64,000 nucleotides of DNA, from the NCBI GenBank assembly GCA_963678705.1, contig OY783216.1:13020001-13084000 (forward strand), read 5' to 3'. This DNA comes from Panorpa germanica (taxonomy: Eukaryota; Arthropoda; Insecta; Mecoptera; Panorpidae). Below the pieces are notes generated by a model, which did not search any database, was not told the DNA's origin, and saw only the letters and a program-made list of their open reading frames with translations. Numbering within the stretch: the stretch's first letter is position 1; each line of letters starts with the position of its first letter. Of this stretch, positions 1-64,000 are shown one piece after another. The translations under genes and the position numbers were made by a program.

Positions 1-609
1 CGAGATTAATGATTTTACAAAAATTTCCACTTATGCTATTTTTCAAAACTCTAACTTTATTTTGCACATATTGAAGTGTATAATTTTGTTTTAAAGTTAC
101 CAGTTTACTACAAAATAGCGGCGACAGAGCCTATCTAGAAAACCATTTTTCATGTAAAGTATAAGACTTCATTTTCTCAAAGGCATAAAAACGTTTGGCG
201 GAAGTTAAGGGTCTGACAATAGGGAATGTCTGTAAATACATTTTTAACCACATATTACACTATTCATTCTTTAAATTTCAACATTGATAAAACGACGTAG
301 GGCTGGAGGAATTTGGATCTTAGAAAAAAAAATTTAAATAATTTTGATTGAAAAAAAAAACACGTTTTGCAAAGTGGGACACTAATATTTACAACTACTT
401 AACAATTTTTTTAAAAACTACTATACAATATTATTTACAAACTCATTTATAATATAAGAGTTTACTCCCTTCAATAATTAAAACAATAAGCGAGTTTATT
501 ATTTTAATTTCAAAATAGAGTTAAATATGAAATGAAATTCAAATTATTATTTAGGATTCAAATCATTTACGCGAAAAAGACGTCGCATTGCGACGGAGAT
601 AAGCTCTAG
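1..609 (+). repeat. Tandem repeat unit A, right-hand end
   Basis: This non-coding stretch is the last 0.6 kb of a long unit that recurs at about 31785-32391, 38690-39544 and (without its terminus) 46660-46880. Shared landmarks in order are a run matching 'gattttacaaaaattt', 'actacaaaatagcggcgac', 'ggtctgacaatag' and the hairpin terminus. No gene is visible. The rest of unit A lies left of the window. The sequence after its end (610-639, 3680-3767) also matches what follows units B and C. Confidence 0.8.
582..609 (+). other. Helitron-type 3' terminus of unit A
   Basis: A short perfect hairpin, GTCGCATTGCGAC (582-594), is followed 11 bases later by CTAG (606-609) and then T. A hairpin about 10-12 bases ahead of a terminal CTRR inserted before T is the known signature of Helitron 3' ends. 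Units B and C have the same hairpin with a decayed tetranucleotide. Confidence 0.6.
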
Positions 610-689
610 TTTTATGATATATTATAAAAAATACATTATTATTAATTGTTTATTGTTCGCCTTTCGGCTTTACAATCTACATTCTTAAT

Positions 690-3061
690 ACATTTCATAT
701 ACTTTAAATTACAATTAAATTTACATTATTCTTTACCAGCTTATTTATTCTCCTGTTTTTTCTTTCCTTATTACTATTTCCGCCATCCACCTCTTTCCTT
801 CACTGCCTCCCTTTAATAGCAGGCCAATATTCCTTTCGCTCGCTACTTTTTCCTTACACTCAAACTTAATGTGCTCCAGTGTTTCGTCCTTTGCTTCGCA
901 CATTCTACACTTTCTTTCTTCACACTTTTCCTAGTATTTGTTTCCTTTTTCCTCATTTCCCAATCTAAACCTTGCTGTTCTTCTTATGTGTTTTATGTCT
1001 TTTTCTATAAGGTACTGTAGCAAATTATTTTCCACTAACCTTTTATATCTTTTATTGTAGTTACTTTTTTCTATTTTTCCCATTCTCTCCTGCTGTTGTA
1101 TCTCCTTATACACTCTCCTTAGATTCTCTTCCACACTTGCGCCACCTTCTCTTCTCCTCTCTGTCCCCTCGATCGCCATTCCATTCCTTTCAAAGTACTC
1201 CTTTCTCTTTTTTGAACCTCCTTCCCCCATTCTTTATGCTATCCTCTCTTATTTTCTTTAAAATTTTGCTTTGCGCTCTGTTCAATTTCTCCTTGTATTT
1301 TACTGCTCTTTCCCCTGTTTTAATTCGTATCATATCCCTTTTTAGCTCCTTTATCACCATGTATCCTGGCGTGCACCTGTCCAGCCCTAGTAACCATTTA
1401 TAATATCTCACCTGTATTCTTTCCAACTTTTCTTGTTCCTTCCACCCCCAAACCTCTGCTCCATACAACATCATACTGGCTATCAGTCTATCAATCATCC
1501 ATATTCTCTTTTTTATGTCCCCCCCAAATACCTTTTTCTCTAGTCCCTATACTCGTCGCCTTGCTAGCTCTGCCTTCTTTGCCACCTCCCTTATCTGAGA
1601 CTCTTCTCCATTGTCCTTTTTAAAAGTGTAGCCCAGATATTTAAATTCTTTTACTTCCTCAATGTCCTCTGTCTTGTATTTCCACCTTTTATGTCTTGTT
1701 TTTCCTCCCCCTTTTTTGAATACCATAATTTTTGTCTTTTCCACATTTAACTCTAGTCCTTTCCTGTCTATATATCTCTATAGCCGGTGTGCCATCTCCT
1801 GCAGCTCTCCTTCCGTTTTTGCCAACAGGACTATATCGTCAGCGTATGCTAAACTCCATGTCTTGTAGTGTCTTCCTATTAGCACCCCCATATCTTGTCC
1901 TCTTTCCATTACCCCCTCCAAGTCAGCTGTATTTATCACAAATAAAATGGGGCTCATAGGACAACCTTGCCTCAACCCCTTATCTGTCCAGAATTCTTCT
2001 GATTCTTCACCCCCAACTCTTATTCTCATTCTTGTTTCTTCGTAAATTTCTTCAATACATTCTATTATATTCTCATCAATTTTTTTCTTTCTCATGTACT
2101 TCCACAATTTCTGTCTCTTTACCATGTCAAACGCCGCTTTAAGGTCGATGAACATTGCATATATCTGTCCTCCTTTTTCCCTTAGCTCTTTTTCAACTAC
2201 ATGGTTCAATGCGTATATATTGTCTAAAGTCCCTCGTCCCTTTCTAAAGCCTGCTTGTGTCTCGTGAAGTATTTCCTTTACTTTTACCTCTTCTTCCAGT
2301 CTTTCTCTCACAATCCCTGCATAAACCCTGTATTCAGTAGTGTAATATCCCTATAATTTTTGGCTTCATGCCTATTTCCTTTTCTATATATCGGCGTTAT
2401 TACCACTTCTCTCCAGCTGTCTGGCAGATTTTCTTCTTTCCATATCTTATTCATCGCTGTCAGTAATCCTTTTCTATCCTTTCTTGCCCAGCTTTCCACG
2501 CCTCGTTCTTTAGTCCATCTCTACTTGGTGCTTTCTTTTCCTTGACTTTTTGAATTTGTGTTTTTAGTTCATTTAGTTCTATTTCGTTCACTTTCTTCTT
2601 CTCTTTTATCCCCTTCTTTGTATTCTCGTTTCTTTTTTTTCCTCCTAGTACTCCTATAAAGTGTTTCGTCTACTCTTCCATTTTAATTCCTTGCTTGGCT
2701 CTTTTCTTCGCTTTTTCTCTCTATTTATGTAATCCCATGCCTGCCTCTACGCTGTTATCTCTCTAATTTCTTTTTCTATTCCTATTTTGAACTCATTCTT
2801 TTTATCTTTTATCTTATCGTTATATTCCCTTTGCTTCTTCTTGAAGTCTTCTTTACTTGATTCTCCTTTCTTCCATCTCTTTAGTTCCCTTTTTACCTCT
2901 TTTTTCCATTCTTTACATTCTTTATCCCACCATTTGATTTCTCCCGCTCTATCAGATGTTCTCCACCTTTTACCTTGGGTTGCTTTCTTCATCCTCTCTT
3001 CATTTTCCTCCATCTTCTCCGTTTCTCCTTCTTCCTCGTATCTTCGTTCTAATTCCTCCAT
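690..3061 (-). pseudogene. LINE reverse transcriptase and C-terminal region
   Basis: Reading leftwards, a lysine/glutamate-rich linker (3061-2747) leads into the RT palm, with a SWREVVITPIYRKGNR-like block near 2400-2440, a FIDLKAAFD motif near 2120-2160, LRQGCPMSP near 1960 and the catalytic YADD at 1846-1835. A thumb region follows (1744-1190), then CRMC-X7-H-X4-C at about 915-860. RT copies the element RNA at the nicked target. Stops and frame changes (for example at 2308, 1778, 1547 and 1190) split it into at least five open pieces, so it is dead. The YADD residues are intact. Confidence 0.85.
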
Positions 3062-3114
3062 AAACTTCTTCCTTCCTTCCTCCGTCCAAACGCTGCCCTC
3101 TTTCCATTCGTTTC

Positions 3115-3667
3115 CCTTTCTTTCACCTCTCCTCGCCTATAACTCCACCACCAGCGGTAGGTGATCCCAGTCCACCCTCTCTTCCACTTTCATTCTTTCT
3201 ACCTTCTGTTCTCCTCCCAGCGTTGTCACCACGTAGTCGATTACTTTATTCCCTGTGCTTCCCACATAGGTATATTCTCCTCCTTTATCTCCTTCCTTGT
3301 TTCCAATTTAGTACTATCCATCCTTGTTCTTCTAGCATTTTTATTATTTTTTTTCCCTGGCATTTATTGTTTTGTCTTTTGTTGTTCTTTTCTTTTTACT
3401 ATTCTCCCATATTTCGTCCACCTCCTCCAACTCCCCAATTCTCACGTTGAAATCCCCTCCAATTAATAGGTTTTCCTGTTTCTCATCCTTAATTATTTCT
3501 TATATTTTTTTCATTGTTTCTTTTATATTACCTTTACTGTATATTGGTACTATTTCCTATGTCTCTTCTTCCAGTTTTATCGTCCTCCTTACTGCTGATT
3601 TTCTTCTGTCTGGTACCTCTTCCTCTTTTAGCTCCCTACGTACACCCATTATAATTCCATTCCAATT
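3115..3667 (-). pseudogene. LINE endonuclease domain, N-terminally truncated
   Basis: Read on the minus strand, the block has the APE endonuclease core GGDFNVRIGELEEVDEIW near 3405-3465 and the closing DHLPLVVEL near 3135-3165. The usual S of the terminal SDH triad is replaced by W. This domain nicks the target DNA to prime reverse transcription. The N-terminal third with the first catalytic Asn/Glu residues lies beyond the truncation, and stops interrupt the frame. It belongs to the same element as the reverse transcriptase just downstream. Confidence 0.75.
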
Positions 3668-3765
3668 AAAATACATTATAATATTATTTAAAAACAATTA
3701 AAATACTCTTTATTTAAATAAGTATATTAATAAATTAAAAGATTTTTGGTAGCTTGTTCAGATAC

Positions 3766-3767
<2 letters not shown>

Positions 3768-3833
<66 letters not shown>
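3768..3833. repeat. (TA)n microsatellite, left half of a split tract
   Basis: About 33 TA dinucleotides directly abut the left edge of the Gypsy element. A matching tract lies at its right edge (28773-28880), so the two are the halves of one tract in the parent repeat unit. Confidence 0.95.
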
Positions 3834-3837
<4 letters not shown>

Positions 3838-5097
3838 GGATATAATTTAGGATTAGATATAATTAGTTTGTAAGAAATAATAATTATAAAAAACTCTATA
3901 AAATAGGATAGGAACATTGCTAATATTAAGTTATATTCAAATGTTACCAGCTCTGTTTTGAAACGATTTGTGGACCCCGTTCACTTAACAAGTCGCTCTC
4001 TACGACATGCGTAATGCATGGTTAGCGCGAGAGATTGTTAAAATGGCGATAGTAGGAACATACACAGTTTGTATGGCAGTCATTGGTAAATTCGGGAAAT
4101 GTGGTATTAACTAGTTGTTAACAACATTAAGAATTAGAATCTGTTTAACAATATTACTAGTTGTAATATTTGTTGTTTGATAATTGTTTGGGGAGTTTAG
4201 ACCTTATAGAGATCTAAAGGCTGGCTAGGGCGTATCTGCGATCTGTCGGCGGTATCCAAGTTCTCGACCGGCAAATGTCGCTCAGTTCCTTTCAATAGCT
4301 TAGGGTGCGCACAATTTATTATAAAGGACCTTTTTGTTATTAACTAATTAATAACAATTTTTTATTTATATCAAAAGACACAGCAAAACATCAGAACTTT
4401 TTTAGATTGCATTTATTTTAAAACTACACTATTGAATTACATATAAATTGATTAAATATATTAATTGATAAAAATACTAGTTACGACACTAAGTAAATGT
4501 AACTCGCGGTTTTAGTTATGTATAATAATATGTGTAATTATTATTTTCTGTTTATGCACCAAAAGATTAATGCGTGCGTTCCGTTCCAGTTTTTAGTTAA
4601 TAAGAATGAATCCAAAACATTTACGTAGTGTGGACCCTAGGGAAGTGACTCATATAAACAAAGGATGCTTACATAAGCAGTACTATGGTTGCCCAAGGCG
4701 GCAGTATATATAAAAACAAATACGCATAAAATATAAATGAATTAAAACAAAGAAATCTTAAAACTAACAATAATAAAAAATAAAGGCAAGATATTAATAT
4801 ATAAATATGAATATTGCATGCATTTATGAACAATAATATTGTTGTGAACTATTTTTATATATGTGAGTTATTTTTGTAATATAATTTCTTTGAGAAATAA
4901 TTAATTAAACTATTATTAAATTCAGTTATGTGTTAACTTTATTTTTAATAAGCTAAATTTTAAATGGCTCAACTAAGGATTAAAATAACATCAAAACAGC
5001 TAAAACCACAGCTGGTAATCTAGCTTTCACAAACTAAGGTGTAAGGTAGACCCACAATTGGAAACGTCAACCAGGATAGGTTTATTGTCACCTCACA
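3834..5097 (+). repeat. 5' LTR of the Gypsy element, containing a solo LTR
   Basis: Aligned with 28154-28767, the left LTR matches from TGTAGGATATAA to TCACCTCACA except for a 648-bp insertion and a 5-bp duplication at 4180-4837. Without these it is 611 bp against 614 bp. LTRs carry the promoter and polyadenylation signal of the element; no TATA or start site was assigned. Confidence 0.9.
4185..4832. mobile_element. Solo LTR inserted in the Gypsy 5' LTR
   Basis: The insert begins TGTTTGGGGAG, ends TTATGAACA (TG...CA boundaries) and is flanked by the 5-bp direct repeat ATAAT (4180-4184 and 4833-4837). The empty site is seen in the 3' LTR as TTGATAATATTGTTG near 28500. It has no coding capacity. 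This is the classic result of recombination between the two LTRs of a full element. No other copy of this LTR was seen in the window, so its family is unknown. Confidence 0.85.
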
Positions 5098-5478
5098 CTT
5101 GAGAACTCAACCGGGATAAAGAAAAAACCAAGTTTATTCCGTCAAGAATATTCTTAACCTTTGAACCAGAACTATTGACCAACAGATAAGGAAACCTAGT
5201 TTATTCAGTCAAGAATACTATTAACTTCCAGGTGCGCACAATTTACTCGTCAAAGTAATTGCACTTCAATCTGTAGCAGTGACAAATAAAACAATGATAA
5301 AGGAAAAACTAAATATATTCCGTCAAGAATTCTCTTAACCTTTGAACCAGAACTATTGACCAACGGATAAGAAAACCGAGTTTATTCAGTCAAGAATACT
5401 CTTAACTTCCAGGTGCGTACAATTTACTCGTTAAAGTAATTGCACTTCAATCTGTTAGCAGTGATAAATAAAACAATG
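5098..5478 (+). repeat. Gypsy leader with a duplicated ~181-bp block
   Basis: Between the LTR and gag lies an untranslated leader made of two direct copies with a period of 181 bp; CCGTCAAGAAT begins at 5139 and again at 5320. Both copies end in a run like 'aataaaacaatgat', so the gag start region is also duplicated. No primer-binding site was matched to a tRNA. Confidence 0.75.
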
Positions 5479-6273
5479 ATGGATTAATTAAACAACTTAT
5501 CAGTAGCAGAATTACGTCAAGAACTTAGCTTCGTTGGATTGAGTCAACGTGGAAATCGTGCTGAATTATTAAAGAGAATGAACCCGTATAATAGCAAAAT
5601 TGGAGAACAGAATAGCAGGTCTGTAAACAATGAAACAGTCAATAAAACTAATTATACGTTTTTAGATTTAGAATTGGCTTTACCTAAATATGATGGACTT
5701 AAAAATGTCAAATTATGGATCAAACAATTTGATGATTTCTGTGACCAGGCGGAAATATATACAAATTACAGATATTTGTATGCCAGGAGATTGTTAACTG
5801 ATACAGCAAAACAATTTGTTAATTTTGAAACCAGGATAATAAACTGGGATACATTTAAATCGTATTTAATCGATAAGTTTGACACGAGTTTAAATAGTGC
5901 ACAGGTTCACAAAATGCTTCAACAAAGGTTTAAGAAACCAGATGAAACTTTTCGTCAATATGTGTATGATATTTTAGACATAGCTCGACAAGCAGATGTC
6001 GAAGAAGCAGCTATTATTAATTATATCATAGCAGGTATTCGTGACAGTACAGCTAATAAAGTGATACTGTATGAAGCTAAGAATATTGCACAACTTAGAC
6101 GTAAGCTTGAACAATATGAAAAAATAAAAATGGATAGTCAGGACTATGATAGAAAATTAAGATCAGGTACCAAAACAAAAACTGAGACAACAGATGAGAA
6201 GATTAAATGTTTTAGTTGTGGTTCGTTATCACACTCATCTAAAGTGTGTCCAAAAAAAAAACAAGGGCTATAA
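5479..6273 (+). pseudogene. gag: Gypsy gag with an N-terminal SAP-like motif
   Basis: Gag forms the particle and packages RNA. The likely start is the ATG at 5479 (preceded by another at 5476), but the third codon is TAA. The frame then stays open to 6273. Right after the stop, residues resembling a SAP helix-turn-helix (SVAELRQEL..VGLSQRGNRAELLKRM) appear; SAP motifs bind DNA. The middle is a typical retrotransposon capsid region (WIKQFDDFCDQ; FRQYVYDILDIARQA). It ends in a CCHC knuckle, CFSCGSLSHSSKVCP (C-X2-C-X4-H-X4-C). The run of nine A near 6251-6260 appears to cause a frameshift before the second knuckle. Confidence 0.85.
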
Positions 6274-7125
6274 ATGTTTTACTTGTGGTAATCATGGACA
6301 TGTTAGTCGAAACTCTAAAACTAAAATAAATACTATTAAATCGGAGCATAATGTTATGAAAGTAAAAATGATAAAATCAATTTGTGTTAATAAAAGCAGT
6401 AATGTAAACGCTTTATTAGATGCTGGTAGTGATTTATCAGCAGTGCGCGAAGACTATTTTAAAACATTAAAGAATGGTAAATTATATGACTCTGTTATAA
6501 CAATACGAGGTTTGTTAAACTCTTGAGTAAATTCTTTAGGTAGAATAAAATTGGACATTGAAATTGATTCAGAACATTACGCTAGTTATTTTGAAGTGTT
6601 ACCATCACAGGCGATGCATATGAACATGGTGATAGGTTTGGACATTATAGCTAACGCTAGAGTGATTATTGATAACACAGGTGTTAAATTTCATAAACCT
6701 TATAACGATAAAGATGAAAATGAAAGTGAAGTTAAACAATTAATGACATTAAAAATAGACAATGGTGATAAAGAAAGTAAACTAGACTTATCTCATTTAA
6801 ACGATAAAAATGTTGTTAATAAAATACACGAGTTAGTGGACAATGACAAACGAAAAGAGTTACTCAACTCTAAAAGTGAAAAGATAATTAAATTAAAAAA
6901 TGATACTCCCATATTTTCTAGGCCACTTAAACTACCACCTGCAGATCGACTAGATGTTCAAGAGCAGCTGGATGAGGGGTTAGAAAAGAATGTCATACAG
7001 GCAGCCCAGGAAATGATCGACCTAGGTTATGTAATTAAACAAGGCACTGTTCGTCTCTCTAAGTATAAAGTCAAAGCCGTCAAGCATTTTCCGATGCCGA
7101 AGAAGACGATACAAGTAAAGAATTA
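6240..7125 (+). pseudogene. pol: Gypsy gag end, protease and collapsed reverse transcriptase
   Basis: In the +2 frame a second zinc knuckle appears (KCFTCGNHGHVSRNS), with Ser in place of its last Cys. An aspartic protease follows with LLDAGSD at about 6416, where the family has D-T/S-G; Thr is replaced by Ala. A TGA at 6524-6526 breaks the frame. The start of RT is present (PIFSRPLKLPPADRL, near 6905), then the sequence jumps in frame to the end of RT (LGYVIKQGTVRLSKYKVKAVKHFPMPK). The catalytic YXDD palm and all RNase H are missing. This is an internal deletion derivative that could not reverse transcribe itself. Confidence 0.8.
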
Positions 7126-7496
7126 TGCAGGAAAGTATATAATAGAAAATAAATTAATAAACAGGTTAAAAGACGATCAAAAGCTGTTAGTAGTACCAAG
7201 TAACATGCAAGCAGAAATAATACATAAAGCACAGGACATAGGACATTGTGGCTTGAATAAATGTCAAGAACTAATTAACAGAGAATTTTGGATCAATGAT
7301 TTAGCTAAAAAGATTAAAAACTGTATAGATATTTGCATAGAATGTATACTAGCAACCAGAAAAGTAGGTAAAGTAGAAGGATACTTAAACTCTATACCTA
7401 AGGTAGGTTTACCTTTAGACACATGGTATATAGACTATTTGGGACCTTTACAAACAAAAAGAAAAAAGGATAAACATATTCTCGTTATAGTAGATG
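7126..7496 (+). pseudogene. pol: Gypsy integrase, N-terminal half (cut by BEL insertion)
   Basis: Integrase joins the cDNA to host DNA. This half has the HHCC zinc-binding region (HKAQDIGHCGLNKC..CIDICIEC) and the first catalytic Asp in LDTWYIDYLGPL near 7418-7450. The reading frame runs to VIVD at 7496 and is then replaced by the BEL LTR. It continues at 27427. Confidence 0.9.
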
Positions 7497-9861
7497 TGTA
7501 CGCGATGATGTTCGTGACTTTTTAAAGCACTGAAGTTTTAGTTGATTATGGTTCGATTGAAATGGACTGTATATTTTAGTAAACTATAATAATATTGAAT
7601 TTGAATAATGTAATCTAATCTAAAGTTACAATTTATATAACTTAAGAAATAATAAGGTTTACTTAATATTAGGGAAAATAAAGTGTTCACAATAACAAAG
7701 TACGAAAGATTATTAATCCAAAAATAAATGTGAGAATTTTTAGTTTTCACCAAACCAAGATTTCACTTAATACAAATACGAAATATGTTTTAATTTAACA
7801 ATAAATATGCGATTTTTAAGTTATCACTAAATCAAGACTTTACTTAGTACAAATTCAAAAATTGTTTTACTTTAACAATTACTATGCGATGTTTATGGTT
7901 TTCATTAATTAAATATTTTACTTAATGTAAGTACGAAAATTGTTTTATTTCAACAATGAATATGCGAATTTTTAGTTTCACTGAACCAATACTTTACTTA
8001 ATACAAGTACGAGAATTGTTTTATTTACACCCAAACACACAAAACAAACAACGAGCTGGCAGACGCCACAACCAGACAAAATAGATTCAATTCTTAATTA
8101 ATACAAGTACGCAATTGTTTTATTTCAACAATGAATATGCGATTTTTATGATTTTCATTAACCACTAATTTACTTATAACAAGTACAAAAATTGTGTTAT
8201 TTCAACAATGAATATGCGAATTTTATGGTTTTCATTAACCAATAATGTACTTAATTCAAGTACGAAAATTGTGTTATTACAACAAATGAAGATACGATTT
8301 CTAGTTGTCACTAAACCAATACTTTACTTAATACAAGTACGAAAATTGTTTTAATCACAGCCAAACACACAAAACAAACAACGAGCTGGTAGACACCACA
8401 ACCAGACAAAATAGATATAAATCTTATTTAATACTAATACGAAAATTTGTTTTATTTCAACAGTAAATATGTAAATTTTTATATTTATCACTAAACCAAA
8501 ACTTTAATTATTATAAATATGAAAATTGTTTTAATTACAGCCAAACATACAAAACAAACAAGGAACTGGTAGACACCACAACTAGACAAAATAGATATAA
8601 ATCTTATTTAATACTAATACGAAAATTTGTTTTATTTCAACATTAAATATGTGAATTTTTATATTTATTACTAAACTAAACTTTAATTAATATAAATACG
8701 AAATATGTTTTAATCACAGCCAAACACACAAAACAAGCAACGAACTGGTAGACACCACAACCAGACAAAATAGATTCAAATCTTATTTAATACTAATACG
8801 AAAATTTGTTTTATTTCAATATTAAATATGTGACTTTTTTATATTATCACTAAACCAAAACTTTAATGAATATAAATACAAAAAATTGTTTTAATCACAG
8901 CCCAACACACAAAACAAACAACGAGCTGGTAGACACCACAACCTGACAAAATAAATTCAAATCTTATTTAATACTAATACGAAAATTTGTTTTATTTCAA
9001 AATTAAATATGTGATTTTTTTATATTTATCACTAAACAAAAACTTTAATTAATATAAATACAAAAACTGTTTTAATCACAGCCAAACACACAAAACAAGC
9101 AACGAGCTGGCAGACACCACAACCAGACAATATAGATTTAAATCTTACCTAATACTAATACGAAAATTTGTTTTATTTCAACAGTAAATATGTAATTTTT
9201 TATAATTATCACTAAACCAAAACTTTAATCAATATAAATACGAAAATTGTTTTAATCACAGCCAAACACACAAAACAAACAACGAGCTAGTAGACACCAC
9301 AACCAGACAAAATAGATTTAAATCTTATTTAATACTTATTCGAAAATTTGTTTTATTTCAACAGTAAATATGTAAATTTTTATATTTATCGCTAAACCAA
9401 AACTTTAATTAATATAAATACGAAAATGGTTTTAATCACAGCCAAACACACAAAACAAGCAACGAGCTGGCAGACACCACAGCCAGACAAAATAGATTTA
9501 AATCTTACTTAATACTAATACGAAAATTAAAACAACCACATAACAATAAACAAAAAACCATGAACTATCAACAAAAAAAAGTCTACAATCTATTTTTTTA
9601 ATAAAACAGAAGGGGGTAAAATAATTTGAATATAGCCAATGTATACACATGACCGAGTATTTTGTTTGTGAGAACTATTAATTAATGAAAAAAATTCTAT
9701 TCAAGAATTTGAAACAATTGTATTATTTAATATATATTTTTTCTTTATAAAAAAATAATTTCATTAAATTGATTATTTTATATATTTAGTTTATTTATTT
9801 TATTTATAATTTTTATTTTAAATTTTTTTTTTCTTCGGTATTTCGAATTTGATACTTAACA
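7497..9861 (-). repeat. BEL 3' LTR (2365 bp)
   Basis: It matches 20968-27420 at both ends: TGTACRCGATGATGTT at the left and GGTATTTCGAAKTTGATACTTAACA at the right. Most of the middle is a tandem array of about eight divergent 178-bp units preceded by shorter ~82-bp units. It is 4.1 kb shorter than its partner LTR, although LTRs are made identical at insertion. Confidence 0.9.
8026..9528. repeat. Minisatellite in BEL 3' LTR, about 8 units of ~180 bp
   Basis: Each unit carries the core 'cagccaaacacacaaaac' followed by 'agacaccacaaccagac' and two copies of 'aatacgaaaatt'. Cores occur near 8030, 8358, 8540, 8718, 8899, 9080, 9259 and 9440. Units differ from each other more than those of the 5' LTR array. 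Confidence 0.9.
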
Positions 9862-9880
9862 TAACCCCCCGACTATTTTG
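9862..9880 (-). promoter_or_regulatory. BEL polypurine tract
   Basis: On the minus strand a G6 run (9870-9865) followed by TTA directly precedes the 3' LTR start TGTTAAG. This is where plus-strand DNA synthesis would be primed. Confidence 0.6.
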
Positions 9881-9939
9881 GCTATATGCGAAAATATAAT
9901 TTGAAGTATATATTATGCAAGAATTTTAAAATTTAATTT

Positions 9940-11511
9940 GATTAGCTTCGATACTGGTCGTTTATAAATGCCATGAGCGGTTTTTAATGTAACAAGACGA
10001 ACAAGACCGTCAGGACCTGGATGAGTTTCCTGGACACGTGTCAATGGCCATTCGAATGGTGAAATATTATTATCCTTTATTCATACAAGGTCATCCAGTT
10101 TTAAATTGTCAGAGACGGATTGCCATTTGTGTCGTTGGTGTAGAGTATTGAGATATTCTCGGATCCATCTATTTGCAAAATCCTGTCTAATTTGTTTGAT
10201 TAATTCCCAACGCTGTAAATGATTTGGGTTTCTATTTAACAGAGTTTCCTCAGGAGGAAGACATAATGACGAACCAATAAGAAAGTGGCTAGGAGATAAG
10301 GGATGTGGATCATCTGGTGATGCAGGCAAATGTACTAAAGGGCGACTGTTTAACTTTTAACTCCACTTTCCCAGAGTCCACGAAAATTTGGACTGTGAGG
10401 AGGGTTAAAATGCCATTTAACCCCTCTAATAGTGATCCCGTCTAATGTAGACATAATTTGCACACATGTTTTGACTTCTTTTAAATGTCGGTTTGCACCA
10501 ATGAAAACTGTGCCGCAATCAGTATAAATATCAGAGCATAGACCTCGTCGTGCTGTAAACCGATCGAAGGATGCGAGAAATGAGTCAGTAGAGATTCCGG
10601 AAGTAACTTCGAGGTGAACAGCCTTTGTGGACATACATATAAAAAGACACAAATATGCTTTTAATATACGAGCATTTCGGATGCGAGATTCTATAATGGA
10701 AAAGGGTCCAGCAAAATCAATACCAACATCTAAAAATGGTCGATGGTATGTGACTCTCGCAGCTGGTAAGTCACCCATGAGAGGAGTAGATGTAGTTGCT
10801 CGTCATTTTGTGCAAATAGTGCATAGTCGTAAGACTTGTCGAATTTTACTTCTGGCGGATATTATCCAGAATTGAGATCGTAAAAGATAATGTAACGTAT
10901 TGGACCCCACATGTAAGTATAGTTTATGATAATGTAATATTAGTAAGTTTGTTAAGTGGTTATTCTTTGGCAATAAATATGGGTGTTTTGCTGCAGATGT
11001 TAGATCTGAGTGCTTGAGACGTCCGCCGACAACTAAGAGTTTATTGTGATCAAGACATGAAGATAGAGATATTAATATGGTGCGGGATTGACGACCGAGT
11101 TTGATATTCCTAATATCATCACTGAAATGTTTTTGTTGCACTAAGCGAATAATAAATATCTCTGCGGTACGTAATTCTATAAATGTTGGTTGACCAACGG
11201 CGACGTTAACATGACCTGGCATTATCAGTGACTTTAAACTCTTACAGTAAGCTATAATACGAAGTAATTTACAATAATTTGATAGGCTTTCTAGTAGAGT
11301 TAAGAATGCATTTGATGCAAGTTTGTCCGTACACAGATTTGAACTGATTTTTACTTGTTTAAGCTCAGGCAATGTTAGTTCGGTATTATGTTGTCCAACA
11401 AAGTTCGGCCAGTTTGATATCGGTTGTGTTAACCATGTAGGGCCAGAAAACCAGAATTTATGCGCTAGAAATTCTGACGTAAATGCACCTCGACTACAAA
11501 TGTTAGCTGGG
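9940..11511 (-). pseudogene. pol: BEL/Pao pol: end of RNase H region, integrase
   Basis: Downstream of the LINE insertion the minus-strand frame continues ICSRG at about 11500. The integrase zinc-binding part follows (HLTNLLILHYHKLYLHVG..LCTICTK, ~11010-10803), then the catalytic core with DVGIDFAGPF (~10730), YTDCGTVFIGA (~10530) and LWESGVKS (~10360), so D, D and E are present. The C-terminal part has SPSHFLIGSSLCLPPEE (~10290) and RHKWQ (~10130). One stop (10801-10803) and a frameshift near 10340 disable it. Homology to BEL/Pao integrases is clear from motif order. Confidence 0.9.
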
Positions 11512-11677
11512 GAGTTTTATTGAGTTATTAAAGCAGTGCGGACGTTTTTGTTCATTGATCAAATATTCAGTAAAACGAAAAATACAAAAAACTATTGTGT
11601 ATTTAAGTTGTTATAAATTTTACATCAATTTTGAAAATATTTTAGAATAAAGTGTTAAAAAGAATTTTGTGTGTGTA

Positions 11678-13061
11678 ATGGAAGGTGATGTGAACCCTGG
11701 AGGAGGGCACTATAGTGATCCTCCAAAAAACAATATGCCATTTGCCATGGACGATAATAGTAAAACCGATAATATGAATAAATATAACAGTAGTAATAGA
11801 TACAGCACATATAAGGTCATGATACAGCCACAACAAGGACAACAAAATTTCTTTAGCTAACTAAGGCTAGCGGCAATAGTTTGCGCAATAACAAACAAAA
11901 ATAATATAACAGAAATCAAAAAAAATGGAAAAAATAGAGCTATAATACAATGTACAACAGCAGAAATAGCAAATAAGATTGTAAGTGATCCAATATTAAA
12001 ACAAAATAAATTTGAAGCATACATACCATACTTCTGGACCACAAAAACTGCCATTATTAAACAAGTTGATTTAGACTACACTGAGGAAACATTAATAAAT
12101 AACATTGAACCGAGCAATTTTAAAATTACAAAAGTCCAAAAACTTAACAGAAAAGTAGTCACTGATAATGGTATTAAATACGAACCATCGATGACTATAA
12201 AACTATATTTCGAAGGTATTTTTGTACCAGAGTATGTATATTTATGGAGAGTACGCAGAGCTGTTGAACCATATATACAACCAACTGTACAATGCTACAA
12301 ATGTTCAAAATATGGACATACCTCTGGTAAATGCCGTTCCCCAATATCTAAATGTCGAACATGTGTAAGTACCGAACATACAGTATCAACATGCACAGCT
12401 ACAACTGCAAGGTGCACAAATTGTACAGGCAACCACCGAGCAACAGACAAAGAATGCCCTGAAAATTAATACAAAACAAAATCAAAAAAGTAATGGCTGA
12501 CTATAATTTAAGTTACTATGAGGCACGCGGCGAAGTAGATAGAAGGGAAAACACTGACCACCTGTTTTCAGTTCGCACTCAAAATAGGTTCGATCTACTC
12601 CAAAACTTTAATGAGATCTTCCCACATATGACAAACTAAACAAAGAAAGATAATTCAATTCCTGTATACAAGCCACACCTATCAACAAGACGTGGCAATA
12701 AAAATCAAAAAACAATAATCCTCCAACATCCAAACCTCAAAATAAAATATCAAATCTTTTATCAACATCTAACATTCAACAAAACAAAAGAAAACGCATA
12801 ACCAGCAAAGAGTCAGCAGAATCTTTAGGAGATGATGACTTTTTAACAAACATCTTAAATAATGAAAAGGAACTACAGGCTTTAACAGAAACTAAAAAAA
12901 TAACAAATCTTAAAAATTCTAAAACAATTAAAACTAGTAACAACACAGAAATAAGTAGTCAGCCTGAGCCCTCGTGCTCAAAAAATAATAAAGAAACAAA
13001 TATAACAATAGATGACAATGAAAATATTAAAAATAGATTACGTAAATTACCTAAAACATAA
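11678..13061 (+). pseudogene. I-type LINE ORF1 (gag-like, three zinc knuckles)
   Basis: ORF1 proteins of I elements bind the element RNA. The frame opens at ATG 11678 and stays in one frame to about 13061, broken by TAA at 11858-11860 and 12467-12469 and by later stops. The C2HC cluster at about 12292-12465 has CYKCSKYGHTSGKC, CRTCVSTEHTVSTC and CTNCTGNHRATDKEC. The upstream region (LYFEGIFVPEYVYLWRVRRA) looks like the RRM-like/C2HC linker of I-type ORF1. The C-terminal part is Lys/Asn-rich with no recognised domain. Confidence 0.8.
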
Positions 13062-13139
13062 AATAAACAAGTGCTAAGACAAACTATTCAAATAGATTAC
13101 TCAGAAATAATATAATATAAATTTATTATTAATTCAATG

Positions 13140-16100
13140 CTCCCGTCAAAATTAAATTTAATTTAGTGGAATTTAAACGGCTTTTTTAGACGTTTAGAAA
13201 ATTTCAAAAGACTTACAGTAGATTACAACCCTATTATAATCTGTTTGCAAGAAACAAATTTTAAGACTAAGCAAACACCGAACATTAAGAAATACAATAT
13301 ATTCCGAAAAGATCGACTCGATGGAACACGCCTGTGGTGGAGTGGCTACACTGGTTAGAGAAGATTTTTTTTTCGAAACATTTAAATATACAATCCAACT
13401 TGGAAGTAATCGTGGTCAGAGTACATGTCCCACAAAAAATTACTATTTTCAACTTATACTTATATCAGATATTCAAAACATATTAACTCAATTACCTCCA
13501 CCCTATATATTACTTGGAGATTTTAATGCACATAACAAACTATGGGGCAATGTTACGGACAATAGAGGAAGAATAATAGAAAGATTATTGGACAACAACA
13601 ATTTAATACTCTTAAATGACGGCCAACACACACACTTTAATTTTTCTTTTTAAAATACATCCGCAATTGATCTTACTTTATGTCAACCACAAATAGCATC
13701 AAAACTAGAATGGTCAGTCCTACCAGATTTATATGAAAGTGATCATTTTCCAATTCAACTCCAAATCTTAAACAATATAATAGAAATGAACTGGTCAGGA
13801 CTAAAATGGAACATCTCTAAAGCGGATTAGAATCTATATGTTGAAGAAATAATCAATAATAACGTAACATTTAATGAAGATGATCACATAGATGTGATAA
13901 CACAATCTATTAACTCCAAGATATTAGCAGCTGCAAATAACTCAATTCCAAAAAAGAAAATTGGTCCACACAAACCAGCTATACCTTGGTGAGATGAGAC
14001 ATGTGCTAATGCGGTAAAAATGAAGAAAACAGCTTTTAACAGATAAAAACGCCACAAAACTATAAAACTTTTTGTCGAATTCAAAAGATTAAGAGCAGTA
14101 GCACAAAAAACCATGAAGCAAGCAAGGAAACAATCATAGGAACAATTTATATACTCCGTAATTCACAAACAAGTATAAAAGAAGTATGGAACAAAATAAA
14201 ATCAATAAAAGGAAATCAGCGAAAATTCAATATTCCTGCTTTAAAAATGTCATCAAACATAATTACATCACAACAAGAAATAGTAGATTTATTGGGTAAA
14301 AATTTCTATCTTAACTTGAGCACTTCAAAATATCCAACACAATTTCAACAACACATGGCAGGAAAAACATATACAGAAATAAACTTATCATCTGACAATA
14401 CTGAAACTTATAATACTCTAATTACTTTAGATGAACTAAAATCAGCGCTCCATAATTGTAAACTATCTAGTCCAGGGCCAGACAACATCCATAACTACTT
14501 CATCAAAAATCTATCTGATGAAACCAAAGAAACTATCCTAAAATTCTTTAATCATATCTGGTTAAACGACTTATTTCCATCAGAATGGCAAAAAGCAATT
14601 ATATTACCAATTTCAAAACCCGGAAAAGATGTAACTGATATCAATAGCTACAGACCTATATCTTTAACTAACACCTTGTGCAAATTACTAGAAAAAATCA
14701 TTAATGAAAGACTCATTTATACCCTAGAAACACAAAATCTGTTAGAACCTAGACAAAGTGGCTTTCGTAAGCGTCATTCTACACTAGATCAAATAGTTAA
14801 TTTGGAAACAGAAATACTCAATAGCTTTGCCAATAACCGGAAAACTATAGCAATTTTCTTAGACATTGATAAAGCTTACGATCGAACATGGAGAAACAAC
14901 ATATAAATAGCACTAGAAATATGGAACATAAAGTGCCATCTAGTCTACTTTGTTAAAAATTTAATAAAAACAAGAAAATTCAGTGTGAATTTAAATAACA
15001 ATAAATCACAAGAATTCGTACAAGAAAATGGTATTTTTTAAGGTTCAGTTCTTAGTGTAACATTATTTCTAATCTCAATAAACAATATAGTCAATAACAT
15101 TAAAAACCCCGTGAAAGCAGGCATCTATGCTGACGACTTAGATTTTTTATTATTTATTTATTATTAATTGTGTGTGCCTTTTGGCTTTACAATCTACCGT
15201 ATTCTATTTCTTAATACATTTCATTCCTATCTTAACAATTCAACCTTAAAACTAAACTTTATTATTATTTACTTAAAACTAAATTTTATTTATTTTTTAA
15301 AACTAAAAAACAAAAAATTATTCTAGACTTTTAGTACTTCTAAAAAAGTGCTTTCTGCTTCTTCTTCTGTTTACCCTCTCTATTATTCTCCACCAGCTTA
15401 TTTATTCTCCTGTTCTTCCTTTCCTTCTTACTATTTCCGCCATCCACCTCTTTCCTTCACTGCCTCCCTTTAGTAGCTGGCCAATATTCCTTTCGCTCGC
15501 TACTTTTTCCTTACACTCAAACTTAATGTGCTCCAGTGTTTCGTCCTCTGCTCCGCACATTCTACACTTTCTTTCCTCATTCTTTTCCCAGTATCTGTTT
15601 CCTTTTTCCTCATTTCCCAATCTAAACCTGCTGCTGACGACTTAATTATTTACTGCAGCAACAAGGATATAGAAATAGTTCAAAAAAAACTTCAATCAGC
15701 CTTAAACTGCCTGGAAGACTGGTCTAATAAAACAGGATATACATTTTCTACCAACAAAACTAAATGAATTCTTTTTAAGAAATCACCAAGGCATATTTCT
15801 CCTCCAAGACTGACAATATACAATGAAGAGCTTGCATATACACGCTAAATTTCTTATTTGGGTATGATTTTTGATGAAAAATTATCCTTGGTTAATCATA
15901 TAAAAAATTCAAAGACAAAATGTAGCACTGTCATAAACATTATGAAAGTTATATCATGCAATAATTGGGGTAGTGACCAGAAAACATTAATGCATATTTT
16001 TCAAACTCTAATCCGCTCTAAAATAGATTACGGTGGAATTATATATCAAACTGCAAATAAAAACATTTTAAAACTCATTGACAGCATTTATAATGCAGGT

Positions 16101-17340
16101 TTAAGAATAGTCACTGGTGCATTTAGAACATCTTCTGTAAAGAGCCTGTATGCCATATGTGGAGAACCACCGCCTTCAATTAGACGAGTCCAACTATCTC
16201 TAAATTATTATGCATCAGTCATTTCGAATCCTACAAACATTAATTTCAGAATTACAATAGCTCCACAATATGTCTTACTATACCATAGAAACTCAAAACT
16301 GAAAAAACCACTTCTAATCAGACTAAAAAATCTCAAGGACAAACATTCTTTATCTGACATAAGAACAATTCCAATAATATTTAATAGCATTGCACCATGG
16401 ATCATAGGATTACCATCTATAAACTTAACACTGTCAAAAATGGCTAAAAGTAATACTAATTCAACCATTTACAGATCTTCACTAAATAGTATTTTGGAAA
16501 ATTACCAAGATTTCATTAAAATTTATACAGATGGTACCAAATTACAGAATGAAAGAGCTTGCGCCAATATAATTTAAGATACAATTAGAAAAATTATACT
16601 AAATACAATCAACAGTGTTTTTACGTCTGAATTATATGCTATAAAAGAAAGTTTACAAGAAATCACATCAACAAACAACCAAAGGAATGTATTAATTCTT
16701 TCTTACTCTCTGAGTGCCCTATTGGCCATAGAAACACTATATACCAACCACCCAATAACTCAAACCATTCACCGTCTCATTCACAACCTCCACATCAAGC
16801 AAATTAAAACTCAATTTTTATGGATTCCATCTCACACCGGTATCACACGAAATGAACAAGTTGATAATTACGCTAAAGAATTACCTTTTCAGGACGCATT
16901 CCAGAAGAAACAACAATTACATGTTCAGATCTAAAGAACAAAATCAAAAATATAATAAATTGTTTATAGCAAAAAGAATGGAGTGAAGAAAGTGATTGTT
17001 ATCACTTAAGGGAAGTAAAACCATTAATTTGCAAACAAGAATTACCAGACGGAATAAATAGAAGGCTGGAAGTAGTAATATGTAGAATCATAATAGAACA
17101 TACAAATTATACTCATACTTACTTATTCAAAAAAGAACCACAACCAATATGCGGACAATGCAACAACCCAATAACAGTAAAGCATATTATTTTCCACTGC
17201 TCAAGATACTCGTCGATAGGACAGGAATGTAATATGCCGCAAGAATATAAACTGATATATGAAAACAAAGAAAATTTGAAAAACCTTATTAAATTTATAA
17301 ATAAAGCAAACCTAATTTCCTTATTTTTAACTATAAATTA
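13140..17340 (+). pseudogene. I-type LINE ORF2: endonuclease, RT, RNase H
   Basis: In order: endonuclease (WNLNGFF ~13168, CLQETNF ~13242, LLGDFNAHNKLWG ~13510, YESDHFPI ~13733); RT (SYRPISLTNTLCKLLEK ~14645, SGFRKRHSTLDQ ~14757, FLDIDKAYDRTW ~14857, YADD 15126-15137); thumb 15858-16440; RNase H (IKIYTDGTK ~16517, WIPSHTGITRNEQVDNYAKE ~16823); and a terminal CGQC-X7-H-X4-C near 17152. In RNase H the second Asp site reads LSYSLSAL where SDSLSAL is usual, so Asp is replaced by Tyr. Multiple stops and a 491-bp insert right after YADDL break the gene. Confidence 0.9.
15141..15631 (-). mobile_element. 5'-truncated LINE nested in the I-type RT
   Basis: The insert is flanked by the 13-bp repeat TGCTGACGACTTA (15128-15140, 15632-15644). 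Removing it and one repeat restores the RT frame after YADDL. On the minus strand it carries the last part of the family seen at 640-3667: CRMCGAEDETLEHIKFEC and SEGKRWMAEIVRRK are nearly identical to that copy. It is a 0.5-kb 3' fragment, as expected of a 5'-truncated insertion. Its poly(A)-side end is the A/T-rich run at 15141-15170. Confidence 0.93.
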
Positions 17341-17435
17341 CAAATTATATATTATAAATTATTGTATATGTATGTGCTAATAACTTCTAAAAGTTGATGC
17401 ACCAACAAAATAAAAAAAAAAAAATGTCAGCTGGG

Positions 17436-18660
17436 TTGTTCCTAGAATCAACGTATCTCCATTGAATAGATATAGGAGCCGAACAAATCTCGACTACTCG
17501 ATGGGCCACAAATATTTTTAGCTTATGTGGTGGGACCTCCAGCCATGACAATACAACAGAAGGATCAGTAAAGGCGTATACTTAAATGTTATTTCTATTT
17601 TGGCATTAGAATGTTATGTACATGAAGCAGCAGTTTTGTCAAAAGAACTGCACCAAGAAGTTCTAACCGCGGAATAGTAATGGATTTAACCGGTGCCACA
17701 CGCGATTTAGCCATTATCAACGTTGGGACTGCAATGTTTGAGATACATCCAGCACGTAAATAAACCACTGCAGCATACCCTGTTGTTAAAGCATCACAGA
17801 AACCTATGAGATAATGGTCAGAGATATATGACGATCCTAGCATATATCTGGGAATTTTAATTTGAGTAATGTTTTTAAGATCAGCAACAAATCGTTTCCA
17901 CAAATTAACATGTGTTAGAGATAAAGTATCATTACAAGCCAGATTTTCTTTCCATAAACTTTGTATAAATGCCTTAGCCCATAGAATAATGGGCGCTATC
18001 CACCCTAGTGGATCAAATAAACGTGCGGCTGTGCTCAAAACTTGCCGTTTTGTTAGAGACTCAGCAGGGACATTAACCTTATAAGTGAATTCGTCAGACA
18101 AAGGACACCAATGGATACCCAGAATTTTAATTGCGTTGGCATCAGGTGTTGTGACATCAACTTCATTTTTGATAATCAATTCAGGGCAAAAGGTTTTATG
18201 AACTTCTTAATGAGTTTTGGCCCATTTGTGACGTGTAAAACCACCTGCGGCCATAAAGTCAACCAATTGTTTTACAAAATTTTGTGCCTCTTGCACTGAC
18301 TCACTTCCTGATAAAATATCATCGACAAATAATTGGTTGGTAGCTGCAGCGGCAGCGAGCGGTTAGTGAGTTCCCTCATCAAGAATTAGTTGATGAATAG
18401 TGCGGAGTGCTAAAAAGGGACTAGATGTTAATCCATACGTAACTGTAGACAATTGATATTCTTTAACTGTTTGTGCATTATCTGGACACCAAAGAATATG
18501 CTGGTATTGTCTATCCTCTGAACGAATGTTTATCATACGATAACAATGTGATATGTCGCATACAATAGGGATGCGGCTAAGACGGAATTTAGAGATTACG
18601 TCAGAGATGTCCTTTTGTAGTTTTGGTCCTGCATACAAATATTGGTTCAGTGTATTTCCT
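17436..18660 (-). pseudogene. pol: BEL/Pao pol: reverse transcriptase and RNase H
   Basis: On the minus strand RT begins near 18650 with YAGPKLQKDISDVI and IVCDISHCYRMI (first catalytic Asp). LSTVTYGLTSSPFLALR follows near 18445, and the catalytic FVDDILSGSESVQEA near 18330. A stop lies between them at 18363-18365. RNase H has GFCDALTTGYAAVVYLRAG (~17800) and RVAPVKSITIPRLELLGAVLL (~17660). The sequence then runs to RNNPAD at 17436, where the I LINE interrupts it. Another stop lies at about 18209. RT and RNase H motifs are of the BEL/Pao type. Confidence 0.88.
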
Positions 18661-18674
18661 GTGCTGGTGTTAGT

Positions 18675-19857
18675 ACTTTCATTGAATTTTACTCAAAGTT
18701 TCATGCTTAGAGTCCTTTAGAACAGCATGATGAGGAATATAATATTTCCCGGTATTTATTGCTACTTCTCGCATATGGCCCATAAATTCATATACTGCCA
18801 TAAACTCCTTGTACCCATCGGAAAGAGACGAAGATCTGGATAGACGACGCTGGACGGACATTATTTTAAATGTAGCTAAACTTCTCGAATAACCTAAACT
18901 ATTTATAACTGGTTTTGTCAACAAAGGGACGACATATCGCCCTGATGGGTCTCGTGTATGACAATTTTGATACAGAAGTTCAGCAATGTCATCGTCTGGG
19001 TTTGAGACAGGACTATTTTCTATTTCCTCAGTTTTCCAAAACCTTTTGAAAGCATCATCAATTTTACAATTTTTACATACTAATGAAGTGATACAGGTTA
19101 GTGCATTTGTATCGACTTTAGATGGGTTTGGTGTCAATTGAGTAGATGTTGTAGTGACGGGTCCCATTAGGATCCAGCCAAAAACTGAGTTCCATGCGGT
19201 AGGCGTTCCTAATCCTGGTGAAAACGTTTCACCAGTGACAATTGCGTTAAAGATATCTAGGCCTAATAAAATGTCTATTTGTTTAGGGCAATCAAAAGTA
19301 GGATCATCAAGGTTTAAATGTAGATAATTCAGACGAGTTGACTTAAGCAACTGGACGGCAGGTTGTGGTCCAGTTATTTTAGGTAACACAATGGCTGATG
19401 TTTGTAGCATGTTACCGTTGGATGCAAGTATATTTAATTGCGTGTAGCCAGAACTGGAATTTATGTGCACTGACCCAATTTTTAATCCTAATCTTCTAAC
19501 GCAAGCTGAAGTGATAAATGACGATTGTGAGCCACAATCTAGCATAGCATATATTGTGTGAAATGACTCACCGTCTCCCTGTAAACTAATTATGGCAGTA
19601 CCTAAAATTGTGTGAACGATTTCAACTGACGACGCAGTGCAAGCTGACAGATGTGTGGACGGTGTGGAAGGTTCTAAATCGTCTATACTGGTGGCATTTA
19701 AATTTGTGTTTGTGGTTACCGAGTCGGAATAACACAGCAAACTGTTATGCCGTTTATAACAAATTTTGCACGAGTATTTTGACTGAAAATCGCGAACTGG
19801 ATGTTTAGGCGACAAACAGTTGAGACATAGTTGTCGTGATTTTACAAAATCAAATCT
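18675..19857 (-). pseudogene. pol: BEL/Pao zinc-finger linker and aspartic protease
   Basis: In frame with gag but after a stop at 19858-19860, the sequence starts with cysteine motifs CLNCLSPKHPVRDF and CKICYKRHNSLLC (~19840-19730). The retropepsin-like domain (DUF1758 type) follows with AMLDCGSQSSFITSACVRRLGL near 19545-19480, with DCGS as active site, and ILLGLDIF near 19270. The C-terminal part (FKRFWKTEEIE ~19050) is the conserved linker into RT. The frame is open for 378 codons, then shifts just before RT at about 18675. Confidence 0.88.
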
Positions 19858-20907
19858 TTAATCTCGTGTCATGTCTTTAAATTTGTCACAGTAAAATAAT
19901 GGATGTAAAGGAAGTGCGTTACAGCATATGCAATGAAGGTCGGAACGATTTGCGACAAAGGAGCTTTTAGATACTGCTTGTTGTCGATTAGGATTATTTG
20001 AAGGAGTCAAAGGTTTTGTAATTGCGGAATTTGAATAGATAGCTTTATGGTACTTATGGACGAATTGTAATAAGTTATCTAACGTTGGATATTCAATGTC
20101 AGCATATTCCATGGAAAATTGCAATGTAATGTCAATACTCAAATTTCTGACGGCTAATATATAGAAGACAAACCCAAGCAGATTGTCTGGGTTCATCTGA
20201 TGCAGCACTCCAGACGATTCAGAAAATGTTTCTATGAAATTTTCAAGTCCAGCTTTAGTGTTTGCTTTTCCCGTAAACGATATCATATTGTTTAATAGTT
20301 TAACGGCTACCACCCTTTTATTTTCGTAGCGCTCTTTAAGTGTTTCCAATGCAAGAGCATAATTATCTTCCTCAAATGGAATTTTCTGTAGTGCTGCTAA
20401 AGGAGGTCCTGACAGGGTGCTTATTAGATAATGAAACTTGCTTATTGTAGATAAGTAACTATTTGAATTTATAATATTTTCGAATAAGTCGAAATAGCTT
20501 TTAAATTTCTCCGGGTCACCATTAAAAGTTTGTAACGAAATTTTTGGTAATTTCGGTTTAGCCAACGATTGTGTAGTGTTAACAGTTTAAGTAGTATTAT
20601 GATAAAGTCCCGGTATATTATCTATTTTCGCTTTAATACAGAAATATAATGTTCGTGTAATTGAAATTAATTTAATGTTTTCATCCTCTAATTTTGGTTC
20701 GGCTTCTAAGCAGTACTGATTTAGGTCGTCGCAATGAGTTTTAAATTCATCATATGTTCTAGATAATTCAGAAGCCATATTCCTAATTACGGAGAAAAGA
20801 GATTTGTCCGTTTCATAACTGTCACATGAATTATTTAAGTCTATTAAAAAACCTAACGCAGTATCTCGCCTGACTCGTGTAAGCTTCATTAACGTTTGAC
20901 TAGTCAT
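19858..20907 (-). pseudogene. gag: BEL/Pao gag (DUF1759-like)
   Basis: Gag builds the particle. The minus-strand frame starts at ATG 20907 (MTSQTLMKLTRVRRDTALGF) and is interrupted by one TAA at 20587-20589, then continues in the same frame. PKISLQTFNGDPEKFKSYFDLFE near 20530 and FHYLISTLSGPPLAALQ near 20440 are the DUF1759 gag core. HCICCNALPLHPLFYCDKF near 19900 is the first Cys/His motif. Apart from the one stop the 349-codon frame is open, so this part of the element decayed little. Confidence 0.88.
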
Positions 20908-20939
20908 ATTAACAACAATTTCTAGTTTCGTTTCTTTCC

Positions 20940-20967
20940 AGTACTAAATCCGTCTAAAAGGACCAAA
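20940..20967 (-). promoter_or_regulatory. BEL primer-binding-site region
   Basis: Just inside the 5' LTR the minus strand reads TTTGGTCCTTTTAGACGGAT. A TGGTCCTT.GA.CCGGA-like block right after the LTR is common in insect BEL/Pao elements; the BEL derivative at 39944 has TGGTCCTTCGAGCC in the same place. I did not match it to a specific tRNA. Confidence 0.5.
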
Positions 20968-23900
20968 TGTACACGATGATGTTTGTGACTTTTTACAGCA
21001 CTGAAGTTTTAGTTAATTATGGTTCGATTGAAATAAACTGTATATTTTAGTAAACTATAATAATATTAAATTTGAATAATGTAATCCAATCTAAAGTTAC
21101 AATTTATATAACTTAAGAAATAATAAGGTTTACTTAATATAAGGGAAAATAACGTGTTCACAATAACAAAGTACGAAAGATTAATAATCCAATAATAAAT
21201 CTGAGAATTTTTAGATTTCACCAAACCAAGATTTTACTTAATACAAATACGAAAATTGTTTTAATTTAACAATAAATATGCGATTTTTTAGTTATCACTA
21301 AATAAAGACTTTACTTAGTACAAATACGAAAATTGTTTTACTTTAACAATTACTATGCGATGTTTATGGTTTTCATTAACCAAATATTTTACTTAATGTA
21401 AGTACGAAAATTGTTTTATTTCAACAATGAATATGCGATTTTTATGGTTTTCATTAACCAATATTTTACTTAATGTAAGTACGGGAATTGTGTTATTTCA
21501 ACAACGAATATGCGATTTTTATGGTTTTCATTAACCAATAATTTACCTAATACAAGTACGAAAATTGTTTTATTTCACCGATGAATATGCGAATTTTTAG
21601 TTTCACTAAACCAATACTTTACTTAATACAAGTACGAAAATTGTTTTATTCACACCCAAACACACAAAACAAACAACGAGCTGGCAGACGCCACAACCAG
21701 ACAAAATAGATTCAATTCTTAATTAATACAAGTACGCAATTGTTTTATTTCAACAATGAATATGCGATTTTTATAATTTTCATTAACCACTAATTTACTT
21801 ATTACAAGTACGAAAATTGTGTTATTTCAACAATGAATATGCGAATTTTATGGTTTTCATTAACCAATAATGTACTTAATTCAAGTACGAAAATTGTGTT
21901 ATTACAACAAATGAAGATACGATTTCTAGTTGTCACTAAACCAATACTTTACTTAATACAAGTACGAAAATTGTTTTAATCACAGCCAAACACACAAAAC
22001 AAACAACGAGCTGGTAGACACCACAACCAGACAAAATAGATTCAAATCTTATTTAATACTAATACGAAAATTTGTTGTATTTCAACAGTAAAGATGTGAG
22101 TTTTTATTTATCAATAAACCAAAACTTCAATTAATAAAAATACGAAAATTGTTTTAATCACAGCCAAACACACAAAACAAACAACGAGCTAGTAGACACC
22201 ACAACCAGACAAAATTGATTCAAATCTTATTTAATACTAATACGAAAATTTGTTGTATTTCAACAGTAAAGATGTGAGTTTTTATTTATCAATAAACCAA
22301 AACTTCAATTAATAAAAATACGAAAATTGTTTTAATCACAGCCAAACACACAAAACAAACAACGAGCTAGTAGACACCACAACCAGACAAAATTGATTCA
22401 AATCTTATTTAATACTAATACGAAAATTTGTTTTATTTCAACAGTAAAGATGTGAGTTTTTATTTATCACTAAACCAAAACTTTAATTAATATAAATACG
22501 AAAATTGTTTTAATCACAGCCAAACACACAAAACAAACAACGAGCTGGTAGACACCACAACCAGACAAAATAGATTCAAATCTTATTTAATACTAATACG
22601 AAAATTTGTTGTATTTCAACAGTAAAGATGTGAGTTTTTATTTATCAATAAACCAAAACTTCAATTAATAAAAATACGAAAATTGTTTTAATCACAGCCA
22701 AACACACAAAACAAACAACGAGCTAGTAGACACCACAACCAGACAAAATTGATTCAAATCTTATTTAATACTAATACGAAAATTTGTTGTATTTCAACAG
22801 TAAAGATGTGAGTTTTTATTTATCAATAAACCAAAACTTCAATTAATAAAAATACGAAAATTGTTTTAATCACAGCCAAACACACAAAACAAACAACGAG
22901 CTAGTAGACACCACAACCAGACAAAATTGATTCAAATCTTATTTAATACTAATACGAAAATTTGTTTTATTTCAACAGTAAAGATGTGAGTTTTTATTTA
23001 TCACTAAACCAAAACTTTAATTAATATAAATACGAAAATTGTTTTAATCACAGCCAAACACACAAAACAAACAACGAGCTGGTAGACACCACAACCAGAC
23101 AAAATAGATTCAAATCTTATTTAATACTAATACGAAAATTTGTTGTATTTCAACAGTAAAGATGTGAGTTTTTATTTATCAATAAACCAAAACTTCAATT
23201 AATAAAAATACGAAAATTGTTTTAATCACAGCCAAACACACAAAACAAACAACGAGCTAGTAGACACCACAACCAGACAAAATTGATTCAAATCTTATTT
23301 AATACTCATACGAAAATTTGTTTTATTTCAACAGTAAAGATGTGAGTTTTTATTTATCACTAAACCAAAACTTTAATTAATATAAATACGAAAATTGTTT
23401 TAATCACAGCCAAACACACAAAACAAACAACGAGCTGGTAGACACCACAACCAGACAAAATAGATTCAAATCTTATTTAATACTAATACGAAAATTTGTT
23501 GTATTTCAACAGTAAAGATGTGAGTTTTTATTTATCAATAAACCAAAACTTCAATTAATAAAAATACGAAAATTGTTTTAATCACAGCCAAACACACAAA
23601 ACAAACAACGAGCTAGTAGACACCACAACCAGACAAAATTGATTCAAATCTTATTTAATACTAATACGAAAATTTGTTTTATTTCAACAGTAAAGATGTG
23701 AGTTTTTATTTATCACTAAACCAAAACTTTAATTAATATAAATACGAAAATTGTTTTAATCACAGCCAAACACACAAAACAAACAACAAACTAGTAGACA
23801 CCACAACCAGACAAAATAGATTTAAATCTTATTTAATACTTATACGAAAATTTGTTTTATTTCAACAGTAAATATGTAAATTTTTATAATTATCACTAAA

Positions 23901-26900
23901 CCAAAACTTTAATTAATATAAATACGAAAATTGTTTTAATCACAGCCAAACACACAAAACAAACAACGAGCTAGTAGACACCACAACCAGACAAAATAGA
24001 TTTAAATCTTATTTAATACTTATACGAAAATTTGTTTTATTTCAACAGTAAATATGTAAATTTTTATATTTATCACTAAACCAAAACTTTAATTAATATA
24101 AATACGAAAATTGTTTTAATCACAGTCAAACACACAAAACAAACAACGAGCTAGTAGACACCACAACCAGACAAAATAGATTTAAATCTTATTTAATACT
24201 AATACGAAAATTTGTTGTATTTCAACAGTAAAGATGTGAGTTTTTATTTATCACTAAACCAAAACTTTAATTAATATAAATACGAAAATTGTTTTAATCA
24301 CAGCCAAACACACAAAACAAACAACAAACTAGTAGACACCACAACCAGACAAAATAGATTTAAATCTTATTTAATACTTATACGAAAATTTGTTTTATTT
24401 CAACAGTAAATATGTAAATTTTTATAATTATCACTAAACCAAAACTTTAATTAATATAAATACGAAAATTGTTTTAATCACAGCCAAACACACAAAACAA
24501 ACAACGAGCTAGTAGACACCACAACCAGACAAAATAGATTTAAATCTTATTTAATACTTATACGAAAATTTGTTTTATTTCAACAGTAAATATGTAAATT
24601 TTTATATTTATCACTAAACCAAAACTTTAATTAATATAAATACGAAAATTGTTTTAATCACAGCCAAACACACAAAACAAACAACGAGCTAGTAGACACC
24701 ACAACCAGACAAAATAGATTTAAATCTTATTTAATACTTATACGAAAATTTGTTTTATTTCAACAGTAAATATGTAAATTTTTATATTTATCACTAAACC
24801 AAAACTTTAATTAATATAAATACGAAAATTGTTTTAATCACAGCCAAACACACAAAACAAACAACGAGCTAGTAGACACCACAACCAGACAAAATAGATT
24901 TAAATCTTATTTAATACTTATACGAAAATTTGTTTTATTTCAACAGTAAATATGTAAATTTTTATATTTATCACTAAACCAAAACTTTAATTAAAATAAA
25001 TACGAAAATTGTTTTAATCACAGCCAAACACACAAAACAAACAACGAGCTGGTAGACACCACAACCAGACAAAATAGATTCAAATCTTATTTAATACTAA
25101 TACGAAAATTTGTTGTATTTCAACAGTAAAGATGTGAGTTTTTATTTATCAATAAACCAAAACTTCAATTAATAAAAATACGAAAATTGTTTTAATCACA
25201 GCCAAACACACAAAACAAACAACGAGCTAGTAGACACCACAACCAGACAAAATTGATTCAAATCTTATTTAATACTAATACGAAAATTTGTTGTATTTCA
25301 ACAGTAAAGATGTGAGTTTTTATTTATCAATAAACCAAAACTTCAATTAATAAAAATACGAAAATTGTTTTAATCACAGCCAAACACACAAAACAAACAA
25401 CGAGCTAGTAGACACCACAACCAGACAAAATAGATTTAAATCTTATTTAATACTTATACGAAAATTTGTTTTATTTCAACAGTAAATATGTAAATTTTTA
25501 TATTTATCACTAAACCAAAACTTTAATTAATATAAATACGAAAATTGTTTTAATCACAGCCAAACACACAAAACAAACAACGAGCTAGTAGACACCACAA
25601 CCAGACAAAATAGATTTAAATCTTATTTAATACTTATACGAAAATTTGTTTTATTTCAACAGTAAATATGTAAATTTTTATAATTATCACTAAACCAAAA
25701 CTTTAATTAATATAAATACGAAAATTGTTTTAATCACAGCCAAACACACAAAACAAACAACGAACTGAAAGCCACCACAACCAGACAAAATAGATTCAAA
25801 CCTTATTTAATACTAATACGAAAATTTGTTTTATTTCAACAGTAAATATGTAATTTTTTATAATTATCACTAAACCAAAACTTTAATTATTATAAATACG
25901 AAAATTGTTTTAATCACAGCCAAACACACAAAACAAACAACGAGCTAGTAGACACCACAACCAGACAAAATAGATTTAAATCTTATTTAATACTTATACG
26001 AAAATTTGTTTTATTTCAACAGTAAATATGTAAATTTTTATAATTATCACTAAACCAAAACTTTAATTAATATAAATACGAAAATTGTTTTAATCACAGC
26101 GAAACACACAAAACAAACAACGAACTGGTAGCCACCACAACCAGACAAAATAGATTCAAACCTTATTTAATACTAATACGAAAATTTGTTTTATTTCAAC
26201 AGTAAATATGTAATTTTTTATAATTATCATTAAACCAAAACTTTAATCAATATAAATACGAAAATTGTTTTAATCACAGCCAAACACACAAAACAAACAA
26301 CGAGCTAGTGAACACCACAACCAGACAAAATAGATTCAAATCTTATTTAATACTAATACGAAAATTTGTTTTATTTCAACAGTAAATATGTAAATTTTTA
26401 TATTTATCGCTAAACCAAAACTTTAATTAATATAAATACGAAAATTGTTTTAATCACAGTCAAACACAAAAAACAAGGAACGAGCTAGTGAACACCACAA
26501 CCAGACAAAATAGATTCAAATCTTATTTAATACTAATACGAAAATTTGTTGTATTTCAACAGTAAAGATGTGAGTTTTTATTTATCACTAAACCAAAACT
26601 TTAATTAATATAAATACGAAAAATGTTTTAATCACAGCCAAACACACAAAACAAACAACGAGCTAGTAGACACCACAACCAGACAAAATAGATTTAAATC
26701 TTATTTAATACTAATACGAAAATTTGTTTTATTTCAACAGTAAATATGTAAATTTTTATATTTATCACTAAACCAAAACTTTAATCAATATAAATACGAA
26801 AATTGTTTTAATCACAGCCAAACACACAAAACAAGTAACAAACTGGTAGACACCACAACCAGACAAAATAGATTCAAATCTTCTTTAATACTAATACGAA

Positions 26901-27420
26901 AATTTGTTTTATTTCAACATTAAATATGTGACTTTTTTATATTTATCACTAAACCAAAACTTTAATGAATATAAATACGAAAATTGTTTTAATCACAGAT
27001 AAACACACAAAACAAGCAACGAGCTGGCAGACACCACAGCCAGACAAAATAGATTTAAATCTTACTTAATACTAATACGAAAATTAAAACAACCACATAA
27101 CAATAAACAAAAAACCATCAACTATCAACAAAAAAAAGTCTACAATCTATTTTTTTAATAAAACAGAAGGGGGTAAAATAATTTGAATATAGCCAATGTT
27201 TACACATGACCGAGTATTTTGTTTGTGAGAACTATTAATTAATGAAAAAAATTCTCTTCAAGAATTTGAAACAATTGTATTATTTAATATATATTTTTTC
27301 TTTATGAAAAAATAATTTCATTAAATTGATTATTTTATATTTTTAGTTTATTTATTTTATTTATAATTTTAATTTAATATATTTTTTTTTTCTTCGGTAT
27401 TTCGAAGTTGATACTTAACA
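20968..27420 (-). repeat. BEL 5' LTR (6453 bp), expanded
   Basis: It matches the 3' LTR end to end but is 2.7 times longer. The unique outer parts (20968-21230 and 27086-27420) align simply with 7497-7760 and 9529-9861. The extra length lies in the tandem array. A few additional ~82-bp short units (21400-21600) are also present only here. Confidence 0.9.
21651..27085. repeat. 178-bp minisatellite array, about 29 units, with higher-order blocks
   Basis: Cores 'cagccaaacacac' fall at 21983, 22161, 22339, 22517, 22695, 22873, 23051 and 23229, exactly 178 bp apart, and continue to about 26996. Each unit is itself two related halves, as 'tacgaaaatt' occurs twice. Diagnostic bases sort units into types: G (gctggtag, agattc), A (gctagtag, ttgattc, ttgttgt), B (as A but ttgtttt, cactaaacc) and C (agattt, aaatatgtaaa). 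From 21983 the order runs G-A-B, G-A-B, G-B, G-B, then C blocks, which is a higher-order pattern. Confidence 0.92.
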
Positions 27421-27426
27421 TAGATG

Positions 27427-28103
27427 CTTTTACAAAATTTGTTTGGTGTTTTACTACTAAATCAACAGGCACTGATGAAGTATTACAGAAATTGAAAGTG
27501 ATAGCAGAAGTATTCGGAAACCCAAGAAGGTTAATTTCTGACAGGGGTACAGCTTTTACTTCAACAGATCTCAAAGATTATTGTACTGCAGAAAACATTA
27601 AACATGTGTTAATAACTACAGGAGTACCAAAGGGTAATGGCCAGGTTGAACGAATAAATGGAATTATTGTACCAGATCCTAGTAAGTGGTATTTACATGT
27701 AAGTAAACTACAGTTGATGCTAAACAGTACGTATCAACGAGGTATTAAAATGACACCATTTAAATTGATGATCGGGGTTAAAATAAAAACCAAACAAGAC
27801 ATAAAATTAATAGATTTGATTACAGAAAAAATACAAAATGAGTTTGGAAATATTTTAAAAATTCAGCAAGAAAACAGGACTAGCTACAACAGGAAATGTA
27901 AAGCACCAAGAAAGTATACCCTGAACAGTTTAGTGGCTATACAAAGTACACAATTTGCAACAGAAGCTAAAGTTAAAGCTAAGTTTTTAGGACCATACAA
28001 AATAACGAAAATTAAAGGCAATGATCGTTATGACGTGGAGAAAGCAGGAGAGTGTGAAGGACCAATAAGGACTTCTACATCAGCAGATATGATGAAACTA
28101 TAG
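27427..28103 (+). pseudogene. pol: Gypsy integrase, C-terminal half
   Basis: The frame resumes after the BEL element with AFTKFVW, which continues the VD left at 7496. The second catalytic Asp (LISDRGTAFTS, near 27535) and the Glu (GNGQVERING, near 27640) complete a D-D-35-E core. A C-terminal nucleic-acid-binding tail runs to the stop at 28101-28103 (FLGPYKITKIKGNDRYDVE). This half is itself uninterrupted, which fits BEL insertion as the event that split the gene. Confidence 0.9.
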
Positions 28104-28153
28104 GCAGGATGATTGTAGCAACTGAGGACAGTTACTAGTCAGGATAGGCCGAA

Positions 28154-28767
28154 TGTGGGATATAATTTAGGATTAGATATAATTAGTTTGTAAGAAATAA
28201 TAATTATAAAGAACTCTATAAAATAGGTTAGGAACATTGCTAATATTAAGTTATATTTAAATGTTACTAGCTCTGTTTTGAAACGATTTGTGGACCCCGT
28301 TCACTTGACAAGTCTCTTGCTACGACATGCGTAATGCATGGTTAGCGCGAGAGATGGTTAAAATGGCGATAGTAGGAATATACACACTTTGGTATGGCAG
28401 TCATTGGTAAATTCGGGAAATGTTGTATTAACTAGTTGTTAATAACATTAAGAATTAGAATCCGTTTAACAATTTTACTAGTTGTAATAAATGTTGTTTG
28501 ATAATATTGTTGTGAACTATTTTTATATATGTGAGTTATTTTGGTAATATAATTTCTTTGAGAAATAATTTATTAAACTATTACTAAATTCAGTTATGTG
28601 TTAACTTTATTTTTAATAAGCTAAATTGTAAATGGGAGCTCAACTAAGGATTGAAATATCATTAAAACAGCTAAAACCACAGCTGGAATCTAGCTAACAC
28701 CCTCTAAGGTGTAAGGTAGACCCACAATTGAAAACGTCAACCAGAATAGGTTTATTGTCACCCCACA
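28154..28767 (+). repeat. 3' LTR of the Gypsy element
   Basis: This 614-bp LTR begins TGTGGGATATAATTTAGG and ends TCACCCCACA, and lacks the solo LTR found in the left copy. It is followed by (TA)n. The two LTRs differ by scattered substitutions, so the insertion is not recent. Confidence 0.92.
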
Positions 28768-28885
<118 letters not shown>

Positions 28886-29190
28886 GATACAAAGTAGATA
28901 GAAGTTTGATACTTTGCAAAGTATCTAATAACATGGTTACATTTTTTAACACAAAAATGAACACAAAATTGTCGAACAATACTGTCATTGAATATTGATA
29001 TAAGACGAAGCAAATATAAATGGGTCATTTGTTATGTATCTACCAATGTAGATATAGATATGTGGGATATAGTTTCACGTACATGGTGTTACATCTGCTT
29101 GTGTATCTACAACAAAATGCAGCTTTTTTTTGCAATTGCACAGCGTGCGGCGTTGCTGTTTTTTTTTGTATTTTTCTTAGAATATTGATT

Positions 29191-29651
29191 TTAGTTTTCC
29201 TTAGTTCTTAGTAGATCCTTAGTTTTTCTGGCAGTTGATGGCTTGGCTCGTTTGTTGGCAAGTGGTTCTTCGTCTTTGAAATCGTTGCCGAGTGAAAAAA
29301 GGGCGCGTTTCAAAGATCTCTTAGGATTTTTCCAAAGCGTCATTCCTTGCTTTGTGTCGTCTTTAGGTGTAGCATTTGGTACGACTAGTGGAGCTTGTGT
29401 TGCAACAACAATTTTACGTGGTTTGGGAATATAATATTTGATGGCACTTAATAAATTTTTGTTGTTGTTGAATAACTCAAGAATATGAGTTATAAATAAC
29501 TATGGTGGAATAACTTTTAAATAAAGATCTCGACAGTTTTGGGGAAATATATCGTAGACTTGAGGTAGGTTCTTGCATTCTTCCTTGAGTTTCTCTAAGA
29601 AATCGTAATACTCTGCAACTTCTAGAAGCATCTCCATACTGAACATGCCAT
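29191..29651 (-). pseudogene. Unit B, exon 2 of an unrecognised two-exon gene
   Basis: On the minus strand an acceptor-like TTCTTTGTGTTTTAG ends at 29652, followed by 461 nt: two bases completing the split codon from exon 1, then 153 codons ending in TAA at 29193-29191. The product starts GMFSMEMLLEVAEYYDFLEK, later has ILELFNNNKNLLSAIKYYIP and VATQAPLVVPN, and ends basic with a possible nuclear localisation signal (ANKRAKPS). One in-frame TAG at 29502-29500 interrupts it; unit C has GAG there. Codon positions look coding rather than random. No homology recognised; it does not resemble the transposon proteins here. Confidence 0.6.
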
Positions 29652-30629
29652 CTAAAACACAAAGAAAGACCAAAATTAACTTATGCTCTTTAGTTTAGTT
29701 AAAGTAAAATTAAAATTAAAGCAGAACATTATTAGGAAGCCTGAGAAATTATATGAAATTAAATATATAATAATATACAAAAAAAAAAAACTTATGTTTA
29801 AAATAAAATAATATTAATAAATAAAAACTTATATAACACAATAATATAGCACATTAATAGATAAAATAGCTCCCTTTAATATTCTTATAATTTTCAGTAA
29901 TTTTTTTTATTTTGTGCTTTCTGATGTAGAAAAGGTTGACTGCAACTGAGAAAGCATGACATTATATGTGCAAAATTCACATTTGCAACAACAAACAAAA
30001 CATCAAAATATTTTAAGTTCAACAAAATTTTATAAATATTGTAATTGTATAAATTAATAAGAACGCAAGCATAACAAGTAAAAAGTTATTGTCAAGAAGA
30101 CTAATTAAATGTCCTGTATCTCAACTGACATGAAAAATAAGCACGAGGTCAAGTTCGCTCCATAGCTATGCAAAACGACTAGTGTATTCAATGTCAAAGT
30201 CAATGTCAACAACATTTCTAGAAAAATTGATACGTATATATATTTTGTTTTATATATATATTAATGAAATATAATAATAAAATAATATAATATAAAATAA
30301 TATCTTATTTGTAATTGTATGCAGGAATTGTCTTTATCTTTAAACCAAATTCTGTATAACAACACGAAAACAGAAGATGAATGCTACATTTTTATGAAAA
30401 CAAATCGCCTTTATTTTCAAGGAACTGTATAACTAAAATATATTTTAAATGCAGTAAATAAAAATAAAAATAATATGTCAATTGTCAAAAATTTACCTGA
30501 AACGTTTTTTCAACATGAATTATAAATAAGAGAGCTATGTATATAAACCGTAAATATAATATCACAGATTGGACAACGATAATCATCCCTTATATATATA
30601 GTACAGATTAATAAATTAAATCAAGTTAC

Positions 30630-30720
30630 ATTGGATTGGCTTTGCATTGTCAGTCACAGAACTCGTATACGTCATCAAGCCGCCATTTTGTTGTTGAGGG
30701 TTAACTTCTTGCAGATTCTT
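30630..30720 (-). pseudogene. Unit B, exon 1 of the unrecognised gene
   Basis: On the minus strand a leader reading CTCAACAACAAAATGGCGGC precedes ATG at 30675-30673, and 15 codons plus one base (MTYTSSVTDNAKPIQ, T) end at 30630 before GTAACT. Joined to exon 2 (29651) the split codon is TAT, and the frame is kept. The intron is 978 bp. An upstream ATG in 'AAAATGGCGGC' is out of frame or ends at once. In unit D the same exon starts MASTSS. The leader resembles a housekeeping-gene start (YY1/Pho-like AAATGGCGGC) but this is only a motif resemblance. Confidence 0.55.
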
Positions 30721-32363
30721 TATCATGTTGTTTTAAGTTTAAAATGAAATAATTTGTGTTAACAACGTGCTTTAATAATTGAACAAGGTATTACAAAGTT
30801 TAATTTCACTTTATTTAAATCACTAAACACTGAGAAGAATTTTTATTTATTTGTTATTAAAATGTACTCATCGACCTCTGCTGTCTGAAGACAATAGGTA
30901 ACTGCATATGCAAATATATGTCAAGAAATGATTAATATCAAACAACGACATCTAAAGAGTGTGCTTTACAATTCATTTTACTATTAATATTTATTACAAA
31001 CTGACAATATCAAATAACATTTTTATAAAATAATTTGTAAATTTTTATACAAAATTAGTCTTGATATTATTACAAAAAGATTTATAAAGTAAAATTTCAA
31101 AACTAGTGTTTTATTTGTTTATAAATTAGTAAACACTTTATCAAACTAAATTTAAAAATCAACCCTGAAAGCAGGGGTGGTCTAGCTTGTGCTCTTGCTT
31201 CGAGCGGTAAATTAGCTTTTTTTCTTATTCAATAAATTTAAAAATTGGACTAGGTCGAAAAAGTCCAAGACCCGTGACCCTAAATCATTTTTAGAGAATA
31301 ATTCCATAATCAGTAGTTTACAGACAAGTGAAATTGATAATAAAAAAGCGTGCTATAGTCCAAATCACGGTAGTTCGGCGCTGACTTATACTTAAAAGAG
31401 GTTATAAGAGCGGTATAAATCTGTAATACGATAATGAATTTTAGGTCATTCGTTTCTATATACATTAAAGAAAAATAAGTTAGCTGTGCTATTTAGTTAT
31501 ATTGACAGTTTATACCTTACAACTTGTTTTAAGTATGAGACGTCTGCAATCTCTCGTAATTTGAACTACAAGTTTACAATTTGGCACTCTATGCTGCTTT
31601 CACATCTTTTATACGAGTTGTACATATTTTTCTAAAATTTGTTTACAATGTACTAATATTTTAATTAGTGACAAGTGCTCCAGTGTCATTTTATATACAT
31701 GATTATAAATGAATGCCCAGTAACAGACTGAATAAATTTCATTTGTAGTTTTTTATAAATCTATTTTACAATGTAGGAGTTTAACGAGATGAATGATTTT
31801 ACAAAAATTTTACTTATGCTATTCTTTACAACTCTAACTTTATTTAGCAAATATTGAAGTGTATAATTTTGTTTTAGTGTTAATAGTTTACTACAAAATA
31901 GCGGCGACTGAGCTTATCTAGAAAACCATCTTTCATGTAAAGTATAAGACCTAATTTTCTCAAAGGCTTAAAAACGTATAGCGGAAGTTAGGGGTCTGAC
32001 AATAGGGAATGTCTGTAAATACATTCTTAACCACATATTACACTATTCTCTAAATTTCAACTTTGCTAAAACGACGTAGGGCTTGTGGAATTGGGATCTT
32101 GAAAAAATTCTTTTAAATATTTATGATTGAAAAGAAAAACACGTTTTGCAAAGTAGGACACTAATATTTACAACTACTTTTCAATTTTTTTAAAAACTAC
32201 TATACAATATTATTTACAAACTATTTTATAATATAACTAGAGTTTACCCCCTTCAATAATTAAAATAATAAGCGAGTTTATTATTTTGATTTTAAAATAG
32301 AGTTAAATATGAAATAAAATTCAAATTATTTTATTGGATTCTAATTATACACGTGAAAAAGAC

Positions 32364-32391
32364 GTCGCATCGCGACGGGGGTAAGCTATAG
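32364..32391 (+). other. Helitron-like 3' terminus of unit B (decayed)
   Basis: Hairpin GTCGCATCGCGAC (32364-32376), then GGGGGTAAGCT and ATAG (CTAG with one change) before T. It is equivalent to 582-609. Confidence 0.55.
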
Positions 32392-32531
32392 TTTTATAAT
32401 ATATTTTACAAAATACATTATAATATTGTTTAAAAACAATTATAATACTCTTTATTAAAATAAGTATATTAATAAATTTTAAATTTTTGGTAGCTTCTTC
32501 AGATACGTCATTGAATCTTATTAATCATTAG

Positions 32532-32532
<1 letters not shown>

Positions 32533-32618
<86 letters not shown>
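32533..32618. repeat. (TA)n tract between units B and C, left half
   Basis: About 40 TA dinucleotides directly abut the left edge of the second Gypsy element. Confidence 0.93.
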
Positions 32619-33242
32619 TGTGGAAAACGAAAGTACAATCATAATTCTGATGTGGAAAACGAGAGTACAATCCCAATTCTGATGTGGAAAACGAGAATTA
32701 TTCAACTTCTTATGTGGAAAACAATAACCAATCCGCTAATCTGATGTGGAATCAAGGTACTCTTATTGAATTTAGGGCAAATGTCAATTCAATTAATATT
32801 CAACTATGTAATATCTTAATTTATTTGTCAGGATGATAAAGAATTACATAATTTGTTTAATACATTTATTTAATAATATAATAACGATGATAATAATAAT
32901 GATAATAATACAATAACGTTACAATATACACGTTGCTATTTAGTTTACAAATACTACAATGAATGCACAAACCATCCTAAGTTCAAGTTAATATATACTC
33001 CTACAATAGTTTTCAGCTTGACTTAATAGGTTTATTTTTATTACTTCTAAGAATACGTTTAGTTAATTTCATCCCTAACGTATTCAGTCAGTGGTTTAAA
33101 GTTTTCCACATTTTAATTGCTTTAAACTTCACTTGGTTTCCGTTTAAAATATACCCTCATTAATCACATTCTTTATGACTTTCCTAGACCGGGTGTCATA
33201 GTTATGATTTCTTTGTATGCTCGATTTATTTTCACGTTTCCA
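32619..33242 (-). repeat. 3' LTR of the second Gypsy element (624 bp)
   Basis: It matches 35595-36192. The difference in length is mainly one extra copy of a ~30-bp direct repeat beginning 'tgatgtggaaaacgagagta' near its left end. The pol frame runs into this LTR up to about 33144. Confidence 0.88.
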
Positions 33243-33700
33243 TACGGCTTTCCGACCTTTCTTTGGCCTCCAAAGACGAACCGTCACTGCTGTCATCTTT
33301 TTGCTGTCCGGCTCCTGACTCACAACATCTCCAGTTTTAGAATCACTGTCGTCTGAGAACACGCCCCATGACTTCATGTGATCGGCACTTGAGTGTGTAT
33401 TAGAAAAACCTTCCCCTTAACCGATACGTCTTACCCTATAACGTTTATTTGGGTCAACTCGTGTAACCTGATACGGTCCTAAATATTTATTATGTAATTT
33501 CAATCCAGTACCAAACTGAGTTCTTTTTACGGCTACAATGTCTCCGACTTTGTATGTCCTAGCTGGTTTTCTATTTCTATTGAAATTCTTCCGATTCTCT
33601 TTCTGTGTTTTTAATATTTGTTTCTTGGCGTTAACACGTAACTCTTGGAAGTCGTCCTTACGCATTTCTTAATTAACTTCTTCTAACAGCTGAGAGATAT
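33144..33700 (-). pseudogene. pol: Second Gypsy: integrase C-terminal domain and tail
   Basis: On the minus strand, KENRKNFNRNRKPARTYKVG and DIVAVKRTQFGTGLKLHNKY (33640-33500) followed by LGPYQVTRVDPNKRYRVRR are the integrase C-terminal nucleic-acid-binding region, the same type as 27900-28040. A stop at 33417-33419 separates it from an acidic then basic tail (33377-33144) that overlaps the LTR. No catalytic core precedes it. Confidence 0.75.
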
Positions 33701-33705
33701 GCGTC

Positions 33706-34350
33706 TCATCTTCTGTTTTCATTGTCACACCTGATAACAACTTGAAGTATAACTGATAACAACGGTGTAGTATTTATGCTACGCTTATAAGTTTTTATAA
33801 ATGCTTGCTCTTCGACCTTGCCGTCGTTCAACCAGGTTTTTACATGCTTCTCAACTTCTTCTTGTTCGCAGTAAGCCATACGTCGCGAATTTAAAAAAAC
33901 AGGAACCTCATCGGTTATGTATATTTCTGCTGCTTTAGTAACCCTTGTTACTTTTGGTTCATAAGTTTTAAGTAGTTCCTTAACTTTAGGCCTGGCACCT
34001 GGACTAATGTTATTACCCATGACGATTTCGTCGTCGGCTACACATATTATTTTATTCTGCTCACTTTTCTCGTACTTTTTTCCGTCTACACTTATTGTGG
34101 TTTCTACTTGATCTAGCAGAGTTTTACCAATTACAACACTATATCTAGTTGTACTTGATGGAACTATTAAAAAGTTAGTACAGTACTGTTCATTGTCTAC
34201 TTTTACTTGAGCACTAAATTTACCCAAAACTTTGATTTAAAATCCTCCGATTTCAGTCAATACTATATTGTTTTCGCGCACAACCGCATTGTTACTTAAT
34301 TTAATATAATCGTCAGCTCTAATCAAATTCTGATCACTTCCGGTATCAAT
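33706..34350 (-). pseudogene. pol: Second Gypsy: protease and RT start
   Basis: The minus-strand sequence begins near 34350 with FKCLIDTGSDQNLI, an intact D-T-G active site. It continues through TNFLIVPSSTTRYSVVIGKT to the N-terminus of RT (EVPVFLNSRRMAYCEQEEVE ~33900) and stops in 'TTPLLSVIL' where the RT fingers should continue. The remainder of RT, RNase H and most of integrase are missing. A stop at about 34230 splits the protease. Confidence 0.78.
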
Positions 34351-34357
34351 CAGACAT

Positions 34358-35300
34358 TTAAAACTGATACTGTCTATGCTCATGTCTTTTGTCATATGTT
34401 TTATTTGTGTTCACTAACAAAGCATCACTCGTTTTATTCGCGGTACAATTTCTCGAAATATGTCCCTCTTCGTGACATTTGAAACACTTTATTTTACTTT
34501 CACTTTTAATGTTTTTCTCACTTGGTTCGACTCTTTTATTCTCACTGTCTTGGTAGCTTTTTCGGCACACGTTTGCTTTGTGTCCGAGTTCATTACAATT
34601 AAAACATTTTATCGCGTTTGAGTCTTTTGGTCTGTCCTTACGTACACTAAAATTATTCCTTTCTTGCACTTGCAATAGTGTCGAATCATAACGTTTTACT
34701 TTTAACAACAAATCGGGCACTGTTTTAAAGTCGCACATTGATATCACACTTATCATGTCTTTGTTGTTTAGTCCGGCAATTATATTATTATAACGGCTTT
34801 TTCGCTAATATTATTACTTTTACTAGCGATCGCTTTCACCAAATATACATAATCTTCAATTGCTTCGTTTTTTTCTCGTTGTCTCTTCATTAGTTCCATG
34901 TGTACGTCAGATTCATCGTACTTCACTGGGAAATTCCTGATTAACTCGTATTTGAACGTCGTCCAATCCTTAACTACGTTCAAACTAGCATCAAACCTGT
35001 TTTTCGCGGCGCTCTGCAGCTTGTTGACACCTTAATGAAGCTTCACTTTATCACTCCATCAATAAATGTCTGCTACTTCCTCCAATTTTCGCACCCAAGC
35101 TGTAGCCGTCAATACCGTGGTTGCTGGGTTAAACACAGGTATGCATTCCAGGTTCTGTGTCGGCATAAACCCATGGTGATCATTGACTGTTCACTGTTCC
35201 TGATACTTATCTGCAATAGTTCTGTCGTAAGCCTCGTCAGATCTGCTTGCACTCCCAACCAACTATCTTCACTAGATTATGAGTTTCCTTAGCGTCCAGC
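34358..35300 (-). pseudogene. gag: Second Gypsy gag
   Basis: The minus strand shows capsid-like residues WTTFKYELIRNFPVKYDESD (34970-34900) and DYVYLVKAIASK (34855), then two good CCHC knuckles, CFNCNELGHKANVC (~34600) and CFKCHEEGHISRNC (~34480). The N-terminal part (35300-34984) is detectable only across several frames. Frameshifts near 34780 and 34985 and stops upstream disable it. Confidence 0.78.
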
Positions 35301-35594
35301 TAACAAACTATCATCAACAGTAGTATCGTTCATGTTTACGTTATATGCCATTTTCAATTTTCTCCTCGTAAAAGAGTTTACACACTTTTCTGATACAATT
35401 CACTCGCTAGTCCTATTATAAAGTCCGTCTTATATATTCACGACTATTCCGCTAATGAACTATCACTTGAAAGCACTGTTTGTAGAAAACTATCTTGTAT
35501 TATTCTTCTGTGTATTATTCACTTTTGGATAACTCGTAGATATCTAATCCGCACTTAGTTCAATTCGCTATGAGTTACTAATCCGCACTTCTGA
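35301..35594 (-). other. Second Gypsy leader, no gene seen
   Basis: Untranslated region between the 5' LTR and gag. Contains 'atccgcact' at about 35552 and again at 35581, a small local duplication. No primer-binding site was matched. Confidence 0.5.
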
Positions 35595-36189
35595 TGTGGA
35601 AAACGAGAGTACAATCCCACTTCTGATGTGGAAAACGAGAATTATCCAACTTCTTATGTGGAAAACAATAAAAAATCTGCTAATCTGATGTGGAATCAAG
35701 GTACTCTTATTTAATTTTGGGCAAATGTCAATTCAATTAATATTCAACTATGTAATATCTCAGTTTATTTGTCAGGATGATAAAGAATCACATAATTTGT
35801 TTAATACATTTATTTAATAATATAATAACGATGATAATAATAATGATAATAATACAATAAGGTTACATTATACACGTTGGTATTTACTTTACAAATACTG
35901 AACAATGAATGCACAAACCATCTTAAGTTCTAGTTAATATATACTCAGTCCTACATTAGTTTTCAGCTTGACTTAATAGGTTTATTTTTACTACTTCTAA
36001 GAATACGTTTAGTTAATTTCATCCCTTACGTATTCAGTCAGTGGTTTAAAATTTCACACATTTTAATTGCTTTAACCTTCACTTGGTTTCCGTTTAAAAT
36101 ATACCCTCATTAATCACATTCTTTATGACTTTCCTAGACCGGGTATCATAGTTATGATTTCTTTGTATGCTTTATTTATTTTTACGTTT

Positions 36190-36192
<3 letters not shown>
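35595..36192 (-). repeat. 5' LTR of the second Gypsy element (598 bp)
   Basis: Begins TGTGGAAAACGAGAGTAC and ends CGTTTCCA on the plus strand, followed by (TA)n. Aligns with 32619-33242 with scattered substitutions. Confidence 0.9.

Positions 36193-36245
<53 letters not shown>
36193..36245. repeat. (TA)n tract between units B and C, right half
   Basis: About 26 TA dinucleotides follow the right LTR; partner of 32533-32618. Confidence 0.92.
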
Positions 36246-36257
<12 letters not shown>

Positions 36258-36581
36258 TTTTATATATTTTTATATATGTATACAAAGTAGATAGAAGTTT
36301 GATACTTTGCAAATTATCTAAATACATGGTTACATTTTTTAACACAAAATCGTCAAACGATACTGTCATTGAATATTGATATAAGACGAAGCAAATATAA
36401 ATGGGTCATTTGTTCTGTATCTACCAATGTAGATTCATATTGTGTGGGGATATAGTTTCACGTACATGGTGTAACATCTGCTTTTGCATTTACGACCAAA
36501 TGCAGCTTTTCTTCTGCAACTGCACGGCGTGCAGTGTTGCAGTTTTTTTTTGTATTTTTTCTTAGAATATTGATTTTGGTT

Positions 36582-37009
36582 TTAGTTTTTCTGGCAGTTG
36601 ATGGCTTGGCTGTTGCCAAGTGGTTCTTCGTCTTTGAAATCGTTTCCGGATGAATAATGGGATCCTTTTACAGATCTCTTAGGATTTCTCCAAAGTGTCA
36701 TTCCTTGCTTTGTGTCGTCTTTAGGTGTAGCATTTGGTACGACTAGTGGAGCTTGTGTTGCAACAACAATTTTAGGTAGTTTGGGAATATAATATTCGAA
36801 GGCACTAAATAATTTTTTGTTGTTGTTGAATAACTCAAGAATATAAGTTATAAATAACTCTGGTGGAATTACTTTTAAATAAAGATCCCGACAGTATTGG
36901 TGAAATATGTCGTAGACTTAAGATTGGTTCTTGCATTTTTCCTTGAGTTTCTCTAAGAAATCGTAATTCCCTGCAATTTCTAGAAGTATCTCCATACTGG
37001 AAATGCCAT
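36582..37009 (-). pseudogene. Unit C, exon 2 of the unrecognised gene
   Basis: Same acceptor (TTTGTGTTTTAG) ends at 37010 and the same frame opens at 37009. Shared protein blocks with unit B include DFLEKLKEKCKN, RDLYLKVIPPELFITYILEL, and VVATQAPLVVPNATPKDDTK followed by QGMTLW. A TAA interrupts early (in NQS*VYDIF), and a 5-base deletion near 36620 shifts the frame before a stop at 36584-36582. The damage differs from unit B, so each copy decayed separately from an open ancestor. Confidence 0.6.
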
Positions 37010-37641
37010 CTAAAACACAAAGGAAAACTAAAATTAACTTATGCTCTTTAGTGTAGTTAAAGTAAAATTAAAATAAAGCGGAACATTATTAGGAAGCCTG
37101 AGAAATTATAAAAAGTTAAATATATATTTATTAAAATTATATTATTATATATATATATTATATTATATATTAATGATATATAATAATAATATAATATAAT
37201 AAAAAATAATAATTTATTTGTAATTGTAGGCAGGAATTGTCTTTACTTTAAATCATGTTACACGAGGCATACGTTATATTGAATCTTGTTACTACGCAAC
37301 ATGCCGACGCCATTCTTAATCAGAATTCTTTTTTTATTAACAGTAGCCCTTCAAAATACAAATTCTGTATAACAACACGACAGCAGAAAATAAGTGCAAC
37401 ATTTTTATGAAACAAAACGCCTTTATATTCAAGGAACTGTATAACCAAAATATATTTTAAATGCATTAAATAAAAATACAAATATTTTGTCAATTGTTAC
37501 AAATTTGCCTAAAACGTTTTGTCAACATTAATTTTAAATAAGAAAGCTATGAATATAAACCGTAAATATAATATAACAGATTTGTCGACGATAATCATTC
37601 CTTATATATATAGTATAGATTTATAAATTAAATCAACTTAC

Positions 37642-37732
37642 ATTGGATTGGCTTTGCATTGTCAGTCACAGAACTCGTATACGTCATCAAGCCGCCATTT
37701 TGTTGTTGAGGGTTAACTTCTTGCAGATTCTT
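37642..37732 (-). pseudogene. Unit C, exon 1 of the unrecognised gene
   Basis: ATG at 37687-37685, 15 codons plus one base ending at 37642, followed by a consensus donor GTAAGT. Amino acids equal unit B (TSSVTDNAKPIQ). Intron to exon 2 is 632 bp. Leader CTCAACAACAAAATGGCGGC identical to unit B. Confidence 0.55.
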
Positions 37733-39204
37733 TATCATGTTGTTTTAAGTTTAAAATGAAATAATTTGTGTTAACAACGTGCTTTGATATTTGAATAAGG
37801 TATTACAAAGTTCACTTTCACTTTATTAAATCACTAGACACTGAGAAGAATTTTTATTTATTTGTTATTAAAATGTACTCATCGACCTCTGCTGTCTGAA
37901 GACGATAGGTAACTAATTATGCAAATTTATGTCAAGAAATGATTGATATCAAACAACGACATCTATTTCAAAAATTTTTAAAAAAATTTGTAAATTTTTA
38001 TACAAAATTATTCTTGATATTATTACAAAAAGATTTATAAAGTAAAATTTCAAAATAAGTGTTTTATTTGTTTATAAATTAGTAAACACTTTATCAAATT
38101 AAACTTGAAAATCAACCATGAAAGCAGGGGTGGTCTAGCTTGTGCTCTTGCTTCGAGCGGTAAATTAGCTTTTTATTCTCATTTAATAAATTAAAAAATT
38201 GGACGAGGATTAGACAATTTTCAGTTTTTATTCGTATCGAAAAAGTCCAATACCCGTGACCCTAATTCATTTTTAGAGATTAATTCCATAATCAGTAGTT
38301 TACAAACAAGTGAAATTGATAATGAAAAAGCGTGCTATAGTCCAAATCACGGTAGTTCGGCGCCGACTTATACTTAATAGAGGTATAATAGCGTATAAAT
38401 CTGTAATACGATAATGAATTTTAGGTCATTCGTTTCTATATACAATAAGGAAAAATAAGTGAGGCTGTGCTTTTTAGTTATATTTGCAGGTTATACCTCA
38501 CAACTTGTTTTAATTATGAGTAATTTGAAATACAAGTTTACAATTTGGCACTCTATGCTGCTTTCACATCTTTTATACGACTTGTACATATTTTTCTAAA
38601 ATTTTTTTGCAATCTACCAATATTTCAACCAGTGTCCAGTGCTCTACTGTCATTTTATTTACATGATTATATATATTTTTTAGGAGTTTAACGAGAGGAA
38701 TGATTTTACAAAAAATTCCACTTATGCTATTTTTCAAAACTCTAACTTTATTAAGCACATACTAAAGTGTATAATTTTGTTTTAAAGTTTACTACAAAAT
38801 AGCGGTGACAGAGCCCATCTAGAAAACTATCTTTCATGTTAAGTATAAGACTTAAATATCTCAAAGACCTAAAAACCTATGGCGGATGTTAGGGGTCTGA
38901 CAATAGTGAATGTCTATAAATACATTTTTAACCACATATTACACTATTTATTCTCTAAATTTCAACTTTGCTACAACGACGTAGGGCTGGAGGAATTGGG
39001 ATCTTGAAAAAATTCTTTTAAATATTTATGATTGAAAAAAAAAAACGTTTTGCAAAGTAGGACACTAATATTTACAACTACTTTACAATTTTTTTAAAAA
39101 CTACTATACAATATTATTTACAAACTATTTTATAATATAACTAGAGTTTTCCTCCTTCAATTATTAAAATAATAAGCGAGTTTATTATTTTAATATTAAA
39201 ATAG

Positions 39205-39440
39205 ACGACTGCTGTGTCTTCGGGTTTGATCCCCGGACCAGATATATATTTTCTGGGTTTGGTTATTATGAACTTATATTGATTATGGTCATACATAATC
39301 ATACAGGTATTAGGCAGTGGTGTAGCCCACATATATGAGGCCACGACACCATAAATACTGCCAACATTGAAGGAGGTCGTCGGTGATAGGACTCAGCATC
39401 GGTAATAGGCCGACGTTAAATAAAAAAAAAAAAATAAAAA
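39205..39440 (+). mobile_element. tRNA-derived SINE, 5' truncated
   Basis: The insert is flanked by AATATTAAAATAG (39192-39204 and 39441-39453), absent from units A, B and D. Near its start is GGTTTGATCCCCGGACC (39223-39239), a good RNA polymerase III B box of the tRNA type; no A box precedes it. The 3' end is an A-rich tail (39421-39440). Confidence 0.85.
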
Positions 39441-39516
39441 AATATTAAAATAGAGTTAAATATGAAATGAAATTCGAAATATTTTATTGGATTCAAATCA
39501 TACACGCAAAAAAGAC

Positions 39517-39544
39517 GTCGCATTGCGACAGGGGTAAGCTCTTG
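39517..39544 (+). other. Helitron-like 3' terminus of unit C (decayed)
   Basis: Hairpin GTCGCATTGCGAC (39517-39529), then AGGGGTAAGCT and CTTG (CTAG with one change) before T. Confidence 0.55.
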
Positions 39545-39605
39545 TTTTATAATATATTTTACAAAATACATTATAATATTAATTAAAAACAATTAAAATA
39601 CTCTT

Positions 39606-39943
39606 TGGTAAAGCAAAATCCCCCTTTAATGTAATGTATTTTTTGTATTTTTTAGTTTAAAAGATATATTGTATTATTTTGATTATTTGTTTATTTCTTT
39701 TATGCTATTATTATATTTTTTGTTATTTAATGTAATTTCGATTTGCTCCTTTGTTTTCAAATGACTCTATCAACAGCTCTCAAGCCAGCAACAAGGGCAA
39801 ATTGAACTAATTATATTGTATGTATTCAATTGTGCGTGTATTATAAGTGTTAAAAAATAAAACGAAGTACTTTTATTAAATCCAAAACATCCTAGTTCAG
39901 CAAAGGTATTTTTTTTCTCAAATTTAACATCTACAACAAAACA
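39606..39943 (+). repeat. 5' LTR of the BEL-like derivative
   Basis: TG...CA, 338 bp. Start defined by alignment with 43034 and end by the adjoining primer-binding-like block. A possible polyadenylation signal AATAAA lies at about 39856. Confidence 0.75.
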
Positions 39944-40319
39944 TGGTCCTTCGAGCCTCAGATTAATTCAACGTCTTACAAACGGAGAATTTTTACGAAA
40001 GAAAAGAGTTATTCAGAGAGTTATTCGAAAGAAAATTATCTTCAAGAACTTGAAAAGCACCATCCATACAAGCAAGCTACATCGTGGCCTTACATATGTA
40101 TCCAGCGTTCTACTACCAGCACGAGGGAGTCTCATCATGGATTGAGCGTTCAAATTAGTAAGTGACCTGGAATTTTTCTATATATGCTTCCCTTATATTT
40201 ATTCCATATCACTTTATCCTTATAAATTGCACCACTTATTTTGTTTTGGGATTTTCTATTAATTGGTTCTGATGAGTTTTACGTCGTACGTATTCGTTAT
40301 GATGAGTCAACCATTGTGA

Positions 40320-41030
40320 CCAAACCAAATTGATCACACTTATTTTTTCGACAAACGATTTGTCAAGAATTTCCTTGTTGTATAATTTCCGTTGGTTTTG
40401 AACCCCTATCAAACCAATCCCTAAGTATTTATAATTGTGAAAATAGATATAAGGTCGTACCTAGAATCTATGAGCAATTTATAAATAATCAACCCATGTC
40501 GCCAGACCAAATTGGTCACATTATATTTAACTTGACAAACATTTTGTCAAAAATTACCTTTACCGTTGGTTTGAACGCCTATCAAACCAATCCTTAAGTA
40601 TTTATGCTAATGTTAAAATAGATCCAAAGTCATACGTTTAATCTATTATAAATTTTAAAAATAATCAATCCCCATGGCCAGACCAAATTAGTCACATTAT
40701 TTTAACTTATCAAACATTTTGTCAAAAATTACCTTTACCATTGGTTTAAACGCCTATCAAACCAATCCCTTAAGTATTTAAAATTGTGAAAATAGATATA
40801 AGGTCGTCCCTAGAATCTATGAGCAATTTATAATTAATCAATCTTCGCAGCCAGACCAAAGGTCACGTTTATTTTTATATTGGAAAACCGTTGTCAAAAT
40901 TTTCTTATTTAAAATTGCACATGGTTTTGAAACCCTTTTCAAAACCAATCCAAGCAGACATTTATTATTGTGAAATAACAGTTACTTCCTGATCAAAGTT
41001 TGTACCTTAATTTCCTTATTTAAATTTAAA
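40320..41030 (+). repeat. Leader minisatellite, four ~177-bp units
   Basis: The motif 'gaccaaattggtcaca' (variants) recurs at 40323, 40505, 40681 and 40854, each followed by 'catttgtca'-like, 'cctatcaaaccaatcc' and 'aatctatgagcaattta'-like blocks. Spacing 182, 176 and 173 bp. Units are divergent. Located between the LTR and gag. Confidence 0.8.
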
Positions 41031-41422
41031 TTTACGCAAATTGTTATAAATAATTCACAGTCATTTACATATTGCCGAAAATAATATTCATTTTGATAAT
41101 TAGATTTATTGTTGATTATAAAATTACTAGTATCTAATTCAGATTCAACCATCATAGTTTATGTGACCCTTATGCAACGTTTTATTTGGAATTTATATTC
41201 AATCTTTTGTTTTAATAAATGTTTAGAAAACTTTAAATTTCTGTTTGTAAAGAATTGTTGTTTCCTTTATTTAGCGCTATTTTCTTTTATATCTTTTGTA
41301 CAAATTATTATTCGTTTTGAATATTTCTAAAGCCATTGTAGCAAATTATAAAATTCTTTCAAATTTTATTATTATATTTTACAATAGTTTGTTTAAGATA
41401 ATATATGTTCACCCGTTTTACA

Positions 41423-42085
41423 ATGTCACTGGGTAAGAGATTGAAATTTCAAAGCGCATCCTTAATAAAGAAACTAGATATATATATTCAGCAATCTCAG
41501 TCAATTATTTCATATGATCCAACCCCATATAAGTTAAATAAAGTCAAATTCCGACATTCCTTAGTCACTCCGCTTTTAGCTCAATTTAAAGAAATCGCCT
41601 TAGACAGACAATTATTATACAATTCTGAAGACGACCCAGAAATAAGTCAGATAGATGCTGAGGTCAAAGAGTTTATAGTAAAATATATTGAACTTATGGC
41701 GTTAATGAACGAAGCTATTGAGTATTCAGAAGAATCCAATGAAGAAATTAATTTATCAATTTGTGGTGGACAAAATAATTTAGACAATTTATTCCAAACT
41801 AACATTAAAATCTTTAGAGGAGATATTGCCGAATGGTCGCAATTTAAATCTTTGTTTACTAAATTGGTACATTCCAAAGAAAGCTATGACAATGCCATTA
41901 AATTTTCTCACCTGATAAATTTATTAACGGATGATGCCCTAGAAATTATCACGTCTTTAGAAGTAATGCCCGAAAATTATAACACAGCGTGGCTACTTCT
42001 ATTACAAAAATATGATAAGAAGCCTCCAGTCATCTTTATCATTTACAATCCTCATATTTGCAATCCACCCCAGTCACAACCATAG
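41423..42085 (+). CDS. gag: BEL-like gag (DUF1759 type), truncated
   Basis: The frame is open from 41405; the ATG at 41423 (MSLGKRLKFQ) is the likelier start. Residues 130-200 carry the DUF1759-type gag core: KIFRGDIAEWSQFKSLFTKL, FSHLINLLTDDALEI and an LLLQKYD block. It ends by running into unrelated residues at 42045-42085, so it lacks the C-terminal half and zinc fingers of a normal BEL gag. The open frame of over 200 codons suggests either recent origin or selection; I favour recent origin. Confidence 0.7.
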   Translation: MSLGKRLKFQSASLIKKLDIYIQQSQSIISYDPTPYKLNKVKFRHSLVTPLLAQFKEIALDRQLLYNSEDDPEISQIDAEVKEFIVKYIELMALMNEAIEYSEESNEEINLSICGGQNNLDNLFQTNIKIFRGDIAEWSQFKSLFTKLVHSKESYDNAIKFSHLINLLTDDALEIITSLEVMPENYNTAWLLLLQKYDKKPPVIFIIYNPHICNPPQSQP

Positions 42086-42840
42086 AATCAAACAACAACC
42101 TAAAAATCTTTACCATACCATTCAAAGAACCTTCACCAATATTAAACGAATCCCTACTACTTACGAATGATCTTAAAAAACCTATTTTGTCTAAATCAAT
42201 TTTTGTAGATTACAACTTCAATAATATACTCGTATTTATATCTGATAAAGTCAAAATATTTAAGAATCATATCAGCGCCAAAGCTAAATTAAAACTAAAT
42301 ATATTTAATTCCTCGTTTAGCACCCACAATAAAAATATTTCATACTTTATGCGTATTGGTGAAACATTAAAGTATTCACATTTTAATCTTAATGTAAAAC
42401 ACCCTATGGTTTTAGCTTGTGATCATGCGTTAACCAAAATGGTTAAGAGTTCCAAATATAAAAAAATATTTCATACACGCCCTCCAGTGTTATTTCCACT
42501 ATGCGAAAACTTAATACCTTTCCTCCCTACGAGATCACCTAAAACGTTTTTAAGAGTTTCCAATACCCCATACAATGGAGCATGTACTATTTTAGTACAA
42601 ATGAAAATTAATTTACATTCCAAACCTTTTTGTACTATGTCCAAAAGTCTTTACAATTTCCAACCTATATACCCAGGTCACTATTCTATTGAACTTTTGA
42701 TAACCATTGCCCAGGATCTTTATTTAAGTACTAGAGATATGATCCAGCCGCCTCGCCTTAATTATGGTCTACAGAATACATCAGTCAAAAGTCGTCCGCC
42801 CAGAGCTAGACTCAAACGACGTTTAATTGGCAAGGATTGA
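42058..42840 (+). CDS. Open frame of 260 codons, probable altered BEL pol remnant
   Basis: The frame overlaps the gag end by 28 nt and is open for 260 codons. The stretch from HPMVLACDHALTKMVKSS through FLPTRSPKTFLRVSN resembles, at reduced similarity, the zinc-binding part of BEL integrases (H..H, then the 'ARSTIRKVLR' block; compare ~11000-10830). The Cys pair that should follow is absent. The C-terminus is basic (PPRARLKRRLIGKD). It may be a diverged or rearranged pol segment, or a non-autonomous element's own protein. Function not assigned. Confidence 0.5.
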   Translation: MQSTPVTTIESNNNLKIFTIPFKEPSPILNESLLLTNDLKKPILSKSIFVDYNFNNILVFISDKVKIFKNHISAKAKLKLNIFNSSFSTHNKNISYFMRIGETLKYSHFNLNVKHPMVLACDHALTKMVKSSKYKKIFHTRPPVLFPLCENLIPFLPTRSPKTFLRVSNTPYNGACTILVQMKINLHSKPFCTMSKSLYNFQPIYPGHYSIELLITIAQDLYLSTRDMIQPPRLNYGLQNTSVKSRPPRARLKRRLIGKD

Positions 42841-43033
42841 TAAAAGAAGATTCATCACCACTTAATTGCAGCGTATGTTGTACACGGAAATCTTGACTGG
42901 ACCAAATCAACAGCAGAGTGTTACAGCCGTCCAGACTTTCTCATCTCAAATAAAGGGAGCATTTCTTGTAATTCATCTTTGCATGGATATTAGGAAATTC
43001 AGAAATTCCCATTGAATTCCAAACCGGAAGTTA

Positions 43034-43139
43034 TGGTAAAGCAAAATCCCCCTTTAATGTAATGTATTTTTTGTATTTTTTAGTTTAAAAGATATATTGT
43101 ATTATTTTGATTATTTGTTCATTTCTTTTATGCTTTTCA
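43034..43139 (+). repeat. Truncated 3' LTR of the BEL-like derivative
   Basis: First ~105 bp match 39606-39711, then similarity ends near 'ttcttttatgc', just before the mariner-like inverted repeat. Confidence 0.85.
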
Positions 43140-43162
43140 TTTTGTTCATTTCTTTTATTTTT

Positions 43163-45036
43163 GTATCGGCAACCTAAATAGCACTGCTATCCATCACAAC
43201 CATTAAAACTCCTAGAATGCTAGTAGTTTTTACACAAAATTTAATCGAAATTATTTGTTTCATTAAATTTTTAAAGATTTTTATTTTCAGTCAACTTTAA
43301 CTCATCGTGGTGTAAAAAAAAAGTATGAACACTACTATGGCAAGTTTTTTTAAAAATTGGCGCAACTTTTTAGGATTCCAACATACTACAATACTCCAAG
43401 AAAACTAGTATTAAAAAAAAATTATGCATACTATTTCTAAACAAGAACCAAATTTCATAAATTTTTGTTGTTCATAATTTTAAGTTGTTGTTGATATTTA
43501 AATCTTTTACAATACCCAAAATAGATTTCTTATAGTTGAATGAATTAAAACAAATGGTACAAACAATTTTTCTTTCATTTTATAAATTTATTGCATTATT
43601 TACATTACAATAAATGTTCAAATTATTTCCCACCGGTATTAATACAGGCACAACTTCGCCTTAAAAAATATTGTTTTTTTCGGACGTTATTACCATTGGA
43701 TAATATCCAAAACGGGTCGCATTTTGCCGTGTTATGCTGCAAAAGCTCAGGGAAGATCCCCAATTCTTAGGTAAAATTCTATAGTCGGATGAAACAACCT
43801 GCAAGAAAGATGGTTATTTAAATCTTCATAACCTACATAGCTAGCTAACCTTCATAGCTAGAGAAATGAAAATCCGCACCTAATGAGACCAGACAAATCC
43901 CAATATAAATTCAAGATTAACCTATGGACGGGCATATTAAATGGAAAACTGCTTGAGCCCTTTGAAGTACAAGAAAATTAGATGGCAATTGTTATTTGAA
44001 CTTTTTACAAAATGACTTGTCAGAATTATTAGAAGACGTACCCATAAGAGATTTACAAAACATTCGGTTGCAAAATGATGGTTGCCTAGCTCACAATGAT
44101 CGTCCTGTGTGAGAATACTTAAACGAAGAGTATCCAGGGCGTTGGATTGGACGACTTGGTCCTATTTTATGGCCACCCCATTTATCCGATCTAAACCCAC
44201 TGGACTTCTTCTATTGAGGTTGTCTTAAAGAAAGAGCTTATTCAAAACCCGTAGCAACATTGGACGAGCTTCTACAAAAAATTACTCAGGTTGCACATCA
44301 TATGAAAGGTAAACGATATGCTCGACGAATAAAAAGATTTTTTTAAGGCGATGTCGTGCCTGTATTTAAGATAGTAGCAAACATTTTGAACAATTACTAT
44401 AATGTAAATAAACGTTAAAATTAAAAAATAAATGAAAAATTGTTTGTACCATTTGTTTTAATTCATTCAACAATAAAAAACCTCGTTTGGGTATTGTAAA
44501 AGTAATAACTATATCAACAACAACAATTTATGAAATATGGTTCTTGTTTAGAAATTATATGCATAGTTTTTCTTTATTGCTAGTTTTCCTCGAGTATTAT
44601 ACCATTTTGGAATTCTGAAGAGTTGCGCCAATTTTTAAAAAAACTTGCCATAGTAGTGGTTATACTTTTTCTTTACACCACGATGAGTTAAAGTTTACTG
44701 AAAGTAATAATCTTTTAAAATTTTAGGGAAAAAAATAATTTCGATTAAATTTTGTGTAAAAACTACTAGCATTCTGGGAGTTTTAATCGTTGTGATGGAT
44801 AACAGTGCCGATTGCCGTTTAGGTAGCCGATACAAAAAAAAAAATCAGAAATATTTGAAAAATTGTGGTCATGGTAGTTAAAACGTCTTAAGGTGTTTCA
44901 ATTTTTGAAAAAAAAATTTTTTTTTTCTAATTTCTAAACAAAATGAGATAAAAAATTTTTTTCTTTTTTTCTTGTGTAGTCATGAGCAGGACCACCTTCT
45001 GGTGCCGGCTTATCGTTGAATTTTAGGACACCCTGT
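43163..45036 (+). mobile_element. Mariner-like DNA transposon with ~440-bp inverted repeats, left end missing
   Basis: 43163-43610 and 44400-44836 are inverted copies: 'atcggcaacctaaatagcac' at left answers 'gtttaggtagccgatac' at right, and 'tttaactcatcgtggtgtaa' answers 'ttacaccacgatgagttaaa'. A transposase remnant lies between. On the right the element continues 200 bp further to AGGACACCCTGTA, the typical outer end of mariner-group ITRs, at the junction with unit D. The matching outer 200 bp on the left is gone. Confidence 0.8.
43776..44345 (+). pseudogene. Mariner-like transposase fragment
   Basis: Across shifted frames: ILWSDE (first catalytic Asp), FKINLWTGILNGKLLEPF (~43911), LQNDGCLAH (second Asp, ~44070), then EYPGRWIGRLGPILWPPHLS followed by DLNPLDFF (third acidic residue, ~44130-44210). 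The DDE/D core order is that of the Tc1/mariner superfamily. Stops at about 44111 and 44217 and several frame changes; the N-terminal DNA-binding part is not seen. Confidence 0.8.
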
Positions 45037-46911
45037 ATGTATATTAATGAAATATAATAATAATATAATATAATAAAGAATAATAATTTATTTGTAATTG
45101 TAGGCGAGAATTGTCTTTACTTTTAAATCATGTTACATGAGGCATACGTTATGTTGAATCTTGTTACCACGCAACATGCCGAAACAGAAGATGAATGCTA
45201 CATTTTTATGAAAACAAATCGCCTTTATATTCAAGGAACTGTATAACTAAAATATATTTTAAATGCAGTAAATTAAAATAAAAATATTATGTCAATTGTC
45301 AAAAATTTGCCTGAGACGTTTTTTCAACATGAATTATAAAGAAGAGAGCTATAAATATAAACCGTAAATATAATATAACAGATTTGACGACGATAATCAT
45401 CCCTTCATATATATCATCCCATCATATATATAGTACAGATTAATAAATTAATTCAAGTTACATTGGATTGGCTTTGCATTGTCAGTCACAGAACTCGTAG
45501 ACGCCATCGGGCCGCCATTTTGTTGTTGAGGGTTAACTTCTTGCAGATTATTCATCTTGTTGTTTTAAGTTTAGAATGAAATAATTTGTGTTAACAACGT
45601 GCTTTAATAATTGAACAAGGTATTACAAAGTTCAATTTCACTTTATTTAAATCATTAGACACTGAGAAGAATTTTTTTTTATTTGTTATTAAAATGCACT
45701 CATCGACCTCTGCAGTCTGAAGACAATAGGTAACTGCATATGCAAATATATGTCAAGAAATGATTGATATCAAACAACGACTTCTATCTCAAAAATTTGG
45801 TTAAAGGGTGTGCTTTATAATTTTTATTACTATTAACATTTATTACAAACTGACAATAGCAAATAACATTTTTATAAAATAATTTGTACATTTTTATACA
45901 AAATTATTCTTGATATTATTACAAAAAGATTTATAAAGTAAAATTTCAAAATAAGTGTTATATTTGTTTATAAATTAGTAAATACTTTATCAAACTAAAT
46001 TTGAAAATCAACCTTAAAAGCAGGTGCGGTCTTTTGGGCTCTTGCTTCGAGCGGTAAATTAGCTTTTTATTCTTATTCATTAAATTAAAAAGTTGGACGA
46101 GGATTGGACAGTTTTAAGTTTTTATTCCGTATCGAAAAAGTCCCTAATGTGACCCTTATTTATTTTTAGAGATTAATTCCATAATCAGTAGTTTACAGAC
46201 AAGTGAAATTGATAATGAAAAAGCGTGCTATAGTCAAAATCACGGTAGTTCGGTTCTGACTTATACTTAAAAGAGGTTATAAGAGCAGTATAAATCTGTA
46301 ATACATTAATGAATTTCAGGTCATTCGTTTCGTTATACATTATAGAAAAATAAGTAAGCCTGTGCTTTTTAGCTATATAGGCAGTTTATACCTTACAACT
46401 TGTTTTAAGTATGAGACGCCTGCAAACTCTCGTAATTTGAACTACAAGTTCACAATTTGGCCCTCTATGCTGCTTTCACATCTTTTATACGAGTTGTACA
46501 TATTTTTTTAAAATTTATTTGCAATCTACCAATTTTTTAACCAGTGCATAGTGCTCCACTGTCATTTTATATATATGATTATAAATGAATGCCTAGTATC
46601 GGACTAAATAAATTTCTTTTGTTGTTTCTTATAAATCTGTTTCACAATGTAGAAGTTTAACGAGATGAATGATTTTACAAAAATTTCCAGCTATGCTATT
46701 TTTCAAAACTCTAACTTTATTTAGCACATATTAAAGTGTATAATTTTGTTTTAAAGTTACCAGTTCACTACAAAATAGCAGCGACAGAGCCTATCTAGAA
46801 AACCATCTTTATCCATCTTATGTGAAATATGAAATGAAATTTAAATTATATTATTGGATTTAAATCATACACGCGAAAAAGACTTTTTTTATAATATAGT
46901 TTTATAATATA
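45037..46911 (+). repeat. Tandem repeat unit D, partial
   Basis: Aligns with unit B from about 30250 to 32360. Its left half, including exon 2 of the enclosed gene, is missing next to the mariner-like element. A ~370-bp stretch corresponding to unit B 31950-32320 is deleted near 46815. It ends 'cgcgaaaaagac' without the hairpin, so the terminus is lost. Apart from exon 1 no gene is visible. Confidence 0.85.
45462..45552 (-). pseudogene. Unit D, exon 1 of the unrecognised gene
   Basis: ATG at 45507-45505 gives MASTSSVTDNAKPIQ plus one base, ending at 45462 before GTAACT. Here the CpGs that appear as TG/CA changes in B and C are kept, so this may be the least decayed exon 1. No exon 2 follows because unit D is truncated. 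Confidence 0.55.
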
Positions 46912-47672
46912 CTAGCTTTTACCCCTGTCGCAAGCGACGTTTGTCTTTTGTGTATGGCTTTGATTTTACGTCAAATTTAAATTCTATTTTTAAATTTAAA
47001 TATTTAATTTGTTCTATATATATTTTACATACAAAAATAAATAATTTTTCATATAAACTGAGTAAGAAGATATATTTTTTTTAACAAAATAAAAAATATT
47101 TTCAATTTATGCGTTATTTGACTAACATTTTTTTTAAATTTGGGATTTTTTTGTTTAATTTGTAAATAAGTTACTAAGTTACGCCTATATACAAAATTTC
47201 TTCTCTCGGCAAATACTGCCCTCGTGCCCCAAAATAAAATTTTGAAATTTTGAGTTTTTTTTTAATAATAATATACTGAATTATTCTTGAATCCAGAATA
47301 TGAACTTTCTCTAAAGTTTCTTACCAGACTCCTGAATTTTTTAAACCAACCCTTTTTCCAAATATTGAGAAATGTCAGCATTGAATACCTTAATACATAT
47401 GCAAAATTTTAACTTTTTATCTTTTACAAATTAAAAGTTATACAGCAAAAGAGGGCTCACTTTTTTTCCAGTTTTTCCAAAACTTCGGGTTTCCAGAAAA
47501 TTCAGGAAAAAATCCGGGGACGCCAAAAATTTAAGAATTTTTTTCTCTACGAAATAGGAAATTTTCATCAAGATGGATAGAGCCATTTTCGCCATATCTG
47601 CCATACAAACCACCAAACTCACTACCAAACAAACAAGAATATAAATATATACCTGGGCCATTATTAATAAGA
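46912..47672 (-). mobile_element. Non-autonomous Helitron, 761 bp
   Basis: On the minus strand it starts TCTTATTAATAATGG (at 47672) and ends in a hairpin GTCGCTTGCGAC, then AGGGGTAAAAG and CTAG (46915-46912), followed by T. TC start, hairpin plus CTAG end and insertion before T fit Helitron rules. No coding capacity was recognised; the only open frame (47694-47431) runs across the boundary and looks spurious. Confidence 0.65.
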
Positions 47673-48384
47673 CTAGCACTTCGCCCCGTTGCAAAGCGAC
47701 GTGTATATAATATTTGTAAATAGAAAGAAGTTATTTGCTAAATTGAAAATAATGCAAAATATTATTTTTAAGTAATTTTTGCTAAAATATATCATCTTTT
47801 AAATTTATGTTTCCTAATTTTTTTATATTTCTTTTATTTACAGTAATAATGCACTGTATTGACCAGTCTCCAGTGCCCCCGCTCATAGGCCCCAATCATA
47901 ACTTCTTGGCTCCATGCTTTCTTACGTTTATAAACTTTTAATTTGATTCCTCTAAACTTCCGCTATGGATCGCTTCCTTCCTTCAGCACTCTGTATCGCT
48001 TCTTCCCTGAGCATCGTCGGTCCTTAGAGTACTTTTACAGCGCCCTTGCTATAGCGCTATAAATAAATATTCCTTTGTTTTTTCCTTCCTGCGTAAAATT
48101 ATCCAATTTACCCTAATGAAGCACTGTATTGAACAATGTCCACTGCCCCGCCCCTAAACACCAATCATCACCTCTTGGCTCCATGCTCTGTATCGTTCTC
48201 GCACTTTCAATTGTATTCCTCTGCTACTCTGCCACAATGCGCCCACTTGCAACACTACAGCCCACCTGAGCATCATCGCTCATTAAGGCACTTTCCTATC
48301 GCCTCTGTTTTCGCGGAATCATTAAATAATCCTGCGCTTCCACCCCCTGCGTACTTATCTCTTAGCAATTAGTTTTCAAATGCT
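47673..48384 (-). mobile_element. Second Helitron-like element, 3' part
   Basis: Minus strand end: GTCGCTTTGCAAC hairpin, GGGGCGAAGTG, CTAG (47676-47673), directly abutting the TC start of the previous element. Inside, a ~265-bp block is duplicated: 'gcactgtattgaccag' at 47850 and 'gcactgtattgaacaa' at 48121, each followed by 'ccaatcat' and 'tcttggctccatgct'. The 5' boundary was not found. Confidence 0.55.
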
Positions 48385-49095
48385 TGATAAAATTAATTTT
48401 CACTCATTTTAATGTAAACCTACTAATTACATCAATTCATTTATGTTTTAAGGCCTAGCGGTTCGCTCCTATTATTCTCATCTCTAGCCCTTACCCTTCC
48501 CGTTATTGCACTTTCGATTTAATCGCCATGCACCGCCGCCCACACTTCCAGCACAAAAGCACATATTTTGCAACACGGTTGCCTTCCAGAGCCATTATAA
48601 TCTATCGTCACTACTTCTAACACCACCGCTACTTACTGAACCCCAGCGCCACCCTCTCCTCAAATCATGCCCTTTCAATTCGATATTACAGCAATTCATT
48701 GACATAATTAAAACAGCACTGTAATCGTATGTTCTAATTTTCGTATTTATATATACGATATAATATTAGCCTCCCCATTTATCCCCGCTCCTGAAATAAA
48801 ATTGTTAAATTTAAGGCATAGCAATCTATTTTGCTCGTTACAATTCTCTCTACCTTTATACCCTTTAGCTACCTCTACTTTTATAAATGGTCGAAATTTT
48901 AAAATTGAACTCTTTGGCAAAACCTATCCCGCCCCCAATTTCACGCCGCTACTAAGGTTAAATTTATTTTCGCAAATATGCACATGCATAGTTTCTATTT
49001 TTTTTAATTTGATATTAGAAGCTGTTAACTATTTCTCCCTATCCCTTTCACTTCTGTTCGTTTTAGCAGCACAACAAACGCACCAAAAATTATTC
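48385..49095. other. No gene recognised
   Basis: AT-rich with C-rich patches such as 48506-48724. It may belong to the Helitron-like element on its left. Short open frames have no recognisable motifs. Confidence 0.4.
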
Positions 49096-49099
49096 TAAT

Positions 49100-51116
49100 T
49101 CTACTACTGAATTTAATTTAAATAAGCTGTTTAATCCTGTTCAGCCTTGTGTCAGCGTGTGCCTTTAGTATCTCCTCAGTTTTAGCCTTAACAATAAGTG
49201 TTGCGTCATCGGCGAATCCAATAACTGATGCGCTTTCTGGTAGCTCAATTTTTAGTACCTCGTCGTACAGAATGTTCCATAAAAGAGGCCCTAATACCGA
49301 TCTCTGTGGAACTACGCAGGTTACACTTATTAAATTATCCTTGACTTCAAATTAGCGGTCCTCTAGATAGCTGCTTATAATTCTCGTCAGGTACTTACTG
49401 ACTTCAAATTCTTTCAGCGCTTTTATGATTCCATCCCAAGCTGCTGAATGAAAGGTATTCTTGATGTCTAGCGTTACTAACACTCCATATTTCAAGTTCC
49501 GGTGCGCCTTGAGTTTTGTATTCTCTACCGACCTCTTGATCTGGATCATAGCATCAATAGTTAACCTTTTCTTTCTAAAACCATATTGGTTCTTTGAGAG
49601 TTTTGGTTCAACTTCCTCTGTTAACCTGACTGCTACCAGCTGCTCAAGAACTTTTCCCATGACGTCCAGAAGACATATTGGTCTATATTTAGCCTCCAGG
49701 TCTCTTTCTTTTTTAGACTGCTGAATTAAGACTAAATTGGCTATTTTTCACATTTTTGGAAATACTTCACTTTTTAGTTGGCCGTTCATTATTTTGAGAA
49801 ACTCTCTCGGGAATTCCTTAATTGCCGCTTTGACGATTTCAGATGAAATTTGATCCGGACCTGGTGACTTTCCATTTTTAATTCTTTTTGTCTCTTCCAG
49901 GAGTTCTGCTTCAGTAACATAGAGTATACACCTTTCCTCTATGGCTATGTATGGCCATTTGTGTGTCGCTCGTGTTGGAAACAGCTCCTCGACAGTTTTC
50001 ATTAGCTTATTGCTACTTTTCTTAATTTGAGGCAACATTCAGAGCTTTTTACACACAATTGTATATCTCATGCCCCAAATATCTTGGTCAACTTCTTAGC
50101 AGGTTTTTTTCCAGGCATTTTGTTTTGCTTCTATAATTGCGTTTCTGAGGAGTTTCTTTTTTCCATTGTATTCATTCTTGTATTCATCTTTCTCTACTTT
50201 CTTCTGTTACATCTTTGTTCTTTTTTCGTCGAGTTAACAATCTTCTTGCCCTACATTGCTTTCTTAACTGGGCGATGATATCGTTTCACTTGTAAACGGG
50301 TCTACGACTCCCTTCTGCAGCTTTTTTAATAAAAGTGGCTTTTAGTGCTAGGTTTATTGCCTTTATGCCTTCATTTATATCTAATTTCTGTATTTTGTAC
50401 ATTTCTTTTTCCAGATTTTCCACATAGATCGGCATTCCTACTTTATTTATTCTCTATCTTGCTTCGCTCATTTGTGTCGTTTTAGACTTAGCTGAAATAA
50501 CATTAAAATAGATATTGTTATGAAAGCTAAGGTTTTCTTCCTCCGCCACTTTCCATTCTGTTATTCGATTGGCTATTTCTTCAGATGTAAGTGTTATGTC
50601 GATATGGGATTCACTACCTCTTCTTAAAAAGGTTGGCTCTTTCCCTCTGTTCTGCACAACTAGTGAAAGTTCTGCTATCCAGTTCACCAGTGCCTTTACT
50701 TTCTTGTCTTCCATAAGACCCCAAACTCGTGACCTAGCATTTAGATCACCCGCTAGTAGCACCTGCTTTTTCTGTGTTTTTAGGCTTATTTCCAGTGCCT
50801 AAAGATAGGACTCAAATTCTTGTTCACTTATATTCGGTGATGCATAACAAGAGTAAACAACAAGGCCTATAAGTTCCACCCATACGAATCTTTTCTGTTC
50901 TGTGTCGCATTTTAGTGTATTAACTTCTTTGCTGAATACCCTAATTGCTTCGTCCATATTCAAATCGCTTAGCCAGGGCCCTTTACTAGCCAGTTTCTTG
51001 TTTGATTCTGCCACAATGGCGACGTCTATGTGTTTGTCCCTACAAGTGCTATGTAGTAAGTCGAATGCTGCACTCCCTCTATCCACATTAACTTGGATTA
51101 TTTTCGTTTTAGTCAT
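49100..51116 (-). pseudogene. R1-type ORF2: endonuclease and partial RT
   Basis: Starts at ATG 51116 (MTKTKIIQVNVDRGSAAFDL). Endonuclease motifs: VAIVAESNKK (~51030), YASPNISEQEFESYL (~50840), LAGDLNARSRVWG (~50755), SHIDITLTS (~50610), SFHNNI (~50520). RT motifs: KNGKSPGPDQISSEIVKAA (~49860), SKNQYGFRKKRLTIDA (~49600), VTLDIKNTFHSAAWDG (~49465) and GFADDATLIVKA with FADD at 49216-49205. Stops at 50799-50801 and around 49350, 49745 and 50280-50450 disable it. Confidence 0.83.
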
Positions 51117-51139
51117 TTTAATTTTGTCGCACTGACAGG

Positions 51140-52881
51140 CGCTCCCATTTTCCTAAGTTCTCTTACTTGTTTTTGATAATTTAGGCATACCATTTCGTTT
51201 GCCCCATGACCTTTTATTTTGCAAGACCAGCAATATATTTTTCAAACAGGCACTTGCTCTATGCCCTTCCTCTCCGCACTTTATACATTTTGTGTTAATG
51301 TCCTCCTCACTGTTGCATGCCCTAGCAAGATGCCCGAACTGTTAACATTTGTAGCATTTCAGTGGCGCTAATCTTTCGACTATCCTGCATCTATTCCATC
51401 CTATTTTGATTTTTTTTCTGTACGTTAGTATCATGGCTTTATTAATTGGCAGAGCTATATTTGCCTATCTAAGCCCATTGCTATTTGATTTACCCGTCAT
51501 TTTTATTGTGATGTCTTCCCTCTTGATTTTTGTGCTAGACAGCTTTGTTACTCTTGATTCCAATAGTTCTACTTCCGTGATTGTTTTATATATATCTATG
51601 ACTGTTATGTTTTTCTTCCTTTTCACTAGTTCCGCCTCCACTATCATTTCATTTGTTCTTGGACCGCAGCGTTATTCTCCATTTCCCCTTTTGATGCCAG
51701 AAACACTCAGCTTCACATACCCCTTAGCTGTTTTTTCTATGCTCTTAATTTGCACGTCTAACTCTTCTATGTTGATGTTCTTTTTCATATGTCTTACTAT
51801 ATCTACATATGATTTTCCAGCTTCTCGTGGTTTAACCACTATTGTTTCTCTACTTGTCCTCACGTTTGTCCTTCCTATTTTTTGCCATTCCTGTGGTTTC
51901 CCTTTCTGTATTATCTCTCCTTTACTTCTCGTATGTAGTATTATGTGATAACCTTAATCTCTAAAAATGAGTTCGATGATTTTGCGAAGCTGGAACTCCA
52001 GCCCATCCTTCGAGCATATAAATATGAGTTCTTTCCTTTCCTCCTTTTCAGAAATGGTCTTTACTTTCTCTAGTAACGCTGTCACATCCTTTATGTTTTC
52101 AGTGTTCACTTTTACCCCATTCAGTCCTGCGAGATATTTGTAACTGATACCAGCTTCTTTTTCTCCATTATCCTGGATTATAATGCTTTTATTCTCCATG
52201 CATATTAGTTTTCCTGGTTGTATCAGTCTCTTTCTGATAATATCCTCTATCCTCCATCACCAATATCATATCCGTGTCCTTTGATGCCTGTATAACTCCA
52301 CCTCTTACCATGTTAGTTGACCTGAATGCTTCCGTAGGCCAACTTGCGTGGACTAGATCTAAAGTCTCAGCCAAGTTTATGTCTCCTGTTCCTTTCTGCT
52401 TGAATTTCGCTATTTTGTCTTTTATTTGTAGCGCATTCTTGTTTTCCTCAGGAGTAGTAGTTTGAATTCCTGCATCTTTCGTTATTATTTTCTTTTCTTC
52501 CCATTCTCCTTTAAGAGGTATTTCTTTTATTATCTCGGTGTCAGTTTGAGTCTTCATTTCTGCAGTGTCTCCTATTATAGATAATCTTTTAAGTGCCTTT
52601 TGTATTCCTTCTGCTTTTAGTTTTCCGACATGAAGGTCTAGTCTGGCTAAAATCTCTCTTATTTCACTCTTTGTATTAAAGTTTTCTTTAACAATTTTCT
52701 CCAGTATCGCCGTTTCTCTAACAATCATTTGAATGAGATGTTGGATTTCATTGGGCTCCACTTGTTTTTCTATGTTTTGTTCCTTTTCCGGATTCTCAAT
52801 TCTTTTCTTCTTCTTTTCATTTTCTTTCATTTTGACGTTCCTCTCAGTAAATTTCTCCGATTTACAGAACAGGTCTGACAT
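51140..52881 (-). pseudogene. R1-type ORF1 (gag-like)
   Basis: Begins near 52881 (MSDLFCKSEK) with a Lys/Glu-rich, probably coiled N-terminal half (52881-52189). A frameshift follows at about 52195, then SYKYLAGLNGVKVNTENI and further frames to about 51465. Two knuckles close it: CYKC..FGHLARAC (~51350) and CIKCGEEGHRASAC (~51290). ORF1 of R1 elements binds element RNA. At least four stops in the second half. Confidence 0.78.
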
Positions 52882-52984
52882 TCAGCTGCTCCGAACTGGC
52901 GATCTCATGATCTTCCTGCTTCTCTGAAAAGCGTGCGTCTTCTCTTCTTCAGTAGCTGAATTTCCTGCATCGGCCTGGTATACC

Positions 52985-52985
52985 T

Positions 52986-53021
<36 letters not shown>
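52985..53021. repeat. (TA)n microsatellite
   Basis: About 15 TA dinucleotides next to the 5' end of the R1-type LINE. Confidence 0.9.
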
Positions 53022-53026
<5 letters not shown>

Positions 53027-53759
53027 TTACACAGTTTTACACAGTAAGTAGAAATCTAAATAAAATAAAGATGAAAGGACTCTATTTACCGTAAGTGTGG
53101 ATTTTTGTTTGATAGAAATTATTTGTACAAAGTTTTGGTAAAAAATGGAGTGGTGTTGCCAACGAGTATGCAGGAACTACTGAGATATCTGAAGTGGCCA
53201 GTGTGCTTAGTGATAGACAGGATATGGAATATAGTAAGTTTAAAAGTATAGGTGTAATAATAAATGAAATGTAAATATGTAAAATGTTAATGAAATGAAA
53301 AAAGAAGAGCGAAAAAAGGACCGTGATCCCAGGAAGCCTGTAAATTATTATTAAAAAAAATAATGATGTATTTAAAACAATTAAGAAAAAGCACGACTTA
53401 ATAATCTTTACATTAACCAAATTAAACCCAAATAAACTTGTCATACACATTGCAGTTACAACATATATTACAATGACTTAAAAATAAACACTTTTGATAA
53501 ATATAAGTTAATACGTTGCTCTTACGTTAATAATGAAAAAAAAAACACTCAAAGACCTATACACCCCAAATCCTAAAAATGTCCAACTCATAATATTATT
53601 CTATACTGAGTCATATATGGCGTTGCAACATCCCTTCCCCATTAAACACAAAGCTATAATTTTTACTGCCTTTCTACACTTCCTTACTACTGGCACTATT
53701 AACTTTCTTTTCTTTTCTTCTTTGCTGGTTTTGCTGCAGTTGCTTTCACCCGTACGTTG
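53022..53759. other. No gene recognised
   Basis: AT-rich DNA without motifs I can assign. Open frames at 53082-53450 (minus) and 53533-53775 (plus) are low-complexity and unsupported. Confidence 0.4.
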
Positions 53760-54010
53760 TCCGCCACATCTTTAAATGTTTATATTACCCCTATTAGCGT
53801 TGCTAATCTTATTACCATTTCAATGTCACAGATAGACCTGTTCAATCTAAACATTCTGCGTTCTACTCTCTTCATTCCCTCTATTTTATGGTAAGTCATG
53901 GCGTTTAAACATGTTTGTCTGTGCTTGCACTTGATTGCGCTATATAACACCGCGTGTTTTATGCTGACTTCTTGCTATTTTTATTGTAACTGTTTCTATT
54001 GTCGTTCTTA
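53760..54010 (-). pseudogene. Possible LINE C-terminal fragment
   Basis: The minus strand reads LNAMTYHKIEGMKRVERRMF then RLNRSICDIEMVIRLATLIG, which resembles the 'QRR.LLRL..SYRTIS..A' block after RT in R1-type elements. It could be the 3' part of another R1 copy. Weak evidence from one short block. Confidence 0.35.
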
Positions 54011-54099
54011 TTGGTTTCATTAGGGCTACTTATAGACCCGCTTCTGCATTAGCGATTTATTCTTATATTCGGGACATTATAACTGACATTTTATTGCAT

Positions 54100-56720
54100 T
54101 GTTCTCGCATTGTTTCGGTTGTCACTGTTTCGCCACTCCGCATGTTTTATTTAATTCATTTTTTTCTTCACTTAGCTACTTTCGTTTGTCTTTGGCTGAT
54201 ATGCGGTTGTGTACAGTCCTTGGACTCTCAGCCTCTTGCATACCTCTCGAAACATGTCGGACATATGGTTGGTGCCTCTATGTGTCAGTTGGTGTTTAGT
54301 GGCGACATATAATTTTCTCGCAAAATATTTATGTTATGGTTTCTGTCTTTTGGTCCGGGTTTGCATTTATGAACGTGCCATACGTCAACAAGCAGCATAT
54401 TTAATACACCTTGCCGAAAATAGGAATGATTGGATATTTAATTCAAATTAAACTACGAGGAATCGCACTAGAAGTCCACTACCTTGAGGTACACTTGCAC
54501 AGATGTTCCTTAAGTCGAAGATTCTGTCTAAAAGACAAGAATTTAGAATTTTACAGAATTGTTTTGAGAGATTTCGTTGCATTTAAAATTGCAGTCCGTC
54601 TATCCATACTTTATCAAACGCTTGTGACACATCAAGGAAGGCGCTTAAACATATTTCCTTTTTTTCTACGGTATCTTAATTAATGTCAACTTTTTTATGC
54701 ACCTGGGCGATAGTTGAGTGATTGTGTCCAAAGCCAAATTGGTGGTTTGGGATTAATACTTTCTCCTTTTTATAGGCTTCAGGCGCTTTCGCAATAGTTT
54801 TTCAAAGACCTTGAATATTATTAGCAGAAGCGTTTATGATATGCAGCAGTTTAACAAGCCCTTTGTTGGGAAATTCTTTAAGTATCAGCCTAGTAATGAG
54901 GTCGTATGCTAGTGCTTTTTGTTACTCAAGTTACATTTAGCTTTGCTTTGAGTTCTGATAGCGTAACTCGATCGATTTCGACATTATTATTCCTCTTGTC
55001 TAGCGTTTAACTGTTTCCTCCAGGTGCTGTGCTAACAACTCTGTTTTTTCAGTGTCACTCCTCGCCCACTTATTGAAGTATCCCCTAATAAGTGGTACTT
55101 GCGTCACCGATCTGTTGTTTGCTTTCCACTGAGATTAGTTAGTATTTTTCCTGCCGAGAGTTCTTGTAGACGTGCACTAAAAGATAGATTTTTTACTATT
55201 TAGATCTTTTATTTTAGCTTATTACTCAAACGGAATTAAGAATTGTCTTGTCGTCTTGGCAGCGGTAATTTTGCCATTCTTGCCGTGCTTTGAGCTTTAC
55301 AATTACTAGCTCTCGAAGCTCAGAGTGATGGCTATTGTTGTTTTTGTTATTAAGACTAATTTTTGCTGTTGTATTTTCCTAAGCGGCTTGCTATATATTA
55401 GTAGTAAAGAGCTTACTTCATTTTCCAGTTCTCGGTAAATTTTAGGGGTACTTTTAGTTTTATAAGGTTTACAAAAGACTTCGTAAAACCTGTCTACTTT
55501 GTAATAAAACCGATAGCCTGGGTAAGTCTTCACTTACTGTCAATATAAAGGGTGTGTGGTGCTTAGCCCAGGTACAGCTCTACTACTGACCTTAGTTTTT
55601 AAACAGCTGTTGGACTTTTGGAGATAAAGAAGTCGATAAGACCTGGTGTTTTATTATTTGCATTACTAGGCCACACAAATTAGCTCTTTTTTATATAATT
55701 GTAGCCTTGACATCATTTGTATTGGAGTATCACACTGAAATTAATTCTCATAGGTTCAATTTACACAACCAAATTGAGAATTGTTCTGATTTAAAATTTT
55801 TTTTTGCACATTTTCTTTATTGCTAAAAGTGAGCATGAATAGAGAAAGCCCACGCGTGATAGTACATTTTCCACCTTAATTATTTTTGTTCTTATCTTTC
55901 CATAGAATATTAACATCATCGAGTATTCTGAATCCTCTTCCTTCTAGGTCTTCCAGAATGTCTTTTTTTGCGCATGTGTTATGCAGTACTCTCGCTATAA
56001 CTCTAAATGGTCTCTTATTTTTATCTTCGTTCGTATGAGTATACCACTGACATTTCTCTTGATTTAGTTTTAGAGACAAGTGTCAGTGTCTCGTCCGTTT
56101 ATTTTCCACACATCGTTGTTTAGTAAGGTCTCTTTTTATTCTTTTCCCGAAACGCTTTTTAACAGCGATTGTATTGTTAAGTAATATTTGACATAGGTTA
56201 TATTTATTGGTAAAGGTGTTCTATCGTGCTTTGTTCAGAGTTTTTTCCGTATATATTATTTCCGCTAGATTTAGGTTGCGTGATTTTAGGTTAGGGCTTA
56301 GCTTTCCGTTAATTGAAGGGCCTTTTCTTTTTTGGGATTTATTCTGCTTCACAGCGAAAGTCTTCTTCATCCGTCATGTATACGGATCGGTCCAAATTAC
56401 TGAAAATTTATCGACTCGAACTTGGTATTACTGCTACTTTTACCTAAAGGATGTTGTTATTGGCTTTATTTAGTTTTCTTTTTCTGGCTTTAGTGGCGGT
56501 ATTACATCTCTCATTTGTTTGCATAGCAGTTCTATATTGCTCAGACTAGCTCTGAGTTCTTTGTTCTAAAACTCAATCAAACGCACTACCTGATATATAT
56601 TTTCTTTGCTCTCTCTACCGAAAATAGAGATCAGGTTGGTGATTTGCAATCTTACCTTTTCTTTTCAAGGGATTTCCTTTATCAATGTAATTTGAACAGT
56701 CGTTACTAACTGATTAACTA
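54100..56720 (-). mobile_element. Degenerate Jockey-type LINE
   Basis: Minus-strand order: ORF1 fragment (56720-55876), endonuclease pieces (about 55760-55300), RT pieces (about 55100-54450). Motifs are clear but sit in many frames: the RT has IPNHQFGFGHNHSTIAQVH (~54760) and AFLDVSQAFDKVWIDGL (~54645), and ASVPQGSGLL (~54505). All are Jockey-clade signatures. No ends or target duplication found; it appears old. Confidence 0.75.
55876..56079 (-). pseudogene. Jockey ORF1 fragment with PRE-type domain
   Basis: RPFRVIARVLHNTCAKKDIL followed by EDLEGRGFRILDDVNI is the conserved domain (PRE_C2HC) that precedes the zinc knuckles in Jockey ORF1 proteins. The frame ends with TAA at 55876. The zinc knuckles themselves are not seen downstream. 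Confidence 0.75.
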
Positions 56721-57619
56721 CCCGCAAGGGCCTGTTCTGGCACCCTATTAATGTAAATGAATACAAACTAGAACAAATCACAGATGAAAAAGTTGAAACA
56801 GATCAGGAAGTTATGAGAAAGAAAGACATTATTAAATAAAGATTACTAAGAGACAGAATAAACATAAAGAAGCTATTAAGATACAATGATTACAGCGTAC
56901 AGGTAACATACGATTACGTAATACATTATAACTTTGTTAAATTTACTAAAAATTAAAACCTTAAGTGTTTCTCAGAAATATAAACACTTCCTCGCGACCA
57001 TTGTGACCTATTTATAAAATGATTACCTAAACAAGAAAGCCAGTATAAATACATTTGTTTGGGACCATTCCAAATATTTTCTAGAATAACACCACAATAG
57101 CTGTACGTGTTATTTTGATTCAGTAATACTCAATTTTTATCGCATACTATTGACATTGCCACAAATTAGATTTAAGAAACAAAAGTCGAAAAAGACGCAA
57201 AAGCACAAAGTGCAAAAGAAACAAACAAAAGTGTTAATTCACAAAACAAGAAAGACTCAAAAACGAATCAAAAACAAACGAAACAAGTAAAAGTAAAGAT
57301 TAACAAATAAATTAGGAATTAGTGTATTAAAATAATTACCAAACTAACAATTAATATTAACGTCTTACATAAATATATAATAATCAAAACTAACAAGAAA
57401 CAAGTGTAACTTAGAATTTGAATTTATTAATTAAAATACAGTTTTTTTAAATATATGTTTTCATTCTAATATTTATGTCAACAAATATTAACAACCTATA
57501 AACAACGACGACCACGATATATGAACTAGCACAACGTTCTGAAAATTACGACTCAATAAATTTATAAAGTTAATTAATCTACCAAAATATAAATTTGTTA
57601 ATATTTTCGGCTCTCAGAA
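56721..57619. other. No gene recognised
   Basis: A-rich on the plus strand with many short A/C/G runs (57170-57310). No open frame of note. It could be the decayed front part of the copia-like element that follows. Confidence 0.4.
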
Positions 57620-58990
57620 AATATATAACTTACACAACATAGAGGATGAAATGAATGAACCAGAAACATAGTATGAGACAATAGAGTCACAGCAAAAGAA
57701 TGAGGGGCTTAATGCTATGAAAAGTGAAATAAATTTTCTATAAGAAAATAAGATGTATTAAATGTAGATCTGTTATCAAGGTTAAAGACACTGAAAAGAG
57801 GTAGGTTTTCAAAGTAAAGATTAATTCAGATTGATCAACAGAAAAATACAAGGCTACATTGGTAGTAAAAGGTTTGCCATAGCGCAAGAAAATGGATTTT
57901 GAAGAAACATTTAGCACTGTACTAAATAAGAACACAGTTCGCACTATAATAAATGTAGCAGTGAAAAAAAACATGGTTCCGATGCAGTTTGAGTGTTAAC
58001 AGCATTTTTGTATGGAGAACTTACAGAAGAAATCTATATAATACAACCTGAAAGTTTCAAGACTGGAAACAAAAGGGTTAGTAAATTAATAAAGTCTATA
58101 CTCAAACATGCCTTCAGATGCCTGAATAACAAAATTTAAAGTTTCTTGAACAAACTAGGTTTCTCAAGAATACATTAGATCCATGTTTATTTACAAGACA
58201 CAAAAATTCTACTAGTACTATTTAAAGATGGTGGACTAGAAGCACCAACAAACCTAGAGGAAACAGACAAATTTATGATTGAATTAAAGAAAGAATTCAA
58301 AATAACGTTTATACCAGCTTCAAACTACTATATATAGTTTAAACAATCAAGTTACGTAAAGAAAATATTGAAGGAATTTGGAATAGAGGTATTCAAGATA
58401 ATCTTCAGTAAAATTTAGAAACTAAAAGTTACGACAATACAGAATTTTCACTCAGATCTGACATATAAATATTAGTGTATCTATATACAGGAACAAGAAT
58501 TAATATAGCATTTCCAGAGAGCTTTTAGGCTAGAAGTAGAAACATTCCTACAGATAAAGACGAAGCTAAACTTAAGAGCGTGTTCAGATATTTGAAAGGA
58601 ACTCAAAACAGAGGTATTATTTAAGAGTACAATACTAATCAAAGTCGTCTGAAAGAATATAGTGATGCAATTATGCTGAAAATCATGAAACAGGACGATG
58701 TACAACAGGAGTTATTTGTTTATATGCAGATTGAGCAGTCATGTGGACGAGTAAAATCGGTTGCAGTCTCAACAACTGTAGCAGAAATTGTTGCAGCAAA
58801 TGAAGTTACTAGAGATATTATTTAATATAAAACTAAATCAAATTATAAAACTAGCTAAGCATCCAGAATTTCATAAGAAGACAAAGCATATAACAGTCTT
58901 TGTCAGAGAAAGAGAACATAAAGGTGACATAGAAGTATAGACCATAGAAGTATCCTAATAAGGTATTATTCCTTCTAAGTACATATGAAA
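57620..58990 (+). pseudogene. pol: Ty1/copia RT-RNase H remnant
   Basis: Across broken frames: VFKVKINSD..TEKYKATLVVKGL (~57805), MDFEETFSTVLNKNTVRTII (~57891), EEIYIIQPESFKTGN (~58030), LPGTRINIAFPESF-like (~58490), SVFRYLKGTQNRGII (~58580), YSDAIM (~58660), TVAEIVAANEVTR (~58780), and a final KHPEFHKKTKHITVFVREREH (~58855). The order RT, then RNase H at the end is that of Ty1/copia. The catalytic YVDD region is only vaguely visible. No LTRs were found. Confidence 0.75.
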
Positions 58991-59068
58991 ATGTACACAT
59001 AAATATTTTGGTCTGCTGGGTACTTAATATATTTTAGTCGCCGTCTAAATCAATTGGTAGCTTTGTAG

Positions 59069-61500
59069 CTATCTTTTTAGCCTGCGCTCTGTTCTCACAC
59101 TCATCAGGTTCCCCGTAAAGGCGTCTGGGTGGTCATCCAGTGGCTGTCTGTACTTGATGCTGAACTTTATGATTTCGTCTTTGATTCTTGGTACTTTCAG
59201 GTCGTGATAAATATCCCTGTTGGTCGTACTTCGTGGAGCATTTATAATAATACGTAGCACCTTGGATTGGAAGTATTGTAGAATATCAATATAAGAGTTT
59301 GCAGCTGATCCCCATAGTTGTATACCGTAAGTCCATATAGGTTTCAATATAGACTTATACGGTACTAGTTTACATTTGATAGAAAACTTGTTTACGTTTT
59401 GTAAAAATTTGCTTCTGCTAATTAAAGCGTCCATGTAAATGAATTCCTAGATATTTAATAGCATCCACTTTCGGTATAATTTTGTTATTAAGTGACATTA
59501 ATGTACATGTTTTATCTTGAGCGTAAATGTTATGTGTTTGCATTTGTTATACATTTGGGATAATTAGACTCTAATGCGCTACTTCGTCATCCATTTTTGT
59601 ACTGCGGTTATATTTAGCTAAAAATTTTGTGAAGCAATTACAGGATCATGGCTAACATTTAATATAGCAGTATCATCCGCAAAGGTAGCTGTGTTTTTTT
59701 GAGGCGTTGCAGGTAGATTTCTAATATGCAGCAGATAAATAAATAAGCCAACTACACTTCCTTAGGGTATACCTGTTTTAATTTAGTGCAGGTTTGTTGT
59801 GGCGTCGCTGTATTTTACCAGGAAGTGTCTGTCCTCAAAGTATAATTTAAATACCTTATAATAGTGACTCTTGATTTTATAAAGAAACGTTATATCAAGC
59901 AACGCTGCTAAACAGAACTGTTTGTTTTCAAGACTACCGTGGATTTATATTCACAATTCGATGAACTTGTTTTATCGTTGTGTGGTTTTGCCGGAAACCA
60001 AACTACTGGTCTGGTATAAGTTTTTTGCTTTAAACAATTAGTTAATCTCAAGAAAAGCAATTTTTCGAGGACCTTGAAGATAATCGGGAGGAGGCTTATT
60101 GGACGATAAGACGTAACATGAAGCGGATTCTTTCTAGGCTTTGGAATCATTATGATTTGTGCTACTTTCCATTGGAGAGGGTAGAAGCTAGTTCATGTAA
60201 CAGCATTATAATGTTGAGTCAACTATTTGTATCTTATAGTAGAAAGTTCTTTTAGAATCTACCAGTTATTAGATCTTAACCTAGAGATTTCCTATGGATT
60301 AGACAGTTAGGACTATGTCCTTGATTTCCCTAATTCTCAATTTTGCTATAGGTAATTATAGCTGATGTTCCGTTCTTAAATATTTATGTATCTCCCCTTC
60401 CTCTTCTGTCCGCAAATACCGCTGCTTTTTCTTCGTTGCTCTTTGCCCATAGTCCTGTTTCTCTACGTATTAGTGAAATTGAGACCTGCGGTTTCTTCAG
60501 ATCAGCTTTGATAAATAGCTCTCCATGACCTGCTTTCTTTTACTATCACTTTTGTGCTCAGGTAATCTTGTAAATTGCCACATCGTTCTTATTTTACGCT
60601 AAGCTACAATTTTTTCTTTCACAGTCGCAGAACAAGAGTCTCTTATGTCATATGTTGAATACATTGGTGATAAATTCCAAGCTGATTGTTGAAATGCTTG
60701 ACGGCTTATGAAATGTCAGCTTCTGTCTTTAAGGGTATTTTGATGTTGAGAGAGTCTTTTAATAAAGCCCGAAAACATTCCTAGTTTGTTCTTTTGTTGC
60801 ATAGTACAACCGGTTTATCCTTCTTTAACAATTGGCTTCTTATTGTCATAATGACAGGAAAATGATCCGATGAGATGTCTAGACCGGTTGAGACGTTAAA
60901 GTATTTTCTGGACGTACCCTTGATTATAAATAAGTCATTAACATCTCGATTTTGCTTTTGTCAGTATGCCAGTAGGTGGGTTAACCTGTGGAGATAACTT
61001 CTAGATTCATGTTAGCAGCGGTTTGTACAGTGTTCGTCATCTAGTTGTTGTCAGTCTGGAACCCCATTCTGGATGCTTAAAATTAAAGTCTTCAACTGCT
61101 AATATCGTTTCCTCAGGAATTAAAACAGATTAAAAAACTGAGTTTTTGATATAGAGTGTTTCGGTGGGCAGTAAATTGCTGATATCGTGACAGGTCCATT
61201 CCAATCCTCTATAACCACGTTTGTAGCTCGTATGTGTTTCTGCTTTTATTTGCCTGCTTTGAGGTGTTAAATGCAATTCCTTATAATGATAGCTGTTCCG
61301 CCATGAGCCGTTCAATCTGGATGCCCTGTGTGTTACATTGAGTAATTTCTTTATTGCACGTAACTCTTTTTTGTAAAATGAGTTTCGGGTACTAGCATTA
61401 CATCAATTTTGTTGGTAATTAAAAAAGTTTGAATTTTTTGTCTATGTTGAGAAAAGCCATTGGCGTTTCAGAGTGCTATTTTATACTGCATATAGGCTAT
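59069..61500 (-). pseudogene. Jockey ORF2: endonuclease and RT
   Basis: Endonuclease: ALWNANGLSQHRQKIQTFLI (~61475), VMLVPETHFTKK (~61405), SSDHFPVIMTI (~60870). RT: MIPKPRKNPLHVTSYRPISL followed by LPIIFKVLEKLL (60150-60050), and TATFADDTAILNVS with FADD at 59683-59672. C-terminal: YKSILKPIWTYGIQLWG (~59345) and VLRIIINAPRSTTNRDI (~59255), hallmarks of Jockey-clade ORF2. Broken by more than ten stops; the open pieces are 61315-61130, 60150-59908 and 59434-59069. Confidence 0.85.
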
Positions 61501-61870
61501 TTTTTGTAACAAGAGTTGTTAACAGATTGAGCATGGTACTCATTTGTTCCATTAGTCCATTCATCATTTGTTTGAGATTTGCAATATCGTTATTATTACT
61601 GGAATTTTCAAGTTGGGGGTGCCTTACCTGCTCCTCTCCTTGCTGCTTGCGCATATGTTATTCCAGTCCGGATTAGTCTGTATAGAGAGATAGCTTGGTG
61701 TGGTGGGATAGCTTGGCTTCCATCTGATTGTTGTTGGGAAATTTCCTTCTTTCGCAGTGCAGGATATTTCTTTTTTGCAGGTCTTTATATATTAGACCTT
61801 TGTAATTAGCTGGGTGATCTTGACATAAAACACATTTGACGTTTTCTGTTCTTCATTGCATAGGGCATTC
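61500..61870 (-). pseudogene. Jockey ORF1 C-terminal part
   Basis: CGLCHDHPANYKGL-like residues are partly visible at about 61830-61790, followed by YKDLQKR, matching the end of the last zinc knuckle in Jockey ORF1. Then an Asn-rich segment ends near MSTMLNLLTTLVTK (~61530), just ahead of ORF2. Confidence 0.6.
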
Positions 61871-62030
61871 CCAAGTCGCGTGCTAGTCTTTGTTTAATGT
61901 ATATATCAAGTATATTTATTTTGTTCAATAAGTTGTGTTGTAATAAGAGCAGTCTAAATTTGAACAGTTGACTAGCGTAAACAAACAAACTAATCCACTG
62001 AATAATAAATCGTGTTATTATCGAAAAGAG

Positions 62031-62658
62031 AACCATAGAAAAACAGAAGGTTCCCCAACAACTACCTAAGCACTTCTATTTGAAAACTTTGATAGCAAAA
62101 GAATCTCAAACCATGTCCGCATACTTAATTATTACCCATTGGTTAGAAACGAAATAGTTTCTAAATGTGTAATCTTAAGTTACGATTGTTAGTTTTAAGA
62201 TAAAGTATTGACATTATAAATGTTATTGTTATATTTAAGATTTCTTGAATATTGTTAGTCATAAGACACCAATACATACAAATAGGCGCCAAGGGCTGCT
62301 TGGCCGAGGTCACACGAAGACGTGTTAGAACACGTCTGTACTGTGCTATCCTTACTCCAAGGGTTTAGCTAAAAACGCATATAATATTGAGATAGATTTC
62401 GTACATCCTAGGAAACAGACGTGTTTTATAATATAAACCCAATTATATTATATTTAATTCAGAAACTACAAACGCTGATATAAAATTCGTGTTTCAACTA
62501 GAATATACGCTCTTTTGTGATCATTACTCGAATGATGTATTATAAACTCAATTATAATATTTTAAATTAGAAAAAACACATTAGAGAAAGACATATATAG
62601 GCTAACGCTCATGTTTAGCCCTGCGGTGTGTAATTCAAGAAGTTGGTTTATTAATAAA
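62031..62658. other. No gene; contains a short perfect palindrome
   Basis: AT-rich apart from 62285-62360. There, AGACGTGTT (62318-62326) and its complement AACACGTCT (62329-62337) form a 9-bp stem with a 2-base loop. No gene is visible. Confidence 0.6.
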
Positions 62659-64000
62659 CTAGCTGACCCGGCGAACTTCGTACCGCCTAACAGTCAATGA
62701 ATGTCGTGTTACCTTTTAGCTGAACTAATTTAGGCTTTGATGAACGTAATACAATGATACAAAATAATATTTATTAATATAGATAGAAACATAAAAGTAT
62801 TTTATTATGATGAATGATGATGAAAACATACAGAATGAGAATAAAAATTAAAAAAATAATAATAATTAAGTAATTCAAACTCATGTCAGAAAAAAATGAT
62901 TGAAAACTATGTTGTGCAGATTGGAATACACTCGGATTACTTCATTAATGGGATTTTCATTCAAGCACCTTGTGGTAAACGACATTCTTTGTTTTTTGGT
63001 CAGGCGCAAGAACAAATAAAGCGGATGGTTTGCCGAGACGTGAGCATGCCACGTACAATTGACCATGAGAAAAACATGCATTTTCTAGATTGAGGCCACA
63101 AATAGTCAAGGATTGGCCCTGTGATTTGTTGATCGTCATGGCGAAGGCAAGACGAATCGGGAATTGAATTCGTTTAAACTCAAATGGCATATCCGTTGGG
63201 ATCATCGGAATCCTTGGAATAAGAACTTCCTCATCTTTAAATTTTCCTTTAAGTATCGACGCGTGAATCACATTGCTCATCAGTTTTTTAATCACCAAAC
63301 GCGTTCCATTGCACAGTTTTGGTTGGTTTAAATTTCTAAGCATGATGACTACCGAGCCAACCTTAAGTTTTAAATTGTGCGTTGGTAAACCAGGCACATC
63401 CAAGGAGAAGCTGTAGTCGAAGGTGCAATCATATAGAAACGCTGCTCGATTCAAATCAATACTTGAACCATTTCTTCTTGCACTTCGAAGATTATTCCTC
63501 TGTTCATCTGTACGATAAGCTCGACGATTTCTCGTTTCTAACCTAGCCGTTTCACGGGCTACCTCTCTTTGCTCTTGTGTTTGAGAAGCACGAATTAAGG
63601 CCCTTCTTTGCTCCATACTAACGCGGCGCTCTTCTCGTGCAAGTTCTCGTTTTCATCAGATAATTGACTCGCGATATTCCGTTGCCTAATTGCATTACGG
63701 CTCCGCTGGGAAAGATTAGATCTTCTAGGACGCGGCATTGTTATTAATATTAATACTGAATGTGCACTCGCATAAAACCACAAAAAACCACTTTCGAGAC
63801 ATAGACAATAGCTCAAAGAGTATATAACCACTACATATGAATAGCTTATCAAGAAAAATTATAGATAACCTATAAAAAGACATTTACACTTTTGTTAACC
63901 TGTACAATAAATCTTAGGTATTATTTTCTGAAATTAAAAATTAAATAATTAATAAATAATTTACACAAATTAATGTCAAAAACAAACAAATATAACAGTA
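62659..64000 (-). mobile_element. Helitron with 3' end at 62659, internally deleted
   Basis: On the minus strand the element ends GGCGGTACGAAGTTCGCC (hairpin), GGGTCAG, CTAG (62662-62659), followed by T, the Helitron 3' rule. It encodes a joined N- and C-terminal piece of the Rep-helicase protein. The 5' TC end was not found and may lie beyond the window. Confidence 0.85.
62957..63738 (-). pseudogene. Helitron Rep-helicase, N-terminus joined to helicase C-terminus
   Basis: The likely start is ATG at 63738-63736 (MPRPRRSNLSQRSRNAIRQR), a typical Helitron N-terminus. A frameshift near 63600-63650 precedes an open frame of 219 codons (63616-62957). That frame passes from N-terminal repeats (EQRREVARE-like, LNRAAFLYDCTFDYS) straight into the last helicase part: LKVGSVVIMLRNLNQPKLCN, RLAFAMTINKSQGQSL and GQLYVACSRLGKPSALFV (Pif1-type motifs V-VI). 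The HUH endonuclease Rep domain and helicase motifs I-IV are missing, so more than 1000 residues are deleted in frame. Confidence 0.85.

What the first reader, a model, noticed from the sequence alone, without database searches (positions are those of the whole stretch)
29191..45552. Unrecognised two-exon gene repeated inside a Helitron-like tandem array
Units B and C carry on the minus strand an exon 1 (15 codons plus one base, then GT) and an exon 2 (after TTTTAG) whose split codon joins in phase in both; unit D has exon 1 only. The inferred protein is about 170 residues, starts M(A/T)(S/Y)TSSVTDNAKPIQ, and ends with a basic segment. B and C carry different inactivating changes (TAG at 29502-29500; early TAA plus 5-base deletion in C), which implies an open common ancestor. 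The leader AACAAAATGGCGGC looks like the start of a cellular gene. Helitrons are known to capture and amplify host gene pieces with introns; the 3' terminus found in the units fits that. I cannot name the protein.
Basis: partly seen in the sequence, partly recalled or inferred. Interest (0 to 1): 0.8.

Follow-up and report, generated by a model that had tools for sequence, protein, structure and literature searches.

The report
Decayed array of PAH-domain genes
The window holds broken copies of a small two-exon gene whose protein is one SIN3-type PAH domain with a basic tail; the gene has spread to about thirty places in this genome by duplication of the locus, some copies still look intact, and its function is untested.

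Summary
Units B and C carry the two exons with the split codon, stops and 5-base deletion described; D has exon 1 only. Corrections: the frame starts 16-17 codons further upstream, and the 'ATGGCGGC' leader is out of frame. The protein can be named: exon 2 encodes a stand-alone PAH (paired amphipathic helix) domain of SIN3 type. Ranks 1-17 of 23 PDB profile hits are SIN3/Pst chains (best E 6e-9); the genome's own SIN3 matches at 32%. By single-sequence Pfam scans the match is only borderline. The genome holds at least 29 exon-2 copies on 11 contigs. Of 16 two-exon copies checked, 7 are uninterrupted, none among the 5 from the C13 array. The PAH core was under strong purifying selection between lineages (omega 0.14-0.18); the tail looks neutral, and no constraint is detectable within the C13 array or the amplified family. 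The gene is not inside a Helitron: the '3-prime terminus' belongs to a ~155-base insertion in the intergenic flank that is missing at the C18 locus. Expression and function are untested.

The parts
30630..30726 (-). Unit B exon 1: in-frame ATG at 30726-30724, donor GTAACT
29191..29651 (-). Unit B exon 2: PAH domain, then basic tail; TAG inside at 29502-29500
   Evidence: PAH
37642..37738 (-). Unit C exon 1: in-frame ATG at 37738-37736, donor GTAAGT
36582..37009 (-). Unit C exon 2 (to the first stop after the last open stretch as it stands): PAH domain with early TAA (36920-36918) and a 5-base deletion near 36603-36610
45462..45555 (-). Unit D exon 1 only; no exon 2 found beside it
28767..32619 (-). 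Array unit B, bounded by (AT)n tracts; its right part (about 31817-32548) is homologous to the 3' flank of the gene at other loci
36192..39612 (-). Array unit C
45036..46810 (-). Array unit D, truncated
1..652 (-). Array unit A, fragment: the segment homologous to the gene's 3' flank
39141..39544 (.). Same insertion in unit C (here ending CTCTTG), interrupted by a SINE-like insertion (about 39206-39440)

Best explanation
The units are decayed tandem copies of a two-exon gene for a small protein made of a short Q/N-rich N terminus, one PAH domain (SIN3 type) and a basic tail. Shown: the gene exists once on C18 (496 aa, with 32-35-aa repeats in the tail) and as further copies on ten other contigs; the duplicated piece is the locus with upstream and downstream flanks and intron; the PAH core was under strong purifying selection between the lineages; all five C13 two-exon copies checked, B and C included, are broken, while six amplified copies and the C18 copy are uninterrupted with usable splice sites. 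Inferred: the protein goes to the nucleus by its basic tail, folds as a four-helix PAH bundle and binds the amphipathic helix (SID) of transcription repressors. As no HDAC-binding part was found in it, it would compete with SIN3 for those repressors, or act as a small adaptor. The spread was by segmental and tandem duplication with later transposon insertions, not by a Helitron.
Confidence: 0.72

Rival explanations
1. A Helitron captured the gene with its intron and amplified it in tandem.
For: A palindrome followed by CTAG lies in some C13 units (unit A and L013 end CTCTAG; B ends CTATAG, C CTCTTG), like the canonical Helitron 3' end (5' TC, 3' CTRR, palindrome about 11 bases away; passage of PMC4067079).
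Against: That end belongs to a ~155-base insertion with inverted ends. The C18 locus lacks it but keeps the gene and sequence on both sides. In the 10 kb fetched around the C24 copy and the first C4 copy the segment lies only on the 3' side of the gene. Duplicated stretches differ in length between loci.
Confidence: 0.05
2. Only the C18 gene works; all amplified copies are dead or dying passengers of segmental duplication, and the array means nothing functionally.
For: 0 of 5 C13 two-exon copies are intact and 4 of 10 in the other amplified loci are broken (L025 and L019 cut in the tail, L022b stop and lost donor, L028 lost donor). Omega within the C13 array and within the amplified family is not below 1.
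Against: Six amplified copies remain uninterrupted with ATG, GT and AG, though two of them are near-identical neighbours on C117. Core constraint between the amplified family and the C3 type (summed ratio 0.12) argues for past function outside the C18 lineage.
Confidence: 0.4
3. A non-coding repeat with a fortuitous frame.
For: AT-rich, repeat-rich window; window copies broken; B and C have no Pfam hit.
Against: Shared start, donor, acceptor and frame over several lineages, omega 0.14-0.18 in the core, significant SIN3 PAH profile match.
Confidence: 0.02

Closest known systems
SIN3 / Sin3A corepressor, PAH1 domain (Pfam PF02671)
   Same: PAH core in register with PAH1 (and PAH2) of SIN3; four predicted helices; best solved-structure hits are SIN3
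   Different: One PAH only, no Sin3_corepress match in exon 2 of the C18 copy at E up to 1; 196-496 residues; two exons; multi-copy; basic tail, with repeats in the C18 copy
Other proteins with PAH domains (GON4L: two PAH domains and a SANT domain; abstract of PMC13212936 seen in the listing)
   Same: PAH domain outside SIN3
   Different: Multidomain protein; here a single PAH is the only recognised domain
Canonical Helitron
   Same: A palindrome and CTAG-like end near the gene
   Different: Gene lies outside the insertion; inverted ends; C18 locus without it
Amplified chromatin-protein competitors such as Slx/Sly of mice (title and abstract of PMC7743899 in the listing)
   Same: Multi-copy genes thought to compete for chromatin partners
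   Different: Not a PAH protein as far as the abstract shows; no evidence here of sex linkage, testis expression or drive

Membership tests
PAH domain family (PF02671) | Profile score at or above the curated cut-off | tested here: inconclusive
   C18 copy: 21.3 against 21.3 for a 101-residue piece, 22.2 in the six-frame genome scan, but 18.0 for the whole exon 2; 1 of 7 members hits at all; window copies B and C: no hit
PAH domain family (PF02671) | Homology of the family profile to solved PAH domains | tested here: met
   ranks 1-17 of 23 PDB sequences are SIN3/Pst, best E 6.4e-9
PAH domain family (PF02671) | Four-helix bundle with hydrophobic cleft | tested here: inconclusive
PAH domain family (PF02671) | Binds an amphipathic SID helix | not testable with these tools
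   needs a binding assay
SIN3 corepressor | Several PAH domains followed by the HDAC-interaction region (Sin3_corepress) | tested here: not met
   one PAH stretch and no Sin3_corepress in exon 2 of the C18 copy at E up to 1, whereas the C4 SIN3 ORF has both; proteins of 196 or 496 residues
Helitron | Gene inside an element that ends in CTRR with a palindrome | tested here: not met
   terminus lies in a ~155-base insertion outside the gene; C18 locus without it
Helitron | No target-site duplication, insertion between A and T | tested here: inconclusive
   TTTTATAATATA on both sides of the small insertion in units B and C, but the flanks are AT-rich and the exact empty site at C18 is unclear
Helitron | 5' TC end and Rep/helicase partner | not tested
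   not searched

The most novel reading that the evidence does not exclude
A selfish or conflict-driven family: stand-alone PAH proteins amplified as decoys that take repressors away from SIN3 (for example in the germ line), with the dead C13 array as relic or as source of silencing RNA. The exon-2 'divergence island' (17-18% against 8-10% in the rest of the unit, with silent change per site far above replacement change in the PAH core) would then reflect selection on the copies.
Probability: 0.1. Interest if true: 0.8.

Novelty: new variant of a known kind. Interest (0 to 1): 0.45.

Why it matters
PAH domains are best known as parts of large corepressors. A gene that consists almost only of one PAH domain, was kept by selection and then amplified to at least 29 exon-2 copies would be a natural competitor of SIN3, and a case in which an amplified gene can be tied to a defined chromatin pathway. 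It also shows that a Helitron-like end beside a repeated gene does not make the gene a Helitron passenger.

Tried and rejected
Pfam on B and C alone: no family up to E 10. NCBIfam on two copies: none up to E 1. Viral contigs: 531 pattern matches, none a relative by tblastn. The C10 locus with exon-1 similarity (L036) showed a decayed exon 1 and no exon 2 in the 6 kb fetched. One search fitted the free codon models but its omega = 1 fits failed; two searches looked for the omega output; one search reports both models (omega = 1 fitted on the free tree with the best of 7 kappa values). Sequences left out: the codon sets use 7 or 8 of 28 aligned copies for the between-lineage core and 7 for the tail; stop and gap codons were masked; the first 15 exon-2 codons of the C3-type copies and L027b were masked because other DNA replaces them; codons after 146 of the C3-type copies and L029 were masked as well. 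Pairwise tail values against the C18 copy were 1.3-3.2, but the alignment there is doubtful and they were not used. tabulates only the 16 copies with both exons in one fetched stretch, out of at least 29. In one search only 40 of 2862 first-look candidates were scored, so counts are lower bounds; a further tail piece on C61 (112252-112757) seen there is not in the 29. One search counted only alignment columns with local identity of 0.5 or more; one search's counts were recomputed from its rounded fractions, and its three pairs share L027. The output was cut. How common the ~155-base insertion is in the genome stayed unanswered. Confidence was lowered from 0.75 to 0.72 when the whole exon 2 of C18 scored below the Pfam cut-off.

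Literature: searches. Searches found no paper; one, on plant WRKY factors; 86 and 87 list 12 of 7,757 and 10 of 6,186, and none listed is about an amplified PAH-only gene family; 71 lists 12 of 22, 76 lists 8 of 11. Novelty is claimed only against these. Read: passages of PMC4067079 and PMC6168491; other papers only as listing titles and abstracts. The labels gypsy-like, SINE-like and hAT-like, and the first recognition of the PAH pattern, are recalled; PAH was then tested. That the organism is an insect was not tested.

Full report
Observation. The window lies on contig C13 (13020001-13084000) of a 464-Mb assembly in 249 contigs. Units B (28767-32619), C (36192-39612), D (45036-46810) and a fragment A (1-652) are homologous.

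The gene family. A search with exon-2 DNA found 28 places. A search with the C18 peptide gave 32 rows; one is the SIN3 ORF on C4 and two pairs are pieces of one copy, which leaves 29 copies on 11 contigs: 8 on C13, 4 on C3, 3 each on C61 and C117, 2 each on C4, C5, C124 and C222, 1 each on C18, C21 and C24; these are lower bounds. Of the 16 copies with both exons in one fetched stretch, 7 have ATG, GT, AG and no stop in the first 196 codons: six amplified copies (C61 two, C117 two, C4, C124) and the C18 copy (496 aa). L028 (C24) is open but its donor is lost, L025 (C222) and L019 (C61) are cut in the tail, L022b (C117) has lost its donor and has an early stop, and all five C13 copies are broken. 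The second C4 copy has a SINE-like insertion in exon 2. The C3-type copies (four on C3, one on C5) keep exon 2 only from about codon 15 on, joined to other sequence.

What the protein is. Single copies from the window match no Pfam family, but 7 of the 10 PDB hits of B were SIN3/Pst chains, the best at E 0.22. A profile of seven translations matched SIN3/Pst chains in ranks 1-17 of 23, best E 6.4e-9, eight at E 1e-4 or better; the other six hits are dUTPases and one other protein at E 0.6 or worse. Pfam is borderline: the C18 piece of 101 residues hits PF02671 at 21.3 bits, exactly the gathering score, the six-frame scan gives 22.2, but the whole exon 2 gives 18.0. The same scan shows split-exon PAH matches on C21 and an intronless ORF on C4 with three PAH stretches, which is a SIN3 by Sin3_corepress (99.2 bits). 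BLASTP of the C18 peptide to it: 32% identity, 63% positives over 62 residues. The fold of B and C alone is weak (pLDDT 55.8) but has four helices at the expected places; 3 of 5 Foldseek hits (E 1.3 to 9.2) and 5 of 6 VIA rows are PAH structures.

Selection. In the PAH core (exon-2 codons 16-77) omega is 0.14 for seven sequences of three lineages and 0.18 for eight sequences of five, and omega = 1 is rejected (2dlnL 37.3 and 47.7). The tail gives 0.94. Within the C13 array the core gives 1.26 and the tail 0.71, within the amplified family the core 1.9 and the tail 0.87, and the C3 type 0.45; none of these differs from 1 at the 5% level (pairwise counts). So the gene was kept for its protein over the long branches; no constraint is seen among the C13 copies since they multiplied, and constraint on today's amplified copies is not shown.

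Divergence island. Between amplified copy L027 and three C13 copies (B, C, L017b), exon-2 codons 16-146 differ by 17-18% but the rest of the unit by 8-10% (Fisher p 8e-7 to 4e-5; the pairs share L027); within C13 (B against L017b) there is no such island (9.1 against 8.3%, p 0.62). Gene conversion of the flanks, replacement of the PAH module by an older paralogue (the C3 type begins at about the same codon) or selection on the copies could do this; it is not settled.

How it spread. The C18 locus is collinear with the amplified units: exon-1 region, exon 2 and three blocks of 3' flank. In the 10 kb around the C24 copy and the first C4 copy the 3'-flank segment lies only downstream of the gene; in the C13 and C117 arrays it is followed by the next unit. 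The homologous stretches differ in length between loci. The 'Helitron' end lies in a ~155-base insertion (window 32237-32391) with inverted CTAGAG... ends and TTTTATAATATA on both sides. C18 lacks a stretch of about 200-250 bases that holds it; the exact empty site is unclear, because the two flanking matches overlap by some 50 bases in C18. Pieces like it occur elsewhere (C18 intron, C5 locus). Segmental and tandem duplication of the locus explains this better than Helitron capture.

Mechanism. Shown: PAH homology, gene structure, history of constraint. From the literature: PAH domains are four-helix bundles whose cleft takes one amphipathic helix, and isolated PAH1 is folded and binds a SID peptide (passages of PMC6168491). 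Inferred: the protein binds repressor SIDs without bringing HDAC and so competes with SIN3, or serves as an adaptor. Not tested: expression, binding, localisation.

Verdict. The window itself is a graveyard; the interest lies in the amplified PAH-only family.

Noticed in passing
L035 (C4:24425500-24428900): Intronless SIN3 ORF (1079 aa open frame) with three PAH stretches and Sin3_corepress, beside split-exon PAH matches on C21:3.206-3.210 Mb; perhaps a retrogene.
   Followed up: partly
L037 (C4:23858900-23859400): Another short ORF (147 residues seen) with a single PAH match over the Pfam cut-off (23.8 bits) and a glycine/proline-rich tail: a second PAH-only candidate gene.
   Followed up: partly
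L034 5281-6295: C18 copy carries an in-frame minisatellite (main period 105 bases, 6.9 copies, 94% matches at 5532-6250) giving 32-35-aa repeats in the tail.
   Followed up: partly
window 32645-36190: LTR-retroelement-like insertion between units B and C; terminal repeats 94.6% identical.
   Followed up: no
window 21886-27085 and 8308-9528: Minisatellite arrays of ~178-180-base period (29.1 and 6.8 copies).
   Followed up: no
window 39206-39440; L027 8400-8690: A similar SINE-like insertion with short flanking duplications, in the unit C flank and inside exon 2 of the second C4 copy.
   Followed up: partly
L030 6330-8016: Frames that look like a hAT-type transposase beside the C3-type copies (label recalled).
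   Followed up: no
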